A stretch of DNA of 64,000 nt from positions 1 to 64,000 of the forward strand of contig NZ_RCUY01000014.1 of assembly GCF_003667575.1 (NCBI RefSeq), read 5' to 3'. The position numbers and the translations under genes were made by a program. Within the stretch, counting starts at the first letter, position 1. Every line of letters begins with the position of its first letter. Below the pieces are notes generated by a model. It searched no databases. It was not told where the DNA came from and saw only the letters and a list, made by a program, of their open reading frames with translations. Origin of the DNA: Mycetocola lacteus (GTDB lineage: Bacteria > Actinomycetota > Actinomycetes > Actinomycetales > Microbacteriaceae). Of the stretch, positions 1 through 64,000 are shown one piece after another.

Positions 1-227
1 GAGAGGGCGACCACCGAGAGCGCACCGGCGGCCACCAGCACGGTGAGCGCGATCGCGGTGGGCATCGAGGTGGCTCGCTCGGTGAACAGATCCACCACGA
101 GCCAACCGGTCACCAGGATCATCGCCAGCGCCTCGAGTCCGAGGATCACACTGAGCCAGCGCAGGTTGGGGTGCACGCCGGAGGAGGCGGGGACGGATGA
201 ACGATCGGTATCGTCGGACTGAGACAT
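1..227 (-). CDS. Membrane protein of unknown function (5' part only)
   Basis: The gene reads leftward from an ATG at 227 and runs off the left edge, so only about 75 N-terminal residues are visible. After a Ser/Asp/Thr-rich stretch of about 20 residues there are two hydrophobic segments, near residues 28-45 and 55-75, separated by an acidic loop (VVDLFTERATS). This fits a small integral membrane protein with a cytoplasmic N-terminus. It is divergent from whiB1. No catalytic or family motif can be recognised in the visible part, and no function is proposed. Confidence 0.6.
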   Translation of the reverse strand, partial: MSQSDDTDRSSVPASSGVHPNLRWLSVILGLEALAMILVTGWLVVDLFTERATSMPTAIALTVLVAAGALSVVAL

Positions 228-264
228 GGACAAACCCTTAGAAAACTCTTGCGCTGTGGTGACC

Positions 265-280
265 AATATGCGACCATATT
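265..280. promoter_or_regulatory. Inverted repeat between divergent membrane gene and whiB1
   Basis: A perfect 6-bp inverted repeat (AATATG, 4-nt gap CGAC, CATATT) lies in the 185-bp region between the divergent gene at 227 and whiB1 at 413. Its place and symmetry fit a dimeric regulator site. No regulator is assigned, and chance occurrence is possible for such a short arm. Confidence 0.3.
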
Positions 281-412
281 TGAGGCCGAGTCGCCGCTCA
301 CAGGGTCGTGGGCACCAACGCGTTTATTGTTTCGCGACCTCTGAGACTCGGTACGATCCCCTCACACCGACCTTAGCTGGTTGGGAACCGTATTCAAAAA
401 AGGAGCACCCCC

Positions 413-661
413 ATGGACTGGCGCGATAAAGCTGCCTGCCTGACAGCCGACCCGGAACTCTTCTTCCCGGTAGGAAACACCGGCCCGGCCGTTGACCAGA
501 TCGAGAAGGCCAAGACGGTCTGCGGTCGTTGCAACGTCACCGAGCTGTGCCTGCAGTACGCGCTGGAGACCGGTCAGGACTCGGGCGTTTGGGGTGGCCT
601 CTCCGAGGATGAGCGCCGCGCACTGAAGCGTCGTGCCGCTCGCGCACGCCGCGCCTCCTAA
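413..661 (+). CDS. whiB1: WhiB-family iron-sulfur transcriptional regulator, WhiB1-like
   Basis: An 82-residue protein with the full WhiB plan: four cysteines (Cys9, Cys37, Cys40, Cys46) that would ligate a 4Fe-4S cluster, the turn motif GVWGGLSEDERR and a basic C-terminal tail (ALKRRAARARR) expected to contact DNA. The opening MDWRDKAAC and the DPELFFPVGN segment match WhiB1 of mycobacteria closely, and the length agrees (WhiB1 about 84 residues). WhiB1 is a redox- and nitric-oxide-responsive partner of the primary sigma factor. The start is supported by AGGAG at 401-405, seven nt before the ATG. It appears monocistronic, with a strong hairpin just downstream. Confidence 0.93.
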   Translation: MDWRDKAACLTADPELFFPVGNTGPAVDQIEKAKTVCGRCNVTELCLQYALETGQDSGVWGGLSEDERRALKRRAARARRAS

Positions 662-691
662 TCCGCAAGGATCTCCCCGCACCAGATTTTT

Positions 692-742
692 CACGCAAAC
701 GCCCAGGATTTCTCCCCACATAATCCTGGGCGTTTTTGCGTG
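692..742 (+). terminator. Rho-independent terminator of whiB1
   Basis: An 11-bp perfect stem (700-710 with 722-732, CGCCCAGGATT and its complement) with an 11-nt loop is followed by five T at 733-737. The outer bases CACGCAAA and TTTGCGTG extend the pairing. It lies 40 nt after the whiB1 stop. Confidence 0.85.
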
Positions 743-817
743 CCCAAATTCGGAAAATCGGGGCTATCGCCGGGGGCGCTGTCGGGGTATCGTACCCAGT
801 AACGATATTTACCGTTT

Positions 818-834
818 GACACAACAAATGTGTC
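818..834. promoter_or_regulatory. Operator-like inverted repeat upstream of polyol dehydrogenase
   Basis: GACACA, five bases, TGTGTC: perfect 6-bp arms 20 nt before the dehydrogenase start. A TTGACA box (816-821) overlaps its left arm, so a bound protein would cover a possible -35 element. No convincing -10 box follows at standard spacing. The bases differ from the candidate LacI operators at 3001 and 3146, so a different regulator is more likely. Confidence 0.4.
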
Positions 835-854
835 CCGTCCCGTCAGGATCCTCA

Positions 855-1886
855 ATGTCGACGACCCAGCTCCCCACCTCCATGCGCGCCAGCGTGCTCC
901 AGGCAGCCCGCCAGATCACCCTGGAAGAGCGCCCGCTCCCCCACCTCGACCCCGACCAGGTCCTGGTCAAAATCTCCGCCGTGGGCATCTGCGGCTCGGA
1001 CGTGCACTACTACCACGAGGGGCGCATCGGCGACTTCGTGGTGGAGTCCCCGATGATCCTCGGCCACGAATCCGCCGGTGTGATCGCCGCCGTGGGTGCG
1101 GGCGTTGATCCCGCCCGGATCGGCTCGCGGGTCTCGATCGAGCCCCAGCGCCCCACCGCCACCTCCCGCGAAACCCTCGAGGGCAACTACAACCTCGACC
1201 CGCACATGGAGTTCTACGCCACCCCGCCGATCGACGGGGCCTTTGCCGAGTACGCGGTGATCCAGTCCCACTTCGCCCATGACGTCCCCGACTCGGTGAG
1301 CGATGAGGCGGCCGCCCTGATCGAACCCCTCTCGGTGGGAATCGCCACCGCCCGCAAGGTCGGATTCACCGCGGGATCGCGGGTGCTGATCGCCGGTGCC
1401 GGCCCGATCGGCGTGATTATCGCCCAGGTCGCCCGCGCCTTTGGGGCCCTCGAAGTCATCGTGAGCGACCTCAGCCAGAGCCGCCGCGAGCAGGCCCTGC
1501 GCTTTGGTGCCACCCGGGTACTCGACCCGCGCGAGGAGGATGTGAGCACCCTCGGGGTGGACGCCTTCGTGGATGCCTCGGGCGCCACCGCCGCCGTCAC
1601 CTCGGGCATTCGCGCGGTGCGCCCCTCGGGCCGCGTGGTTTTGGTGGGCCTGGGAACGCCGGAAATGACGCTGCCGGTGTCGGTTATTCAGAACAACGAG
1701 CTGATCGTCACCGGGATCTTCCGCTACACCAACACCTGGCCGCTGGGTATCGACCTTGTTGCCGCCGGAAAGGTGGATCTGGACGGCCTGGTCACCGGGA
1801 AGTACGGTCTCGCCGAGGTTGAAACCGCACTCGAGGCCAGCACCCAGGAATCCGCGCTCAAGACCGTGGTCTACCCGGGACGCTAG
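855..1886 (+). CDS. Zinc-dependent polyol (sorbitol/xylitol-type) dehydrogenase
   Basis: A 343-residue medium-chain dehydrogenase that should oxidise a polyol to a ketose with NAD. Catalytic zinc ligands are visible as Cys46 (GICGSDV), His71-Glu72 (GHES) and Glu157 (LIEPLSVG). The Rossmann motif is GAGPIG near residue 181, and Asp205 at the end of the second strand favours NAD over NADP. FRYTNTWP and ATPPIDG are typical of sorbitol dehydrogenases. The structural-zinc lobe has lost its cysteines (IEPQRPTATSRETLEGNYNL), as in animal sorbitol dehydrogenase. The start chosen is the ATG at 855, with a weak AGGAT before it; longer in-frame extensions are low-complexity and overlap the whiB1 terminator. 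It sits next to a LacI gene and a sugar importer. Confidence 0.85.
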   Translation: MSTTQLPTSMRASVLQAARQITLEERPLPHLDPDQVLVKISAVGICGSDVHYYHEGRIGDFVVESPMILGHESAGVIAAVGAGVDPARIGSRVSIEPQRPTATSRETLEGNYNLDPHMEFYATPPIDGAFAEYAVIQSHFAHDVPDSVSDEAAALIEPLSVGIATARKVGFTAGSRVLIAGAGPIGVIIAQVARAFGALEVIVSDLSQSRREQALRFGATRVLDPREEDVSTLGVDAFVDASGATAAVTSGIRAVRPSGRVVLVGLGTPEMTLPVSVIQNNELIVTGIFRYTNTWPLGIDLVAAGKVDLDGLVTGKYGLAEVETALEASTQESALKTVVYPGR

Positions 1887-1959
1887 GACGCGGGCCGGGG
1901 TGTTGCCCGACGGGGTGCCCGGCGACCGGGCCAAACGGGACGAGGCGGCGCGGGCCGGG

Positions 1960-2979
1960 CTACCCCCGCGCGGGCACATCCGTGGATGCGCGAGGGACCA
2001 GCGTGGTCGCGAGTTCCATATGATGCGAGTCCAGCAGCCCGTCACGGGACTGTTCAAGCACCAGGCGCAGGGCCGCATGTCCAATATCCCGCAGCGGTTG
2101 GGCGACGGTGGTCAGCGGCGGGATCGTGCGCAGCCCGAGCGCGGTCCCGTCAAACCCGATCACACTCAGGTCCTCGGGGATCCGCAGCCCACGCCGGGCA
2201 GCCTCCTCGAAAACGCCCACGGCGATGCTGTCACTGGCGGCGAAGATCGCCGTGGGCGGCTCCTCCAGATCCATCAGGGCAGCCATACCGGCCACCCCGG
2301 ATTCGGTGTGGAAGGTTCCGGGAATCACATAGTCGGCGCGCGGTTCGATGCCGTGGGCGCGCAGGGAGGCGAGGTAGCCGTGCAACCGGGCCACATGGCA
2401 CTCGGCGATCTCGGGGCCGCCGATATAGGCGATACGCCGATGCCCGAGGTCGGCCAGGTGATCGGTTGCCGCGCGTCCACCGGCCCAGTTAGTGGAGCCC
2501 ACGCTCACAAAGCCCTCGTCGATCGGACTGAAGGGATCCACCACCACGACGGGCATCCCCAGGCGACGAAACTCCGCCAGCTCGGCCACGGTCATCCGCG
2601 AGGTGATCAGGACCATGCCGGTGCGCCCGGCATCGGCGAGGCGGCGTGCCCACGCGCCGCTGTCCACTCGGTCGGTGCGCGCCTGGGACACCACGATATC
2701 CACGTCGATTTCGCTCGCCGCCTCGACAACGCCGCGCAGCACCTCGAGGGCGTAGTCGCTGTCGAGCTCCTCGCAGACGAAGTCGATCAGCCGAGGACCC
2801 GCGGGGGCCTCCCGGCGACGCCCGGGCGCCTCGTATCCCACCTCATCGATCACCGCCTGAACGCGGATCCGGGTTGCGGCCGCCACGTCGTCGCGTCCGT
2901 TGAGGACTTTGGACACCGTGGCCATCGAGACACCGGCCTGCGCCGCTACCTGCGCGAGCGTTGCGCGTTTGTGAGTCAT
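1960..2979 (-). CDS. LacI-family transcriptional regulator
   Basis: A 339-residue repressor-type protein. The N-terminal helix-turn-helix plus hinge is clear (TLAQVAAQAGVSMATVSKVLNG, residues about 6-27), followed by a periplasmic-binding-protein-like sensor domain (GPRLIDFVCEELDSDYALEVLRG onward, and VIGFDGTALG near the end). The ATG at 2979 is preferred over one 21 nt upstream because GAGGAGG lies directly before it. It is divergent from the sugar ABC operon starting at 3276 and convergent with the polyol dehydrogenase, so it most likely represses the importer operon until a sugar or derivative is bound. Two candidate operators lie in the shared intergenic region. Confidence 0.9.
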   Translation of the reverse strand: MTHKRATLAQVAAQAGVSMATVSKVLNGRDDVAAATRIRVQAVIDEVGYEAPGRRREAPAGPRLIDFVCEELDSDYALEVLRGVVEAASEIDVDIVVSQARTDRVDSGAWARRLADAGRTGMVLITSRMTVAELAEFRRLGMPVVVVDPFSPIDEGFVSVGSTNWAGGRAATDHLADLGHRRIAYIGGPEIAECHVARLHGYLASLRAHGIEPRADYVIPGTFHTESGVAGMAALMDLEEPPTAIFAASDSIAVGVFEEAARRGLRIPEDLSVIGFDGTALGLRTIPPLTTVAQPLRDIGHAALRLVLEQSRDGLLDSHHMELATTLVPRASTDVPARG

Positions 2980-3000
2980 GGGCCTCCTCGATCGGGTCAT

Positions 3001-3013
3001 CGAAAATCTTTCG
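3001..3013. promoter_or_regulatory. Candidate LacI operator 1 (CGAAAATCTTTCG)
   Basis: The 13-bp sequence has 5-bp inverted arms CGAAA/TTTCG around a 3-nt centre. It lies 22 nt upstream of the lacI start and resembles the second site at 3146-3158, CGAAAAGTTTTCG. Two like sites bracketing a divergent promoter region fit autoregulation by the adjacent LacI protein. Confidence 0.45.
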
Positions 3014-3091
3014 GTGCCTCGCAGCTTAGCGCCCCCACTCCCCGAAACGGAACGCCACGCATTAATTTCGCGAATTATCCAACAAATACCC

Positions 3092-3121
3092 TTGACCTTC
3101 GCCGCGGCGTCTGGCTAAAGT
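3092..3121 (+). promoter_or_regulatory. Candidate promoter of the sugar ABC operon
   Basis: TTGACC at 3092-3097 and TAAAGT at 3116-3121 are separated by 18 nt, a plausible sigma-70-type promoter. Transcription would begin near 3128, placing the operator at 3146-3158 about 20-30 nt downstream, where a bound LacI protein would block elongation. A TTCGCGAA palindrome at 3067-3074 lies just upstream of the -35. Confidence 0.45.
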
Positions 3122-3145
3122 ACCTGTATTCCACCTAAATAATTG

Positions 3146-3158
3146 CGAAAAGTTTTCG
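3146..3158. promoter_or_regulatory. Candidate LacI operator 2 (CGAAAAGTTTTCG)
   Basis: Perfect 6-bp arms CGAAAA/TTTTCG around a single G. It is downstream of the proposed promoter and 118 nt before the substrate-binding-protein start. It shares CGAAAA...TTTCG with the site at 3001-3013. Confidence 0.5.
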
Positions 3159-3275
3159 TAAACGATGGCGGAACACCCTTCAGGTTCGACCTCAGCCGTT
3201 TTGCCTCGGCAAGACCGCACGGTCCGAGTTTCGATATCCCGGCACTGGCGCCGCGGAGAAAGCAATGGAGCACTC

Positions 3276-4580
3276 ATGAAGCGACGTACCCTGACCAGCG
3301 TGATGGCCACGGCGGCCATTCTCGCCCTGACCCTGACCGGCTGCGGAAGCGCCGGCAACTCCGTCCCCGAGGGATCGGCCACGATGTGGACCCTCGCCGG
3401 AGGCACCGAGCCCATCATCAACGACTCCGTGGCCCGCTGGAATAAGGCACACGAGTCCGAGAGCATTAAGCTCGATTCCTTTGCCAACGATGCCTATAAG
3501 ACCAAGGTCCGCACCGCCATCGGGGCCGGCGAGGGCCCCACCTTTATCTACAGCTGGGGTGGCGGCGTGCTGCGCGACTACGTCGAGGCCGGCCAGGTTG
3601 AGGACCTCAGCGGGTTCCTCGCCGAGAACCCCGAGGTGGCCGATCGCTACCTCAAGTCGGTGCTGCCCACCGGCCAGGTGGATGGCAAAACCTACGCCCT
3701 GCCCAACAACGCCAACACCCCCGTCATGATCTACTTCAACAAGAAGGTCTTCGAGGAGGCCGGGGTCACCCCGCCCAAAACCTGGGACGACCTGATGAGT
3801 CTGGTCAAGGTCTTCAAGGACAAGGGCATCGCCCCGTTCTCCCTCGGCGGGCAGTCCAAGTGGCCCAACCTGATGTGGCTGCAGTACCTCACCGACCGCA
3901 TCGGCGGACCCGAGGTCTTCCAGGCGATCATCGATGGCAAGCCCGACGCCTGGTCGAACCCCGCCGTTCTCGCCGCACTGACCAAGATTCAGGAGCTGGT
4001 GGATGCCGGCGGATTTGTCACCGGCTTCTCCTCGATCGCCGCCGACTCCGGTGCCGACCGCGCCCTGCTGCACACCGGCAAGGCCGCGATGCTGATGCAG
4101 GGTGCCTGGGCCTACCCCACCTTCAAGACCGACGCCCCGCAGTTCGTGAAGGACGGCGACCTCGGGTACATTCCCTTCCCCGCGGTAACCGGCGGTGTGG
4201 GTGACCCGCAGAACATCGTGGGTAACCCCTCGAACTTCTGGTCGGTATCCAGCAAGGCCACCCCCGAGCAGAAGAAGGCGGCCCTGGCGTACCTCAAGGA
4301 CGGCATGTTTGACGCCGAGTACACCAAGCAGCTGATCGACACCGGCTCGGTCCCCGTGGTCACCGGCGTCGAGGACCAGCTCAAGAAGAGCGAGGACGCC
4401 GACTTCCTCACCTTCACCTACAACCTGGCCTCCAACGCGCCGCACTTCCAGCTCTCCTGGGACCAGGCTCTTCCCTCGACCCAGGGCGACGCGATGCTGA
4501 CCAACCTGGACCAGATCTTCCTGAAGAAGATCACCCCCGAGGAGTTCGCTACCAACATGAACAAGACCCTGGGTAAGTAA
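3276..4580 (+). CDS. Sugar ABC transporter substrate-binding lipoprotein (CUT1 type)
   Basis: A 434-residue extracytoplasmic solute-binding protein. The N-terminus is a lipoprotein signal with basic start MKRR, a hydrophobic core and lipobox LTGC (Cys23, the lipidation site). The body has the family 1 extracellular binding-protein pattern: MWTLAGGTEPIINDSVARWN near the start, TYALPNNANTPVMIYFNK in the middle and GAWAYPTF later. The ATG at 3276 follows GGAG at 3267-3270 and gives a complete signal peptide; upstream in-frame starts would destroy it. It captures a mono- or oligosaccharide and delivers it to the two permeases immediately downstream. The substrate cannot be read from sequence. Confidence 0.92.
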   Translation: MKRRTLTSVMATAAILALTLTGCGSAGNSVPEGSATMWTLAGGTEPIINDSVARWNKAHESESIKLDSFANDAYKTKVRTAIGAGEGPTFIYSWGGGVLRDYVEAGQVEDLSGFLAENPEVADRYLKSVLPTGQVDGKTYALPNNANTPVMIYFNKKVFEEAGVTPPKTWDDLMSLVKVFKDKGIAPFSLGGQSKWPNLMWLQYLTDRIGGPEVFQAIIDGKPDAWSNPAVLAALTKIQELVDAGGFVTGFSSIAADSGADRALLHTGKAAMLMQGAWAYPTFKTDAPQFVKDGDLGYIPFPAVTGGVGDPQNIVGNPSNFWSVSSKATPEQKKAALAYLKDGMFDAEYTKQLIDTGSVPVVTGVEDQLKKSEDADFLTFTYNLASNAPHFQLSWDQALPSTQGDAMLTNLDQIFLKKITPEEFATNMNKTLGK

Positions 4581-4585
4581 TCATC

Positions 4586-5491
4586 ATGACGCTCATCACT
4601 TCCAAGCGTCACCGAGGGGCCCACGACGCGGGCCCCTCGGGGTGGTTCGTGGCCCCGGCCCTGGTCTTTTTTGTCATTTTTGCGGTGGTGCCGCTGGTCG
4701 GCGTGATCGCGCTGAGCCTGGCCAGCTGGAACGGAATCGGAGCGATCACCTGGGCGGGCTTTGCCAACTGGGCCAAGGTCCTGGTAGACCCCGTCACCGG
4801 CAACGCGCTGGTGGTCACCGCCAAGATCATGGTGTTCTCGTATATTGTGCAGGCCCCGATCAGCATCCTGCTGGGTGCCTTCGTGGCCGGCAAGCAGCGC
4901 TATCGCGCACTGCTCGCGGTGTTCTACTTCATCCCACTGCTGCTGAGCTCGGCCGCCGTGGCCATCGCCTTCAAGGCCCTGCTGGACCCGAACTTCGGTC
5001 TGGGTGCGGGCCTCGGCATCCCCGCCCTCGCCCAAGACTGGCTCGGTAACCCCGACCTGGTGCTGTTTGTCGTGATTTTTGTCATCGCCTGGCAGTTTGT
5101 CCCCTTCCACACGCTGATCTACCAGGGTGCCGTACGGCAGATTCCCGCCAGCATGTACGAGGCCGCGCGCCTGGACGGAGCAGGCACCATCGCCCAGTTC
5201 TTCCACATCACCCTGCCCCAGCTCAAGTACACAATCATCACCTCCTCCACGCTGATGGTCGTGGGTTCACTGACCTACTTTGACCTGATCTTCATCCTCA
5301 CCGCCGGCGGTCCCGGATACTCCACCCGCCTGCTGCCGCTGCACATGTACCTCACCGGATTCCGCTCCAACGACATGGGCGCGGCCGCCGCACTCGGCGT
5401 GATCCTGGTGGTCATCGGGCTGCTGCTGGCACTCATGCTGCAGCGACTGGGTGGCAAGGATCGCAGCGCAAACCAGACCGAGGGAGCATAA
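4586..5491 (+). CDS. Sugar ABC transporter permease (MalF/LacF type)
   Basis: A 301-residue inner-membrane permease with about six transmembrane segments. The EAA-type cytoplasmic loop that docks the ATPase reads YEAARLDGAGTIAQFFHITLPQL (around residues 190-212), the standard CUT1 form. It starts five nt after the binding-protein stop and its own stop overlaps the next permease start (TAATG), so the genes are translationally coupled. It forms the channel as a heterodimer with the product at 5491. No ATPase gene lies in the operon; CUT1 importers of actinobacteria commonly share a multitask MsmK-type ATPase encoded elsewhere. Confidence 0.93.
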   Translation: MTLITSKRHRGAHDAGPSGWFVAPALVFFVIFAVVPLVGVIALSLASWNGIGAITWAGFANWAKVLVDPVTGNALVVTAKIMVFSYIVQAPISILLGAFVAGKQRYRALLAVFYFIPLLLSSAAVAIAFKALLDPNFGLGAGLGIPALAQDWLGNPDLVLFVVIFVIAWQFVPFHTLIYQGAVRQIPASMYEAARLDGAGTIAQFFHITLPQLKYTIITSSTLMVVGSLTYFDLIFILTAGGPGYSTRLLPLHMYLTGFRSNDMGAAAALGVILVVIGLLLALMLQRLGGKDRSANQTEGA

Positions 5492-6405
5492 TGACCGCCA
5501 CCCAAACCCGCGCCGAGACCCGCACCGCGGCGAGCGCCCCGACCCCGCGCGCAGCCTCGGCCGGTCGCTCCCCCGAGGCCTCCCGCGGGGTGGGCCGGCC
5601 CAACTTCCTGGCTGGACTCGGTGGCTGGATCTGGCTGGCCATCATCATCCTGCCGGTCTACTACGTGGTCATCACGAGCCTCAAGAAGCAGTCGGACTAC
5701 TTCTCCACCAACCCGCTCCTCCCCCCGGTCAACCCGACGTTTGAGAACTACGCGCTGGTCCTGGAAAACCAGTTTGTCCGCTACCTGATCAACTCGGCCG
5801 TGGTCACGGTGGGCTCGGTGATCCCGATCCTGCTGGTGTCGTTTATGGCCTCCTACGCACTGGTGCGCGGTAAGGGCAGGTTCATCAACGGGGCGAACAC
5901 GTTGTTCCTGCTGGGGCTGGCGATTCCGATCCAGGCAACCATCGTGCCGATCTACTTCATGATCTCCAAGGCGGGTCTCTACGATTCGCTGCTCGCGCTG
6001 ATTCTGCCCTCGATCGCGTTTGCGATTCCGCTCTCGGTCATCATCCTCAACACGTTCATGCGCAACGTCCCCACCGAGCTGTTCGAGTCGATGCGGCTGG
6101 ATGGATGCTCGCACTGGCAGATGCTGTGGCGACTCGCGCTCCCGCTCACCAAGCCCGCGCTGATGACCGTTGGTATCTACCAGGGGCTGCAGGTGTGGAA
6201 CGGATTCCTGTTCCCGCTGGTGCTGACCCAGAGCCCGGATAATCGGGTGCTGCCGCTCTCGCTCTGGGCGTTCCAGGGCGAGTTCACCATCAATATCCCG
6301 GCGATCCTGGCCAGCGTGATCCTCTCGACGCTGCCGTTGCTGGCGCTCTACCTCGTCGGTCGCCGCCAGCTGCTCAGCGGCCTCACCGCCGGTTTCGGAA
6401 AGTAA
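5491..6405 (+). CDS. Sugar ABC transporter permease (MalG/LacG type)
   Basis: A 304-residue permease. After a Thr/Ala/Pro-rich cytoplasmic leader of about 40 residues there are six predicted membrane segments and the EAA loop ELFESMRLDGCSHWQMLWRLALPL, the G-type partner signature. The DGC variant of the usual DGA is a small departure. The start codon overlaps the upstream stop by one base. It completes the transmembrane part of the importer with the 4586 permease. The next gene follows 15 nt later behind GAAGGAAGGAAC, so the operon continues into the oxidoreductase genes. Confidence 0.93.
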   Translation: MTATQTRAETRTAASAPTPRAASAGRSPEASRGVGRPNFLAGLGGWIWLAIIILPVYYVVITSLKKQSDYFSTNPLLPPVNPTFENYALVLENQFVRYLINSAVVTVGSVIPILLVSFMASYALVRGKGRFINGANTLFLLGLAIPIQATIVPIYFMISKAGLYDSLLALILPSIAFAIPLSVIILNTFMRNVPTELFESMRLDGCSHWQMLWRLALPLTKPALMTVGIYQGLQVWNGFLFPLVLTQSPDNRVLPLSLWAFQGEFTINIPAILASVILSTLPLLALYLVGRRQLLSGLTAGFGK

Positions 6406-6420
6406 GAAGGAAGGAACATC

Positions 6421-7608
6421 ATGACCCCCACTTCCCCGCCCGCGCTGCGGGTTGGCATGATCGGGCACGCGTTTATGGGTGCCATGCACTCACACGCCTG
6501 GCGCACGGCCCCCCGATTCTTTGATCTGCCACTCATCCCCGAGCTCGCGGTGATCGCCGGTCGAAATCCCGATTCCACCGAGGCCGCCGCGGCCAAGTAC
6601 GGCTGGGCCGAGTCGACCACGAACTGGCGCGAGCTGATCGAGCGTGACGATATCGACCTGATCGACATCTGCACCCCCGGCGACACCCACCGCGAGATCG
6701 CCCTGGCGGCCCTCGCCGCCGGCAAGCACGTGCTGTGTGAAAAGCCGCTGGCCAACACCGTGGCCGAGGCCGAGGAGATGACCGCCGCCGCCGAGGACGC
6801 CGCATCCCGCGGGGTCTTCTCGATGTGTGGATTCACCTACCGTCGCACACCGGCGCTGACCCTGGCCCGCCAGCTGGTCGCCGAGGGACGCCTGGGGACC
6901 GTGCGCCAGGTACGCGCGCAGTACCTCCAAGACTGGCTGAGCGATGAGAACGCCCCGATGACCTGGCGGCTGGACAAAACCAAGTCGGGTTCGGGATCGC
7001 TCGGGGACATCGGTGCCCACATCATCGATGCCGCCCAGTACGTGACCGGCACCGATATCGCCGGGGTCTCGGCGATGCTGGAAACCTTTGTGACCCGACG
7101 CCCGGTGGGCGGCGAGCACGTGGGCCTCGGCGGCTCCGGCGCGACCGACGGCGAGTACGCCGATGTGACCGTGGATGATGCGGCGCTGTTCACCGCCCGC
7201 TTCACCGACAACACGGTGGGTATCTTCGAGGCCACCCGCTTCGCGCTGGGGCGGAAGAACGCCGTGCGCCTGGAGATCAACGGCACGCTGGGCTCGCTCG
7301 CCTTCGACTTCGAGGACATGAACGTACTGGAGTTCTTCGACGGCACGGCGCCCGCCCACACCCAGGGATTCCAGCGCATCATCGTGACCGAGCCGGTGCA
7401 CCCCTACACCGCCAACTGGTGGCCCGCCGGACACGGCCTGGGCTATGAGCACGGCTTCACCCACCAGGTGGTGGACCTGGTCACCGCAATCGGTGCCGGC
7501 ACCTCCCCCACCCCCTCCTTCCGCGACGCCCTCGGCGTGCAGCGGGTGCTGGACGCAGTCGAACGCAGCTCGGCCGATCACAGCATCTATACCCCGGTTT
7601 CCCGGTAA
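6421..7608 (+). CDS. Gfo/Idh/MocA-family sugar oxidoreductase
   Basis: A 395-residue NAD(P)-dependent dehydrogenase expected to oxidise or reduce a sugar or cyclitol. The N-terminal Rossmann motif is VGMIGHAFMG, the family EKP motif appears as LCEKPLA near residue 108, and the C-terminal substrate domain carries GSLGDIGAHIIDAAQYVTG, with the Asp-His pattern used in catalysis. Length is normal for the family. It is the fourth gene of the ABC operon, with a strong GAAGGAAGGA ribosome site. Together with the ThuA-like product and a second Gfo-type enzyme it suggests import of a sugar followed by redox chemistry, perhaps through a 3-keto sugar as in ThuA/ThuB trehalose use. The substrate is inferred only. 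Confidence 0.9.
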   Translation: MTPTSPPALRVGMIGHAFMGAMHSHAWRTAPRFFDLPLIPELAVIAGRNPDSTEAAAAKYGWAESTTNWRELIERDDIDLIDICTPGDTHREIALAALAAGKHVLCEKPLANTVAEAEEMTAAAEDAASRGVFSMCGFTYRRTPALTLARQLVAEGRLGTVRQVRAQYLQDWLSDENAPMTWRLDKTKSGSGSLGDIGAHIIDAAQYVTGTDIAGVSAMLETFVTRRPVGGEHVGLGGSGATDGEYADVTVDDAALFTARFTDNTVGIFEATRFALGRKNAVRLEINGTLGSLAFDFEDMNVLEFFDGTAPAHTQGFQRIIVTEPVHPYTANWWPAGHGLGYEHGFTHQVVDLVTAIGAGTSPTPSFRDALGVQRVLDAVERSSADHSIYTPVSR

Positions 7609-7629
7609 CCCCCAAAGGAAAGTACACCC

Positions 7630-8319
7630 ATGAAAAACGCCCTCGTGGTGCGCGGCGGCTGGGACGGACACCAGCCCGTCGAGGCCACCAACCTCTTTAT
7701 CCCCTTCCTCGAAGACAACGGCTATACCGTGCGGATCGAGGAGTCCACGGCCGTCTATGCCGATGCCGACTACCTCGCCACCGTGGATCTGATTGTGCAG
7801 TGCAACACCATGACCACCATCGAGAAGGAGGAGTTTGAAGGTCTGCGCGCCGCGGTGGAGGCCGGCACCGGACTCGCCGGCTGGCACGGCGGCATCGCCG
7901 ACTCCTACCGCAACAACTCCGACTATCTGCAGCTGATCGGCGGCCAGTTCGCCTGCCACCCGGGTAACCACCCCGATACCCTGACCGGTGAGCAGTCCGA
8001 CAACTACGTGCCGCACACCATCAACATTGTGCCCGAGGCCGCGGATCACCCCATCGTTGCCGGGATCTCCGACTTCGACCTGGTTACCGAGCAGTACTGG
8101 GTCCTCGCCGATGACTACAACGACGTACTGGCCACCACCACGCAGGCCGTGCGCGAGTGGGATGCCTGGACTCGTCCGGTCACCTCCCCCGCCATTTGGA
8201 CGCGCCAGTGGGGCCAGGGGCGCATCTTTGTGAGCACCCCCGGTCACCGGGTGGAGATCCTGCAGGACGACAACGTGAAGACGATCATCGAACGGGGGCT
8301 GCTGTGGGCCAGCCGGTAA
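7630..8319 (+). CDS. ThuA-like protein (class I glutamine amidotransferase-like fold)
   Basis: A 229-residue protein of the ThuA family. It begins with the typical strand MKNALVVRGGWDGHQP, has GLAGWHGG at about residue 80, where related proteins have their nucleophile elbow, and PHTINIVPEAADHPIVAGISDFDLVTEQYWV in the centre. In rhizobia ThuA acts with a Gfo-type dehydrogenase (ThuB) in trehalose-type disaccharide use through keto sugars, and the same pairing is seen here with genes on both sides. AAAGGAAAG precedes the ATG. The 3' end overlaps the next gene by 16 nt. The exact reaction is unknown. Confidence 0.85.
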   Translation: MKNALVVRGGWDGHQPVEATNLFIPFLEDNGYTVRIEESTAVYADADYLATVDLIVQCNTMTTIEKEEFEGLRAAVEAGTGLAGWHGGIADSYRNNSDYLQLIGGQFACHPGNHPDTLTGEQSDNYVPHTINIVPEAADHPIVAGISDFDLVTEQYWVLADDYNDVLATTTQAVREWDAWTRPVTSPAIWTRQWGQGRIFVSTPGHRVEILQDDNVKTIIERGLLWASR

Positions 8320-9401
8320 CCTCCCCCACCCGCGTGGGCATCGTCGGGGTCGGCGCGATTGCCGGCCAGTACCTGGCGAGCTTCCCCACGCTGGAACACC
8401 TGCGCCTGGTCGCGGTGGCCGACCTCGACATGGATCGTGCACGCAGCGTCGCCGAATCCGCCCCGGTTCCCGGAGTGCGTGCACTCACGGTGGATGAACT
8501 ACTGGCCGACCCCGAGGTGGACGTGGTGCTCAACCTCACCATCCCGCGGGCGCACGCCGATATCGCGCTGCGGGCGATTGCCGCGGGTAAGGACGTCTAC
8601 GGCGAGAAGCCGTTGACGGCGACCGTCGCCGAGGGCGTCGAGGTCCTGGCCGCCGCCCAGGCCGCCGGGGTTCGGGTCGCCTGCGCGCCGGACACGGTGC
8701 TGGGCACCGGCGTGCAGACCGCCCGCGCGGCGGTGGATGCGGGCCTGATCGGGAAGCCGATCTCGGCGAGCGCCACGATGGTCACCCCGGGGCACGAACG
8801 CTGGCACCCGAACCCGGACTTCTACTATGCGCCCGGCGGCGGCCCGCTGCTGGACATGGGACCGTACTATGTGACCGCGCTGGTCAGCCTGCTCGGCCCG
8901 GTCACCCGCGTCATCGGGGCCGCAAGCCACACCCGCGCCGAGCGCACCATCGGTTCGGGACCGCGCGCGGGCGAGGTGATCCCGGTGACCACCGACTCGC
9001 ACGTGACCGGGATCCTGACACACGCCTCGGGTGCCCTCTCGACCCTGTTCATGAGCTTCGATGCGGTCGCCACCCGGTCCTCGAATATCGAGGTCCACGG
9101 CGAAACCGCCTCGCTGATCGTCCCCGATCCCAACGGGTTCGAGGGCGACGTACGGATCCGCCGCCTGGGCGAGAACGACTGGGAGACCCTGCCGGTGTCG
9201 GCGGGCTACCCCGGAGCCTCCCGAGGCATCGGCCTGGACGACTTCGCCGCGACCCCCGCCGACCAAACCCCGCGTGCCAGCGGTGATCTGGCCCTGCACG
9301 TGCTGGAGATCATGGAATCGGTGCTGACCTCGGCCCACTCGGGCAGCGCGGTCACCATCGCCTCCACGGTCGAGCGCCCGGCGGCGGTGCCGCAGCATTA
9401 G
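8304..9401 (+). CDS. Second Gfo/Idh/MocA-family oxidoreductase
   Basis: A 365-residue enzyme with Rossmann motif RVGIVGVGAIAG, EKP motif (VYGEKPLTATVAEG) and a C-terminal domain containing GGGPLLDMGPYYVTALVSLLGPV. The GTG at 8304 is chosen because it places the Rossmann strand at residue 10 and follows a GGGGG tract (8294-8298). Upstream residues in this frame are out-of-frame ThuA sequence. It overlaps thuA by 16 nt, implying coupled translation. It is clearly different from the enzyme at 6421, so the operon probably encodes two successive or opposing redox steps. It is the last gene before a strong terminator. Confidence 0.9.
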   Translation: MGQPVTSPTRVGIVGVGAIAGQYLASFPTLEHLRLVAVADLDMDRARSVAESAPVPGVRALTVDELLADPEVDVVLNLTIPRAHADIALRAIAAGKDVYGEKPLTATVAEGVEVLAAAQAAGVRVACAPDTVLGTGVQTARAAVDAGLIGKPISASATMVTPGHERWHPNPDFYYAPGGGPLLDMGPYYVTALVSLLGPVTRVIGAASHTRAERTIGSGPRAGEVIPVTTDSHVTGILTHASGALSTLFMSFDAVATRSSNIEVHGETASLIVPDPNGFEGDVRIRRLGENDWETLPVSAGYPGASRGIGLDDFAATPADQTPRASGDLALHVLEIMESVLTSAHSGSAVTIASTVERPAAVPQH

Positions 9402-9415
9402 TCTCGAGGTTGTTG

Positions 9416-9456
9416 GAGCGAGGGACCATTTCGTTGCGGAGTGGTCCCTCGCTTCA
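9416..9456 (+). terminator. Terminator of the sugar operon
   Basis: An 11-bp perfect stem (9418-9428 GCGAGGGACCA with 9442-9452) and 13-nt loop, 15 nt after the last stop codon. Only a short T-rich end (TTCAT) follows. It separates the operon from the convergent toxin-antitoxin genes. Confidence 0.75.
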
Positions 9457-9474
9457 TAAGGGCTCTTTCATCCA

Positions 9475-10191
9475 TCACGGCTCCGGTGGCACAACGAGGA
9501 GTGTCGGTTTTGCCGATCCGTGACGGGGATCCAGCACACGAATTCCGAGCTCTTCCGCTATGTCGACAAGGCTCTGCGGTGGCCCAACCCGCACGAACGG
9601 ACCGTCTCGAAATCCGGCAGCACCAAAAAGAGCGAGTCCATGCCCAACATCGGATGGATCAAATCGAGCACGATAAAGGATCCCCGCATATCCATCGACG
9701 TCAAATTGTCGAGCCCAGTGCTGGGTGACCCGATAGTGATCCGGGCCGGCCCCGCCGGAAATCTCACCGGTTACGCCGAAATTGGCCGCGAGAGGATCGT
9801 TCAGATTCGCAAGGGGCGAGAGCACAACGGCGTTCCTCACCGTCCAGATGAACACCCGCTCGGTGTGAGCGCGCCACACCGCAGAGGTTCCGGGGATGTA
9901 ACCAGTGCCTGTTTCAATGCGGGTCGGTGCTGATGAATCGGTGCGATAGAGCAGGCCGAGCCTTTCCAGCGCCGCGGTGCGTTTCGTCAGGGCTACATAC
10001 ATTGTGCCGCGAGGACGCTCGAGGTCAAAACGGCCGTCTCCGCTCGCCGAGAAATTCCCCGGCCCATGCGGCCGGCCTCGATCGTCCATCCCGACCGCAC
10101 GGTGGAACTGGGTTCCCTCGGGAAGCGTGGAGTGGGGAAAGTCGCCCAATGAGGACGGCGGCCGGCCCTGTGCCGAGGCTCCTCGGTTCAC
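9475..10191 (-). CDS. RES-domain toxin (NAD-degrading type), partner of upstream antitoxin
   Basis: A 238-residue protein resembling the RES domain of toxins that deplete NAD by phosphorolysis or hydrolysis. The entry strand has FHRAV, with the Arg expected in the active site. A GTMYVALTKRTAALERL segment matches the family's Y-A-x-x-x-x-A-x-x-E pattern, and GILYRARFDPSDVGHGLALFG matches the later R-x-S region that gives the family its name. The start appears to be a GTG at 10191, 11 nt after the antitoxin stop; an internal ATG at MDDRGR is an alternative. GC is visibly lower than in neighbours (30 of 60 bases at 9661-9720 against 46 of 60 at 9181-9240), consistent with transfer. Confidence 0.75.
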   Translation of the reverse strand: MNRGASAQGRPPSSLGDFPHSTLPEGTQFHRAVGMDDRGRPHGPGNFSASGDGRFDLERPRGTMYVALTKRTAALERLGLLYRTDSSAPTRIETGTGYIPGTSAVWRAHTERVFIWTVRNAVVLSPLANLNDPLAANFGVTGEISGGAGPDHYRVTQHWARQFDVDGYAGILYRARFDPSDVGHGLALFGAAGFRDGPFVRVGPPQSLVDIAEELGIRVLDPRHGSAKPTLLVVPPEP

Positions 10192-10201
10192 GGCTCACAG
10201 C

Positions 10202-10717
10202 TCACGGCTCAAGCCAGCGCTCATGCGTGCGCCGTGCCCAGTCCACGGCTAGGGGGAGGTCGCCGCCTCGGAGCACGTCCCATACGGTCCGATCATCGTC
10301 ACCGCGCGCGGGTGTTGCCAACATCGTTGCGATTGTCATCGGATCTATGGCATCCAATATTTCCAGGACCTCCGGAAGGCCCGAGATGATTTCGCCGGCG
10401 GGGTCAAACTGCTGAACGGGGAAAAATAGCTCATCATCTGGTCCCAGAGGCACACCGAGAATCGAGTGCGCCCCCCGCATTCCGGCAAGCTCCAGGGAGT
10501 CAACGTCAAGACACCGCTCGACATCCTGTGTGCTCACCCACGGGCCCAGGGAGTTCACTACCGTCTGCAGCAGTTCAGCGTCGCCAAGCGAGTCCCAAGC
10601 CTGCCGTTTGGAAACAGAATCGATGTGCTCTTCACGCGCGCCTTCGTCATGCATGCTCGCTGAACCGAGCCAGGGCGTGCTGCCGACTCGATCGGGTAGT
10701 TCGGTTTTTTGTCTCAT
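10202..10717 (-). CDS. Antitoxin of RES toxin (Xre/MbcA/ParS-like toxin-binding domain)
   Basis: A 171-residue protein. The C-terminal half follows the antitoxin domain that caps RES toxins: FFPVQQFDPAGEIISGLPEVLEIL, then DPMTIATMLATPARGDDDRTVWDVLRGGD and a terminal Ala-Arg helix. The middle (VSTQDVERCLDVDSLELAGMR) looks like a degenerate helix-turn-helix, fitting autorepression. GGAGG lies 5 nt before the ATG at 10717. The antitoxin-before-toxin order with an 11-nt gap is usual for RES/Xre pairs such as MbcTA. The N-terminal 40 residues are charged and poorly structured. Confidence 0.75.
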   Translation of the reverse strand: MRQKTELPDRVGSTPWLGSASMHDEGAREEHIDSVSKRQAWDSLGDAELLQTVVNSLGPWVSTQDVERCLDVDSLELAGMRGAHSILGVPLGPDDELFFPVQQFDPAGEIISGLPEVLEILDAIDPMTIATMLATPARGDDDRTVWDVLRGGDLPLAVDWARRTHERWLEP

Positions 10718-10792
10718 GGTGACCTCCTGCGGCCACGCTAACCCGCGGTGCCGCGAACATCAATAGATAGGTGCACCCCTGTTGAAACCAGG

Positions 10793-10830
10793 AAAAAAGA
10801 CCCCATCCGTGGATAACGGATGAGGGCCTT
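10793..10830 (-). terminator. Terminator of pdtaS
   Basis: A 7-bp stem (10804-10810 CATCCGT with 10816-10822), extended by further C-G pairs, is followed on the minus strand by six T (complement of 10793-10798). It lies just past the pdtaS stop codon. Confidence 0.75.
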
Positions 10831-10846
10831 CTTCATGTGTCCGTGG

Positions 10847-12337
10847 CTAGCCGCGGATGAAGCGCATGGGCACCTCGATGGTCACCTCGGTGCCGGCCCC
10901 CATCACGGTGTGCCAGTCGATCCGGCCCGAGAGCTCACCCTGGATCAGGGTGCGCACGATCTGGGTTCCCAGGCCCGCACCCACGCGTCCCTCGGGCAGA
11001 CCCACACCGTTGTCGCGCACCAGGACGGTGAGGTTTTCGGCGTCGCGCTGGGCCACGATCTCGACCTTGCCCTCGCGTCCGGCCAGGCCGTGCTCCACCG
11101 CGTTGGTCACCAGCTCGGTCAGTGCCAGCGCGAGCGGGGTTGCGTACTCGCTCGGCAGGACTCCGAAGGTGCCGGTCTTGATCGGGTGGACCTTGGTGTT
11201 GTGCGAGGAGGCGACCTCGGCGATCAGCATCAGCACACGCTCAAACACGTCGTCGAAGTCCACGGCCTGGTTCAGACCCTCGGAGAGGGTGTCGTGTACC
11301 ACGGCAATGGCGGACACCCGACGCATGGCCTGGGTCAGCGCCTCGGCACCCTCCTCGGTGCGTGCACGACGCGCCTGGATACGCAGCAGCGAGGCCACGG
11401 TCTGCAGGTTGTTTTTCACCCGGTGGTGGATCTCGCGGATGGTCGCATCCTTGGTGATCAGCTCGCGCTCCTGGTGGCGCAGCTCGGACACGTCGCGGCA
11501 CAGCACGATCGCCCCGGCCCGCTCCCCACGGTGGCGCAGTGGGATGGTGCGCAGCGAGACGGTGACCCCGCGCGCCTCGATGTCGGTGCGCCACGGTGCG
11601 CGACCGGTCACCACGAGCGGCAGCGACTCGTCGATGTCCTGCTTCCCGGGCAGAATCTGCGTGGTGACCTCGGCGAGAGACTCCCCCTCCAGCTCGTCCA
11701 CAAAGCCCATTCGGTTGAACGCAGACAGTGCGTTGGGGCTCGCGAAGGTCGTGATGCCCTCCACATCCAGACGGATCAGGCCGTCGTTGGCGCGTGGGGC
11801 ACCGCGGCGCGGACCGCTCGGGGCACCCAGGTCGGGGAAATCACCGGCGGCGATCATGCCAAACAGGTCGTCCGCGCACTCGTTGAACGTCAGCTCCTGA
11901 CGGCTCGGGGTGCGCGTCTCGGACAGGTTGGTGTGCCGGGTGAGCACGGCGATCGGACGCGGCGCGTTCTCGGCCGAGGTCGGGTTCAGTCGGCGCATGA
12001 CCGGGACCGCGAGCACCCGGGTCGGGGTCTCCTCATACCAGTCCGGCGAGGAGGAATCCACGATCTTGCCCTCCTCGAAAGCCCCGGACACCTGAGCCGA
12101 CCACTGCGGCTTAATTCGCTGGCCCACCACGTCGCGGTAGAAGAGCGTCGCGGCGCTCGAGGGACGGTGATGCGACACGGACACAAACGATCCATCCGCG
12201 GTGGGCGTCCAAATCACGATGTCGGCGAAGGCGAGGTCGGCCAGCAGCTGGGCGTCACCGATCAGCATATGGAGCCAGTCGATGTCCTCTTCGCTGGCGA
12301 GGCCCTGACGGTGGATGAGGTCACTGAGAGTCGACAT
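10847..12337 (-). CDS. pdtaS: PdtaS-type cytoplasmic sensor histidine kinase
   Basis: A 496-residue soluble kinase with the PdtaS layout: N-terminal GAF-like domain (about 1-160), a PAS-like domain (about 180-285), then a HisKA_2 dimerisation segment REIHHRVKNNLQTVASLL with the phosphoaccepting His at 304/305, and an ATPase domain with LALTELVTNAVEHG, VRDNGVGLP and GLGTQIVRTL boxes. In mycobacteria PdtaS phosphorylates the RNA-binding antiterminator PdtaR; no pdtaR gene is in this window. The start at 12337 follows a GGGGGA stretch. No membrane segments are present, so the signal is cytoplasmic. A terminator follows the gene, which looks monocistronic. Confidence 0.92.
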   Translation of the reverse strand: MSTLSDLIHRQGLASEEDIDWLHMLIGDAQLLADLAFADIVIWTPTADGSFVSVSHHRPSSAATLFYRDVVGQRIKPQWSAQVSGAFEEGKIVDSSSPDWYEETPTRVLAVPVMRRLNPTSAENAPRPIAVLTRHTNLSETRTPSRQELTFNECADDLFGMIAAGDFPDLGAPSGPRRGAPRANDGLIRLDVEGITTFASPNALSAFNRMGFVDELEGESLAEVTTQILPGKQDIDESLPLVVTGRAPWRTDIEARGVTVSLRTIPLRHRGERAGAIVLCRDVSELRHQERELITKDATIREIHHRVKNNLQTVASLLRIQARRARTEEGAEALTQAMRRVSAIAVVHDTLSEGLNQAVDFDDVFERVLMLIAEVASSHNTKVHPIKTGTFGVLPSEYATPLALALTELVTNAVEHGLAGREGKVEIVAQRDAENLTVLVRDNGVGLPEGRVGAGLGTQIVRTLIQGELSGRIDWHTVMGAGTEVTIEVPMRFIRG

Positions 12338-12576
12338 TCCCCCAGTTTAGAATGCCGCGCGTTGTCTGATGTGACGGCCCGCGGAATCGACACGGCGGAA
12401 TCCTCCTCCGCGTCCTCCACAGCGCCTTTTTTGAACGGGTTATGCACAGTGTGCGCCGGGTGTGCGCGGCGTATGGTGCGTGGCTGTTTGGATAGGTAGC
12501 CCATGCCGCCAGTTCCGGGCTATCCGGCTCGAACTCCCCGGCATCCGGGCGGCATCGGTATCCATCGGAGACACTC

Positions 12577-13155
12577 ATGTCCGCTCACCACGACCCAGTA
12601 CACCCGTCCGTCCCTCAGCCCGCACATCGCAATGCCCCCGGTTCCTCGACTTCCCGCTCCACGCCCCCGGAACGATCGGCCGGAGCGGTGACGACCCCAG
12701 ACTCCGGCCCAGTATCGGCACCGGTTGCCGCCGCACCGGCACCGGCACCGGCACAGGCACAGGCACAGGCACAGGCACCGGCACAGGCACCGGCCCAGCA
12801 TCCCCCACGCACGCTGCGGCCCGGCGTCGAGATCGAGATCGCCCGAATCGCCCTCGCCGCGTTGGAGGCGCTGGCCGGTATGCGGGATGTGAGCCAGCTT
12901 GCACGCTGGCTCACCCCCGAGGTGTACACCGGGCTCGAGCGGCAGGCGACTCTGGCACGGCGGGGACGATCGGCGCACGGTCAATCCGAACGTCATGTGG
13001 CCTACCGGCTCGGGCCTCCCCACTTTTGCCGGCCGACCGTCCACACCGTGGAGGCGACGATCATCGCACACGGGCCGGTCACCTCGGTGGCCGTGGTCCT
13101 TCGGCTGGAGACGCACGGTGCCCACTGGCGAGCCAGCGTCCTGCATGTCCTCTAA
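12577..13155 (+). CDS. Rv3235-like protein with Ala-Pro/Ala-Gln repeat tract
   Basis: A 192-residue protein. The C-terminal 110 residues (from RPGVEIEIARIALAALEAL to the end WRASVLHVL) match the small family typified by mycobacterial Rv3235, habitually encoded next to secA, as here. Its function is unknown. The N-terminal 80 residues are Pro/Ala/His-rich and contain a run of alternating Ala-Pro and Ala-Gln dipeptides from an imperfect hexanucleotide repeat (12733-12792). GGAG about 7 nt upstream supports the ATG at 12577. It is convergent with secA, with a shared hairpin between them. Confidence 0.75.
   Translation: MSAHHDPVHPSVPQPAHRNAPGSSTSRSTPPERSAGAVTTPDSGPVSAPVAAAPAPAPAQAQAQAQAPAQAPAQHPPRTLRPGVEIEIARIALAALEALAGMRDVSQLARWLTPEVYTGLERQATLARRGRSAHGQSERHVAYRLGPPHFCRPTVHTVEATIIAHGPVTSVAVVLRLETHGAHWRASVLHVL
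12733..12792 (+). repeat. Ten-copy hexanucleotide tract (GCACCG/GCACAG) inside the Rv3235-like gene
   Basis: Ten tandem six-base units, alternating types GCACCG and GCACAG, read in frame as Ala-Pro and Ala-Gln dipeptides. Because the unit is a multiple of three, slippage would change linker length without breaking the frame. Confidence 0.85.
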
Positions 13156-13190
13156 CGTGCCACGGTCGGTGAATCCGCCATGAAAACAGG

Positions 13191-13222
13191 AATGCCGCCC
13201 ACCCCGAGGGGCGAGCGGCATT
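13191..13222. terminator. Bidirectional hairpin between convergent Rv3235-like gene and secA
   Basis: Arms AATGCCGC (13191-13198) and GCGGCATT (13215-13222) enclose a second CCCC/GGGG stem. No long T run exists on either strand (only TTTCC on the plus side), so it may be a weak intrinsic terminator serving both genes. Confidence 0.55.
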
Positions 13223-13244
13223 TCCGAACCGGGAAGGTCCCGGG

Positions 13245-16028
<2,784 letters not shown>

Positions 16029-16246
16029 GACTTGCTCTCCACTTGTCTTTGGTCGCCGACGGGGCGCGGGTCCGCACGGGTGTGCGGCCCACCCATCGTC
16101 GACGGGGCGCAGTTCCGCACGGTGTGTGCGGCCGACCCTTCGATGGGACCATCGAGGGCCAAGTCTATGTTATCGGGACGGGGGAACAACACCGGTGTTC
16201 GGTACGGATTTCGACCGAAAACACAGCAAATTTCTCCCAAAGCGAA

Positions 16247-16280
16247 GCGCCCCGGCCCCCTCTAGAGGGCCGGGGCGCTG
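16247..16280 (-). terminator. Hairpin after hpf; rest of the hpf-secA gap
   Basis: AGCGCCCCGGCC pairs with GGCCGGGGCGCT around a loop containing CTCTAGA, a stem of about 12 bp and almost all G/C. It lies 55-90 nt downstream of the hpf stop. No T run follows on the minus strand, so termination may be partial, leaving some read-through to secA. The rest of the 307-bp gap (16029-16335) should hold the secA promoter, but no confident -35/-10 pair was identified. Confidence 0.55.
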
Positions 16281-16335
16281 GTCCGCGGGGCGACACACAC
16301 CGTATGGTTGGCGAGCGTCCCGGCGAATGATGCGT

Positions 16336-16992
16336 CTATGAGGCGCGTGCTTCTTCGGCTTCCTCATGCAGGCCGATCACACCGTAGTCCCAGCCCTTAC
16401 GGCGGTAGACGACGCTGGAGCGATCGGTGCGGGCATCGATGAAGAGGAAGAAGTCGTGTCCGACCAGCTCCATCCGGTCCACCGCCTCCTCCACGGTCAT
16501 CCATTCGGCGGGGAACAGCTTCTCGCGGATCACCACGGGGCTGTAGGGCACGTCCTCTTCGGATTCCTCAACCACGGGGACGGACCCGGTGGCGACCGCG
16601 TTCAGCACGTCAACGCCGGCAGCTTCGAGACCAATAGAGGTAAATCCCTCCGCGCTAGCCTCGTGCAGCGAGGTGCGTCCGCGGCCTCGGAGGACCTTAC
16701 GACGATCCTTCGAGCGGCGAATCCGCTCCATGAGCTTCGCCATGGCGAGGTCAAACGCCACGTATTGGTCGGATCCGGTGGCCTCCGCGCGGACCAGTGG
16801 GCCGGGACCCACGAGGGTGAGTTCCACCCGGTCTTCGCCGCGACGGCCGGACTTATCGCTGTGCCGGGAAACCTTGACCTCAAACGAGATCGTCTTCTCC
16901 GCCAGGTGCTCGACCTTGGCGGACTTTTCCTCGACATAGTCACGGAAACGATCGGTGATCTTCAGGCCAAATCCTACGATGTTGGTTTCCAT
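16336..16992 (-). CDS. hpf: Long-form ribosome hibernation-promoting factor
   Basis: A 218-residue HPF. The N-terminal domain (about 1-105, METNIVGFGLKITDRFRDYVEEK to AMAKLMERIRRSKDRRK) binds the decoding region of the 30S subunit. A linker follows, and the C-terminal domain (about 158-215, VVIREKLFPAEWMTVEEAVDRMELVGHDFFLFIDARTDRSSVVYRRKGWDYGVIGL) dimerises 70S ribosomes into inactive 100S particles. This two-domain form is the standard in actinobacteria. It is placed upstream of secA as in many relatives. The ATG at 16992 is followed directly by the conserved strand, so no longer start is needed. Confidence 0.95.
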   Translation of the reverse strand: METNIVGFGLKITDRFRDYVEEKSAKVEHLAEKTISFEVKVSRHSDKSGRRGEDRVELTLVGPGPLVRAEATGSDQYVAFDLAMAKLMERIRRSKDRRKVLRGRGRTSLHEASAEGFTSIGLEAAGVDVLNAVATGSVPVVEESEEDVPYSPVVIREKLFPAEWMTVEEAVDRMELVGHDFFLFIDARTDRSSVVYRRKGWDYGVIGLHEEAEEARAS

Positions 16993-17149
16993 GTGGACCT
17001 CCAGTCAGGGCGTGCCACCAGTTGATCCCGGCGGTCCTTTCACGCCTTTAGCCCCCACCGTAGCCCCCTTTCCTACACTTGTCATCAGAAAACTTGGATC
17101 CGATGTTTTCCGGGCGTGCCCCATTCGGGCCGACCCTGAGAATCCGCAC

Positions 17150-17192
17150 AAAAAACGGCGGCAGGACGGGCATCGCCCACCCTGCCGCCGCC
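17150..17192 (-). terminator. Terminator of the YagU-like gene
   Basis: A 10-bp perfect stem (17156-17165 CGGCGGCAGG with 17181-17190) with an inner GGC/GCC pairing. On the minus strand it is followed by six T (complement of 17150-17155). It lies 20 nt after the stop of the gene at 17210. Confidence 0.8.
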
Positions 17193-17209
17193 GTATCCGG
17201 CTCTTCCGA

Positions 17210-17758
17210 TTACAGGTTCACCAGCGTCTTAGACCGGTCTTTCTGCGCCAGGAAGAAGCCGCAGGCGGCAATGGCCCAGCCCCACACGGCATGGCCGAAC
17301 AGCTCGGAGAAGTGTTCCTCCCAGGGCTGGTTCCAGGCGGCAGGCACCGTCCCCATCGCGGGCATCAGGATCAGGTGGAAAAAGACCCAGACCACGAGGC
17401 CGAAGGCGGCCCCCTGCCACAGCGAGGTGATCGGCAAGTACTGGGCGGCGAAGAGATACACCATGGCGCACACGATTGAGAAGGCAAAGTGGATAATCAG
17501 AGCCACGTAGAAGACCTTCTGATCTCCGAACATCACGAAGGAGTGGGTCTGCTCGGAGGTCATCCCAAACTGCTCCAGCAGCGTCTGCGGCGGGTTGGTG
17601 GCGTTTCGCTCGATGGTGCGTGGCGGGAAGATGACCTCCCATCCAATCTTCACCATCCCGGAAATCATTCCGGCGATAAAGCCGTACCACAGGCTCTTTA
17701 GGATGATCGTTCCCACCGGAGCGGTCGGTTTTGTTACCTTAAACACTGTTTCCCCCAC
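17210..17758 (-). CDS. YagU-family (DUF1440) inner membrane protein
   Basis: A 182-residue protein with about four membrane segments: YGFIAGMISGMVKIGWEV (about 25-42), FYVALIIHFAFSIVCAMVYLFA (about 83-104), LWQGAAFGLVVWVFFHLILMPAMG (about 113-136) and ELFGHAVWGWAIAACGFFLA (about 151-170). The motifs WEVIFPPR, LWQGA and SELFGHAVWGW match E. coli YagU, a membrane protein linked to acid resistance. Function here is not established. It sits between comF and hpf, a position where relatives usually have nothing, and has its own terminator, so it is probably a separately transcribed insertion. Confidence 0.75.
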   Translation of the reverse strand: MGETVFKVTKPTAPVGTIILKSLWYGFIAGMISGMVKIGWEVIFPPRTIERNATNPPQTLLEQFGMTSEQTHSFVMFGDQKVFYVALIIHFAFSIVCAMVYLFAAQYLPITSLWQGAAFGLVVWVFFHLILMPAMGTVPAAWNQPWEEHFSELFGHAVWGWAIAACGFFLAQKDRSKTLVNL

Positions 17759-17998
17759 ACATGATTGTCCCCAAAATTACGTCGGTTATGACAGCTACTA
17801 GCGTAATTTTTGCGACAAATCCCTGTCAATGAAGTTGCATCCGTGCGGCCAGAACTCACCTCTCACTTTGGTCCTGGGTATACCAAGAGACTCCTAAAAA
17901 CCCCGAAAATTCAGTATTTTTCAGCTAGGTGCATGCATCACTCACCCAGAATCCCGTGCGCAATCACACCCGTCAAATAGCGACACCAGTTGTATGCA

Positions 17999-18787
17999 TT
18001 AGAGTCCTGGGGGCCCGCCTGCACCGCATTTCGTTCCGTCGCTGCCGGGAGGGGGCGGCCGTGCGGAGTGTTCTTCCCGGGCCGCACGCGCGAGCACCAA
18101 CACACCAGCCGGCGGCATCCCAGCACTCCGGAGCGCACGCACGGCTTCCCGGAGGGTGGCACCACTCGTGCACACATCATCAACCACCCAGAATGCCTCG
18201 GGCCGCGGCGAACGGGCAGACGCGCTCCGGGAGGCGAGTAGCCGTGTCGTGCCGCGCGCCCGCACCCGCACCCGCACCCGCAGGGCCCCGTCTAGGTTCT
18301 GGGCACGCTCGGCGAGGTTCAACCCCAGTTGATCACGCGGCGCACGCGCCCACTCCAACATCCGTCGCGGTGTGTGCCCGGTGCGCCGAATCAGCATCTC
18401 GACCGGGTGGTACCCACGCCGAATAAATCCGGCGTCCCGACCCGGGACGGGCACCAGAACGGCAGGGGCCAACCCCGGCTGCTCGGCGGCCTCGGCGATG
18501 GTTTTGGCTAACGGCGCGGCTAACGCACCGGCAAGGTCGACTCGATGGTGGTTCTTGAAGTCGATGATCAGCCGGGCGTGGGGATCGTGATAGCGCAGGG
18601 CCCAGAGCAATCGGACGTCGGGGGCACCGGGTAGCCGCCCCTCATGTGGCGTCGCCGCGGCGAGCGCGGCACGGCAGCCCGGACAGAGCCCGGACACGGG
18701 CCAGCGTGGATCGGCCGGATGCCCGCATCCGGCACAGGGGATGGGAACAAAGCAGCCAAGGGTGAAGGAGGCGATTCGAGTGGTCAT
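17999..18787 (-). CDS. comF: ComF-family phosphoribosyltransferase-like protein
   Basis: A 262-residue ComF/GntX protein. A four-cysteine zinc motif lies at the N-terminus (CAGCG and CPGCR), followed by WALRYHDPHARLIIDFKNHHR and a PRPP-binding loop FWVVDDVCTSGATL near residue 210. ComF proteins support DNA uptake in competent bacteria; in actinobacteria the role is uncertain. The start at 18787 is preferred because the zinc motif begins about 12 residues later; an upstream in-frame ATG at 18964 would overlap lpqB coding sequence. It follows lpqB on the same strand by 92 bp, as in related genomes. An Arg-Val run arises from a short hexanucleotide repeat. Confidence 0.88.
   Translation of the reverse strand: MTTRIASFTLGCFVPIPCAGCGHPADPRWPVSGLCPGCRAALAAATPHEGRLPGAPDVRLLWALRYHDPHARLIIDFKNHHRVDLAGALAAPLAKTIAEAAEQPGLAPAVLVPVPGRDAGFIRRGYHPVEMLIRRTGHTPRRMLEWARAPRDQLGLNLAERAQNLDGALRVRVRVRARGTTRLLASRSASARSPRPEAFWVVDDVCTSGATLREAVRALRSAGMPPAGVLVLARAAREEHSARPPPPGSDGTKCGAGGPPGL
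18257..18284. repeat. Short CGCACC repeat within comF
   Basis: Three CGCACC units plus flanking partial units encode alternating Arg-Val residues on the minus strand. Like the tract at 12733 it is in frame, so copy changes would only alter local length. Confidence 0.6.
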
Positions 18788-18879
18788 GGGACCATTCTTG
18801 GTCGCGGTTCTCGATGCCGACACGAGATTTCCCAAGCTGTGGAAAACACGCCGCGGGAATGACGTTGTGGAGGACGAGC

Positions 18880-20583
18880 CTATTCGACCCGCTCGACCGC
18901 ACCCTGCTGGGTCGCGATGACCCGCACATCGCTGGCCACCTGCTGCCAGGATCCCGAACGCCACTGCATCATGCGCCCGCCCTCGACCAGGACCCGCAGC
19001 TGATTCTCCGAGCTGCCCCCCACGATCTCCCGTCCGCCGGAAACCGTGACTAGGCTCTCGCTGCGGCCACCGATCGTGGACTGCACGATCTGAGCAACCC
19101 CCTGATCGTTGGTGCCCAGCGAGGCGACCGAGTTCTCATCCACCCAGGTGGCCGAGGCCGCAGACCCCGCGGCGGCCGGCACCCGAATGGGCTCACCGAG
19201 TTTGGACGGCACCCCGTTCTCATCCTTCTGGATACCCGCAACAAGCAGGGTGCTGCGCCCACCGGACACCACAAAAGCAAGCACCCGCGTCCCGTCTCGG
19301 GAAACCTGGAGCGAGACGATCTGCGAGGCATCCGGCCAGCTCGCAGCCACCGGATGCTGCTTCCCATCCGGGGTAATCACCAGGATTTCGCCGGGTGCAT
19401 CGTGAGGAACGGTCCAGATGTTGCCCGCCTCATCGATGCTCGGCGCGATCAGATGCGGACGAGCATCCACCAGTTCCGGCCCGCCGGGTCGGATCGCCGA
19501 AACCCCGCTGGGAGCGAGGGCCGCGATCAGCTGCCGGGTGCCGTCGATCGCCACCGCGCTGGGGTTCAGCGCCTCCACATGGGCCGAGAGTACGGCAATC
19601 TTTTCCAACCGGTCATCGGTCTGGAAACCGAATCCGTCCTTGGTCAACACCAGCGCGCGCGGATCGGTGCGCGCGCCCGAGATGGTGAGCGGAAGCGCCT
19701 CCTGGGCGACCCCGTTGATGCTCAACGAGATGGCCTTAATCGAGGAAACCTCGGACAGGCTCTCCGTGAGCTGCGCCTTCATCCGGCGCAGGGTGAGATC
19801 ATCCTGGCCACCTGCCTCACGGTTGAGGTTGATATTGGCCACGCTGTTGTCCACCGGTACGGCATCCGAGAGCAATCGTGTGCCCTCGGGGAACGCGCTT
19901 GAGACCGCTCCCGCGAGCCACGGGCTCGGGCCCGCCAGCAGCGCCTTGACCACGTTGGTTGACGTCGACGAACGTGAGGGGAACCAGCGTACCTCGGGCA
20001 CCAGCACACTCCAGGTCGGGTCAAAGAAGCGCAGCGTATAGGGCTTAAATACCTCGCGGAACTTGACCGGGTCCAGGATCACACCGTCCGGGGCACCCGA
20101 AATACGCCACTGACCATCCACTCGGGAAAACGTGAAATCCAGCTGAACGGATGAGTTTCCAAATGACGGGGTGTACTGGCCGGTGCTATCCACCGCCGCC
20201 TCGGGGTTGGTGGTCAGGGATAACCCGCCCGAGCCATCATCCGGGGTGATCTTGCGCTGTTCGGCCTGATCCACGATCGCCCGTGCATCGGGTTTCCAGG
20301 AACCGGCGAGGGTCGCGGTCAGGAATTCTCGCGCGGTTGCGTAGTTACCCGCGGGACTCGCGGCGGCCTCGATAAAGCCGGTGAGGATCTCCTCACGGCT
20401 GGCATCCTTTTCCGGACCTCGAGCCAGGAAGACCACCTCGGGTCCCTCGGGACGATCCACCGCGTGTCCGGCATTGACGCCGCCGCCCCGCGGAATGGTG
20501 GCGCACCCGGAAACCAGGAGCAGGGCAATGACCGCCCCGACCAGGGCGGTGCCCCGGCGACGCCAGGGGGTGGAGATACTCAT
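18880..20583 (-). CDS. lpqB: LpqB lipoprotein, accessory to the MtrAB system
   Basis: A 567-residue lipoprotein with signal peptide and lipobox LVSGC (Cys27), followed by TIPRGGGVN. It contains a GerMN-type domain (around 200-300, VRWFPSRSSTSTNVVKALLAGPSPWL and VPVDNSVANINLN) and a C-terminal beta-propeller-like region. In mycobacteria LpqB interacts with the extracytoplasmic part of MtrB and modulates MtrA activity and envelope homeostasis. It overlaps mtrB by four bases (ATGA), so translation is coupled, and is followed by comF. Length and position are standard. Confidence 0.95.
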   Translation of the reverse strand: MSISTPWRRRGTALVGAVIALLLVSGCATIPRGGGVNAGHAVDRPEGPEVVFLARGPEKDASREEILTGFIEAAASPAGNYATAREFLTATLAGSWKPDARAIVDQAEQRKITPDDGSGGLSLTTNPEAAVDSTGQYTPSFGNSSVQLDFTFSRVDGQWRISGAPDGVILDPVKFREVFKPYTLRFFDPTWSVLVPEVRWFPSRSSTSTNVVKALLAGPSPWLAGAVSSAFPEGTRLLSDAVPVDNSVANINLNREAGGQDDLTLRRMKAQLTESLSEVSSIKAISLSINGVAQEALPLTISGARTDPRALVLTKDGFGFQTDDRLEKIAVLSAHVEALNPSAVAIDGTRQLIAALAPSGVSAIRPGGPELVDARPHLIAPSIDEAGNIWTVPHDAPGEILVITPDGKQHPVAASWPDASQIVSLQVSRDGTRVLAFVVSGGRSTLLVAGIQKDENGVPSKLGEPIRVPAAAGSAASATWVDENSVASLGTNDQGVAQIVQSTIGGRSESLVTVSGGREIVGGSSENQLRVLVEGGRMMQWRSGSWQQVASDVRVIATQQGAVERVE

Positions 20584-22226
20584 GCGGTAGTCCCCTCAAA
20601 ATCGGTTTCATCGGGCCCCTCGGCTCCCGCGTCCACGGGTTCCAGCGGGAGCGGGGACGCCCCGAGGGTTTCGGTTTCGCCCTGGTGCCGGGGCAGGAGC
20701 AACCGGAAGTTAGATCCGGCCCCCGGACGCGACCACACCGCCAGGGTTCCCCCGTGCAGCTGGGCATCCTCAAGCGCAATCGCCAGGCCCAGCCCGGTCC
20801 CACCGATGGTGCGGCGGCGCGAGGGATCGGCTCGCCAGAACCGGTCAAAGGCTCGGGCGGCATCGGTCTCGTTCATGCCGAGACCGTAGTCGCGTACGGT
20901 GAGGGCCACGGTGCTCGCGGTGGAGTCGATGGTCATCACAACCGGTCGGCCCTCGCCGTGTTCGATGGCATTGCCCAGCAGGTTGTTGACGATCCGACGG
21001 ATTCGGCGCGGATCCATATCCACCGGACCGTACCCGCCCGGGGCCAGCACGATCAGCCGGGTGCCGCTCTGATCCGCGAGCTGCTGCATGCCGTCGGCGC
21101 AGTCGCGCACGAGTCCGGGCAGGCTCACCGGTTCCATCTCCAGCTGAATCGATCCGGCGTCATAGCGACTGATTTCCAGGAGATCGGCCAGCAGCAGTTC
21201 GAATCGCTGCGTCTGCGTGTGCAGCAGCTCTACCGTGCGCCCGGTGGTGGGCGAGAAGTCCTCGCGCTGGTCGTACAGCACGTCCCCGGCCAGTCGGATC
21301 GTGGTCAGCGGTGTGCGGAGCTCATGGGACACGTCGGAGACAAAGCGCTGTTGCACGCTGGACAGCGCCGCAAGTTTTTGGATCTGACCCTGCATGCTGT
21401 CGGCCATCCGGTTGAAGGAGCGTCCCAGCGTCGCCAGTTCGTCCTGGCCGCGCACCGGGATGCGCACCTCCAGGTCGCCCGCCGCCAACTTTGCCGAGGT
21501 CTGTGCGGCCACCTTGACCGGATCAGCCACCAGGCGCACCACAACCCAGGCGACTCCGCCCACCAGCAGCAGCAACACCAGGCCACCCACCAGGAGCGAG
21601 CGCTGGACAAAGCCCAGGGTCTCCTCGGTGCTGGCCAGGTTATAGCCGATGTACACCTCATAGGCGGCCCCATCGGGCAGCCGTACCTGGCCGCCCACGA
21701 TCAGGCCGGGATCGGTATGTTCGCCGCTTGCGGCGAGGGCCGTGGATTGCCACCACAGGCCATCGGGGTTCTTCTGGACCGTGCGACGCAGCTCGGCGCT
21801 GATCACCTCACCCTGCAGCCCGGGGGCCACAAAGTCCTGCGGCGCGGTCGCGCTGAAGGGCTGGTCCGGAACGCGGAAGGCGGCCACCAGCGGACTGCCC
21901 GACGCCTGGGCGAGGTCGGTGCGCGCCGTGGTCATCAGCGCCTGGAAATCGACGCGAGACTCGGCCGTGGACGAATCCAGGGTGCGCTGGGCGGTATCCA
22001 GCGCACGCCTGGTATCACTCTGAGCCTGAGCGGCCCGGGACTGATAGAGATCGCTCCCGATCGAGATGGTCATGTAGCCGCTGGACAGCATGATCGCCAG
22101 CGCGCTCAGCACCATCGTGATGGTGACCGCGCGAAACTGGAGCGAGTGGCGCCAGGCACGCATGATTCCACGAGGAATCCTCCGCCAGCGGCGGAGCCGA
22201 ACCGCGGAGAAGTAGTCTTCGGGCAT
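20580..22226 (-). CDS. mtrB: Sensor histidine kinase MtrB
   Basis: A 548-residue membrane kinase. Two transmembrane segments (about 34-55 and 211-232) enclose an extracytoplasmic domain. A HAMP linker (about 232-284, RLVADPVKVAAQTSAKLAAGDLEVRIP) precedes the dimerisation box SDVSHELRTPLTTIRLAG with phospho-His301. ATPase boxes follow: NNLLGNAIEHGEG, VRDYGLGM, FDRFWRADPSR and GGTGLGLAIALEDAQLHGG. It phosphorylates MtrA to control cell wall turnover and division genes. It lies 9 nt after mtrA and overlaps lpqB. Confidence 0.97.
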   Translation of the reverse strand: MPEDYFSAVRLRRWRRIPRGIMRAWRHSLQFRAVTITMVLSALAIMLSSGYMTISIGSDLYQSRAAQAQSDTRRALDTAQRTLDSSTAESRVDFQALMTTARTDLAQASGSPLVAAFRVPDQPFSATAPQDFVAPGLQGEVISAELRRTVQKNPDGLWWQSTALAASGEHTDPGLIVGGQVRLPDGAAYEVYIGYNLASTEETLGFVQRSLLVGGLVLLLLVGGVAWVVVRLVADPVKVAAQTSAKLAAGDLEVRIPVRGQDELATLGRSFNRMADSMQGQIQKLAALSSVQQRFVSDVSHELRTPLTTIRLAGDVLYDQREDFSPTTGRTVELLHTQTQRFELLLADLLEISRYDAGSIQLEMEPVSLPGLVRDCADGMQQLADQSGTRLIVLAPGGYGPVDMDPRRIRRIVNNLLGNAIEHGEGRPVVMTIDSTASTVALTVRDYGLGMNETDAARAFDRFWRADPSRRRTIGGTGLGLAIALEDAQLHGGTLAVWSRPGAGSNFRLLLPRHQGETETLGASPLPLEPVDAGAEGPDETDFEGTTA

Positions 22227-22235
22227 CGTGGGCCG

Positions 22236-22916
22236 CTACTCGGCGCTCCCGGCTCGGTAGCCGACGCCGCGCACCGTCATGACGATCCGGGGGTTATCCG
22301 GATCGAGCTCGACCTTTGAGCGCAGACGCTGCACGTGGACGTTGACCAGGCGGGTATCGGCCTTGTAGTGGTAGCCCCAGACCTGTTCCAGCAGGGCTTC
22401 GCGGCTAAAGACCTGCGCGGGCTTGGCGGCCAGGGCGTGCAGGAGGTCAAATTCGAGCGGGGTGAGGTTGATTCGCGAGGCACCTCGGCGCACCTCGTGG
22501 CCGGCCACATCGAGGATCAGGTCGCCGATGGCCAGCTCGGTCGCCGATGCTTCGCTCGCGGGGCGCAGCCGGGTACGCACCCGGGCGACCAGCTCCTTGG
22601 GGTTGAACGGCTTCACGATGTAGTCGTCGGCACCGGATTCGAGCCCCTTGACCACGTCCGCGGTGTCCGACTTGGCGGTCAGCATGATGATCGGTACGCC
22701 GGATTCCTGACGCAGGCGGGTGCAGATTTCGATCCCGTCCATCCCGGGCAGCATGAGATCGAGCAGCACCAGGTCGGGCTTGAACTCGTGGAAGGCACCC
22801 ACGGCGGCGGCACCGTCGGCGCAAAACTCCGGCTCAAAGCCTTCAGTGCGCAGCACGATCCCGATCATCTCGGCCAGCGCCGTGTCGTCATCAACCACCA
22901 AAATGCGTGGAGTCAT
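22236..22916 (-). CDS. mtrA: Response regulator MtrA (OmpR/PhoB type)
   Basis: A 226-residue regulator. The receiver domain starts MTPRILVVDDD and has phospho-acceptor Asp53 (LVLLDLMLPGMDG) and Lys in the IVKPFNPKEL loop. The winged-helix DNA-binding domain shows INLTPLEFDLLHALAAKPAQVFSREALLEQVWGY and RLVNVHVQRLRSKVE. The start at 22916 matches the family; upstream codons are non-coding in character. MtrA is usually an essential regulator of envelope, division and replication genes. It heads the mtrA-mtrB-lpqB-comF operon. A 253-bp region separates it from the divergent operon at 23170; it probably holds both promoters, though none was pinned down. Confidence 0.97.
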   Translation of the reverse strand: MTPRILVVDDDTALAEMIGIVLRTEGFEPEFCADGAAAVGAFHEFKPDLVLLDLMLPGMDGIEICTRLRQESGVPIIMLTAKSDTADVVKGLESGADDYIVKPFNPKELVARVRTRLRPASEASATELAIGDLILDVAGHEVRRGASRINLTPLEFDLLHALAAKPAQVFSREALLEQVWGYHYKADTRLVNVHVQRLRSKVELDPDNPRIVMTVRGVGYRAGSAE

Positions 22917-23169
22917 CGATCCCGTTCTCAGTATTCGCCGCGGGTTTGCACCGCGCAGGGGGGGAAACACAGTTCCCCTCACACTACCCGTTGTCGCCGG
23001 TTTAAGAGACGTATTCTCCCGGTCGTGGCGATTTCCCGTCCGGTCAGGGGCCGATACACGACAAATTTGACGTCGCTTTCGCCCCGCGGGGCGTGACTCT
23101 GCACGCGCGGCGACTCGGTGTGTCACGATGGAGACACGCTAGCCGCCCCGATAGCCGAGGAGAACTCCG

Positions 23170-24678
23170 GTGACCGACCCACGTTCACAGCACCAGCCCG
23201 AGCAGAATAGTGCGCGCTCGGATGGGTTTGACCCGGGTATTCCGGCCTTCACTCCGCCCTCGGCGGGTAATTTTGACCCCGCCACGGCGGTCCCCAGCTG
23301 GACCACTCCGGGCTATCCGACGGCACCGACGATGCCCGCTCCGGGCGGGCCGGGACCGGGTGCCGGCCGTCCACACGGAAGCTATTCGCCCCCGGGATAC
23401 ACGGGGCCCGGTGCGAACCAGTGGCAGGCTGCCCCCAAACCGGGGCTCATTCCGCTGCGCCCGCTCGCCTTCGGCACGCTGATGGGTGCGCCATTTCGTG
23501 TCCTGACCCGCAATCCGCGCGCCAGCCTGGGTAGCGCACTCCTCCTCCAGGCACCGATCAGCATCCTCTCGATGGTGATTGCCGGCTTCGGAATGGTCTG
23601 GTTTACGGATCGCATCGCGAGCGCCTCGTATGCCGATCGCGATGAGATTGCCATCGGTAGCGGCGCGGTTCTTCTCCTGCTGCTGCTGATTCCGATCCTG
23701 CTCTCGGCGTTCAGCGTGGCCTTCCTCCAGGGAGTCCTGGTGAGCGAGGTTTCGCGCGCAACCATCGGCGAAAAGCGCCGAATGGGGGAACTGTGGAAGG
23801 CCGTCTGGCCCCGGGTAGGACACCTGTTCCTCTTCAGCCTGTTGCAGATCGGCGTGATGATCGTCGCGGTGGCCGTGATCGCCGGCGCCGTGATCGCGAT
23901 CCTTGCGACCAACACCGACAACTGGGGGTGGGCGCTCCTGGCCGGCTTCCTGCTGGGTGCCGCCTTCTTCCTTCTGTTCGCCTGGCTGCTGATCAAAACC
24001 TCCCTGGTTCCCAGCGTGATTGTGCTGGAGCGCCGCGGGGTTGGCGCAGCCATTCAGCGTTCCTGGCGCCTGACCAACGGGTATTTCTGGAAGACGCTGG
24101 GTATTCAGTTCCTGGTTAACGCGATCGTCTCGGCGGTCAGCCAGATCGTGGTGTTCCCGGTCTCCATCGCCGTCAGCCTGCTGACCACACTGTTCATGCC
24201 CACCGGCGAGACCGATATGTATGGGGCGGTGATCAGCCAGGCGGTGCCGAGCCTGATCGTCGGGGTAATTTCGCTGCTGATTGGCTCGATTTCGGTGGTG
24301 ATCCAGTCCTCCGTCGTGGCGCTGATCTATATCGATCTGCGCATGCGCAAGGAGGGTCTGGATATCGACCTGCTGCGCTACGTCGAGGCCGGCGCAACCT
24401 CGAGTGATCTGCCCGATCCGTTCAGCATCGTGCGCAGCGAGTCCGCGGCATCGGCGGGTCAGTATCGCTCGGGTGGACCGGCCGGACCACAGTCCTACGC
24501 GGCGCCCGGATATCCGGCAGCGCCCGGATATCCGGCAGCGCCCGGCTACCCGGCGGCTCCTGGATACCCCGCGGCACCCGGTTCGCAGGCAGCTCCCGGC
24601 CCGCACTCCCCCACCGGGCCCAGCTACCCGGCACCGCCCACGGACACCCCGAGCGGCTCAGATTCGGGAAACCAATGA
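23170..24678 (+). CDS. Multi-pass membrane protein (GDPD-membrane-domain-like) with APGYPA repeats
   Basis: A 502-residue protein. The N-terminal 95 residues are Pro/Gly-rich and cytoplasmic, ending KPGLIPLRPLAFGTLMGAPFRVLTRNPRASLG, the typical entry to a six-segment membrane domain found beside glycerophosphodiester phosphodiesterases. Membrane segments fall between about 115 and 390. The C-terminal 60 residues are tandem Ala-Pro-Gly-Tyr-Pro-Ala repeats from an 18-bp unit. The GTG start at 23170 follows GAGGAGAAC. It heads a five-gene operon with DUF4129, DUF4350, MoxR and DUF58 genes, with 4-bp overlaps or short gaps. Its function is unknown, probably in membrane or envelope organisation. 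Confidence 0.75.
   Translation: MTDPRSQHQPEQNSARSDGFDPGIPAFTPPSAGNFDPATAVPSWTTPGYPTAPTMPAPGGPGPGAGRPHGSYSPPGYTGPGANQWQAAPKPGLIPLRPLAFGTLMGAPFRVLTRNPRASLGSALLLQAPISILSMVIAGFGMVWFTDRIASASYADRDEIAIGSGAVLLLLLLIPILLSAFSVAFLQGVLVSEVSRATIGEKRRMGELWKAVWPRVGHLFLFSLLQIGVMIVAVAVIAGAVIAILATNTDNWGWALLAGFLLGAAFFLLFAWLLIKTSLVPSVIVLERRGVGAAIQRSWRLTNGYFWKTLGIQFLVNAIVSAVSQIVVFPVSIAVSLLTTLFMPTGETDMYGAVISQAVPSLIVGVISLLIGSISVVIQSSVVALIYIDLRMRKEGLDIDLLRYVEAGATSSDLPDPFSIVRSESAASAGQYRSGGPAGPQSYAAPGYPAAPGYPAAPGYPAAPGYPAAPGSQAAPGPHSPTGPSYPAPPTDTPSGSDSGNQ
24502..24600 (+). repeat. 18-bp tandem repeat encoding APGYPA
   Basis: About 5.5 copies of an 18-bp unit. The first two copies (24502-24519 and 24520-24537) are identical, and the next three diverge step by step. 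Each encodes Ala-Pro-Gly-Tyr-Pro-Ala or a close variant in the C-terminal tail. Confidence 0.85.
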
Positions 24679-25334
24679 GTGTGCGTTTTGCCGAGCCTCC
24701 GCTCACTCCCGATGTCCCGGAGGCACAGGACTGGCTGAGTAACGAGCTCGCAAAGCCCGAGTATGCGGCGGCCACCCCCAACCTTTTTGACCGCCTGGTG
24801 AACCAGTTTCTGCAGTGGTTGGGGCGTCTGTTCAGCGGCAACATCGACGGCCCCGGTGACTGGGTGCCGGTGTTGCTTTTGCTCCTGGTTGCCGCCGCGG
24901 TCATCGCCGTGGTGCTGATCTGGGGTCGACCACGGCTCAACCGTGCCCGCACCGCCTCGGTGCAGGCGCTGTTTGGTGAGCGTGACACCCGCAGTGCGGC
25001 CGAGATTCGCGCGGCGGCGGCCCGGGCGGCCGGTGCCGGCGACTATAACCTCGCGGTGTTGGAGGGGTATCGGGCTCTCTGCCGCGACCTGGATGAGCGC
25101 ACGATTATTGCCCTGGATCCGGGCAGCACTGCCCACCAGGCAGCCATGGCCGCGGGCCACGCATTCCCCGAGTTTGGCGGCGTGCTGGCCCAGACGGCCA
25201 ACGATTTCGATGCCGTCCGTTACCTCTCGGTCCCGGCCTCCGCCGAGCAGTGGGAGCGGATCCGCAGCACCGACTACGACCTGCGCGCGCAGCGTCCGGT
25301 GCTCGCCGGCGTGGGCGAGGGGATGCGGACATGA
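24675..25334 (+). CDS. DUF4129-domain membrane protein
   Basis: A 219-residue protein with one central membrane segment (VPVLLLLLVAAAVIAVVLIWG, about 65-85). The C-terminal cytoplasmic part matches DUF4129: AAARAAGAGDYNLAVLEGYRALCRDLDERTIIALDPGSTAHQAA. It starts inside the last codon region of the upstream gene (ATGA overlap) and its stop overlaps the DUF4350 start. Such proteins accompany MoxR/DUF58 pairs and transglutaminase-like proteins in actinobacteria and are thought to form a membrane assembly. The molecular role is unknown. Confidence 0.82.
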   Translation: MSVRFAEPPLTPDVPEAQDWLSNELAKPEYAAATPNLFDRLVNQFLQWLGRLFSGNIDGPGDWVPVLLLLLVAAAVIAVVLIWGRPRLNRARTASVQALFGERDTRSAAEIRAAAARAAGAGDYNLAVLEGYRALCRDLDERTIIALDPGSTAHQAAMAAGHAFPEFGGVLAQTANDFDAVRYLSVPASAEQWERIRSTDYDLRAQRPVLAGVGEGMRT

Positions 25335-26581
25335 GTGTGCTCGAAACCGACACGACACCCGAGGTGGCCTCCCCCGCGCTGACCCCCACGGTCCGCGGAT
25401 TCCTGCGTCAACGACGCTTCTGGATCATCGCGGCGGCGGTGATCGTCGTCACCGCCCTGATTCTGATGGTGCTTGGCAATGCCGGCAACGCCCGCGGTCG
25501 AGACCTCTCGGCCGAGGACCCCTCGCCGGTGGGATCACAGGCGGTGGCGAATGTGCTGCGGGACCACGGGGTCCGCATCACCGTTGCGCACTCCTTTGAG
25601 CAGGCAAAATCGGCGCTCGAATCCGCGCCCGGGACCCTCCTCTTCGCCGATACCGGCGGATATCTGGACGGCACTCGGGTGCAGGAACTCGCGAATACCG
25701 CAACCTCAACGGTGCTGGTGGACCCGGGATTCTCGATCCTGTCCGAATTTGATCTCGGCGTGATGCCCGCGGGCTTGGCCTCGGATGAGGTCTCCAAAGA
25801 GGTGGCCTGCCGGGTACCCGCGGCCGTCCGCGCGGGCAGCATCACCACCGGACGGGTGTTCCAGACCGAGTCCGCAACCGGGTGCTTCGGTACCCCCACC
25901 GACGGATACTCGCTGGTGGTGAGCGAGGATCACAAGGTGACCGTGCTCGGGTCGCGGTCGGTCCTGCAAAACGAATCCGTGCTGCGGGAGGGCAACGCCG
26001 CTCTCGCGGTGGGCCTGCTGGGGGAAAATACCCACCTGGTTTGGTACATCCCCACCGCGGCAGACCTGGAAGATACCGGTATCACCTCCCTCGAGGATGC
26101 GACGCCGGTCTGGCTCACCCCGGTTTTGCTGCTGCTGTTTGTCACCGCACTGGCGGCCTTTGTGTGGCGTGGACGTCGATTCGGCAAGCTCGTCGCCGAG
26201 GATCTGCCCGTGGTGGTTCCGGCCTCGGAAACCCGTCGGGGACGCGCCCGCCTCTACCAGCGGGTGGGCGCACGCACCCGGGCTCTGGATGCGCTTCGGA
26301 TCGGGGTGGTGGATCGATCCAGCGCGCTGCTGGGCCTCCCCCGGCAGACATCCGCCGATGAGGTGGCCCTCGCCGTCGCCGACCGGCTGGGCCATTCCCG
26401 TGCCGACATCTTCGACCTGCTGATTGCCCGTCCGGCCTCCACCGAGGCCGAACTGGTCCAGCTCGCCCGAGCCCTTCACGATCTGGAGGACGCGCTGGCC
26501 GCGGCCCTGGATCCCAGCCGTCCGACATCGCCCGGGCAGGCACCCCACCATACCGATCCCTCGTCCCTCGACCGGAAGTAG
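25331..26581 (+). CDS. DUF4350-domain membrane protein
   Basis: A 416-residue protein. It has a first membrane segment (FWIIAAAVIVVTALILMVLG, about 31-50), then a large extracytoplasmic DUF4350 domain beginning DPSPVGSQAVANVLRDHGVRITVAHSFEQAKSAL, a second membrane segment (PVLLLLFVTALAAFVW, about 265-281) and a cytoplasmic helical tail ending in an Ala/Asp-rich helix. The ATG at 25331 overlaps the DUF4129 stop (ATGA), which decides the start over a longer reading at 25250. DUF4350 resembles the regulatory or sensor partner of MoxR systems. Function unknown. Confidence 0.82.
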   Translation: MSVLETDTTPEVASPALTPTVRGFLRQRRFWIIAAAVIVVTALILMVLGNAGNARGRDLSAEDPSPVGSQAVANVLRDHGVRITVAHSFEQAKSALESAPGTLLFADTGGYLDGTRVQELANTATSTVLVDPGFSILSEFDLGVMPAGLASDEVSKEVACRVPAAVRAGSITTGRVFQTESATGCFGTPTDGYSLVVSEDHKVTVLGSRSVLQNESVLREGNAALAVGLLGENTHLVWYIPTAADLEDTGITSLEDATPVWLTPVLLLLFVTALAAFVWRGRRFGKLVAEDLPVVVPASETRRGRARLYQRVGARTRALDALRIGVVDRSSALLGLPRQTSADEVALAVADRLGHSRADIFDLLIARPASTEAELVQLARALHDLEDALAAALDPSRPTSPGQAPHHTDPSSLDRK

Positions 26582-26586
26582 CTACG

Positions 26587-27570
26587 ATGACACTCAGCGC
26601 CGAAGAAATCCACGCCCGCGACAACAACCTGCGCGGTGCCCTGGCCCGGGTTCGGGCCGAGGTGGGCAAGTCCGTTGTGGGGCAGGACGCCGCCGTCAGC
26701 GGTCTGATCATCGCCCTCCTCGCCCAGGGGCATGTGCTCCTGGAGGGTGTGCCGGGTGTGGCCAAGACCCTGCTGGTGCGTACACTCAGTACCGCGCTGT
26801 CGCTGGACACCAAGCGGGTGCAGTTCACCCCCGACCTGATGCCGGGCGATGTGACCGGTTCGCTGGTGTACGACGCCAAGGCTGGAGATTTCGAGTTCCG
26901 TCGTGGTCCGGTCTTCACCAACCTGCTGCTCGCGGATGAGATCAACCGCACGCCCCCGAAGACCCAGTCGGCGCTGCTGGAGGCCATGGAGGAGCGCCAG
27001 GTGTCGGTGGACGGCGTCTCGCTGCCGCTGCCGAGCCCGTTCCTGGTGGCCGCGACCATGAACCCGATCGAGTATGAGGGCACCTATACGCTGCCCGAGG
27101 CCCAGCTTGACCGATTCCTGCTGAAGCTGGTGCTGGATCTGCCCGAGCGCGACACCGAGATCGAGGTGCTGCGCCGTCACGCGCTGGGATTCAACCCACG
27201 CGACCTGGGCGGAGCCGGCGTACAGCCGGTGCTCAGCGCCGAAGAGCTCACGGCCGCCCAGGCCGCCGCCGCACAGACCACCGTCTCCGGCGACGTGCTG
27301 GCCTACCTGGTGGATCTGGCCCGCGCCACCCGGCAGAGCCCGTCGGTGCGCATGGGTGTGAGCCCGCGTGGTGCCACCGCGCTGCTGGCCAGTGCTAAGG
27401 CGTGGGCCTGGCTGAGTGGATACCCGGCGGTGACCCCCGATCACGTGCAGGCGATGGTCCTGCCGGTCTGGCGTCACCGGTTGCAGCTGCGTCCCGAAGC
27501 CGAGCTGGAGGGTGTGTCCGCGGACACCATTCTGCGCTCGATCATGCAGCAGGTTCAGGTTCCCATCTAA
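26587..27570 (+). CDS. MoxR-family AAA+ ATPase
   Basis: A 327-residue AAA+ ATPase with Walker A GVPGVAKT (about 54-61), Walker B and following LLLADEINRTPPKTQSALLEAMEERQVS, sensor 1 FLVAATMNPIEYEGTYTLPEAQLDRF and a C-terminal lid with RMGVSPRGATALL. MoxR proteins act as chaperones that insert cofactors or assemble complexes with von Willebrand factor A proteins, usually the neighbouring DUF58 protein. Its stop (TAA) is immediately followed by the DUF58 start with no spacing, so the two are coupled. No anomalies. Confidence 0.93.
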   Translation: MTLSAEEIHARDNNLRGALARVRAEVGKSVVGQDAAVSGLIIALLAQGHVLLEGVPGVAKTLLVRTLSTALSLDTKRVQFTPDLMPGDVTGSLVYDAKAGDFEFRRGPVFTNLLLADEINRTPPKTQSALLEAMEERQVSVDGVSLPLPSPFLVAATMNPIEYEGTYTLPEAQLDRFLLKLVLDLPERDTEIEVLRRHALGFNPRDLGGAGVQPVLSAEELTAAQAAAAQTTVSGDVLAYLVDLARATRQSPSVRMGVSPRGATALLASAKAWAWLSGYPAVTPDHVQAMVLPVWRHRLQLRPEAELEGVSADTILRSIMQQVQVPI

Positions 27571-28902
27571 ATGGCGATCACCGGTTGGTTTGTGCTGGTT
27601 GTGGGCGCCGGGGTCATCCCGATCGTTGTGGGCACCGGTCTCGGCGGCAACCCGCTGTTGATTCTGGCGGGTTGGATAGCGCTGTCCGCGGTGTTGCTGA
27701 TCCTGGATCTGGCCCTCGCCGCCTCGCCCCGCGCGCTGCGCCTGGTCCGTGGCGGTGCCTCGCGGGCCCGCCTGGGCGAGCCCACCGATGCCCTGCTGTA
27801 CCTCACCAACACCGGTGCGCGCACGCTGGTGGGCATCGTTCGGGATGCGTGGATGCCGTCTGCCGGTGCCCAAACATCGCGCGCGCGAGTCCGGATTCCC
27901 GGTGGCGAGCGACGCCTGGTGCGCACGGTTCTGGTCCCCACCCGGCGGGGCGAGCGGCGCAGTGAATCGGTGACCATCCGCTCCTTCGGCCCGCTCAGAC
28001 TCGCCGCCTGGCAGACCACCCTGTCGGCACCGGGTGCCCTGCGGGTGCTTCCGCCGTTCAGGTCGCGCCGTCACCTGCCCTCGCGGTTGGCCCGGTTGCG
28101 CGAGCTCGATGGCGCCACCTCGCTGATGGTGCGCGGTCAGGGCACCGAGTTTGACTCCCTGCGCGACTATGTCCGCGGCGATGATGTGCGCTCGATCGAC
28201 TGGCGCGCCAGCGCACGCCGGATGGGCGGCCAGCCGGACGCGGGCGAGCACCTGGTGGTACGCACCTGGCGTCCCGAACGCGACCGTCGCGTCATCATCG
28301 TGGCCGATACCGGCCGTGCCGGGGCCGCCCGCATCGCCGATGAGCCGCGCCTGGATACCGCATTTGAGGCATCGCTGCTGCTGGCCGCGCTGGCCACCCG
28401 TGCCGGGGACCGTGTGGATCTGCTGTGCTTTGACCGTCGTATCCGCGGGCGGGTAACCGGCTCTACCGGTGCCGCCCTGCTGGAAAACATGGTGAACACC
28501 ATGGCCGATATCGAGCCCGAACTAATCGAAACCGACTGGTCGGCCATTCCCGCGGAGGTGCGTCAGATCACCTCCCAGCGGTCGCTGGTGGTCATCCTGA
28601 CCGCGGCCGAGAGCCCGGGATCCGCGGCCGATCTGATTGCCAGCCTGCCCGAACTCACCGCGCGTCACCTGGTGGTGGTCGCGTCGGTGCGCGATCCCGA
28701 AGCGCTGGCCGCCCGCCATTTTGTGGACAGCCGCGAGGATGTGTATGAGGCCGCCGGTGCCGAGCGTGCACTGTTGGATGCCGACCGGGTCGCCCAGGCA
28801 TTGCGCCGCGTGGGTGCCGATCCGATTGCCGGTTCTCCGGAGGCGCTGCCCCCGCTCCTCGCCGACCACTACCTGGCGCTCAAACGGGCGGGCAAGCTCT
28901 AG
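27571..28902 (+). CDS. DUF58-domain protein, partner of MoxR
   Basis: A 443-residue protein with two N-terminal membrane segments (about 5-20 and 25-48) and a DUF58 core marked by GQGTEFDSLRDYVRGDDVRSIDWRASARR. It continues into a von Willebrand A-like fold (RVIIVADTGRAG, a degenerate MIDAS strand). It is the likely client or partner of the upstream MoxR ATPase. The ATG immediately follows the moxR stop. The last 23 bp overlap the 3' end of the degraded gene described at 28880. Confidence 0.9.
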   Translation: MAITGWFVLVVGAGVIPIVVGTGLGGNPLLILAGWIALSAVLLILDLALAASPRALRLVRGGASRARLGEPTDALLYLTNTGARTLVGIVRDAWMPSAGAQTSRARVRIPGGERRLVRTVLVPTRRGERRSESVTIRSFGPLRLAAWQTTLSAPGALRVLPPFRSRRHLPSRLARLRELDGATSLMVRGQGTEFDSLRDYVRGDDVRSIDWRASARRMGGQPDAGEHLVVRTWRPERDRRVIIVADTGRAGAARIADEPRLDTAFEASLLLAALATRAGDRVDLLCFDRRIRGRVTGSTGAALLENMVNTMADIEPELIETDWSAIPAEVRQITSQRSLVVILTAAESPGSAADLIASLPELTARHLVVVASVRDPEALAARHFVDSREDVYEAAGAERALLDADRVAQALRRVGADPIAGSPEALPPLLADHYLALKRAGKL

Positions 28903-29066
28903 CTGCTGGACGTTTCCTCCTGCAGGCCCATCCGCGCCGCTCCAGGAAGTCGGAGAGCCTTTCGGCGGGAACCAGGAGCAGCAGGGTGATCGGCGATCGC
29001 TCCAGTGGAGTCTCAAAAGCTGACCAGCCGGTCCGGGCCACGCTGGGTGCGCGGAATTCGACTCAT
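28880..29066 (-). pseudogene. Frameshifted remnant of a short gene downstream of DUF58
   Basis: From an ATG at 29066 with a GAGGGGG ribosome site upstream, 17 codons are open (MSRIPRTQRGPDRLVSF) and then a stop occurs. Removing one T from the TTTT run (complement of 29015-29018) restores a 61-residue reading to a stop at 28880, continuing ETPLERSPITLLLLVPAERL and SDFLERRGWAC. The total length with one base removed is exactly 62 codons. The hydrophobic strand and RGW ending faintly recall LssY-type C-terminal domains, but this is not firm. A homopolymer sequencing error is possible. Confidence 0.45.
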
Positions 29067-29097
29067 GGATTCATCCCCCTCGGGTGCGCGTGACCGT

Positions 29098-29610
29098 TTA
29101 GGAAACCGTGGCCGGTGACGCGGCCTCCAGTCGACGACTGCGGACGGCCAGGATGATCATCACGGCCGGAATCAGCACGTCATAGGCCAGCACGCCGCCG
29201 GTGTTCCCGGGCTCCCAGTTGCCGTGGGCCAGCGACTGATAGACGTGACCGAGGGTGGCACCCCAGAGGAACATCCCGGCAATCAGGCCGATCGTGATGC
29301 GCTCCCGGGCACCGGCGTGTACGGCACGGAAACCACCGATCGCCAGGCCGAGATTTGCGAAGGCGATCTCGGTGACAAACGGGGTCTGCTGGAATCCGAT
29401 GGCGGTGGTCATCACGTCGGGGATGACCAGGAATGACAGGGTCATCCAGGCGCTTCCGCACCCGAGCGCGGCCACCGCCCACCAGCGCTGCCAGATTTCC
29501 AGGCGCGGAAGTTTCGTGGATCGTGCCGAGTGAATGCTCGCCCCGATCACGGCGATCAGCAGCCAGAGGGCGGGAACGGACGTTTCAAAAATGAACTGTG
29601 AGGTAGACAT
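29098..29610 (-). CDS. Four-helix membrane protein (DUF6790-like, tentative)
   Basis: A 170-residue integral membrane protein with about four to five hydrophobic segments (about 12-28, 44-66, 86-105, 113-130, 140-155). It contains GHVYQSLAHGNWEPGNTGGVLAYDVLIPAVMI, a pattern seen in DUF6790-type proteins. The ATG at 29610 is chosen because the longer reading from 29727 crosses the MarR promoter. It is divergent from the MarR gene with a palindrome in the 56-bp gap, so it is the probable regulatory target. The function is unknown; MarR-controlled membrane proteins often relate to stress or export. Confidence 0.65.
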   Translation of the reverse strand: MSTSQFIFETSVPALWLLIAVIGASIHSARSTKLPRLEIWQRWWAVAALGCGSAWMTLSFLVIPDVMTTAIGFQQTPFVTEIAFANLGLAIGGFRAVHAGARERITIGLIAGMFLWGATLGHVYQSLAHGNWEPGNTGGVLAYDVLIPAVMIILAVRSRRLEAASPATVS

Positions 29611-29616
29611 GCCGAC

Positions 29617-29650
29617 AGTCTTGCACACGCAATATTGCATGCACAAGACT
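29617..29650. promoter_or_regulatory. 34-bp palindromic operator between divergent membrane gene and MarR
   Basis: The two halves match at 14 of 17 positions. The outer arms are AGTCTTG and CAAGACT and the centre is the perfect 10-mer GCAATATTGC. It occupies most of the 56-bp intergenic region and abuts the proposed MarR -10 box, so one bound MarR dimer (or pair) could repress both directions. Confidence 0.75.
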
Positions 29651-29654
29651 GCGC

Positions 29655-29660
29655 TATACT
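29655..29660 (+). promoter_or_regulatory. -10 box TATACT of the MarR gene; probable leaderless transcript
   Basis: TATACT ends 6 nt before the ATG at 29667, so transcription should start at or next to the start codon. No ribosome-binding site is present. Leaderless mRNAs are common in actinobacteria. Confidence 0.6.
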
Positions 29661-29666
29661 GATCAC

Positions 29667-30143
29667 ATGGATGATGGAATTGCCGACCTGCTGCACCGCG
29701 TCGTCGCGACCTTTGGCGATCTTGCACGCCAGCGCATGGCCGCCGGCGACTCCGCGCTGACGTATACCCAAATTCGGATTATCGGCACCCTGGAGGAATC
29801 TCCGGGAATGACCCAGCGTCAACTCTCCGACTCCGTCGGCCTCTCCGAAGCGGCGACATCCCGAGCCCTGCGCACGCTGCGCGACGAGGGATTTGTGGAC
29901 ATCATCACCGATCCCACCCACGCCAAGCGACGCCTCGCCTCGGCCACCCCCGCGGGTCTCGACGCGTTCCACGCCTCGGGCACCGCGAGCGCAACCCAGC
30001 TTCGCGAATGGCTGATCCGCGAGGGCTTCCCCTATGATCGCTACCTCGCCGACTCGCAGCATCTTGCCGAGCTTCTCGGGTCACTCAACCAGGCCCCCCA
30101 GTCGGCTCCAGTCGCCAATGCTCCGGCAGCCCCCGGAGAATAG
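29667..30143 (+). CDS. MarR-family transcriptional regulator
   Basis: A 158-residue winged-helix regulator. The core reads YTQIRIIGTLEESPGMTQRQLSDSVGLSEAATSRALRTLRDEGFVDIITDPTHAKRRLASATPAG, with the recognition helix around 60-75 and the wing with Asp and Arg at about 85-95. An N-terminal dimer helix precedes it. It starts directly after the palindrome it most likely binds and is divergent from the membrane protein at 29098. It appears leaderless. The ligand is unknown. Confidence 0.9.
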   Translation: MDDGIADLLHRVVATFGDLARQRMAAGDSALTYTQIRIIGTLEESPGMTQRQLSDSVGLSEAATSRALRTLRDEGFVDIITDPTHAKRRLASATPAGLDAFHASGTASATQLREWLIREGFPYDRYLADSQHLAELLGSLNQAPQSAPVANAPAAPGE

Positions 30144-30256
30144 GGCGTCACGCCACCATCCAGTTTCGGACACGCACCACTACTGCCGCGATGCCGGTGC
30201 AACGTTTAACCCCAACGATCACCGCCAGCCGGCGCTGATTTTCACCGGGGAAAGCG

Positions 30257-30667
30257 GTGCACGTGCGCAGGTACTGGCAGATTCTCGCCCTCATTCTGGC
30301 CCTCGCGGCCGGGTGGCTCTACTTCTCAGCGCCTGGATTTCGAGTAAATAACATCGATGCGTACGTCTGGTGCGATCCGCTCGCGCCTCAGATCGGAACT
30401 CAGGTCTCGCTGTATTCGTCGCCGGGCGAGCGCGGAGAAATCGTTGATCAATACGTCGACTCAATGCTTCACGACGGAGAGGATCGCCGCTCCAGTACCG
30501 CAGATCGGGTCCGTTCAACCCTGGATCTCCGCTGCCAGGACGCGAGAGCGGGCAGGCAGGCAACGTTCAACGGCGTGCTCACGATTTCGGTGTTGTTTGT
30601 TGTCTGGTGGCGCACCAGAGCCGTTTCAGCGCCTCCTCGGAAAAACCTCACATCCAAGGAGCGCTAG
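30257..30667 (+). CDS. Small two-span membrane protein, paralogue A of the accessory block
   Basis: A 136-residue unrecognised protein. One membrane segment lies near the N-terminus (ILALILALAAGWLYFSAPGF, about 9-28) and a second near residue 105-120 (VLTISVLFVVWW). The roughly 75-residue segment between, probably extracytoplasmic, has two cysteines (VWCDP, LRCQD) that could form a disulfide. It is paralogous to the protein at 30837: GWLYFSAPGF against GWLFLTAPSF, the EIVDQYVDS against DVIDRYLTS helix, and a Cys-Gln-Asp at the same place. The start is a GTG with GGGGAAAG before it. Its stop overlaps the next start (TAGTG). It is the first gene of an accessory operon of lower GC. Confidence 0.6.
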   Translation: MHVRRYWQILALILALAAGWLYFSAPGFRVNNIDAYVWCDPLAPQIGTQVSLYSSPGERGEIVDQYVDSMLHDGEDRRSSTADRVRSTLDLRCQDARAGRQATFNGVLTISVLFVVWWRTRAVSAPPRKNLTSKER

Positions 30668-30840
30668 TGGCCGACACCCCAGCAACTATCAGAGCACTCG
30701 TAAGGACCATGATTATGCACCGAAAAACATTGGGAGCTGTGCAACGCATTGTGATTACCGCAGCCGAGGCTCCACTCAACGTCCGATGCCGGATCGGATT
30801 TAGACGAGGCTCTCGTCACCGTGAAACGTGGACACGATGA
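30667..30840 (+). CDS. Possible 57-residue basic peptide between the two paralogues
   Basis: A GTG at 30667 shares a base with the preceding stop (TAGTG), and the TGA at 30838-30840 overlaps the next ATG (ATGA). The frame therefore connects the two paralogous genes with coupled starts and stops at both ends, as expected if translated. The 57-residue product is basic and shows no recognisable domain or membrane segment. No ribosome site is visible. It may be a real small gene, a coupling peptide or chance. Confidence 0.35.
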   Translation: MADTPATIRALVRTMIMHRKTLGAVQRIVITAAEAPLNVRCRIGFRRGSRHRETWTR

Positions 30841-31265
30841 GGAGAATCCCACACATCCTCGCAACTCTTTTGATCTTCTCGGTTGGGTGGCTATTCCTCA
30901 CTGCACCAAGTTTCAGCGTTCCCAACACCTACGAACGTCTGCAGTGTCAACCACTCGGCGATATCTCTGATAACCCGCGGTCCCTCATCGGTGGCCCCCT
31001 CGAAAACGTTGACGTAATTGACCGCTATCTCACATCGACCGGGTCGAATAGCGAACAGCGCATCCAAAACTCCATCGACGAGGCGAACGCCACAGCCATC
31101 CAAATCTGCCAGGACCTGCGCAGCAACCGCCAAACCACGATCGTCCTGCTGTTGGCACTGATCATTTTGATCGGCATCGGGCTCTGTGCCGCCTCGGTTA
31201 AACGATCTCTGACGAACAAATTGCCCGGATCCGCTCCGAACACGGATGGAGAACCCGTCACATGA
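30837..31265 (+). CDS. Small two-span membrane protein, paralogue B of the accessory block
   Basis: A 142-residue relative of the 30257 product. Membrane segments are at about 5-22 (PHILATLLIFSVGWLFLTA) and 101-119 (TIVLLLALIILIGIGLCAA), with an intervening domain of about 75 residues holding two cysteines (LQCQP, QICQD) at corresponding positions. The ATG at 30837 aligns best with the paralogue; a GTG nine bases upstream is possible. It overlaps the next gene by four bases (ATGA). No function is known. The conserved topology and cysteines suggest a role outside the membrane, perhaps immunity or anchoring for the neighbouring helical proteins. Confidence 0.6.
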   Translation: MRRIPHILATLLIFSVGWLFLTAPSFSVPNTYERLQCQPLGDISDNPRSLIGGPLENVDVIDRYLTSTGSNSEQRIQNSIDEANATAIQICQDLRSNRQTTIVLLLALIILIGIGLCAASVKRSLTNKLPGSAPNTDGEPVT

Positions 31266-32062
31266 ACTATTCAACGCTCAGCGCAACCATCGGGCAGCTT
31301 AAACAGGCGTCGATAGACGCCTACATGCGGGGAAAAGGGTGGCGGATGGCGGGCGATCAGTATGTGCTTTCCGCTGGGACTACTTCACTGTCGGCCACCC
31401 GACCGAACTCAAGCGGCAGCGGGGGCGGGCGCGTTACCGGACTAATTCCCCAGGCCCAGGCGGAAGAATTTGCGGCAGCCTTTGCGGATATCTCGGATGA
31501 GATAGATGCGCTCCTCTACCCCTGGGAGAGTCTCCCCGATCCTGATGGGATAGAGGAAGTTTTGGAATCATGTAGGCGCACCACTCAACGACTCTCAGGT
31601 GCAAGCTCCGTATCTAACGGCGAGCTGATGGCCGCGGGAAACATAGCAAGCTATCTGAAACTCATAGATCAAAACACGATCGCGTTGTCCGGAATCACGA
31701 TTGCCACATTCAAGGCCAAATTTCTTGCACAACTCGGTGTGACCGCTGGTGGTCTCCATGCAATTTCGCTGGCGAGGGGAGCCAACATTGCCGCACAGAA
31801 GGGTATTTGGACCAGGGCTCGCAAAAATGTAGTTGAAATTGTTTCTAACGCGCGCGATGCAATGACTGCCATTTCCTCCGGAAAATCCGGATTAGCAGAA
31901 ACCACACTTCAGGTCGCCGGATGGGCAGGCAAAGGCCTCTCGATTTTCGCTTCCGGAGGGGTCTCTGTTGCTCTTGAAGTTGTGAATCTTGGCATCTCCA
32001 TTCTCTCAGAGACAGATCAGAAAAGGGTTGAAGCCTCGTACAAAGCGATATCTTTTGACTAG
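31262..32062 (+). CDS. Unknown helical protein with PWxSLPDP motif (WXG/LXG-like, tentative)
   Basis: A 266-residue protein of unknown family. There is no signal peptide. It has a Gly/Ser-rich linker (about 50-57), then YPWESLPDPDGIEEVLESC (about 86-104), a long helical bundle (about 120-210) and a hydrophobic region at 219-250. The PWxxLPDP motif at the start of a helical bundle, and the helical WxG-like neighbour, resemble type VII secretion-associated helical proteins of actinobacteria, but no EccC/FtsK gene is in view and this is inference. GC is about 50% here (30 of 60 at 31681-31740) against 42 of 60 at 28321-28380. It overlaps the upstream gene (ATGA) and is followed by the 32066 gene after three bases. 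Confidence 0.55.
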   Translation: MNYSTLSATIGQLKQASIDAYMRGKGWRMAGDQYVLSAGTTSLSATRPNSSGSGGGRVTGLIPQAQAEEFAAAFADISDEIDALLYPWESLPDPDGIEEVLESCRRTTQRLSGASSVSNGELMAAGNIASYLKLIDQNTIALSGITIATFKAKFLAQLGVTAGGLHAISLARGANIAAQKGIWTRARKNVVEIVSNARDAMTAISSGKSGLAETTLQVAGWAGKGLSIFASGGVSVALEVVNLGISILSETDQKRVEASYKAISFD

Positions 32063-32065
32063 GCA

Positions 32066-32575
32066 ATGACGGGTTTAGGCACCGCCCTAGACAAGCTCAA
32101 TGGACAGATTAAAGACGAGGAACGCGCGATCGAAGCAAACGCCAAACACAACCTCAACAGCGTGCAAAACTCACGCTCCCCCTACGATCCATCCCAACCG
32201 CCGATGGCCAGTAGCGACGGGATCATCATTCTTGATAGACAGCTGGTGGACGAAATCGTGAGGTCGTATCTCCCCGAAATTGGGATCGAACTTGAAGACA
32301 TTGCCGCCAAAGATCGCAACTGTGACGCTTCCTCCCATGTCATGCGCAGCCCGGAACTCGGAATGAGCGCGACCGGCCCGAGTAACAGCATTCGCGAGCT
32401 GAACTGGCAGCTGTATAAGCTCCTCAAGGATCTTGCCTGGGAAGTGGACAACGGTGCCCGCGTCCTCTCGCTGGCCATCGCCGACCTGATGGACGAGGAC
32501 GAAAATGCCGCGGCCGAGCTGGTCCGCCTAGCCAACCAAATCGCCCAGGGCACCCCGACCGACCCGTGGGGCTAG
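32066..32575 (+). CDS. Unknown acidic helical protein, partner of the 31262 product (tentative)
   Basis: A 169-residue protein. The N-terminal 50 residues are charged and Asn-rich. From residue 53 on there are two long helices, VDEIVRSYLPEIGIELEDIAAKD and RELNWQLYKLLKDLAWEVDNGARVLSLAIADL, separated by a loop (SPELGMSATGPS). A helix-loop-helix of this size with a Trp near the second helix resembles WXG100-type proteins, though no canonical WXG is present. The start follows the upstream stop by three bases, behind TAGG. It is the last gene of the block; the VOC gene starts on the other strand nine bases later. Function unknown. Confidence 0.55.
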   Translation: MTGLGTALDKLNGQIKDEERAIEANAKHNLNSVQNSRSPYDPSQPPMASSDGIIILDRQLVDEIVRSYLPEIGIELEDIAAKDRNCDASSHVMRSPELGMSATGPSNSIRELNWQLYKLLKDLAWEVDNGARVLSLAIADLMDEDENAAAELVRLANQIAQGTPTDPWG

Positions 32576-32584
32576 TGTGATCGT

Positions 32585-32944
32585 CTAGTCGTGCGCGTCG
32601 CCGATGCAGAATACGGTCCCAAAGGGGTCGGTGAACACATCCCACTGAATACCCGGAAACTCATGGTGGGCCTGATGCTCGGCACCCGCCGCACGCACCG
32701 AATTCAGCAGGGCTTCACGCTCCTCACCGGCCTCCAGATCGAAATCGAGGTGGATCAGGTTTTTCCCCGGTGTCGGGTCCGGAACCTTCGCGAACCCCAG
32801 GTTGATGCCGGGAATAGCACCCGAAAGCACCAGGAACTCCCCCGTCCCACCCACATCGTTGAGTGCGCCGCCCAGAAGTTCCGCCCACCAGGCAGCCACG
32901 GGCGCCGGGTCGAGGGTGTCCAGGGTGATCATGCCGAGTCGCAT
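32585..32944 (-). CDS. VOC-superfamily (glyoxalase-like) protein
   Basis: A 119-residue single-domain VOC protein: MRLGMITLDTLDPAPVAAWWAELLGG at the start, NLIHLDFDLEA in the centre and FPGIQWDVFTDPFGTVFCIGDAHD at the end, with the paired beta-alpha-beta-beta-beta plan. These proteins bind a metal or small molecules; specific activity cannot be told. The ATG at 32944 follows GAAAGGA and the family begins there; upstream residues are not conserved in character. It is convergent with the accessory block (nine bases between stops). Confidence 0.75.
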   Translation of the reverse strand: MRLGMITLDTLDPAPVAAWWAELLGGALNDVGGTGEFLVLSGAIPGINLGFAKVPDPTPGKNLIHLDFDLEAGEEREALLNSVRAAGAEHQAHHEFPGIQWDVFTDPFGTVFCIGDAHD

Positions 32945-33057
32945 CGGGGGTCCTTTCGCCGGTGAAGAGTATCCCCAGCGTAGCCGGATCCCCCGACCGT
33001 TCGCCAGAACCTCGCCAGCACCCAGCAGCGCCACGGAGGTCGCCTGGAAACCACAAA

Positions 33058-33093
33058 CCGCACGACGCCGCCGGTGAGGGCGACGCCGTGCGG
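33058..33093 (-). terminator. Terminator of katA
   Basis: CCGCACG (33058-33064) pairs with CGTGCGG (33087-33093) and the inner GACGCC/GGCGAC further extends the stem. On the minus strand a TTTG follows. It lies about 20 nt after the catalase stop. Confidence 0.6.
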
Positions 33094-33111
33094 CGGAGCG
33101 GGGAACCGAGC

Positions 33112-34563
33112 CTAGGCGGCCAGGTTGGCGGCGAGCGCCGCCCCCAGGGTTGCGTCCACGTTGGTCCAGTAGGCGATGGCCCGGGCACGGATCTCGGTGT
33201 TCTGGACGGCACCCACGTGACCGGTGATGGTGGCCAGCAGGCGGGCGCGCTGCGCGTCATCCATGACCTCGCGGACGAGGGTTCCGGCCTGACCGAAGTC
33301 GTCGTCCTCGGCGTGCAGGCTGGCGGCGGTCCGAGCGAACTCGCCGTCGTTCTCCCAGCCACGCTCATCGGCGGCATAGGCGGAATCTCCGGCGGGGCCA
33401 CCCACCGAGTTCGGTGCGTAGACCGGGGTCGATGCGGAGTTGAACGAGTAGCGTGCGGCACCGTCCTGCGAGTACGAGTGAACCTCGTTCTTGGGGGCGT
33501 TCACCGGCAGCTGAGCGTGGTTCGTGCCCACGCGGTAGCGGTGTGCATCCGCGTAGGAGAAGATGCGGGCCAGCAGCATGCGGTCGGGGCTGGCGGCAAT
33601 ACCCGGCACGAAGTTCGAGGGGGCGAAGGTGGCCTGCTCGATCTGCGCGAAGTAGTTCTCCGGGTTGCGGTTCAGCTCAAACTGACCCACCTCGATCAGC
33701 GGGTAGTCGGCCTTGGGCCACACCTTGGTGAGGTCGAACGGGTTGAAGCGGTAGGTCTTGGCATCCTCGTAGCCCATGACCTGAACCGAGACGGTCCAGC
33801 TCGGGAACTCCTCGCGCTCGATGGCGTCGTGGAGGTCGCGGATCATGTAGTCGGCGTCGGTTCCGGCCAGACGCTCGGCCTCTTCGGCGGTCAGCGAGGC
33901 ATTGCCCTGGTTGGTGCGGAAGTGGTACTTGACCCAGAACCGCTCACCCTCGGCGTTGATCCACTGGTAGGTGTGCGAACCGAAGCCGTCCATGTGACGC
34001 CAGTTGGCGGGGATACCGCGGTCACCCATCAGCCAGGTCACCTGGTGTGCACTCTCCGGGGAGAGCGACCAGAAGTCCCACTGCATGTCGTTGTCGCGCA
34101 GGTGGCTACCCGGCAGACGCTTCTGCGAGTGGATGAAGTCGGGGAACTTGATGCCGTCGCGGATGAAGAACACCGGGGTGTTGTTACCCACCAGGTCGTA
34201 GTTGCCCTCGGTGGTGTAGAACTTCAGCGCGAAACCGCGCGGGTCACGCCAGGTGTCGGGGCTTCCGGCCTCACCGGCGACGGTCGAGAACCGGGCCAGA
34301 GCCTCGGTGACCACGCCGGGCTGGAACAGCGCGGCCTTGGTGTAGGCCGAGACATCGTGGGTCACGGTCAGGGTACCGAAGGCTCCGCCGCCCTTGGCGT
34401 GCACCACACGCTCCGGCACACGCTCGCGGTTGAACTGGGCGAGCTTCTCAACGAGGTAGTGGTCGTGCAGCGGGATCGCACCGTCGCGGCCGATCGCAAG
34501 CGAGTGCGAATCGGCGCTGACCGGGGCGCCGGAGTTGGTGGTGGTGGTCGGTGATTCCGTCAT
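33112..34563 (-). CDS. katA: Monofunctional haem catalase (KatA type)
   Basis: A 483-residue small-subunit catalase that splits hydrogen peroxide. The distal active-site His is His55 in [12 protein letters not shown], the distal Asn is in [14 protein letters not shown], and the haem-ligand Tyr is in [14 protein letters not shown] near residue 330. Length is typical of clade 3 enzymes. The ATG at 34563 is preceded by GAGGAG at good spacing; an ORF extension upstream is not coding in character. It is preceded on the same strand by a Fur-family regulator, the usual arrangement for peroxide-responsive catalase control. Confidence 0.96.
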
Positions 34564-34593
34564 GGTGATCTCCTCTTTTTTCGCTGGCAAGTA

Positions 34594-34619
34594 CCCCGAT
34601 GTGGCAGCTGCCACCGGGG
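34594..34619 (-). promoter_or_regulatory. Hairpin in the fur-katA intergenic region
   Basis: A perfect 12-bp palindrome TGGCAGCTGCCA sits within CCCCG/CGGGG arms, about 30-55 nt upstream of the katA start. No T run follows in the direction of transcription. It could be a 5' untranslated region hairpin, a partial terminator after fur or an operator. Confidence 0.45.
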
Positions 34620-34658
34620 TGTGTCACAGTGTCCGGGTATAGGCCGGGACCGTCTGGT

Positions 34659-35123
34659 TCAGGAGACGGGTTCGGCCGTGTTTTCCGCGCGGGCCACCTC
34701 GTCCTGGCAGGCCGGACACAGCCCCCAGAACGTGACCTCGGCGGTCTGCACCGTGTATCCCGAGGCGTTGCCCGGGTGCAGGCACGGAGCGTGCCCCACA
34801 ACACAGTCCACATCGTTGATCGCACCGCAGCGGGTGCACACGATGTGATGGTGGTTATCATCCACCCGACGCTCATACCGGGCCGGGGAACCGGCCGGTT
34901 CGATCCGACGCAACAGGCCGGCATCGGTGAGCGCAGACAGGACGCCGTAGACGGCCTGCACCGAGGTGTCCGGGAGGTCCGCGAGGACCCGCTCAAACAC
35001 GGTGCCGGCATCCACATGCGACTTCTCGCCCACCGCGCCCAGCACCGCAAGACGCGGGGCGGTGAGGCGGAGCCCTGCGCCGCGAATGGCGTCGGAGAGT
35101 TCCTCGGTGGTGGCGACTGTCAT
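34659..35123 (-). CDS. Fur-family regulator (peroxide/iron response, FurA/PerR-like)
   Basis: A 154-residue Fur-family repressor. The winged helix is at about 20-80 (LRLTAPRLAVLGAVGEKSHVDAGTVFERVLADLPDTSVQAVYGVLSALTDAGLL). The dimer/metal domain contains DDNHHHIVCTRCGAI and a second Cys pair CPAC, the zinc site. The ATG at 35123 is preferred to a GTG at 35132. It lies directly upstream of katA, so it probably represses katA and itself with iron or manganese and is relieved by peroxide. An AT-rich palindrome before it is a likely box. Confidence 0.88.
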   Translation of the reverse strand: MTVATTEELSDAIRGAGLRLTAPRLAVLGAVGEKSHVDAGTVFERVLADLPDTSVQAVYGVLSALTDAGLLRRIEPAGSPARYERRVDDNHHHIVCTRCGAINDVDCVVGHAPCLHPGNASGYTVQTAEVTFWGLCPACQDEVARAENTAEPVS

Positions 35124-35138
35124 GACACCCACCCTACA

Positions 35139-35165
35139 CGTTTTTTTGAATGACTAAAAATAACG
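35139..35165. promoter_or_regulatory. AT-rich palindrome upstream of fur (Fur-box candidate)
   Basis: A 27-bp symmetric element running from CGTTTTTTT to AAAAATAACG, matching in 10 of 13 paired positions. It stands out in a high-GC background and lies 16 nt upstream of the fur start. Fur-family proteins bind AT-rich dyads, so autoregulation is likely. Confidence 0.6.
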
Positions 35166-35196
35166 AGGGGTTTCCGTGTGGCGAACGGAGGTTGAA

Positions 35197-36192
35197 CTAG
35201 CCCGCGTAGACGCGCTGGGCACCGGATTCAAACTCGCCCAGATCGCCGGTTTCTCCCGACCGATATGCCTTCCGTCCCAGAATCAGCATGTAGGCGAGGA
35301 ACCCCAGGAACACCGCGGCACCGATTCCGATTTTCACCGGCCAGGGCAGCGCGGATCCGGTCACAAAACCCTCCACGACACCCGAGACTCCCAGCACAAA
35401 CACCAGGCCGATGGCCACGGTGATCAGCGAGCGACCGTCCTCGGCGAGCGCCACCAGACGCGGCCGCTTGCCCGGAGCCACCCAGGCCCAGAAGATGCGC
35501 AGACCCGCTGCGGCGGCCACAAAGATCGCCGTCAGCTCCAGCATGCCGTGCGGGGCAATGTAGAGGAAAAAGTCACCGCCGTGGCCGAAGGTGTGCAGGA
35601 TCGCGAACGACTGCCCCAGTCCCTGAGCGTTCTGCGCGATGATAAACGGCACCCAGATTCCGGTGACCCCGAAGGCCACCGCCTGGGCGGCGATCCACGC
35701 GTTATTGGTCCAGACCATCGCCCCGAACGAGGAGGACGCATACTCGGAGTAGTACTGGTAAAAGTCCTCCGAGGCGTACTTTTCCAGGCCGGCCTGGGTC
35801 CCCAGGTTGTAGACCAGCTGCGGATCTCCGAGCAGCCAGATGGCCCACGCCACCGCGATCAGGATTGTGGCCAGCGCCACGGCGAGGGTCAGCCAGCGAA
35901 TCCGATAGAGCGCGGCCGGCAGCTGCAGCACAAAAAACTCGCCCAGCTGAAGCAGCACGTTTTTGCTCGCGGCGGTAAAGCGCAGCCGGGAGCGGGCGAT
36001 GATCACTCCGAGACGATCCCCGTCCGGGGTGCTGCCGGCCGAGGCCTGAAGCACCGAAAGATCACTCGCGGCCGACTGATAGCGGGCGATAAACTCGTCG
36101 GCTTCGGCACCACTGAGCGAGCCTCTGGCGGAGAGCGCCTGAAGCCGGGTCCATTCTTTTTCGTGCGCGGCACGATACGCGTCAAGATCCAT
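35197..36192 (-). CDS. SpoIIM-like (DUF95) membrane protein
   Basis: A 331-residue protein with an N-terminal cytoplasmic helical region (about 1-85), then about six membrane segments. FVLQLPAALYRIRWLTLAVALATILIAVAW, NNAWIAAQAVAFGVTGIWVPFIIAQNAQGLGQSFAIL and FFLYIAPHGMLELTAIFVAAAAGLRI are the stage II sporulation protein M pattern, including the HGMLEL motif. In non-sporulating actinobacteria these proteins occur beside RDD and MoxR/DUF58 genes; the role is unknown. The ATG at 36192 is preferred over one 30 nt upstream. It is divergent from the RDD gene with a 17-bp gap. Confidence 0.88.
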   Translation of the reverse strand: MDLDAYRAAHEKEWTRLQALSARGSLSGAEADEFIARYQSAASDLSVLQASAGSTPDGDRLGVIIARSRLRFTAASKNVLLQLGEFFVLQLPAALYRIRWLTLAVALATILIAVAWAIWLLGDPQLVYNLGTQAGLEKYASEDFYQYYSEYASSSFGAMVWTNNAWIAAQAVAFGVTGIWVPFIIAQNAQGLGQSFAILHTFGHGGDFFLYIAPHGMLELTAIFVAAAAGLRIFWAWVAPGKRPRLVALAEDGRSLITVAIGLVFVLGVSGVVEGFVTGSALPWPVKIGIGAAVFLGFLAYMLILGRKAYRSGETGDLGEFESGAQRVYAG

Positions 36193-36209
36193 CTGCTTAG
36201 ATTGTAGAC

Positions 36210-37061
36210 ATGACCGCGACATTTTCGCCGATTGCCGTCGGCGACAGCACGGAAAACGAACTCATCACCGGTGAGGCCGTTGTCCTCGAGGTGCGCCATA
36301 CCTCGTTCCTGCTGCGCGCCGCCGGTGCCCTAATTGACGGCCTGGTTACGGTCATCTTCATCATCGGCTGCTTCATGCTGCTGGGGATGCTCTCCACGAT
36401 GATCGACATGGATGCGGCCATCGGGCAGGCGCTGAGCGTGGCCGTCGTAGCCACCGGGCTGGTGATCCTGCCGGCCACCGTGGAAACCCTCACCCGCGGC
36501 CGTTCCGTCGGCCGCTTCACCGTGGGTGCACGAATTGTGCGCAACGATGGCGGAGCGATCTCCTTCCGTCACGCCCTCACCCGGGCGCTTGTGGGCGTGC
36601 TGGAGCTGTACCTCACGCTGGGCGGGTTGGCCGCAACCGTGGGGCTGCTGAATAATCGCAGCCGCCGCCTGGGCGATCTCCTGGCGGGCACGTACTCCCA
36701 GCACGAACGCGTCCCGCAGATTCGTCGTTTTATCCGGCCCATGCCGCCCGAGCTGTACGGGTGGGCACAGATCGTCGACGTCGCCAAGCTCCCCGAGCCG
36801 CTCGCCCGTCGAATCAGCCAGTTCCTCGCCCAGGCGGACCGGTTCACCCCCGAATCTCGGTTCCGCGTGGCCAGCGAGCTGGCGGCCGAGGTTGCCCCCT
36901 TCACCTCGCCGCTCCCGCGCGTGCATCCGGAAACCCTGCTGGTGGGGGTGGCCGCGATCCGTCGCGACCGTGACGCCCGTGCGCTGCAGGCGCGGGGCCG
37001 CCGCCTCGATGCACTGGCACCGGCGCTGATGGGCACACCTCACGATTTCCCCCAGCGGTAG
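36210..37061 (+). CDS. RDD-family membrane protein
   Basis: A 283-residue protein. The RDD domain (about 27-165) has three membrane segments and the hallmark residues: SFLLRAAGALIDGLV (Arg, Asp), GRSVGRFTVGARIV and NNRSRRLGDLLAGT (the second Asp). The C-terminal 110 residues are soluble and predicted helical. It is divergent from the SpoIIM-like gene in the same order seen in other actinobacteria. The very short 5' region with TAGATT before the ATG suggests a leaderless transcript. Function unknown; RDD proteins have been linked to transport. Confidence 0.88.
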   Translation: MTATFSPIAVGDSTENELITGEAVVLEVRHTSFLLRAAGALIDGLVTVIFIIGCFMLLGMLSTMIDMDAAIGQALSVAVVATGLVILPATVETLTRGRSVGRFTVGARIVRNDGGAISFRHALTRALVGVLELYLTLGGLAATVGLLNNRSRRLGDLLAGTYSQHERVPQIRRFIRPMPPELYGWAQIVDVAKLPEPLARRISQFLAQADRFTPESRFRVASELAAEVAPFTSPLPRVHPETLLVGVAAIRRDRDARALQARGRRLDALAPALMGTPHDFPQR

Positions 37062-37096
37062 GAGGCCATGCCGCTCCCACCCGCTAGCATTTCCGT

Positions 37097-37648
37097 ATGA
37101 CCGGTACCGAGTGGATTGGCATCCCCGACTCCCCCACGCGTGAGCACATCAATACCGACGCTCTCGATCGGATCCGCCTCGCCGACGGTGAGCCGTTTCC
37201 GCCGTCCTATCGTGCACTGATTCGCCAGGTGGGCTGGGGGCGGCTCTTTGGGCTGTGGTTCATCTATCCCCCGGTCAGGGAGGGGTATGCCGATGGTTGG
37301 CCCGGCCGCACCTCACGATTGAGCGAGCACTTTCGGGTTGTGTACGCCGACAGCCGCGCCGAGGAGTACACCTGGGTCATCGAGCCCGATGGCTCCTGGG
37401 ACCTGTCCGAACGACTCGAGGTTTTTGGGTGGAGCGAAAACGGCGACTACCTGCTCTGGGAGCTCGGTGCCCGCACGCCGCAGGGTGAACTCCCGATCTG
37501 GGAATCCCGCGGGCTCGGATCACTGCACCGCCTGGGGAGCAGCCTCGACGAGGCGCTGCCGCTCCTGCACGAGCGCGCCACCGACCCGGCGGCCCCGGAC
37601 ACCCCGCTGTTCCAGCCCCTTCCAAGCTTCCGCCTGAACATCAACTAG
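37097..37648 (+). CDS. SUKH (SMI1/KNR4)-like protein
   Basis: A 183-residue soluble protein. EPFPPSYRALIRQVGWGRLFGLWFIYPP and LEVFGWSENGDYLLWELG resemble the two conserved parts of the SUKH fold, which often serves as immunity protein in polymorphic toxin systems and otherwise as a binding scaffold. No toxin gene is adjacent, so an immunity role is only a possibility. It starts 35 nt after the RDD gene stop and may be cotranscribed. Confidence 0.55.
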   Translation: MTGTEWIGIPDSPTREHINTDALDRIRLADGEPFPPSYRALIRQVGWGRLFGLWFIYPPVREGYADGWPGRTSRLSEHFRVVYADSRAEEYTWVIEPDGSWDLSERLEVFGWSENGDYLLWELGARTPQGELPIWESRGLGSLHRLGSSLDEALPLLHERATDPAAPDTPLFQPLPSFRLNIN

Positions 37649-37664
37649 CTCAAAACCGGCTAGA

Positions 37665-37691
37665 CCCGGTTCCTCACCTGCGTGAACCGGG
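37665..37691 (+). terminator. Hairpin downstream of the SUKH-like gene
   Basis: CCCGGTTC (37665-37672) pairs with GAACCGGG (37684-37691) around an 11-nt loop, 17 nt after the stop codon. No T run follows, so it may be a weak terminator. Confidence 0.45.
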
Positions 37692-37735
37692 CCCGCTCAT
37701 TGTGGCGGAGAGTGCGCAAGAGATGGGTACACAAA

Positions 37736-37762
37736 AATGCCCGGGACCAGCGGTCCCGGGCA
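37736..37762. terminator. Terminator of the GH1 gene
   Basis: A 12-bp stem, ATGCCCGGGACC with its complement, and a short loop. On the minus strand it is followed by five T; on the plus strand only by TTTTC. It lies 17 nt from the GH1 stop and is thus mainly the terminator of the leftward gene. Confidence 0.85.
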
Positions 37763-37778
37763 TTTTCGGTGGTGAGGC

Positions 37779-38948
37779 TTAGAGCGCGTTGCGCTTGGCG
37801 ATCTCACCCAGGTAGGCCAGCGAGGGCTTGGGGGTGCGCACGAAGGTTTCGCGGTCCACGGCGATCAGGCCGAAGGTCGGGCGGAAGCCCGAGGCCCACT
37901 CGTAGTTGTCCAGCGCGCTCCAGTGCTGGTATCCCAGCACCTCGACGCCGTCCTGCATGGCCGAGTGGAGGCCCTCGAGGGCGCCGTCCAGGTAGGCGAT
38001 GCGGCGGGTGTCATCGGCGGTGGCGATGCCGTTTTCGGTCACGAAGACCGGCACACCCTCGGTGAGCTCCCAGGCCGAACGCACACCCATCTCCAGGGCC
38101 TTGGGGAAGAACTCCCAGCCGGTGAGGGTGGTCTCAACGTCCTCGGACACGGGCAGCGGGCCGTTGGGGCCGATGAAGGTGCGGGTGTACGCCTGCACAC
38201 CCACGAAGTCATCACCCTTCACGTTTTCCAGGTACCAGTCATCGCGGGGGTGACCGTACTCGCGCATCATCTCGTCCGCGCCGGGCTCACCGGTGGAGTG
38301 GAAGGCCTGGGTCGCGACGGTCCAGCCGGACTTCAGGCCGGAGATCTGCGAGAGCACCTCGCGCGAACGACGGTGCGACTCCAGCAGGGTGTCGGCGACG
38401 CCCAGGTCTGGGTTGGGCAGGCCGTAGGCCACCAGGTTCGAGGCGTCCTCGCCGCCGGCGAGCATCGCGGCGATGTTCGGCTCGTTGATCGTGCACACGT
38501 GCTTGACGTCCTGCAGGATCGGCAGCAGCTTCTCGGTGTAACGCGCGAACAGATCCGCGGCGTCCTTGGCACGCCAGAATCCGTCGTTGTACATCCAGCG
38601 CGGCACGGTGAAGTGCATCAGGGTCACGGTGGGGTCCAGGCCCAGCTCGTGCGCGGTGTCGATCATGCGACGGTAGTGGTCGATCTCGGCGTTGGAGAAG
38701 AATCCACGCTCGGGCTCGATCCGGGCCCACTCGATGCTGAACCGGTAGGAGTTCAGACCGGCATCCGCGAGGAGCTTCATGTCCTCCGGGTAGCGGTGGT
38801 AGCTGTCCATGGCGTCGCCGCTGGGCTCCACAATCGTGGTGTCCTTGGCGTGCTCCATGACCCACCAGTTGCTGTTGACGTTGTTGCCCTCGATCTGGTG
38901 CGCGGCGGTCGCGGCACCCCAGAGGAAGCCTTCGGGGAATTTCAGCAC
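37779..38948 (-). CDS. Glycoside hydrolase family 1 (beta-glucosidase type)
   Basis: A 389-residue retaining beta-glycosidase. The N-terminus is FPEGFLWGAATAAHQIEGN, the acid/base Glu is in CTINEPN, and the nucleophile Glu is in VFVTENGIA. The usual sugar-binding WSALDNYEWASGF lies near the end. It is shorter than most GH1 enzymes (440-480 residues), indicating reduced loops. The start is a GTG at 38948 seven nt after AAGGAG. It follows an alpha/beta hydrolase and lies downstream of a peptide-type ABC importer and LacI gene, so it likely cleaves imported beta-glucosides or cello-oligosaccharides in the cytoplasm (no signal peptide is seen). Confidence 0.92.
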   Translation of the reverse strand: MLKFPEGFLWGAATAAHQIEGNNVNSNWWVMEHAKDTTIVEPSGDAMDSYHRYPEDMKLLADAGLNSYRFSIEWARIEPERGFFSNAEIDHYRRMIDTAHELGLDPTVTLMHFTVPRWMYNDGFWRAKDAADLFARYTEKLLPILQDVKHVCTINEPNIAAMLAGGEDASNLVAYGLPNPDLGVADTLLESHRRSREVLSQISGLKSGWTVATQAFHSTGEPGADEMMREYGHPRDDWYLENVKGDDFVGVQAYTRTFIGPNGPLPVSEDVETTLTGWEFFPKALEMGVRSAWELTEGVPVFVTENGIATADDTRRIAYLDGALEGLHSAMQDGVEVLGYQHWSALDNYEWASGFRPTFGLIAVDRETFVRTPKPSLAYLGEIAKRNAL

Positions 38949-38991
38949 GGTACTACTCCTTGGTCGTGAATGTGCGGACGGTAGGGGAAAT

Positions 38992-39888
38992 TTAGTGGTC
39001 GGCCCAGAATGCATCCAGGGCCACCGCGGTGGCCTCGGGCGCTTCGAACTGGGGCGAGTGGGCACCGACGGGGATCACCGCGTAGTAGGCCCCGAGACGC
39101 AGGGCGCTGTCGCGCTGCATCGGGATCGGCCACTTATCGTCGTGCTCGCCGTGAGCCACGAGTACCGGCAGGCCGGTTGCGGCCAGCTCGGGGGTGGTGT
39201 CGGGGTCGTTGCGGAGGATGCGTGCACCGGAGATCAGGTTGTCCGAGGAGGTCGCGGCCGCGCGGTGGCGCAGGAAGGCCATCTCGGGATCCATGTCCTC
39301 ATCGGGCATGCCCAGGGTGTGCGGGTTGTCGCGGTACCAGAGGCCGATCGAGCCACCCTCCTGGACCGCATACTCGGTGTCCTGGTGACGTCCAGGCCAC
39401 CCGTGCGGGCCCGAGCAGAGCAGGGTCAGGCTCGCAAACGCGCTGGGGTCGAGGATCGCCGCGGCGCGGGCGACACAGCCACCAAAGGAGTGGCCCACCA
39501 GGTGCACGGTCGCGTCTCCGATTTCGGCAGCCACAATTCGGGCGACCTCCACCGCATCGGCGGCGAACAGGTCGAGGCTGTAGTTCTCCACGCCCTCGGG
39601 TCCCACCGAATCGGCCTGACCGCGCTGGCTGTAGACCCACGCATCCCAGCCGCGCTCGGCCAGCAGCGGCAGGAACGTGCGGAAGTCCTCACGAGACCCG
39701 GTGAAGCCCGGCACAAACAGGACCGTGCCACGACGCTGCCCGACGGGTGCCGAGTGCAGCGCGGTGAGCGTGCCCACCCCGGCGGCAATGTTCAGCGGGG
39801 TCACCCGCGGGTCCAGCTCCAGGCCACCAAACGGGCTGCCGGGGGTGATCGTGGAACCGGGGGTGGTGGTCGAGTCGGGGGTACTCAT
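38992..39888 (-). CDS. Alpha/beta hydrolase
   Basis: A 298-residue hydrolase-fold enzyme. The oxyanion loop is FVPGFTGSRED, the nucleophile elbow GHSFGG (Ser at about 151), and the acidic and His residues fit VLVAHGEHDDKWP and GAHSPQF near the C-terminus, giving a Ser-Asp-His triad. The N-terminal 20 residues are Ser/Thr/Pro-rich. It is followed by the GH1 gene 43 nt later, so an esterase acting on acylated glycosides is conceivable but unproven. Family substrate preference cannot be read. Confidence 0.8.
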   Translation of the reverse strand: MSTPDSTTTPGSTITPGSPFGGLELDPRVTPLNIAAGVGTLTALHSAPVGQRRGTVLFVPGFTGSREDFRTFLPLLAERGWDAWVYSQRGQADSVGPEGVENYSLDLFAADAVEVARIVAAEIGDATVHLVGHSFGGCVARAAAILDPSAFASLTLLCSGPHGWPGRHQDTEYAVQEGGSIGLWYRDNPHTLGMPDEDMDPEMAFLRHRAAATSSDNLISGARILRNDPDTTPELAATGLPVLVAHGEHDDKWPIPMQRDSALRLGAYYAVIPVGAHSPQFEAPEATAVALDAFWADH

Positions 39889-39930
39889 GGGGTCTCCTTC
39901 GCGAGGCTCGGGCGGTAAGGCGGTGGCTCC

Positions 39931-40018
39931 CGCCGGTGCACCCGAAACAGGTTCGGGTGCACCGGCGGGATCCGGGTGTCCGGGTTGGAGTGTCCGAGAA
40001 CCAGGTTCCCGGACACCC
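39931..40018 (-). terminator. Two consecutive hairpins after the ABC ATPase gene
   Basis: The first hairpin (minus-strand order) is 39974-39984 with 40008-40018, an 11-bp stem GGGTGTCCGGG. The second is a perfect 16-bp stem (39931-39946 with 39952-39967) and 5-nt loop ACAGG. Neither has a long T run. They lie between the ABC ATPase stop at 40023 and the hydrolase start at 39888 and should reduce read-through from the importer genes into the enzyme genes. Confidence 0.6.
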
Positions 40019-40022
40019 TGTT

Positions 40023-41750
40023 CTAGCGGGTTTCGCGTGCCCGCGCGGGGTTGGGCACGGCGTCCAGCAGGCGGATGGTGTACTCGTCACTGGGGTTGCG
40101 CAGCACGTCGGCCGTGGGGCCGGACTCGACCACGCGGCCGGCGTTCAGCACCATCATCCGATCGGTCACCAGACGCGCGCTCAGCAGGTCGTGGGTGATG
40201 TAGAGCATGCTCACACCCCACTGCTCGCGCAGGTCCTCAAGCAGACCCAGGACACCCGCGCGCAGCGAAACATCCAGCATCGACACCGGCTCATCGGCCA
40301 CGAGTACCTGCGGGTCACTCGCCAGGGCACGGGCAATGACCACGCGCTGACGCTGACCACCGGAGAGCTGGTGCGGGAGCTTCTGCGCGAAGGTCTCCGC
40401 GGGGGTCAGCCCCACGGTTTCCAGCAGCTCCAGCATGCGCTCACGAGCCTCCTCACCACGACGCTCGGTGAAGTTCAGGATCGGACGCAGCAGCGTGTAT
40501 TCCACCGTGTGCAGCGGGTTGAGTGCCGCATACGGGTCCTGGAACACCATCTGAACGTTCTTGCGCAGATCGCGCAGCTCCCGGCGACGCAGGCTCGCGA
40601 GGTTCGAGTCACCGAAGCGCACGAGACCCGAGCTGGGCTTTTCGGCACCGGTCACGAGGCGGGCGATGGTCGATTTGCCCGAACCTGACTGGCCGACCAG
40701 CGCCAGGGACTCCCCCGGTGCCAGCGTGAAGGACACGTTGTCCACTGCGACGACGGGCTGCTCGCCCCGACGCGGCGGCGCATAGACCTTGCTCGCCCCT
40801 TCGACCACGATCGAGGCGTCGGCGCGGCGGGCCGCCCGAGCATCGGATCGCGGCGAGGTGGTGGCACGCTCGGCCCGCGCGGCATCGGCCGAGCGTCCGC
40901 GGGTGCTGAAGCCGGGGATGTGGATCTCCTCGGCGCGCGGGTCCGCATAGTGGCTGAGCAGCATCCGGGTGTATTCGGCCTGCGGGTCATCCAGAATCTG
41001 GTGGCTCGGGCCATCCTCCACCACGACGCCGTCGTGCATCACGAGCACACGCTCGGTGGATTCCAGCACGATACCCAGGTCGTGGGAAATCAGGATCGCG
41101 GTGAAGCCCTCGCTGGCCTGGAGCTGGCGGATGGTGTCCATCACCGCGTGCTGCACGAGCACGTCCAGCGCGGTGGTCGGCTCATCAAAGACCAGCAGCT
41201 CGGGCTCAAGCGAGAGGGCCAGGGCGATCGACACACGCTGACGCATACCGCCGGAGAGTTCCCCAGGGTAGCGATCCAGCACCGTCTCGGGCAGCTCAAC
41301 CTTGCGCACCAGCTCGCTCGCGCGGGCGTTGAAGCTGCCCGCCTCGACGTGACCGTGGGCACGGAAGATGTCGTGGAAGTGCTTGCGAATGGTGCGCACC
41401 GGGTTCAGCGCGTTCATGCCCGACTGCAGCACCATCGCGAATCCACCGCGACGCTGCTTGCGCAGGGCCTCATCATCCAGGGTGCGAATGTCGGATCCGT
41501 GGAACAGGATCTTGCCATCCACGATGGTTGCCGGCGGCTTGGCCAGACGGGTCAGGGCAAAGCCCAGGGTCGACTTACCCGAACCCGATTCGCCCACGAG
41601 TCCAATGAACTCGCCACGACGCAGGCTGAAGGAGACGTTCTTGACCGCGGCGACCGGCTCGAAGCCCTCGCTGCGGTACTCCACCGTGAGGTTTTCGACC
41701 CGCAGAATCGGCTCTTCGGCTCCCTGTGCGGGAGTGGTGTTGGTGGTCAT
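40023..41750 (-). CDS. ABC importer ATPase with two fused nucleotide-binding domains (Opp/Dpp type)
   Basis: A 575-residue protein with two complete ATPase domains in one chain. In domain 1 (about 12-270) Walker A is GESGSGKST, signature LSGGMRQR and Walker B LLVFDEPTTALD. In domain 2 (about 315-565) they are GQSGSGKST, LSGGQRQR and VLVADEPVSMLD. A Ser/Arg/Ala-rich linker joins them. This is equivalent to the OppD plus OppF pair of peptide/oligosaccharide importers. The ATG at 41750 follows GAAAGGG and overlaps the permease stop (ATGA), which decides the start. Energises uptake with the 41747 and 42652 permeases. Confidence 0.95.
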   Translation of the reverse strand: MTTNTTPAQGAEEPILRVENLTVEYRSEGFEPVAAVKNVSFSLRRGEFIGLVGESGSGKSTLGFALTRLAKPPATIVDGKILFHGSDIRTLDDEALRKQRRGGFAMVLQSGMNALNPVRTIRKHFHDIFRAHGHVEAGSFNARASELVRKVELPETVLDRYPGELSGGMRQRVSIALALSLEPELLVFDEPTTALDVLVQHAVMDTIRQLQASEGFTAILISHDLGIVLESTERVLVMHDGVVVEDGPSHQILDDPQAEYTRMLLSHYADPRAEEIHIPGFSTRGRSADAARAERATTSPRSDARAARRADASIVVEGASKVYAPPRRGEQPVVAVDNVSFTLAPGESLALVGQSGSGKSTIARLVTGAEKPSSGLVRFGDSNLASLRRRELRDLRKNVQMVFQDPYAALNPLHTVEYTLLRPILNFTERRGEEARERMLELLETVGLTPAETFAQKLPHQLSGGQRQRVVIARALASDPQVLVADEPVSMLDVSLRAGVLGLLEDLREQWGVSMLYITHDLLSARLVTDRMMVLNAGRVVESGPTADVLRNPSDEYTIRLLDAVPNPARARETR

Positions 41751-42655
41751 CGACCCTTTCCTTCCCGAAGCCGCGGGTTGGAAATCCCGTCGACACCAAA
41801 GTTGATGAGCGTGAGGCTCGTGGCCAGCAGCGCGATGCAGAGACCCGGGGCAAACAGCAGCAGCCACTGTCCGGTGAGCAGCGCGTTGGAGTTCTGTGCC
41901 CAGAAGAGCATGGTTCCCCAGCTGACGGTGGTCGGGTCACCCAGACCCAGGAATTCCAGACCCGCCTCGGCGAGGATCGCCGCGGTGGCCGCACCGAAGA
42001 ACGAACCGGTGATCAGCGAGGTCATGTTCGGCAGGATCTCGCGGAAGATGATGCGGAATGAGCTATCCCCGGCGAACCGGGCGGCGGTCACGAAGTCACG
42101 CGAGCGCAGCGTCTGGGTCTGGCTGCGCAGCACGCGCGCACCCCAGGCCCAACCGGTGACCACGATCACCGCGATGATCATCACGATGCCACCGTTTTGC
42201 AGGTAGGAGGCGATCACGATCATCAGCGGCAGGCCCGGGATGACCAGGAACAGGTTGACGATGAAGCCCACCACGTCGCCGCCGAAGCCGCGCGAGTAGC
42301 CCCAGCTGAGGCCGATCAGCACGGCGATCACCGTGGCGATGGCTCCGGCCGCGAATCCCACAAAGACCGAGACGCGGGCGCCCCAGATGATCTGGGAGAG
42401 CACATCCTCACCGGCGGCGGTGGTGCCGAGCCAGTGGGCGGCCGAGCCGCCGGCGCTGCGTTCGAAGCCGTCCTGGCTGGCACCGTAGGGCGCAAGCCAG
42501 GGGGCGAAGGTTGCGGTGATGATGAAGATGGCCAGCAGGACCACGCCGATCCGGGCCCGGGGGTTGGACCAGATGGTGCCGGCGATCCGGCCAATCGTGC
42601 GCAGGGTGCCACGCAGTGCGCGCGCCCGCACGGGGGTAGTGGTGGTGGATGTCAT
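41747..42655 (-). CDS. ABC transporter permease, OppC/DppC type
   Basis: A 302-residue permease with an N-terminal segment and five further membrane spans. The domain has RSQTQTLRSRDFVTAARFAGDSSFRIIFREILPNM, the EAA-type loop contacting the ATPase, and GAATAAILAEAGLEFLGLGDPTTVSWG typical of OppC. Its start overlaps the upstream permease stop and its stop overlaps the ATPase start, giving a tight translational chain. It forms the transport pore with the OppB-type partner. Confidence 0.95.
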   Translation of the reverse strand: MTSTTTTPVRARALRGTLRTIGRIAGTIWSNPRARIGVVLLAIFIITATFAPWLAPYGASQDGFERSAGGSAAHWLGTTAAGEDVLSQIIWGARVSVFVGFAAGAIATVIAVLIGLSWGYSRGFGGDVVGFIVNLFLVIPGLPLMIVIASYLQNGGIVMIIAVIVVTGWAWGARVLRSQTQTLRSRDFVTAARFAGDSSFRIIFREILPNMTSLITGSFFGAATAAILAEAGLEFLGLGDPTTVSWGTMLFWAQNSNALLTGQWLLLFAPGLCIALLATSLTLINFGVDGISNPRLREGKGR

Positions 42656-43632
42656 CGTCGCGTCCTTGGGTCGAGTACACCGTAGAGAATGTCTACGAGG
42701 AAGTTAGCGATGAGCACGCTCACGGTGATCATCAGGAAGAGGGCCTGCATCAGCGGGTAGTCCTGGTTGACCACGGCGTTGTACAGCAGGTATCCGATTC
42801 CGGGGTAGCCATACACCTGCTCCACCAGGATCGAACCACCCACCACGCCACCGAGGGCCAGACCAAAACCGGTGAGGTTCGGCAGGATCGCGTTGCGGGC
42901 GGCGTACTTGATGGCCACGGTGCGGCCGCGCAGACCGTTTGCCTCGGCAAAGGTCACGTAGTCGTCGCCGAGGGTGTTGATCATCGCGTTACGCATACCC
43001 AGGATCCAGCCACCCAGCGAGGTGATCAGGATGGTCAGGGCCGGCAGGGTCGCGTGATAGATCAGGTCGGCGATGAAGGAGAACGAGAACTCCGGGACCG
43101 CGGTGGGCGAGGACGCCCCCGAGGTCGGGAACAGGTGGCCCACGTAGCCCGCGAAGAACAGCAGCAGCAGGGCGATCCAGAAGTACGGGAACGCGCTCAG
43201 GAAGCTGCCACCGAGGGTGGGCAGGGTGTCCATCCAGGTGCCGCGCTTCCAGGCGGCAAGAATACCGATCAGGGTTCCGATGACAAAGGCCAGGATCGTG
43301 ACGAGTCCCACCAGCACCAGGGTGTAGGGCAGAGCCGTCAGGACCAGGTCGGAGACCTTCTCGGGATAGAAGGTGAACGAGACACCGAAGTCCAGCGTGA
43401 CAACCTGCTGGAGGTAGTGCACGTACTGCTCGAACAGGTTACCGCCGGGCACACCCAGCTGGGCCTCGATCGCGGCGCGGGTCGCGGCGCTCACGGGTCC
43501 GTTCTGGGAGAGCTTGGCGATCGCGGCGTCGGCCGGCGAACCGGGCATCAGCCGGGGCAGGAAGAAGTTCAGCGTGACCGCGGCCCACAGGGTGAGCAAC
43601 AGCATGCCGAGCTTGCGCAGTGCATACTTCAT
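42652..43632 (-). CDS. ABC transporter permease, OppB/DppB type
   Basis: A 326-residue permease. It begins MKYALRKLGMLLLTLWAAVTLNFFLPRLMPGSP, typical of OppB, and has the EAA loop YVTFAEANGLRGRTVAIKYAARNAILP plus GGVVGGSILVEQVYGYPGIGYLLYNAVVNQDYPLMQA. It starts on the same base as the last base of the binding-protein stop region (1-bp overlap at 43632). Forms the pore with the OppC-type partner. Confidence 0.95.
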   Translation of the reverse strand: MKYALRKLGMLLLTLWAAVTLNFFLPRLMPGSPADAAIAKLSQNGPVSAATRAAIEAQLGVPGGNLFEQYVHYLQQVVTLDFGVSFTFYPEKVSDLVLTALPYTLVLVGLVTILAFVIGTLIGILAAWKRGTWMDTLPTLGGSFLSAFPYFWIALLLLFFAGYVGHLFPTSGASSPTAVPEFSFSFIADLIYHATLPALTILITSLGGWILGMRNAMINTLGDDYVTFAEANGLRGRTVAIKYAARNAILPNLTGFGLALGGVVGGSILVEQVYGYPGIGYLLYNAVVNQDYPLMQALFLMITVSVLIANFLVDILYGVLDPRTRR

Positions 43633-45314
43633 TATTTCTTGTCCTCGGTGTGCTCACGCGGCTTCAGCGAAGTGAAGATCAGCAGGGCGGTCGGGGTGTA
43701 GGTCTTCAGCGAGGCGTACGGGTGGTCGGCGTCGGGCCAGCCCACGTACTTGTTCTCGCTGTACAGGCCCCAGGAGCCGCCGTAGTAGAGCGAGATCACC
43801 GGCAGGTCGGTGACCATCGCGTGCTGCAGCTGGTATCCCAGCTCGCGGGTTTCGTTGGGGTCGAGCGAGGTGCGGTACTTGGCGAGGATCTCGTCCACCG
43901 CCGGGTTCTGGTAGCGCTCGAAGTTGCTCGGTGCCTCCTGGCCCACGGGCCGGAAGTTGGAGCTGTTCAGCAGACCGTTGAGGTCCTGGTACTGCGAACC
44001 GAGTCCGCCGTAGGCACCCATCGCGATGTCGAAGTCACCGTTGCGCAGGGCCAGCTGGTAGGCCGGGGGCTGGGGCTGGGTGAGCTTGACGTCGATGCCG
44101 AGTGCGGAGAGCTGGCGCTGTACCTGGCTGGCTGCTCGCAGCCAGTCGGTGTAGCCGTTGGCGGTGAGCAGCGAGAAGCTCAGCTGCTTACCCGAGGCGT
44201 CCACGAGCTTGCCATCCTGGTCGTGGTACCCGGCCCGGGCGAAGGCTGCCTTGGCCGCGTCCAGGTCCTGGGTGATCACGCCGCCGTTGGGGATCGAGGG
44301 GTCGAGGTCTGCCTGCTGGTTGGGCAGCAGGATTCCGGCCTGGGTTGCGGGCTGCATCGAGCCCTCGGTTGCGGCATCGGCGATCTGCTTACGATCCAGG
44401 GCCAGCGCGATACCCTGACGCACGTCGGGGTTGTTGAACGGGGCCTTGGTGAGGTTCGGCTGAAGCGAGATCACACCACCCGGCGGGAACCAGTAGCGGT
44501 TGTACTGATTGGCACCGCCCCAGGTCTTCTTCACGTCGCTCATGTACATGTAACCCCAGTCGTATCCCTGGGTGACCATCGCGAGCTGACCGTTGGTGGC
44601 GGGCAGGATCAGGTGCTTGACCGTGACCTTGTCCTTCTGCCAGTAGTTCTCGTTGCGGTTCATCGTGTACTGCTGCGGGCTGTAGTTACCGAGCGTGAAC
44701 GGGCCGGTACCCACCGGGTTTTCATCGGTGTAGGTGCCGGGGTCCTTGACGTTCTTCCACAGGTGCTCGGGCAGGATCAGGGTCTGCGCGATGATGTTGG
44801 CGGCGGGAACGTCTGCGGACTTCAGGTGCACGGTCACGGTCTGGCTACCCTCATCGGTGCCGGTTTCGACCGTGCTGATGTACTGCCAGATACCCTGCAT
44901 GTCCAGGGTCGGGCTGGTCTTGAGCAGGTTGAAGGTGAACTCAACATCCTTGGCGGTCAGCGGCTTGCCGTCGGACCACTTGACGCCATCCCGCAGGGTG
45001 AACACCACGGTGGAGGCGTCGGGCTGGGTGACCTTCTGGGCGAGCCAGGGGGTCACATCCCCGTTGACATCGTTCACGATCACGAGCGGCTCGTAGATGT
45101 AGGCGGCACCGATCCGGCGGTTAGCCATGAACGGGTTGAAGTTGCGCTGATACATGGGCGAGCCCTGATCGGCGGCCAGGAGCAGGGTGTCCTGGGGAAT
45201 TGTGGGGTCCGGCTTGCTCTCGATGTGGATGTTACATCCGGTGAGGGCTAGACCCGTCGCGATCGTGATTGCGACAAGCGATAGCAGTCGCGATCGGCGG
45301 GGAAATTTCTTCAT
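43632..45314 (-). CDS. ABC transporter substrate-binding lipoprotein (family 5)
   Basis: A 560-residue family 5 binding protein. Signal peptide with lipobox LALTGC (Cys27), then MYQRNFNPFMANRRIGAAYIYEPL, FTLRDGVKWSDGKPLTAKDVEFTFNLLK, NPVGTGPFTLGNYSPQQYTMNRNENYW and FNNPDVRQGIALALDR, the standard series. Family 5 proteins bind peptides, nickel or, in several actinobacterial and thermophile systems, beta-linked oligosaccharides. The downstream GH1 and upstream LacI genes point to a sugar ligand rather than peptides. Promoter and operator lie in the 227-bp region upstream. Confidence 0.93.
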   Translation of the reverse strand: MKKFPRRSRLLSLVAITIATGLALTGCNIHIESKPDPTIPQDTLLLAADQGSPMYQRNFNPFMANRRIGAAYIYEPLVIVNDVNGDVTPWLAQKVTQPDASTVVFTLRDGVKWSDGKPLTAKDVEFTFNLLKTSPTLDMQGIWQYISTVETGTDEGSQTVTVHLKSADVPAANIIAQTLILPEHLWKNVKDPGTYTDENPVGTGPFTLGNYSPQQYTMNRNENYWQKDKVTVKHLILPATNGQLAMVTQGYDWGYMYMSDVKKTWGGANQYNRYWFPPGGVISLQPNLTKAPFNNPDVRQGIALALDRKQIADAATEGSMQPATQAGILLPNQQADLDPSIPNGGVITQDLDAAKAAFARAGYHDQDGKLVDASGKQLSFSLLTANGYTDWLRAASQVQRQLSALGIDVKLTQPQPPAYQLALRNGDFDIAMGAYGGLGSQYQDLNGLLNSSNFRPVGQEAPSNFERYQNPAVDEILAKYRTSLDPNETRELGYQLQHAMVTDLPVISLYYGGSWGLYSENKYVGWPDADHPYASLKTYTPTALLIFTSLKPREHTEDKK

Positions 45315-45414
45315 TGAATGCGAAACCTCGAGTCATCCTCGTCACGAGTCGGCGCGTTCGGGGGAGGGCATTGAACACGTCGAGTTGCCACGCGGACGCG
45401 TGCAACCCCCTCAG

Positions 45415-45428
45415 TGTAAGCGCATACA
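45415..45428. promoter_or_regulatory. LacI operator candidate upstream of the importer (TGTAAGCGCATACA)
   Basis: A 14-bp dyad with one mismatch per half (TGTAAGC against TGTATGC), centred on GCGC. It resembles classic LacI-family operators and shares ATGCGCTTAC with the element at 46659-46672 when read on the opposite strand. It lies about 100 nt upstream of the binding-protein start. Confidence 0.65.
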
Positions 45429-45541
45429 TTTACAAAATGCAAGCCCCAGAGCGTGGCGCACGGCCCCCGGTCGGGTCACACCCAGATTCGGGCGTTTTCC
45501 TCACAATTGGGATGGATTGCGCCAAACCATACGGCAAGCCG

Positions 45542-46639
45542 CTACCGCGCGGGTTCGGTGCTCTCACGCAGCAGGACCGACACCGGCAGGCGCACTCCGC
45601 GCGGCTCCCCCGCCGGCTCCTGGAATCGCTCATCCAGCAGGGCGATCGCCGCCCGGCCCAGATCCTCGATGGGCTGGCGCACGGTGCTCAGCCGCGGACT
45701 CGACAGCGCCGCGGCGGGGATACCGTCAAAGCCCGAGACCAGCACGCGTCCGGGCACCTCGATGCCGGCGGCCGCAAACTCGTCCAGCACACCGAGCGCC
45801 ATCTGATCGTTACCGCACAGCACGGCTCCGGGAAGCTCCCCGCCGGCGTCCGCTAATTCCGCCAGTTCACGGCCGACTCTGCGGCCGGTTTCCCGGGTAA
45901 AGGTGTCGCTGATCCAGCGCATATCCTCGGCGCGCCCGTGCTTTTCCAGCGCGTCACGCACACCGCGGCGACGGTCCCGAGCGTCGGGAGACTCCTCGGG
46001 CCCACCGAGATACACCAGCGCACCATCGGTGCGGGTGAGCACATGATCGGTGAGCGCCGCCATGCCCTCACGGTTGGACACCGACACCCGGTCAAATTCC
46101 TCATAGTCGCCGCGTGAGGACAGCACCACCACGGGGATGCGTGCGGCCAGCGGCTTCAACACCGCGTCGGGCACGGCCCGTGCCAGCACAATTAAGCCGT
46201 CCACCCGTCCGGCCATATCGGTAAAGGTCTGCAGGGATTTACTCCCCCGCCCCACCGCAACCATCAGCGCAAATCCGCGTCGCCAGGCCTCGAGCTCGGC
46301 CCCGCGCACCACCTCATCGAAGTAGAGATCGGCGATGTGGTCGTCGGCCGTCTTGCCCAGGTCGGTAACGATATCCGTCCCGCCGGTTTCGGGCAGCTCG
46401 ATCTCGGTTAGGTCCTCAATGGCGTCAAACCCCGGCAGGTAGAGCCCCAGCACGCCGGTGCGTCGCTCGGCCAGCCCGCGGGCGGCACCGCTTGGAACAT
46501 AGCCCAGTTCGCGCACGGCCGCCTCGACCCGGGCGGCGGTGTCGGGACGCACCCGATCCGGCGAGCGCAGCACCCGCGAGACCGTGGCAATCGAGACCCC
46601 GGCACGCTCGGCAACGTCATACACGGTGGGCGGTTTCAC
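45542..46639 (-). CDS. LacI-family regulator of the importer/GH1 locus
   Basis: A 365-residue repressor. The N-terminal helix-turn-helix is PTVYDVAERAGVSIATVSRVLRSPDRVRPDTAARV, followed by a sensor domain with LGLYLPGF, VLCGNDQMALGVLDEFAAAGIEVPG and LVSGFDGIPAAALSSPRLSTVRQP. The start is placed at GTG 46639, not at the longer ORF start, because it matches the family and because a candidate operator (46659-46672) lies in the extension. It lies upstream of and in the same orientation as the importer operon and probably represses both it and itself, with release by a glucoside. Confidence 0.9.
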   Translation of the reverse strand: MKPPTVYDVAERAGVSIATVSRVLRSPDRVRPDTAARVEAAVRELGYVPSGAARGLAERRTGVLGLYLPGFDAIEDLTEIELPETGGTDIVTDLGKTADDHIADLYFDEVVRGAELEAWRRGFALMVAVGRGSKSLQTFTDMAGRVDGLIVLARAVPDAVLKPLAARIPVVVLSSRGDYEEFDRVSVSNREGMAALTDHVLTRTDGALVYLGGPEESPDARDRRRGVRDALEKHGRAEDMRWISDTFTRETGRRVGRELAELADAGGELPGAVLCGNDQMALGVLDEFAAAGIEVPGRVLVSGFDGIPAAALSSPRLSTVRQPIEDLGRAAIALLDERFQEPAGEPRGVRLPVSVLLRESTEPAR

Positions 46640-46658
46640 TATCCGGGGCCTTCCAAAA

Positions 46659-46672
46659 TGGATGCGCTTACG
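46659..46672. promoter_or_regulatory. LacI operator candidate upstream of lacI (TGGATGCGCTTACG)
   Basis: It differs from the reverse complement of the 45415 site only at the outer positions (TG-ATGCGCTTAC-). It lies 20-33 nt upstream of the lacI GTG, fitting autoregulation. Confidence 0.6.
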
Positions 46673-46731
46673 CGCGGGAGGATTCCAGCGTACCCTGTTG
46701 CCGCGGCGCACACGCGGGCATACTGGCATGC

Positions 46732-47559
46732 ATGGCTCAGATCATCATCTATGGACTCGCAGACACGCTGCGCCCGCGACGGCAGGCACTCTCGGAAGCC
46801 ATTCACGCAGCCGCGGTCGCCGAACTAGGGCTACCCGAGGCCAAGCGCTTCCATCGCTTCATCCCGCTCGAGCGCGAGGACTTCATCTTCCCCGCCGACC
46901 GCAGCCAGAACTACACGATCATCGAGGTGTCACTCTTTGCCGGGCGCAGCGTGGACACCCGAAAGCGATTCATCCACGAGCTGTTCGAGCGGGTCTCGAC
47001 GGACGTGGGCATCGACCCGCAGGACCTCGAAATCACCCTCACCGAGACCCCGCGCGAAAACTGGGGCATCCGCGGCACCACCGGCGATGAACTGGCGCTG
47101 AGCTATGCGATCGAACCGGACCAGCGGGACGAACACAAGGTGGAACCGGCGACCGCCGACACCTCTGCCCAGGACGGAACACCGATCTGGTGTGCCGACG
47201 CACCCCTGAGCGGTGAGCGTTTTGAGGTCTTCTCCAGCGACCGGTTCCGGCTGGGCCTGACCCGAGAGCGGATATCCATCAAGATTGCAAACGAGTACGG
47301 GGTGGACTGGCCGCTCTGGGGTCCGGAGGGGCTCACCAACGAATCACAGTTTCCCCAGATTTCGGATGCCCTGCGCGCCCGGCTGAAGGCCTGGGCCCAC
47401 GGCTTCAACACCGTCTACCACCACGACCACGGCTGGGGCGAGAACATCGCCCACGCCGAGGCTCACGCGGCCGAAGGCGGCATCCTCACCCTGCGGGTGA
47501 CTGAGGAGCTTGGGCAGGGCTTCAACGTCAGCCTCGATATTTGGGAAACCACCGTATAG
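46732..47559 (+). CDS. Two-domain protein with an N-terminal tautomerase-like domain lacking Pro-1
   Basis: A 275-residue protein. The N-terminal 125 residues resemble the tautomerase family: IIIYGLADTLRPRRQALSEAIHAAAVAELGLPEAKRFHRFIPLEREDFIFP and FAGRSVDTRKRFIHELFERV. Family enzymes use an N-terminal proline, but here the chain starts Met-Ala-Gln, so catalytic Pro-1 is absent and classic tautomerase activity is doubtful. The C-terminal 130 residues (about 145-275, RISIKIANEYGVDWPLWGPEGL to the end) form a second domain seen in actinobacterial hypothetical proteins. The ATG at 46732 follows no clear ribosome site. Divergent from lacI and convergent with ahcY. Confidence 0.6.
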   Translation: MAQIIIYGLADTLRPRRQALSEAIHAAAVAELGLPEAKRFHRFIPLEREDFIFPADRSQNYTIIEVSLFAGRSVDTRKRFIHELFERVSTDVGIDPQDLEITLTETPRENWGIRGTTGDELALSYAIEPDQRDEHKVEPATADTSAQDGTPIWCADAPLSGERFEVFSSDRFRLGLTRERISIKIANEYGVDWPLWGPEGLTNESQFPQISDALRARLKAWAHGFNTVYHHDHGWGENIAHAEAHAAEGGILTLRVTEELGQGFNVSLDIWETTV

Positions 47560-47588
47560 GAACTGCACCAGACCGAGCGCACGCGCAA

Positions 47589-47622
47589 AACGGCCCGGCA
47601 TCCGCGTGGATGCCGGGCCGTT
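47589..47622. terminator. Bidirectional terminator between the tautomerase-like gene and ahcY
   Basis: A perfect 15-bp stem (47589-47603 with 47608-47622) and a 4-nt GCGT loop. The arms end in AA on one side and TT on the other, with AAAA and TTTG flanks, so it can act in both directions. Confidence 0.85.
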
Positions 47623-47633
47623 TGCGTTATCCG

Positions 47634-49115
<1,482 letters not shown>

Positions 49116-49171
49116 AGTCCCATTGTTGCAGACCGTTTCGTTACATTACGGAGAGGATTCTGGGTGGGCGA

Positions 49172-49390
49172 TCAGCGCTCGGACGAATCGTCTGAACGCC
49201 CCTCCAGCATCGCGCGCACTCCGCGAAATCCGCGGTAAAGTACCAGGCCACCGGCCAGAATCAAGATGATCGCGGTGAGCAGGCTCGACCCGGCGAATCC
49301 GCCCATCGCCCCGCGCATGATGCCGTAGATGACAAATCCCGCGCCCAGGACGATAAACAGGATGTAGGACACACGCTGGAACGGGCTCAT
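49172..49390 (-). CDS. Small two-span membrane protein
   Basis: A 72-residue protein. Two hydrophobic segments (VSYILFIVLGAGFVIYGIM, about 7-25; LLTAIILILAGGLVLYRGF, about 37-55) with a Gly-rich loop between and a charged tail (RAMLEGRSDDSSER). No family recognised. It follows DUF3499 by 12 nt and is probably cotranscribed with it. GGAGG-like CGGAGG lies upstream of the ATG at 49390. Confidence 0.65.
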   Translation of the reverse strand: MSPFQRVSYILFIVLGAGFVIYGIMRGAMGGFAGSSLLTAIILILAGGLVLYRGFRGVRAMLEGRSDDSSER

Positions 49391-49402
49391 GCTGCCTCCG
49401 GG

Positions 49403-49606
49403 TTAGGGGGTGGTTCGCGGTTGAATCAGGGTCCATCCCCGCGGCACCGTTTGACGGGTTGCATGGAACGCACACAGGTCATAGCAGTGCGGGCGACGCT
49501 CGGTACCGAGCGGTCCGATCACGGCCATCGAATCCGCGTAGTCGTAGGTGAGGGTCGCGACCGCCTCGCGGTTACAGCCGATTCGGGAGCAGAGCCTCTG
49601 ATTCAT
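49403..49606 (-). CDS. DUF3499 protein
   Basis: A 67-residue protein with four to five cysteines and histidines: CSRIGCNREAVATLTYDYADSMAVIGPL and HCYDLCAFHA, a likely zinc-ribbon fold. The same family occurs as Rv3258c in mycobacteria, next to Rv3259, whiB2 and manA-type genes, as here. Function unknown. The ATG at 49606 follows GAGAGGGA, which decides it over a longer reading at 49687. Divergent from the Rv3259-like gene. Confidence 0.85.
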   Translation of the reverse strand: MNQRLCSRIGCNREAVATLTYDYADSMAVIGPLGTERRPHCYDLCAFHATRQTVPRGWTLIQPRTTP

Positions 49607-49686
49607 ATCCCTCTCAGCGTACCCTGCCCGCGCAGACCCACCGGTCCTACCGGTCGGTATTGCCGGGAAACGCGTAGACTGGGGCA

Positions 49687-50127
49687 ATGCCCCGCTCCTC
49701 CCACTCCCAACGATCAGGTACCGGACGACGTGCCGTACGACACGATCGTCACGGACGCGCAGGCCGCAGTTCGGTCACCGGGCCGCACCTTCCGCCGCTG
49801 CGCGGACGGGTCGACTTCTTCGATCTGATCGTCGGCAGCACCGCGGATTTCCTGCGCGGTATGTGGAGCGAGGAGCTGGAAAACGTCTCGTTTGAGATCG
49901 GTGGGATGCCGCTGGGTGAGCCCGGTCCCACCGGGGTGCGTCGCTGGGACGCGCTGCGCGATCAGCGCCGGATTATTCTTTACCGGGTGCCGATCGAGCG
50001 ACTGGCTCGGCTGCACGTCAACGATCAGCTGCACCGCCAGATGCACATCGAAAGCTGCGTGTTCCGGGCCACCGCTGAGTATCTTGAGCGCGACCCCTGG
50101 GACCTCGGTCCCGAGCGTTTCCGCTAG
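49687..50127 (+). CDS. Rv3259-like protein (zincin-family, without HExxH)
   Basis: A 146-residue protein. The N-terminal 35 residues are basic and disordered. The core (about 40-146) includes RVDFFDLIVGSTADFLRGMWSEELENVSFEIGGMP, RIILYRVPIERLARLHVNDQLHRQMHIESCVFRATAEYLERDPWDL. It corresponds to the actinobacterial family of Rv3259, usually annotated as metallopeptidase. The typical HExxH zinc motif is not present; only a MHIES stretch occupies its place, so peptidase activity is doubtful. Divergent from DUF3499, as in relatives. Confidence 0.75.
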   Translation: MPRSSHSQRSGTGRRAVRHDRHGRAGRSSVTGPHLPPLRGRVDFFDLIVGSTADFLRGMWSEELENVSFEIGGMPLGEPGPTGVRRWDALRDQRRIILYRVPIERLARLHVNDQLHRQMHIESCVFRATAEYLERDPWDLGPERFR

Positions 50128-50250
50128 GCTGGAATCCCGGGCACGACGCCGCACACCCACGACTCGCGTCCCCGCGCCACGACCCCGCAGCGCTCCCTGC
50201 ACCGTGTTGATCGTGCCGGCTCGGACCGCGCGATCCCGTCTTGAAAGCGT

Positions 50251-51066
50251 GTGATGCTCCCCTCTTCCTCCTCCCCCGAAATCGGCACCGAGGTGCTGAA
50301 ACTCGAACACGTCGGCCTGGTACGTGGTGGCCGGCCCCTTCTGATCGATGTCAATCTCACCGTTCATGCCGGTGAGCGCTGGGCGGTGATCGGGGCCAAT
50401 GGCGCCGGTAAGTCCACCCTGCTGAGCCTCTGCGGCGCGGTCCAGCATCCCACCAGCGGCACCGTGGACGTGCTGGGCGCACGCCTGGGCCGGGTCGAGA
50501 TTCGGGAGCTGCGCACCCATATCGGCCATGTGAATCCGCGGCACCCGCTGCAAAGTCCGCTGCCGATCCTGGATGTGATCCTCACCGGATTGACCGGCAG
50601 CGTGGAAAAGATGATGCGCTGGGAACCCACCGCGGTCGAGAGCGCCCGCGCCCTCGAGCTGGCGACCCTGCTGGGGCTGGGTTCCAAACTCGCCGAGCCG
50701 TGGACCACCCTGTCTCAGGGTGAGCGCGGTCGCACGCTGATCGCCCGGGCCCTGATCACAGACCCCGCACTGCTGCTCCTGGACGAACCTTCCACCGGGC
50801 TCGACGTAGCCGCCCGCGAGCAGCTGCTGGAAACCGTGGACCACCTGGTGTCGGTCCGGCCCGAACTGGCGACCCTGCTGGTTACCCACCACCTCGAGGA
50901 GCTGCCCTCCTCCACCACCCATGCCGCGCTGGTGACCGACGGCCGGATCTCGGCCCAGGGTCTCGCCCGAGAGGTACTCACCACCGAGGCGGTCTCGGAG
51001 AGCTTCAACTATCCGATCCGGATCAGCGAGCACGAGGGCCGCTGGAGCGCCCGCGCCGGCCGCTAA
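50251..51066 (+). CDS. Solitary ABC-type ATPase domain protein
   Basis: A 271-residue nucleotide-binding subunit with Walker A GANGAGKST, Q-loop region HVNPRHPLQSPL, signature LSQGERGR and Walker B LLLLDEPSTGLD, followed by LLVTHHLEELPSS, the switch His. No permease gene is adjacent. It resembles ABC ATPases of the ModF/FbpC-like or unattached type. The start may be GTG 50251 or the ATG three bases later. It follows the Rv3259-like gene by 123 bp. Confidence 0.88.
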   Translation: MMLPSSSSPEIGTEVLKLEHVGLVRGGRPLLIDVNLTVHAGERWAVIGANGAGKSTLLSLCGAVQHPTSGTVDVLGARLGRVEIRELRTHIGHVNPRHPLQSPLPILDVILTGLTGSVEKMMRWEPTAVESARALELATLLGLGSKLAEPWTTLSQGERGRTLIARALITDPALLLLDEPSTGLDVAAREQLLETVDHLVSVRPELATLLVTHHLEELPSSTTHAALVTDGRISAQGLAREVLTTEAVSESFNYPIRISEHEGRWSARAGR

Positions 51067-51096
51067 TTCCCGCCAGTACCCGTGTGATCGGCGGGT

Positions 51097-51110
51097 ATGA
51101 CATCTGTCAT
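51097..51110. promoter_or_regulatory. Inverted repeat ATGACA-TC-TGTCAT upstream of the CPBP gene
   Basis: A perfect 6-bp dyad 80 nt upstream of the CPBP start, with a second ATGACA half-site at 51140-51145. Dyads of this form are used by NarL/LuxR-type response regulators, and one is encoded two genes downstream, so autoregulation of the cluster is plausible. Confidence 0.45.
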
Positions 51111-51188
51111 CTCGAACCCGTGCACTCTGCACACCACTCATGACACATCACACTGTTTTTGGTCCGCGGTCCCCGAAAAACTGGGGAC

Positions 51189-51965
51189 ATGGTAAACAAC
51201 ACATCCTCCATCCCCTCAGCGCTTCGCGTCCGGCCGACCGCCTGGCGTGGTGTGCTGGTCTACCTCGCCTATATGGCCGTGTTCTACGCGGTCTTCACCC
51301 TGGTCGGGGTGGACTATATGCACGTCTCGGACAGCGTCGAGAACGTACTCACGATGTTCCTACCGCCGACCATCGCCGGCTTTGTGCTGACGGTCATTCT
51401 GGTGAGCGTCTACGGCTGGTGGAAGCCCGCGATTCGCGAACTCAAGCGACTGCCCAAGTGGACCCTGTTCCTGCCCATCATGGCCACCGTGATCGCCGCT
51501 GCCAACATGGTGACCGGGGATTTCAGCACCGTCAGCCCCACCATGTTCCTGCTTGTTGGCATTGGCTGTCTGATGGTGGGCTTTAGCGAGGAGACCGTAA
51601 ACCGCGGGCAGCTGGTTGTCGCCTTCCGAACCCGATTCGGTGAGACCGGTGTCTGGCTCCTCACCTCCCTCATGTTTGCGGTTTTCCACCTCCCCAACAT
51701 CTTCTACGGTGTGGGTGGTGCCACCTACTTCCAGGTGTTCGTCGCCTTTGGAATGGGCTCACTGTTCTACCTGACCCGCCGCGCAACTGGATCGCTTGTC
51801 TTCAGCATGTTGCTGCACGCCTTCTGGGACTTCTCCTCCTTCACCTCGCACAATGTGGTCAGCGCCCTGTTAGCACCGGTGGTGGGATACACCGCGGTGA
51901 TTGTGGTTGCAATCCTGCTGGGCCGTGAGCGTCGCGCAGCAAAGCGCGCCGCGGTATCCGCCTAG
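51189..51965 (+). CDS. CPBP-family intramembrane metalloprotease
   Basis: A 258-residue protein with about seven membrane segments. The CPBP signature motifs are present: EETVNR (EExxxR), FAVFHLPN (first His) and LLHAFWDFSSF (second His), which form the metal site in the membrane. Members process prenylated CaaX proteins in eukaryotes and act in bacteriocin immunity or stress signalling in bacteria. The ATG at 51189 has a short GGGGA upstream. It precedes a two-component system by 124 bp and could be its target. Confidence 0.88.
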   Translation: MVNNTSSIPSALRVRPTAWRGVLVYLAYMAVFYAVFTLVGVDYMHVSDSVENVLTMFLPPTIAGFVLTVILVSVYGWWKPAIRELKRLPKWTLFLPIMATVIAAANMVTGDFSTVSPTMFLLVGIGCLMVGFSEETVNRGQLVVAFRTRFGETGVWLLTSLMFAVFHLPNIFYGVGGATYFQVFVAFGMGSLFYLTRRATGSLVFSMLLHAFWDFSSFTSHNVVSALLAPVVGYTAVIVVAILLGRERRAAKRAAVSA

Positions 51966-51976
51966 CGAACTCACGC

Positions 51977-52016
51977 TGCGGCACCGCGGATATCCCGAGA
52001 TATCCGCGGTGCCGCA
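51977..52016 (+). terminator. Perfect 18-bp hairpin after the CPBP gene
   Basis: 51977-51994 pairs perfectly with 51999-52016 around a 4-nt CCGA loop, with arms ending in GATATC. No T run follows. TATCC recurs several more times up to 52050. It may act as a terminator of the CPBP gene or as a regulatory site before the kinase gene. Confidence 0.6.
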
Positions 52017-52089
52017 TATCCGTGCCCGAAAATGTGCCTATCCGCATATATCCCGCATCCACAAATATCGCAGTAGGTAGAGTACAAGC

Positions 52090-53331
52090 ATGTCCAGATT
52101 TGCCGTTCCGCAGCCCAGCCCGGTTGATTTGGCCGGATCCTCGCCCCGCATCGCGACGGTCCTGGACCCACGCCGGGTTGAGGCTTTTGTGCGCTGGTCG
52201 GCCTACACGGTGGTGCTGGTTCCGGCCATCTCGGTGGGCGTGGGGCTTGGTATCTCCCGCGGCATTGCCTCGGACTATCCGGTTCCGGTCTGGACAGCGA
52301 CGACCCTCTCGCTTCTTCTGGTAGCCGGCAATATGTGGGTGAGCCGGTGGAGCGTACGCCGAGTTGTGGGCTATCGCACCCCGCTGTCGATCTCCCTGGT
52401 GGTGCTGTGGCTGGCGATCATGGTGACGCTGGTGGCCGTGTTGCTGATGATCCCGGACCCGGTGGTGGGTTTTCCCATCGTTGCGGTGATCGCCTCGGTT
52501 CCCACGAGCTTCATCCCCCTTCTCACCACCCGGCGCACCGTCTGGCTCAACGTGTTGTACGTCGTACTGGCCCTTATGCTCCTGCCCTTTACCGACTCGG
52601 CGCTACTGGCGATCTGCACGCTACTGGCGGCGAGCGTCTCACTCTGGGCATGCTGGTCGACGGTCTGGATGCTGCGAGTCCTGATGGAGTTACAGAGTGC
52701 CCATGAAGACCGAGCTGCCCTAGCCCTGGCCGATGAGCGCCTGCGGATCTCCCGTGACCTGCACGATGTTTTTGGGCGTACCCTGGCGGCAATCGCCGTG
52801 AAGAGTGAGCTGGCCTTTGAGCTGGTACGCCGCGGCAAGGATGAGCGTGCCGCCGATGAGCTGATCGAAATCCGAGGGCTTGCCCGAGACGCGGGCACCG
52901 AGGTCCGTCAGGTGGTGCGCGGAGAGCTCCAGCCCACCTGGGCGGCTGAGCTGGCGGGGGCAAAATCCCTGCTCGCGGCCGCCGGAATTTCCTGCACGAT
53001 CGAGGGCCCTGCGATGCCGCCCGCGGTGGCTGATACGTTCGCCTGGGTGATCCGTGAAGGGGTAACCAATGTGCTCCGGCACTCCCGGGCACGCCGGGTC
53101 ATTATCACCACCACCGTTGCCACGGATCACGTGCGTGTGCTGATCACCAATGATGGTGCTCGCACCCTGCGCCCGAGCGTGGCCGATCCCCACACCGGCA
53201 GTGGATTGCTGGCCATGTCGGAGCGAATCCGGGCCCGTGGCGGCCGGGTCAGCACCGATCACGGTGGCGATCGGTTCCGACTCGATGCGACCCTTCCCCT
53301 TCTTCCCGCAGAAACCGGAGATTCAGAATGA
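52090..53331 (+). CDS. NarL-type sensor histidine kinase (DesK-like)
   Basis: A 413-residue kinase with five to six membrane segments in the first 200 residues and almost no extracytoplasmic domain, as in membrane-stress sensors. The HisKA_3 box is ERLRISRDLHDVFGRTLAAIA (phospho-His225). The ATPase domain has VIREGVTNVLRHSRARRVII, ITNDG and GSGLLAMSERIRARGG. A short upstream region with TAGAGT before the ATG and no clear ribosome site suggests near-leaderless transcription. It overlaps the response regulator start (ATGA), a tight pair. Confidence 0.92.
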   Translation: MSRFAVPQPSPVDLAGSSPRIATVLDPRRVEAFVRWSAYTVVLVPAISVGVGLGISRGIASDYPVPVWTATTLSLLLVAGNMWVSRWSVRRVVGYRTPLSISLVVLWLAIMVTLVAVLLMIPDPVVGFPIVAVIASVPTSFIPLLTTRRTVWLNVLYVVLALMLLPFTDSALLAICTLLAASVSLWACWSTVWMLRVLMELQSAHEDRAALALADERLRISRDLHDVFGRTLAAIAVKSELAFELVRRGKDERAADELIEIRGLARDAGTEVRQVVRGELQPTWAAELAGAKSLLAAAGISCTIEGPAMPPAVADTFAWVIREGVTNVLRHSRARRVIITTTVATDHVRVLITNDGARTLRPSVADPHTGSGLLAMSERIRARGGRVSTDHGGDRFRLDATLPLLPAETGDSE

Positions 53332-53933
53332 TCCGCATCCTTATAGCCGATGATGAACGGCTGATTCGCGACGCCATTTCGGGGCTTCTGGAACTTGAGG
53401 ACGACTTCGAGGTGGTGGCCCGCGCGGCCAGCGGTGAGGAGGCGATCCGCGAGGCACTGCGCCATCGCCCGGACATTGCCCTGTTGGATCTACAGATGCC
53501 CGAGCCCGACGGAATCGAGGTGTCCCGCCAGCTCTCCACGGCACTGCCGGCCTGCCGATGCATCATCGTCACCAGCCACGGGCGACCCGGTTATCTGAAA
53601 TCGGCCCTGGCCGTGGGGGTGATGGGTTTTCTCCCTAAGACAGTTTCTGCCCAGACCCTCGCTCAGGTGGTGCGCAGCGTGATGGACGGTGGCCGTCACA
53701 TCGATACCGACCTCGCTACCGAGGCCGTGGGGGCAGGTGATTCGCCGCTCACGCCCCGCGAAGCCGACGTCCTCGGCCTCGCCCGGGAAGGTGCACCGGT
53801 GGGAGAGATCGCCCAGCGCATCTCGCTCTCGCCCGGCACCGTGCGCAACTATCTTGCCTCGGCCATCGCCAAGCTGGGGGCGACCAATCGCCACGAGGCG
53901 GTCCACCTGGCCTCCCGACAGGGGTGGATCTAG
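53328..53933 (+). CDS. NarL/LuxR-family response regulator
   Basis: A 201-residue regulator. Receiver domain with DDE at 8-10 and phospho-Asp54 (IALLDLQMPEP), and Lys in FLPKTVSAQTL. A C-terminal LuxR helix-turn-helix (about 140-195) reads LTPREADVLGLAREGAPVGEIAQRISLSPGTVRNYLASAIAKLGATNRHEAVHLA. It starts inside the kinase's stop codon region (ATGA). Phosphorylated by the kinase, it likely controls the CPBP gene and itself. Confidence 0.94.
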   Translation: MIRILIADDERLIRDAISGLLELEDDFEVVARAASGEEAIREALRHRPDIALLDLQMPEPDGIEVSRQLSTALPACRCIIVTSHGRPGYLKSALAVGVMGFLPKTVSAQTLAQVVRSVMDGGRHIDTDLATEAVGAGDSPLTPREADVLGLAREGAPVGEIAQRISLSPGTVRNYLASAIAKLGATNRHEAVHLASRQGWI

Positions 53934-53935
53934 AG

Positions 53936-53969
53936 AACAGGCCCGCCCAAACGATGGGGCGGGCCTGTT
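53936..53969 (+). terminator. Terminator between the response regulator and DUF5719
   Basis: A perfect 13-bp stem AACAGGCCCGCCC with its complement (53957-53969) around an 8-nt loop. AA and TT ends allow action on both strands; it separates the convergent genes. Confidence 0.8.
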
Positions 53970-53975
53970 GTGGTT

Positions 53976-55379
53976 CTAGCGCGGGTAGACCGTGACCGTG
54001 GAGGAGCCCGGGTTGGCCGGCTGCACCGCGAAGGAGGACAGCGCGCTTTCCCCCGCGTAGCTCACCGAGGCCAGCACGTCGCCGGTCCCCGAGACCACGT
54101 AACCGGCACCGGCGGTGACCGGAACCACGGCACCGCCACCGGCGGGCACCGTGACCTCGATCGGGTCGCCCTCCACCGGGGTCAGCGTGACCCGGGCGTC
54201 GGCGTCACCGCGGTTGCCGAGGTGCAGTCGCGGGTTCTCCCCCGGTGCGATGGCAAGCCGTGCGGAGTTTCCGATCTTGGAGGTGGAGGCAAACCAGGCA
54301 AAGTCCGCCCCGTTGGTGGTGGTGACGCGTACGCCGCCCACCACGGGCTGGTCGGACTCGACCTTGACCCCGAAGGATCCGGCAGGCAGATTGGCGAGGA
54401 AGATTTCGTGCACCACACCCGCGGGTACCGTGGCCTCAAGCGACATGGGGGCGCTCCCCCCGGCCTCGTTGACAAAGGAGATGGTGACCTTGGCATCGGT
54501 GGTGCCGGGAACCATCAGGCGCAGTGCGGTCGCGCGGTCGTCATAGGTGTCATCGGACTCGAGTTCGGCGGGGGTTTCGGGGATCACCACACCGGGGACG
54601 TACTGGTTCAAGGCGGGGGCGGCGGACGGTCCGGCTACCTCGACACCCGAGGGGGTCAGGCCGCGCACCGAGCTCTGCTGCACGCTGGCAAACACGTGCC
54701 CACCACGGGTGCTCACGTGAACGATCGGCTTTTCCAGACCCGGGGCGAGGCTCGCCAGGGACACTACCTTCTGCGACCCGGCACGCACGATGATGCCGTC
54801 GGCTCCGGGAGCCTCAACGCGCCCGTTCTCACCGAAGATTTCCAGCACCACGTTGGCGTCGGCGTTCCCGGGGTTGGCCAGGGTGATCAGTGAGGTGCGG
54901 CCGGTAGCGGTGCTTCCGGCAACCAACCAGGCATCGGCCACGGGCTCGGCACACGCGCTGGCCGCGAAACCGGTGAGATCGGCGAGGCCGACCTGCTGAG
55001 ACTGTGATCCGGCCAGCAGCGGGGTCTGGGTTCCGGCCACGGGGATCCGCAGAACCTCGGCCGAACCAGCCTCGGTTCCGCTGAGTTCGGGGTTGGTCAG
55101 CGGGGTGACGGACGGGTCGGCGTCGGCACTGGTGGCCGTTTGCACGCCGCCAATCACGGTTGCCTGGCCGCCGGATTCACCCGGCTGCAGCAGCGGGCCC
55201 GAGCACACCCGGGTCTGCGCGGCGGCGCTGGGATGAACCTGAACACTCGGCGCGCTGGCGCTGATTGTGGGAATCGTCACCCGGGTAAACCCGAACGCAA
55301 CCAAACCCACGACACCCACACCGGCGATCCCGGCGACGATACGTCCCGAAACCGTGGCGATGCTCCGTGAGGAAACCAT
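53976..55379 (-). CDS. DUF5719-family extracytoplasmic protein
   Basis: A 467-residue protein with one N-terminal membrane anchor (IVAGIAGVGVVGLVAFGFT, about 14-32) and a large extracytoplasmic part of beta-strand character containing repeated NPGNADANVVLEIFGENG and LGNRGDADARVTL segments, typical of DUF5719. Its start codon follows directly after the stop codon of the upstream glycosyltransferase gene (TAAATG), so the two are coupled and probably act together in envelope polymer production. Function unknown. Confidence 0.85.
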   Translation of the reverse strand: MVSSRSIATVSGRIVAGIAGVGVVGLVAFGFTRVTIPTISASAPSVQVHPSAAAQTRVCSGPLLQPGESGGQATVIGGVQTATSADADPSVTPLTNPELSGTEAGSAEVLRIPVAGTQTPLLAGSQSQQVGLADLTGFAASACAEPVADAWLVAGSTATGRTSLITLANPGNADANVVLEIFGENGRVEAPGADGIIVRAGSQKVVSLASLAPGLEKPIVHVSTRGGHVFASVQQSSVRGLTPSGVEVAGPSAAPALNQYVPGVVIPETPAELESDDTYDDRATALRLMVPGTTDAKVTISFVNEAGGSAPMSLEATVPAGVVHEIFLANLPAGSFGVKVESDQPVVGGVRVTTTNGADFAWFASTSKIGNSARLAIAPGENPRLHLGNRGDADARVTLTPVEGDPIEVTVPAGGGAVVPVTAGAGYVVSGTGDVLASVSYAGESALSSFAVQPANPGSSTVTVYPR

Positions 55380-58300
55380 TTACTTCTGCTCCTTCGAGTC
55401 ATCGTCTAAGGCCTCGGGAGCCGAACCGGTGACGATAATCGTCGGTTCGGCGGCCGGAGCCTCCTCGGGGGTGGCGATCGGCGCTGCACCCGCATCGGGG
55501 ATCTGCCCCTCCCGCTCGGTCGCCTCGCGGTCGGTCTCGGGCACCGGGGCCGGCTCGCTCGCCTGGGCCAGCTCGGCGTCGTGGGCGGCCTCGGCGGTGC
55601 GGGCGATGGCCTCGGCATCGGTGGGCTCGGGCCAGGCCGGTGCGGACTCGGCCTCGGGCGCGGTGACCGGTGCCTCCGGCTCGCTCACGTCCGGGGCGTG
55701 CGCCTCAACCTCGGCGGCCAGGGCTGCCTCGGCCTCCTTCTCGGCAACCCGTTCGGCCCGACGGCGCGCACGCTTCGAGCCCTCGACCTCACGGTGGTTT
55801 CCGCGACGACCGGCGGCACGACGTCCACCGCCGGAACGCGGAACCGCGTGACCGATGGTACGCGGGGTCGCCTCGGCCATCCGGCGCGATGCTGCGGTCG
55901 GCACCGCGAGCAGCAGCGCCACGATGAATACCAGCCCGGTCAGGAAGCCCACCACCGGGGTCGCCCAGGTGGTCGGAGCCTCGGCGGCGGGCGGAATCTG
56001 CCCGTCAAAGCGCCAGAGGATGCCCTGATCCGTCGGGCCCACGCGTCCCAGCGCCCCCTCGGTTTCCAGCGCGGCGACCGCACGGTTGAGGGTCTGTTCG
56101 GCACCGGCCGCATCCGCCGGGTCGAGGCCGGGGCTGGCCGGGGCGAGCAGAACAAAGCGCACCCGCAGGTCGGTGAGGGTCTTGGCCACATCCAGTCCGC
56201 TGGCGGAAATCAGGTTTCCGGCCAGGTCGGCGACGCGGTTATCGTCCTCGGTGAGGGCGGTGCGGGTGTTGGCGCGGGTCGAGCGTGAATCCAGGCTGGT
56301 GCCGCCACCCCGAATCAGCGTGGCGGAGATCGCGTCGGCCCGCTCGGGACGAATCAGCAGGGTGCCCTGACTCGGGTCCTGGCTCGCGGCCGCGGTCACG
56401 TAGGCGGGCAGGGTGCGTCCATCCGAGGCCTGCACCGGGCTGTGTCCGGTGGGGAAGATGGCGATCATCGGACCGGCCACCACGATCGCCAGCACACCCA
56501 CCACGAGGGCGGGGATCATGCCACGGCGACGCATGGCGTCCAGCCCCACTGCCGCTGCACCCACCAGGCCCAACCAGTACAGGCTCAGCGCCGGTGCCGG
56601 CCAGATAGCCACGGTGTTGGGGCCGCTCAGGGTCACCAGCAGGTGGCTGGAGAGGGCCGCAGTGGTGAGGCCCAGCAGCGCGATCAGCAACAGTCCGGAC
56701 ACGCGCAGGGTTCCGCGGAAGAACAGGGCGATGATCGCGAGCAGGAGCAGCGGGGCCAGCAGCACCGGCAGCGCCCACTCGGCGGCAACGCCGCCGATGC
56801 CGAGCGAGGAGATCAGTCCCGGCCAGCCGCTGTTGCCGTAGGCGGGCATGCCCAGGGCGATCTTCCAGCCCTCGGTCACCGGATACGCGGTGAGCACCGA
56901 ACCGGGATCGGCGAGCAGCGCCCACCAGTTGCCGGCGCGGATTCCCTGCTGCCAAATCAGCGGGGCAAACAGGGTCAGCGCGGGGATCAGCATCCAGATC
57001 ACGCGCGGGATGTACCGTCCGGCGGTCACCAGCAGCACGACCCAGATCAGCGCAAACGCGATCGAGAGGGACGGGGCACAGGCCAGGATCACCGCGGCCA
57101 GCATCGCGGCCACGGCCGTGGCCGCCCAGGAGCGGCGGAAGACCGAGGCGGTGTAGAACAGCCACGGCAGGAGCAGGTGCACGATAACCGCGCCGATTTC
57201 TCCGGCTGCCAGCGAGCCGAGCAGGCTCGGGGCCAGGGTCCACAGGGCGGCCACAAAGAGGCGGTATCCGCTGCGTTCGGTGAGCCGGGTTGCGGCAAAC
57301 CAGGCACCCAGGGTGGCCAGCGGCAGGGCCAGCAGGTAGAGCAGCACGATCGAGAACGAGGGGTTCCAGAAGGTCAGCGTGCCCAGGAATGCCAGCACTA
57401 CGGCGAACGGATCGGCCGCGGAGATGACGCCGAGACCCTGATCACGCCAGGCAAAGCCGGTGTTTCCCCAGAGCTCGCCGACGGTGTTCGAGAGCGGGAG
57501 AAGTCCGCCTCCGGCCAGGGCCTGCACGTCGATAAAGCGGAAGAAGAGCACGGCCGAGAGCAGCGCGGATGCGGTAACCAGCCATCCTCCGCCGCCGGAG
57601 ATAAAGCGCAGGTCGCTGCGCTCCACCACAACGGTGACGGCACCGGCCTCGCGGCGCAGACGGCTGCGGCGGGTGACCTCGCCCACCGAGATCCGCAGCG
57701 GTGCCAGCTGTGCCCAGCCCACACGCTTGGACGCCCGAAGACGCTGGCGGGCACGCGAGATCCGTCCAAATCCGAAGGCCACGGCCAGCGCGGCCCCGAT
57801 CTCCGAGGTGATCAGCTCGGGCTGCTTGGTGATCAGACGCCAGACGGCGCGCACCAGGGCCAGCGGCAGCAGGCTCAGCCAGTGCAGCCACACCACGGCC
57901 GCGTTGGCGTACACCATGCGGCGATGCAGCTGCGCCGCCCGCGAAACATAGGCCTGTCGGCGCACCACGGCGCCGCGACGCGAGCGGTTGGGACCGGCCA
58001 CACCGTCGCCGGCCCAGCGCACGCGAGCGCTGGGTTCCAGCGAGACCCGGTGCTCGGCCAGGCGCACCCGCACCGAGAGGTCCAGGCCATCATCGGCCTG
58101 GTGCAGTGCGGGATCGATGCCGGAAACTTCGTCCCAGACGCGGGCACGCACCAGCATCGCCGGCGCGGCCACACCGAGTACATCACTCACCGCGTCGTGC
58201 TGGCCCTGATCGAGTTCATTGGCAACCAGGGTCACCGCGGCGCCGAGCGGGGTCATCGATTCGCCATAGGAGATGATCGTCTCGCCACGATCCCAGTCAA

Positions 58301-58697
58301 GAAGCTTGGGTCCCACGATGCCCACCGAGGGCGACACCTCAAGCGCGCCGACCAGCGCCGCCAGGGCGCCGGGTTCGGGGGCGGTGTCCTGGGCAAGAAG
58401 CCAGTAGGCGTCCCCGTCCACATCCGCCGCGCCGGTGGCCGCGAGCACGTCGGCGGAGGCACGGATTCCCGCACGCACGGCCTCACCGAAGCCCATGTTT
58501 TCGCGCAGCTGAACGATCTGCTGGATCGCCGCGCCCTGCAGTAATTCGATGACCGCGGGCGGCGAGGCGAGGCTCACGGCGACGACGTGATCGGGACGGC
58601 GCGTCTGAGCCTCGAGGGCGTGCAGCGTCGCCCTCAGGTGCACGGCATCCCGGGAGCCGTCCTGGACAACAATGATGGCGGTTACACGTGGAGACAT
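55380..58697 (-). CDS. Large glycosyltransferase (GT2) fused to a multi-pass membrane domain
   Basis: A 1105-residue protein. The first 250 residues are a GT-A fold GT2 domain (VTAIIVVQDGSRDAVHLRATLHAL; WLLAQDTAPEPGALAALVGALEVSPSVGIVGPKLLDW). Residues about 280-960 carry some ten to twelve membrane segments. The C-terminal 150 residues are an Ala/Glu/Pro-rich cytoplasmic tail with a basic patch (GGRRAAGRRGNHREVEGSKRARRR). It should transfer sugars at the membrane and perhaps export the product. The ATG at 58697 with GGAAGAA before it marks the true start. It is encoded next to whiB2, manA and DUF5719, a conserved actinobacterial grouping of envelope glycan genes. Confidence 0.82.
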   Translation of the reverse strand: MSPRVTAIIVVQDGSRDAVHLRATLHALEAQTRRPDHVVAVSLASPPAVIELLQGAAIQQIVQLRENMGFGEAVRAGIRASADVLAATGAADVDGDAYWLLAQDTAPEPGALAALVGALEVSPSVGIVGPKLLDWDRGETIISYGESMTPLGAAVTLVANELDQGQHDAVSDVLGVAAPAMLVRARVWDEVSGIDPALHQADDGLDLSVRVRLAEHRVSLEPSARVRWAGDGVAGPNRSRRGAVVRRQAYVSRAAQLHRRMVYANAAVVWLHWLSLLPLALVRAVWRLITKQPELITSEIGAALAVAFGFGRISRARQRLRASKRVGWAQLAPLRISVGEVTRRSRLRREAGAVTVVVERSDLRFISGGGGWLVTASALLSAVLFFRFIDVQALAGGGLLPLSNTVGELWGNTGFAWRDQGLGVISAADPFAVVLAFLGTLTFWNPSFSIVLLYLLALPLATLGAWFAATRLTERSGYRLFVAALWTLAPSLLGSLAAGEIGAVIVHLLLPWLFYTASVFRRSWAATAVAAMLAAVILACAPSLSIAFALIWVVLLVTAGRYIPRVIWMLIPALTLFAPLIWQQGIRAGNWWALLADPGSVLTAYPVTEGWKIALGMPAYGNSGWPGLISSLGIGGVAAEWALPVLLAPLLLLAIIALFFRGTLRVSGLLLIALLGLTTAALSSHLLVTLSGPNTVAIWPAPALSLYWLGLVGAAAVGLDAMRRRGMIPALVVGVLAIVVAGPMIAIFPTGHSPVQASDGRTLPAYVTAAASQDPSQGTLLIRPERADAISATLIRGGGTSLDSRSTRANTRTALTEDDNRVADLAGNLISASGLDVAKTLTDLRVRFVLLAPASPGLDPADAAGAEQTLNRAVAALETEGALGRVGPTDQGILWRFDGQIPPAAEAPTTWATPVVGFLTGLVFIVALLLAVPTAASRRMAEATPRTIGHAVPRSGGGRRAAGRRGNHREVEGSKRARRRAERVAEKEAEAALAAEVEAHAPDVSEPEAPVTAPEAESAPAWPEPTDAEAIARTAEAAHDAELAQASEPAPVPETDREATEREGQIPDAGAAPIATPEEAPAAEPTIIVTGSAPEALDDDSKEQK

Positions 58698-58781
58698 TTC
58701 TTCCAGACTATGTTGTCCCGGCGAGCACCGGGACTCGCTGCCTCGGCGCGCCATAAATCCCGGCGGATGCCCAGGAAGCAC

Positions 58782-58815
58782 ACCGGGGCGGAATCCTCAG
58801 ATTCCACCCCCGTGG
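58782..58815 (-). terminator. Terminator of whiB2
   Basis: GGAATC (58790-58795) pairs with GATTCC (58800-58805) and CCGGGG with CCCCGT extends the stem. It lies just past the whiB2 stop at 58822. The T run is weak. Confidence 0.6.
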
Positions 58816-58821
58816 TGAGTC

Positions 58822-59139
58822 CTAGCCCGCGCGCTTTTTCAGCTTGCGACGTTCGCGCTCGGAAAGTCCGCCCCAGATTCCGAACCGCTCGTCATTACCC
58901 AACGCGTATTCCAGGCACTGAGCCCGCACCTCGCACGAGGTGCAAATTCGCTTTGCATCGCGTGTAGAGCCGCCCTTTTCAGGGAAAAACGCCTCGGGAT
59001 CGGTCTGCGCACACAGCGAGTCAGCCTGCCATGAGAGAGGATTCCCGTCCTCGTCATCGCGGCGTACTCCGGGTACTCCCAGATCAACCGGGTCAATAAA
59101 CCAGTCGTCGGGAACCCCCTGTCGATAGTCGAGCGACAT
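58822..59139 (-). CDS. whiB2: WhiB-family regulator, WhiB2-like
   Basis: A 105-residue WhiB protein with Cys43 (SLCAQTDPEAFFPEKGG), the CTSC and Cys-x5-Cys pair (ICTSCEVRAQC), GIWGGLSERERRKL and a Lys/Arg tail. WhiB2-type proteins control cell division and septation in actinobacteria. The ATG at 59139 follows GGGGG; the longer reading is rejected. It lies beside manA and the large glycosyltransferase, the usual WhiB2 surroundings. Confidence 0.93.
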   Translation of the reverse strand: MSLDYRQGVPDDWFIDPVDLGVPGVRRDDEDGNPLSWQADSLCAQTDPEAFFPEKGGSTRDAKRICTSCEVRAQCLEYALGNDERFGIWGGLSERERRKLKKRAG

Positions 59140-59290
59140 ATCGACCCCCTTTCCCCTTGGTGTTTCGGTGCACCGGTTAGTGACACCTAGATAATTACAC
59201 CTTTGTAATTGGGGATTCGTCAAGTCGCAGATCGTAAACCCTCAGCGCGAGCTAGAGACTTCACGACGCGCCGACAGGTTCAAATCGTGT

Positions 59291-60502
59291 TCAAGCGGTG
59301 ACGCCAAATGGGCCCGAAGCGATCCAAAGTTCACCGTTCCCGGCGATGCGTACCACCGTATCGCTCGGAGTCAGATATCGGATGTCTCCGCGCACCAGGC
59401 TCGTATGGTCCGCGCCCTGCTCCAACGTCGCTTCTCCCTGAATCTGCAGCGCGATTGCCGGGCCGGAAACCCGAAAACTCCGCGTGATTTCGGGGTCTAC
59501 GCGGTACAGCGCGAAGTTTGCACCCGCGGGCTGATAGCCCACAACACCCGGGGCGATATCGCTGCGATCCAGAAACGGGACCGGTCCCGGAGCAAACCTG
59601 ACAACGGCCAACAGCTCGGCAATATCCACGTGCTTGGGAGTCATTCCGCCACGCAGCACATTGTCGCTGGCCGTCATCAGCTCAAGGCCAATGCCGCGCA
59701 GATAGGCGTGCATATTGCCCGCATCCAAATACAGCGATTCCCCCCGTTTTAGGGTGACCCGGTTGAGAAAGAGCGCAACAAACACACCCGAATCCTCGGG
59801 ATAGTCCGCGACAAGCAGGCGGACCGTCTCGGCCAGGTGCGGCAGCGGGACCCGAGAAATCGAGGTGGCCGCCGCGACCAGCGCGGCACGTTCGCTCTCC
59901 CGGTCACCGCCGAGCGCGGCCGAAACCTCCTGCGCCAGCACCTCCGCCTCGGCGCCCTCATCGATCGCGTGAGACAGTCGCTCTCGCAGATCACGCAGCA
60001 CCGGGTCCTGCACCCCGGCATGGACCAGCTCATCCAGGTCGGCGATCACCTTGGCGATCGGACGGAACCCCGAGAGCGCCTCAAATCCGTCCTCCATCGC
60101 GACGATCAGCTCGGGCTTCGGGAAGGGGTCACGATAGTTGCGGTGCGGGGCATCCAGGGCGATCCCCGCGGCGTTCTCGCGTTCGAAGCCCGCGCGCGCC
60201 TGCTCGGCGTTTGGGTGGGCCTGAATCGACAGCGGAGACCCCGCGGCCAGCACCTTAAAGAGGAAGGGCAGCGCACCACTCTCGGTTCCCGCGGCCGCGG
60301 GTTCCGCCGCAAGCCACCGCTCCAGCGTGCCGAAGCTCGCGGGGCCCTCGGGCGCACTCACCCGCGCAGGGCTGCCCGCGTGGGTTCCCAGCCAGAGTTC
60401 CGCCTCCGGTGCCGCGGTGGGCGTCCCACCCAGCAGCGCGCTGATCGCGCCCGGGGCACCCCAGGCATAGTCGCGGGGAGTATTGGTGAGGGTGACGAAC
60501 AC
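59291..60502 (-). CDS. manA: Mannose-6-phosphate isomerase (type I)
   Basis: A 403-residue zinc isomerase interconverting fructose-6-phosphate and mannose-6-phosphate, feeding GDP-mannose and envelope mannan synthesis. It opens with TPRDYAWGAPGAISALLGG. Zinc ligands are seen in QAHPN (Gln and His), PFPKPELIVAM (Glu) and YLDAGNMHAYLRG (His), and the conserved SDNVLRGGMTPKHVD follows. The GTG at 60502 is the start: AGAGGAA precedes it closely and an extension upstream is not conserved. Neighbouring whiB2 and glycosyltransferase genes fit an envelope role. Confidence 0.95.
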   Translation of the reverse strand: MFVTLTNTPRDYAWGAPGAISALLGGTPTAAPEAELWLGTHAGSPARVSAPEGPASFGTLERWLAAEPAAAGTESGALPFLFKVLAAGSPLSIQAHPNAEQARAGFERENAAGIALDAPHRNYRDPFPKPELIVAMEDGFEALSGFRPIAKVIADLDELVHAGVQDPVLRDLRERLSHAIDEGAEAEVLAQEVSAALGGDRESERAALVAAATSISRVPLPHLAETVRLLVADYPEDSGVFVALFLNRVTLKRGESLYLDAGNMHAYLRGIGLELMTASDNVLRGGMTPKHVDIAELLAVVRFAPGPVPFLDRSDIAPGVVGYQPAGANFALYRVDPEITRSFRVSGPAIALQIQGEATLEQGADHTSLVRGDIRYLTPSDTVVRIAGNGELWIASGPFGVTA

Positions 60503-60684
60503 TACTTCCTCTTTTCTACGGGCGCGCCGTACACGGCCGTCATGGATGTGCTTATGCCCACCATACAAGTCCGGACACCCGGTCGTGACGAACTCTGGAG
60601 GAACTCGCCAAGGAGTCTGGCGCGAGCCTCCGGGCCTCCCTAGGCTGGGGTCGGTTTCATCGGTGATTCAGCAAAGGAGCGATC

Positions 60685-61863
60685 ATGACTTTCCAGCCCC
60701 TCGACAGTGACTTCTACGGGTTCTCAACCACGCTCGAACCCCATGAGCAGGAGGCCCTGACAACGGTCAGATCCTTCCTCGCCGACCACGTCGCCGACCG
60801 GGTCACCGATCTGTGGGAGACAGCCGAGTTCCCGCACGATCTGATTCGCCCCCTGATGGCCACCGGCGTGGGAACCTGGGCCTGGGAGGAAACCCGACCG
60901 CGAGAGAACTCCGCGGTGTTCCGCGGGTTCTTGGCACTCGAGCTCTCCCGCGTGGACGCCTCCATCTCGACCTTCCTCGGCGTCACCGAGGGCCTGGCCA
61001 TGGGCTCGATCGGGGTCTGCGGTTCGGCCGCCCAGCGCGCCGAGTGGCTCCCCCGACTGGCCAGCGGCGAAATCGTCGGAGCCTTTGGACTCACCGAGCC
61101 GCTCTCGGGTTCGGACAGCGCCCGGGGACTGACCACCACCGCCACCCGGGATGGTGATCACTGGGTCTTGAACGGCCAGAAGCGCTGGATCGGCAACGCC
61201 ACCTTCAGCGATATCACGATCATCTGGGCCAAGGACACCGCCGACAACCAGGTCAAGGGCTTTATCGTGCCCACCGACACCCCGGGATATGTGGCCACCA
61301 AGATCGAGCGTAAGACCAGCCTGCGGATCGTGCAGAACGCGGACATCACGCTGACCAATGTGCGCATCCCCGAGTCCCTCAAGCTGGAGAATGCCAACTC
61401 CTTCGCCGACACCGCCCAGGTCCTGCGCCTCACCCGGGCCGGTGTGGCCTGGTCCAGCGTGGGCGTGGCCATCGGCGCGTATGAGGCGGCGCTGGAATAT
61501 GCCCGCGAACGCATCCAGTTCGGTAAGCCGATCGCCGCGCACCAGATGATTCAGGATCTCCTGGCCAAGTGCCTCGCCAATATCACCGCGTCGATCGCCC
61601 TGTGCGTGCGCGTCTCCGAGATGCATGATGCGGATGCGCAGCGCGATGAGCACTCGGCCCTGGCCAAGTCGTTCTGCACCTCGCGGATGCGTGAAACCGT
61701 GGCCTGGTCACGGGAGATCCTCGGGGGCAACGGAATCGTGCTGGACTACCGCGTGGCCCGGTTCTTTGCCGATGCCGAGGCGCTCTACTCCTATGAGGGC
61801 ACCCGCGAGATGAACACCCTGATCGTGGGTCGTGCAATCACCGGAAAGGCCGCATTCGTCTAG
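60685..61863 (+). CDS. Acyl-CoA dehydrogenase (glutaryl-CoA dehydrogenase-like)
   Basis: A 392-residue flavin enzyme. FAD/substrate motifs: FGLTEPLSGSDSARGLTTTATRDGDHWVLNGQKRWIGNATFSDI and ERIQFGKPIAAHQMIQDLLAKCLANI. The catalytic base Glu lies in LYSYEGTREMNTLIVGRAITG. The pattern best matches the glutaryl-CoA/short-chain branch, but substrate is not certain. AAAGGAG lies 7 nt upstream of the ATG. Divergent from manA (182 bp) with no clear promoter boxes found. Confidence 0.92.
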   Translation: MTFQPLDSDFYGFSTTLEPHEQEALTTVRSFLADHVADRVTDLWETAEFPHDLIRPLMATGVGTWAWEETRPRENSAVFRGFLALELSRVDASISTFLGVTEGLAMGSIGVCGSAAQRAEWLPRLASGEIVGAFGLTEPLSGSDSARGLTTTATRDGDHWVLNGQKRWIGNATFSDITIIWAKDTADNQVKGFIVPTDTPGYVATKIERKTSLRIVQNADITLTNVRIPESLKLENANSFADTAQVLRLTRAGVAWSSVGVAIGAYEAALEYARERIQFGKPIAAHQMIQDLLAKCLANITASIALCVRVSEMHDADAQRDEHSALAKSFCTSRMRETVAWSREILGGNGIVLDYRVARFFADAEALYSYEGTREMNTLIVGRAITGKAAFV

Positions 61864-61954
61864 GCCGACAGCTCGGATCGGGTTCGCCGTGAATCCGGCT
61901 GGATCGCCGGGCAATTCGGCGTGGATCATCGGGCCCACCGGGTAGTGTGGACCT

Positions 61955-63394
61955 ATGTCCGACACCCGAGTGCTCCCACCCGCCGCACTGTCCACGGAGC
62001 GCCTGTGGCTGCGCGCGGTGGCCACGTTTGCGCTGTTTGTGGCGTTGGCGGGAGACGGACTGCGTAACCTCCTCGGATTTCCCGGGTACCTCGCGGTGGC
62101 CTCGCTCACGCTGATCGCGTGTGTCTACTTCCTGATTCGGCTGCGTCCACGCCCGCTCACCGGCCCCTGGCCGCTCGCGCTGGCCGGATACATTCTGTTT
62201 GCGGTACTCTCGCTGATCTGGTCGGCCTATCCCGGCGGATCCGCGATCACCCTGCTGGGTATGCTCGCGTGCACCGCGACCGCGCTGATGCTCGCGCTGG
62301 TCCTGACCTGGAACGAAATCATCGGGGCGCTCACCCGCGCGGTGCAGGCGGTCCTGGCCCTCTCGATCGTGTTTGAGCTGGTGGTCGCGCTGATCATCCG
62401 GCACCCGGTCCTCCCATTCTGGGTGGAGTACGGGCATAAGCCGCCGCTGCTGGCGTACTGGTCGCGTAACGTTCTGTTTACCGGCGACCGCATCCAGGGC
62501 ATCCTGGGCAATGCCAACCTGCTGGCCTTTGTCGCGCTGCTCGGTATCATCCTGCTGGGTCTGCGTCTGCTGGCCTACCCCCGGCTCTCCCCCGCTGCCC
62601 GCGCTCGGGAACCCCGTCGCTGGGTCACCGGCACCTGGTTTGCCCTGGCCGTCCTGCTATTTGCGCTGACCCGCTCCTCGACCCTGGTGCTTGCACTGGC
62701 CGCGGTCATCGTGGTGGGGGCCGCCGCGCTCTGGGTGCGCGCGGGTGCACCGGGGAAACAGTTTGGTCGCTCGCTCGTGGTGGGCGGGGTGTTTGCGGTG
62801 GGCGGCATCGCCTTCTGGCTGCTGCGGGATCGTGTGTTCTCGCTGCTGGGCAAGAGCTCGGATCTGACCGGCCGCGCCGAGATCTGGACCACCGTGATCA
62901 GGCAGGCCGAGAAGAGCCCGATTGTGGGTAACGGGTTCGCCAGCCCCTGGATCCCCTGGGTGGAACCCTTCAACCACCTGGTGGTGCGTAACCGCGTCCT
63001 GCAGTTACAGGCGCACAACACCTGGCTCGACGTCTGGATGCAGCTGGGCATTATCGGTGTCATCCTGCTGGCGCTGGCCCTGACCTCGGCACTGTGGCGT
63101 GCCTGGTTCACCGCCATTGACCGCCCCCGCGTCGACCAGAATGATACCCGTCCCTTCTCCCCCTATGCGCTGGTCCCGCTGCTGATCCTGGTCACCCTGC
63201 TGGTCCAGTCGATCGCCGAGAGCCGGCCGCTGGTGGAATCCGGCTGGGTCCTGATCTGCCTGTTTGCACTCACCGGTGTACGCCGGCCGCTGATGGACGC
63301 CGGCACCGAGCTCGCCCCCGATGCGAATCCTCAGCCGCGCTATGACCGCCCCGAGGTTCCCCCGCCCGGCGATACCCGAACGGCGCACGCATGA
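61955..63394 (+). CDS. O-antigen ligase-like (Wzy/WaaL family) membrane protein
   Basis: A 479-residue protein with about ten to twelve membrane segments. The family region includes FTGDRIQGILGNANLLAFVALLGIILLGLRL and, near residue 300, TGRAEIWTTVIRQAEKSPIVGNGFASPW with a large loop carrying NHLVVRNRVLQLQAHNTWLDVWMQLG, the typical Wzy_C motif with His. Members join or polymerise glycans in the envelope. The C-terminal 40 residues are polar. Its stop overlaps the next gene start (ATGA), a tandem paralogue. Confidence 0.85.
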   Translation: MSDTRVLPPAALSTERLWLRAVATFALFVALAGDGLRNLLGFPGYLAVASLTLIACVYFLIRLRPRPLTGPWPLALAGYILFAVLSLIWSAYPGGSAITLLGMLACTATALMLALVLTWNEIIGALTRAVQAVLALSIVFELVVALIIRHPVLPFWVEYGHKPPLLAYWSRNVLFTGDRIQGILGNANLLAFVALLGIILLGLRLLAYPRLSPAARAREPRRWVTGTWFALAVLLFALTRSSTLVLALAAVIVVGAAALWVRAGAPGKQFGRSLVVGGVFAVGGIAFWLLRDRVFSLLGKSSDLTGRAEIWTTVIRQAEKSPIVGNGFASPWIPWVEPFNHLVVRNRVLQLQAHNTWLDVWMQLGIIGVILLALALTSALWRAWFTAIDRPRVDQNDTRPFSPYALVPLLILVTLLVQSIAESRPLVESGWVLICLFALTGVRRPLMDAGTELAPDANPQPRYDRPEVPPPGDTRTAHA

Positions 63395-64000
63395 GCCGTC
63401 CGGATCCCATCGGTGCCACGCCGATCCGGCAGCTGCGGGAGGTCCTCACCGGCGCCCCCGGGGTACAGGCCCTCGCGGTCACCATCATCGGCTGGTCGTT
63501 CTGTGTGCCCTTCACCCAGTCGCTGCTGGGCTGGGCCGGAGTAGCCGCGGGCCTGGCCACGCTGTGTTTCCTGGCCGCCCTGATGCTGATCGGCCGGCGC
63601 GAATACATCGAGTGGGGCGGGGTCATCCCGCTCACCGTGCTGGCCTTTGTCGGCTGGTGCACGATCTCGGTCATCTGGGCCACGTCCCCGGCGAACTCGC
63701 TGGTGGGTGCCGCCTATCAGCTGGGCTTCGGGTTCCTGGCGGCCGCGGTCGCGCTCAGCCGCGACACGATTCAGGTGGTCCGGGCCGTAGGCACCGCGAT
63801 GCGCATCCTGCTCACGGCCTCGCTGATGCTGGAGATCTTCTCGGGCATCCTGCTGGACACCCCGGTGCCGTTCCTCAAGATCAGCGGAACCATCGCCTCG
63901 GGCGGCCCGATCCAGGGCATCTTTGGCTCGCGCAGCTTCCTGGCGTTTGCCACCATGATCGCGCTGATTTCGTTTGTGATCGAGTGGCGCACCCGCTCGG
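63391..64000 (+). CDS. O-antigen ligase-like protein, tandem paralogue (3' part missing)
   Basis: About 203 residues are visible before the window ends. It is membrane protein in character (segments at about 27-45, 50-66, 77-95, 110-125, 138-155, 180-200). GPIQGIFGSRSFLAFATMIALISF aligns with DRIQGILGNANLLAFVALLGII of the preceding protein, showing tandem duplication. The start overlaps the upstream stop (ATGA), so the two are coupled. Presumably also acts in envelope glycan ligation or polymerisation. Confidence 0.8.
   Translation, partial: MSRPDPIGATPIRQLREVLTGAPGVQALAVTIIGWSFCVPFTQSLLGWAGVAAGLATLCFLAALMLIGRREYIEWGGVIPLTVLAFVGWCTISVIWATSPANSLVGAAYQLGFGFLAAAVALSRDTIQVVRAVGTAMRILLTASLMLEIFSGILLDTPVPFLKISGTIASGGPIQGIFGSRSFLAFATMIALISFVIEWRTRS

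What the first reader, a model, noticed from the sequence alone, without database searches (positions are those of the whole stretch)
30257..32575. Uncharacterised five-gene overlapping block of small membrane and helical proteins in a GC-poor island
Two paralogous two-span proteins with matching cysteine pairs (30257 and 30837), a coupled 57-residue frame between them, and two helical proteins (31262, 32066) are joined by overlaps of 1-4 bases or a 3-base gap. GC is near 50% (30 of 60 at 31681-31740; 29 of 60 at 31801-31860) against 42 of 60 at 28321-28380. None of the products is recognised. The PWxSLPDP helical protein and its two-helix neighbour resemble WXG/LXG-type secreted partners, so an ESX-linked effector/partner module with membrane immunity or anchor proteins is one hypothesis. 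No secretion ATPase is in view.
Basis: partly seen in the sequence, partly recalled or inferred. Interest (0 to 1): 0.72.

Follow-up and report, generated by a model that had tools for sequence, protein, structure and literature searches.

The report
Interrupted type VII secretion cargo gene
A small accessory stretch of an actinobacterial genome carries two membrane-protein genes and one gene for a large helical protein, cut in two by a single stop codon; relatives of that protein were found almost only in bacteria with a type VII secretion machine, so it is probably an accessory secreted effector with its membrane partners, possibly now disabled.

Summary
The overlaps, the two paralogous two-span cysteine proteins and the GC dip are real. 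The count of five genes is not. The 'helical protein' (31262) and its 'two-helix neighbour' (32066) lie in one reading frame and are halves of one 437-codon frame, interrupted by one TAG at 32060-32062. Intact relatives are single proteins of 438-519 aa, in Microbacterium, Schumannella, Gulosibacter, Leucobacter, Nocardioides and MAGs. The 57-residue frame has no support as a gene. The 2.5 kb block is absent from three same-genus genomes. The ESX link is supported: EccB is in 27 of 398 family genomes but in 6 of 7 carriers of this protein, and in 8 of 8 carriers of a class sample. One relative lies in an EccC/mycosin/WXG100 locus. The window's own genome has EccB, EccC, EccD, mycosin-type and WXG100 genes on another contig, with an intact paralogue about 18 kb from EccB. 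WXG100 and LXG membership is not supported; no Pfam or NCBIfam model matched. Best reading: a T7SSa-linked accessory effector/membrane-partner module, possibly membrane-acting, interrupted here by an amber codon; no suppressor tRNA among 57 of 63 tRNA matches read. Secretion, toxicity and immunity are inferred, not shown.

The parts
30071..32578 (.). Accessory block, 56.8% GC, absent at the same place in three same-genus genomes
   Evidence: Flanks 26003-30070 and 32579-37638 align to G001 at 90-94%, with about 136 bp in place of this block; no alignment across it in G002 or G003 either, where flanking genes are missing too; GC
30257..30667 (+). ORF1: small membrane protein, probably two-span, with a cysteine pair (C..L ... 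C...R)
   Evidence: Paralogue of ORF3, and related to a protein adjoining the Leucobacter relative; second span weak
30667..30840 (+). ORF2: 57-codon frame, unsupported as a gene
   Evidence: Flat codon-position GC and no similarity to the others; no family match
30837..31265 (+). ORF3: second two-span protein with the same cysteine motif (ATG start; a GTG at 30828 is also possible)
   Evidence: 31% identical to ORF1; score 89 with the Leucobacter protein, 0 of 400 shuffles; spans
31262..32062 (+). ORF4: N-terminal 266 residues of the T7SSa-linked helical protein
   Evidence: Matches intact relatives, e.g. 39% over 253 aa to Nocardioides sp. Root190, E 5e-45 in a small set of 18 proteins
32060..32062 (+). 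In-frame TAG that interrupts the protein
   Evidence: Sequence and alignment; internal TAG in the profile match
32066..32575 (+). ORF5: C-terminal 169 residues of the same protein
   Evidence: 35% over 173 aa to the C-terminal part of the same Nocardioides protein, E 3e-27

Best explanation
The block is an accessory module of the cell's type VII secretion system (T7SSa, ESX type). It encodes one all-helical cargo protein of about 436 residues and two paralogous small membrane proteins. The most likely mechanism is that the helical protein is exported by the EccB/EccC/EccD-mycosin machine encoded on another contig and acts at the envelope of rival bacteria, while the small membrane proteins, with their cysteine-bearing loops outside, protect the producer or anchor the protein. 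In this genome the cargo gene carries one in-frame TAG. It is therefore either recently inactivated (most likely), wrongly read at one base, or made as two chains by stop-and-restart. Shown: one frame, family, genome linkage, absence from sister genomes. Inferred: export, target, immunity, membrane orientation.
For: Single frame and continuous homology across the TAG. Co-occurrence: EccB in 27 of 398 family genomes; carriers 7 of 398, 6 of 7 with EccB; class sample EccB 139 of 379, carriers 8 of 379, all 8 with EccB; hypergeometric 3.7e-7 and 2.9e-4, not corrected for kinship. A relative inside an EccC/mycosin-type/WXG100 locus in G049. Own genome, contig C14: EccC-type gene at 55584-59552, 70% identical to that of G049; EccB, EccD and two WXG100 genes over their Pfam cut-offs; an array of four mycosin-type S8 proteases; paralogue at 16717-18033. 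Two-span proteins directly upstream of the relative in Leucobacter and G314 and downstream in G210. Helical models with pLDDT 82.8 and 81.9. No CTA, TTA or TCA anticodon among the 57 of 63 tRNA matches read.
Against: Nothing here shows secretion, toxicity or protection. EccE was not identified: the gene at C14:53534-55591 that I had taken for it by size is an RDD/FHA protein; EccE was not searched for genome-wide. The mycosin call rests on S8 matches and a TIGR03921 match well under its cut-off (111 against 279 bits). The window copy's C-terminus lacks the aromatic residue of the YxxxD/E-type motif. The two-span proteins were seen only at Microbacteriaceae loci (window, Leucobacter, G314, G210), not in the Nocardioides loci scanned. 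G314's protein does not match the window pair above shuffles (54-126 of 400), nor does the nearer G210 protein with local-block shuffles (73 and 286 of 400). Codon bias fades through the second half of ORF4, which fits decay.
Confidence: 0.5

Rival explanations
1. The TAG is a built-in break: the protein is made as two chains by termination and immediate reinitiation at the ATG three bases on, and the chains assemble into the same helical body.
For: ATG one codon after the stop; the stop falls at the start of a long helix (residue 270; helix 268-306 in the model of the Nocardioides relative); no other stop or frameshift shows in either half, and the second half keeps strong codon bias.
Against: The 17 relatives aligned are single chains (in the class sample G532 shows one TGA in its match and G560 and G603 match only in part; not looked into). 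I see no ribosome-binding sequence before 32066. Other copies in the family are plainly decayed: G210 in several frames, G260 eroded. Codon bias fades in the second half of ORF4.
Confidence: 0.2
2. The small two-span proteins are export or anchoring parts of the secretion system (a minimal stand-in for mycosin) rather than immunity proteins.
For: In Gulosibacter hominis the place directly upstream of the relative is taken by a mycosin-like protein with a hydrophobic segment near each end, whose catalytic Asp, His and Ser are all replaced in an alignment with three mycosin-type proteins.
Against: No Pfam match of the two-span proteins to S8 proteases; only one such case was seen; tandem duplication in the window fits immunity genes as well.
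Confidence: 0.2
3. The block is an assembly or contamination product rather than part of this genome.
For: The assembly has 8.95% estimated contamination; contigs C6 and C16 carry nine tRNA matches at identical coordinates.
Against: Both flanks run into genes colinear with same-genus genome G001 on one contig; the apparent contamination may be the duplicated contig; the block's GC resembles that of the T7SS accessory genes of the same genome, 54.5-56.4%.
Confidence: 0.04
4. TAG is read through or recoded in this genome's T7SS accessory genes.
For: A second T7SS-type gene, mycosin 4 at C14:47839-49269, is also full length apart from one TAG; both stops are followed by GCA.
Against: No suppressor tRNA among the 57 of 63 tRNA matches read; the six unread are C16 copies at the coordinates of C6 matches that were read. 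Two cases are few, and TAG ends several other genes in the stretches scanned.
Confidence: 0.05

Closest known systems
T7SSb LXG membrane-depolarising toxins with immunity proteins (EsxX/ExiCD, TspA/TsaI, TelE/TipE; passages of PMC12744356 and PMC10434224)
   Same: Genomic tie to a type VII system; long helical protein with a hydrophobic stretch holding loosely glycine-zipper-like patterns (14 of 18 members, clade II 8 of 8, window 1 hit, with a pattern looser than the published one and no chance control); small membrane proteins in the same cluster
   Different: No LXG domain match; T7SSa (EccB/mycosin) genomes; hydrophobic stretch central rather than C-terminal; toxicity untested
Mycobacterial ESX substrates (Esx/WXG100, PE/PPE, EspB)
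   Same: Linked to EccB/EccC/EccD/mycosin; clade II C-termini carry [YF]xxx[DE] in 7 of 8
   Different: No WXG100 similarity; none of the 20 weak Pfam families listed is a PE, PPE or Esp model; window copy lacks the aromatic residue
ClyA-type alpha pore-forming proteins (ClyA, Hbl/Nhe, Ahl, Smh)
   Same: Long helices flanking a strand-helix-helix-strand hydrophobic insert in the clade II model; 11 of the 50 listed Foldseek rows for that model (six entries, several chains of ClyA) and 4 of 50 for the clade I model are of this superfamily
   Different: No significant match: best such E 0.36 and 0.37, TM-scores 0.10-0.22; VIA Z 4.5-5.7, below BAR domains and a T3SS tip protein in the same lists (up to 7.8), a level common for helical bundles

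Membership tests
WXG100 (Esx) family | About 100 residues, helical hairpin with WXG, Pfam PF06013 | tested here: not met
   438-519 aa; no PF06013 match for any of 14 relatives at E up to 1 nor for ORF4/ORF5; profile comparison with five local WXG100s probability 0.5%
LXG toxins (T7SSb) | N-terminal LXG domain (Pfam) | tested here: not met
   No LXG match for any of 14 relatives at E up to 1, nor for ORF4/ORF5; fold comparison inconclusive
T7SSa-linked protein | Confined to, or encoded with, EccB/EccC/mycosin genomes | tested here: met
   6 of 7 carriers (family sample) and 8 of 8 (class sample; two genomes shared) have EccB; 10 of 12 named carrier genomes, three of them already in the family sample; G049 copy lies in a T7SS locus
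T7SSa exported substrate | C-terminal YxxxD/E-type signal | tested here: inconclusive
   Clade II copies 7 of 8 with [YF]xxx[DE]; window copy reads LMDED; the meaning of the motif is recalled, not from a call
T7SSa exported substrate | Secretion that depends on EccC | not testable with these tools
   Needs a bench assay
Membrane immunity protein of a T7SS toxin | Multi-span membrane protein in the same cluster | tested here: met
   Two hydrophobic segments around the cysteine loop in ORF3 and in the Leucobacter, G314 and G210 proteins; ORF1's second is weak; spans predicted by hydropathy only
Membrane immunity protein of a T7SS toxin | Neutralises the cognate toxin | not testable with these tools
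   Needs co-expression
ClyA-type alpha pore-forming proteins | ClyA fold: long helical tail with hydrophobic head | tested here: inconclusive
   Repeated but non-significant Foldseek rows; VIA Z 4.5-5.7; NCBIfam HblD E 0.0055 on one of four members scanned, far under its cut-off; Pfam HlyE E 0.22 on one of 14

The most novel reading that the evidence does not exclude
A type VII (T7SSa) cargo family of non-mycobacterial Actinomycetota that works as a membrane-inserting, ClyA-like helical protein, guarded by two-span membrane immunity proteins, and that in this genome is made as two separate chains through an in-frame stop and restart.
Probability: 0.08. Interest if true: 0.8.

Novelty: new variant of a known kind. 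Interest (0 to 1): 0.5.

Why it matters
T7SSa cargo is known mainly from mycobacteria (recalled). A family whose presence follows EccB in Microbacteriaceae and Nocardioides, and which matched no Pfam or NCBIfam model here, is a cargo candidate for the little-studied T7SSa of other actinobacteria and would give a direct test of what these systems do. The block also shows how an in-frame stop can make one gene look like two coupled partners.

Tried and rejected
Rejected: ORF4 and ORF5 as two partner proteins (same frame, continuous homology). ORF2 as a supported gene. WXG100 or LXG membership. A defence-system label (PADLOC: two weak matches only, E 0.0095 and 0.038). Plasmid or phage origin: no match of the Nocardioides relative in either collection, nor of the window DNA in the plasmids; viral contigs was not scanned. 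Repeats framing the block: none found; no recombinase match among its frames. Suppressor-tRNA explanation of the TAG. A solved structure by sequence: best E 0.12, to an unrelated protein. EspB, PE/PPE and LXG structures do not appear in the fold lists, which excludes nothing. EccE at C14:53534-55591: my own first label by size, withdrawn after a Pfam scan.

Led nowhere: first genome-contig scan with ORF4 alone; scan for same-frame continuations, too common to be informative; promoter/terminator scan at or below chance. Literature searches for T7SS with Microbacteriaceae, Microbacterium, Nocardioides, Leucobacter and Micrococcales: no listing (titles and abstract starts) points to this family; passages of PMC6106888 say that one Microbacteriaceae species lacks T7SS. 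The library holds only part of the literature.

Rows dropped: L051 (eroded fragment) from A2, leaving 14 of 15 loci; L049 also from A5, leaving 13. Thirteen family genomes with E 2e-5 to 0.01 were not counted as carriers; the profile search (at most four candidates scored per genome) kept one of them, G260. Six C16 tRNA matches at the coordinates of C6 ones were not read. The motif scan did not list ORF1 (weak second span) or the farther G210 protein; both were measured.
Full report
What is there. Between a MarR-type gene and a glyoxalase-type gene the window holds a 2.5 kb block of 56.8% GC, in the lowest-GC 2.5 kb stretch of the 64 kb. However, the frames at 31262 and 32066 are the same frame: the stop at 32060-32062 (TAG) is followed by one GCA codon and then the ATG at 32066. 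Read on, the frame has 437 codons plus a terminal stop.

One protein, not two. A search of 398 genomes of the family with ORF4 found relatives, and a scan of named genomes found 15 loci in Microbacterium, Schumannella, Gulosibacter, Nocardioides, Leucobacter and MAGs. The 17 relatives aligned are single proteins of 438-519 aa. ORF4 and ORF5 match consecutive parts of the same protein: for Nocardioides sp. Root190, 39% over 253 aa and 35% over 173 aa, E 5e-45 and 3e-27 in a set of 18 proteins. With a profile of 14 members the window gives one match over positions 3-447 of 448 with one internal TAG, E 2.3e-105. The copy in G210 is broken into several frames and that in G260 is eroded, so decay is not rare in this family.

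The interruption. A genome-wide tRNA search gave 63 matches, nine of them on contig C16 at the same coordinates as matches on C6. Of the 63, 57 were read with ARAGORN (all but six of those C16 copies); none has a CTA, TTA or TCA anticodon. Suppression by a dedicated tRNA is therefore unlikely. A second T7SS-type gene in this genome, the fourth mycosin-type gene of the array, also has one in-frame TAG. The window stop falls at the start of a long helix of the predicted fold, so a two-chain product is possible but not shown; codon bias fades through the second half of ORF4 and returns in ORF5.

Link to type VII secretion. EccB (PF05108) is in 27 of 398 family genomes. Seven of the 398 carry the family by profile, and six of the seven have EccB; the seventh has the eroded copy. 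In a class-wide sample, 139 of 379 have EccB, and all eight carriers are among them. Chance values are 3.7e-7 and 2.9e-4; they ignore kinship, two genomes are in both samples, and six of the eight class carriers are of one genus. In G049 the relative lies near an EccC-type gene, two mycosin-type genes, WXG100 and YbaB-type genes. In the window's own genome an EccC-type gene, EccB, EccD, a second EccD-like gene just under its cut-off, two WXG100 genes and four mycosin-type S8 genes lie on contig C14 between 35.7 and 59.6 kb; EccE was not identified. An intact paralogue is at 16.7-18.0 kb. That paralogue also lies on a block, about 5.9 kb, absent from the sister genome G001. The two copies belong to different clades of the family tree (clade II support 1.000), so they are not a recent duplication.

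Neighbours. ORF1 and ORF3 are paralogues. A related two-span protein with the same two cysteines lies directly upstream of the family member in Leucobacter sp. Ag1 (scores 77 and 89 with the window pair, 0 of 400 shuffles). In G210 the protein directly downstream does not exceed block shuffles with the window pair; one about 2 kb further matches ORF1 (63, 0 of 400) and ORF3 less well (42, 7 and 21 of 400). G314's, directly upstream of its relative, matches Leucobacter (65; 0 and 1 of 400) and the farther G210 protein (53; 1 and 2 of 400) but not the window pair. Clade II members instead have a 155-163 aa gene overlapping or abutting their stop in five of eight loci; in one of the other three the contig ends shortly after. 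In Gulosibacter hominis a mycosin-like protein with all three catalytic residues replaced lies directly upstream.

Structure. AlphaFold models of a clade I relative (pLDDT 82.8) and of a clade II relative (81.9) are helical bundles with long helices around a central insert; in clade II the insert is strand-helix-helix-strand and hydrophobic, in clade I often less so. No solved structure matches significantly. ClyA-type pore-forming proteins recur among the weak matches (11 of 50 rows from six entries, and 4 of 50 rows), with TM-scores of only 0.10-0.22; other helical proteins score higher in the second aligner. I treat this as a lead and not as membership.

What is known. Passages of PMC11217815 describe T7SSa as EccB, EccC, EccD, mycosin and usually EccE, and LXG proteins as T7SSb cargo. 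Passages of PMC12744356 and PMC10434224 describe T7SSb toxins that damage or depolarise membranes through glycine zippers and are blocked by membrane or soluble immunity proteins. The window module resembles these in outline. It is not an LXG or WXG100 protein by the tests made.

Verdict. The block is an accessory T7SSa-linked module: one cargo-type helical gene, interrupted by TAG, and two membrane-protein genes. Export, a membrane target and immunity are inferences. No model in the libraries searched matched the family, and no listing from the paper searches points to it.

Noticed in passing
G000:C14:47839-49269 (L053): The fourth mycosin-type gene of the T7SS array is full length with its catalytic residues, but has one in-frame TAG; like the window's TAG it is followed by GCA.
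   Followed up: partly
L028:9542-10975 (-), Gulosibacter hominis: A mycosin-like protein with all three catalytic residues replaced lies directly upstream of the clade I cargo-type gene.
   Followed up: partly
L004:8245-8721 (-), L032:9297-9770, L038:6932-7423, L039:11324-11791, L041:11305-11796: An unnamed 155-163 aa protein overlaps or abuts the stop of clade II members; a possible chaperone or partner.
   Followed up: no
L004:4430-10321: The intact paralogue lies on a second accessory block, about 5.9 kb, missing from the sister genome G001 at the same place.
   Followed up: partly
G000 contigs C6 and C16: Nine tRNA matches at identical coordinates on both contigs: probably a duplicated contig, which may explain the contamination estimate.
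   Followed up: no
window 28903-33152: The gap between the DUF58 gene and the catalase gene varies within the genus: G003 lacks the MarR-side genes too, and G002 lacks also the glyoxalase-type gene.
   Followed up: partly
L032:10119-11714 and L049:13116-14657: A shared protein of more than 500 residues, weakly hydrolase-like, lies near family members in two different genomes.
   Followed up: no
G000:C14:53534-55591 (L053:15535-17592): An RDD/FHA protein lies directly upstream of the EccC-type gene; an RDD gene also lies about 4 kb from the window block and an FHA gene on the paralogue's block.
   Followed up: no
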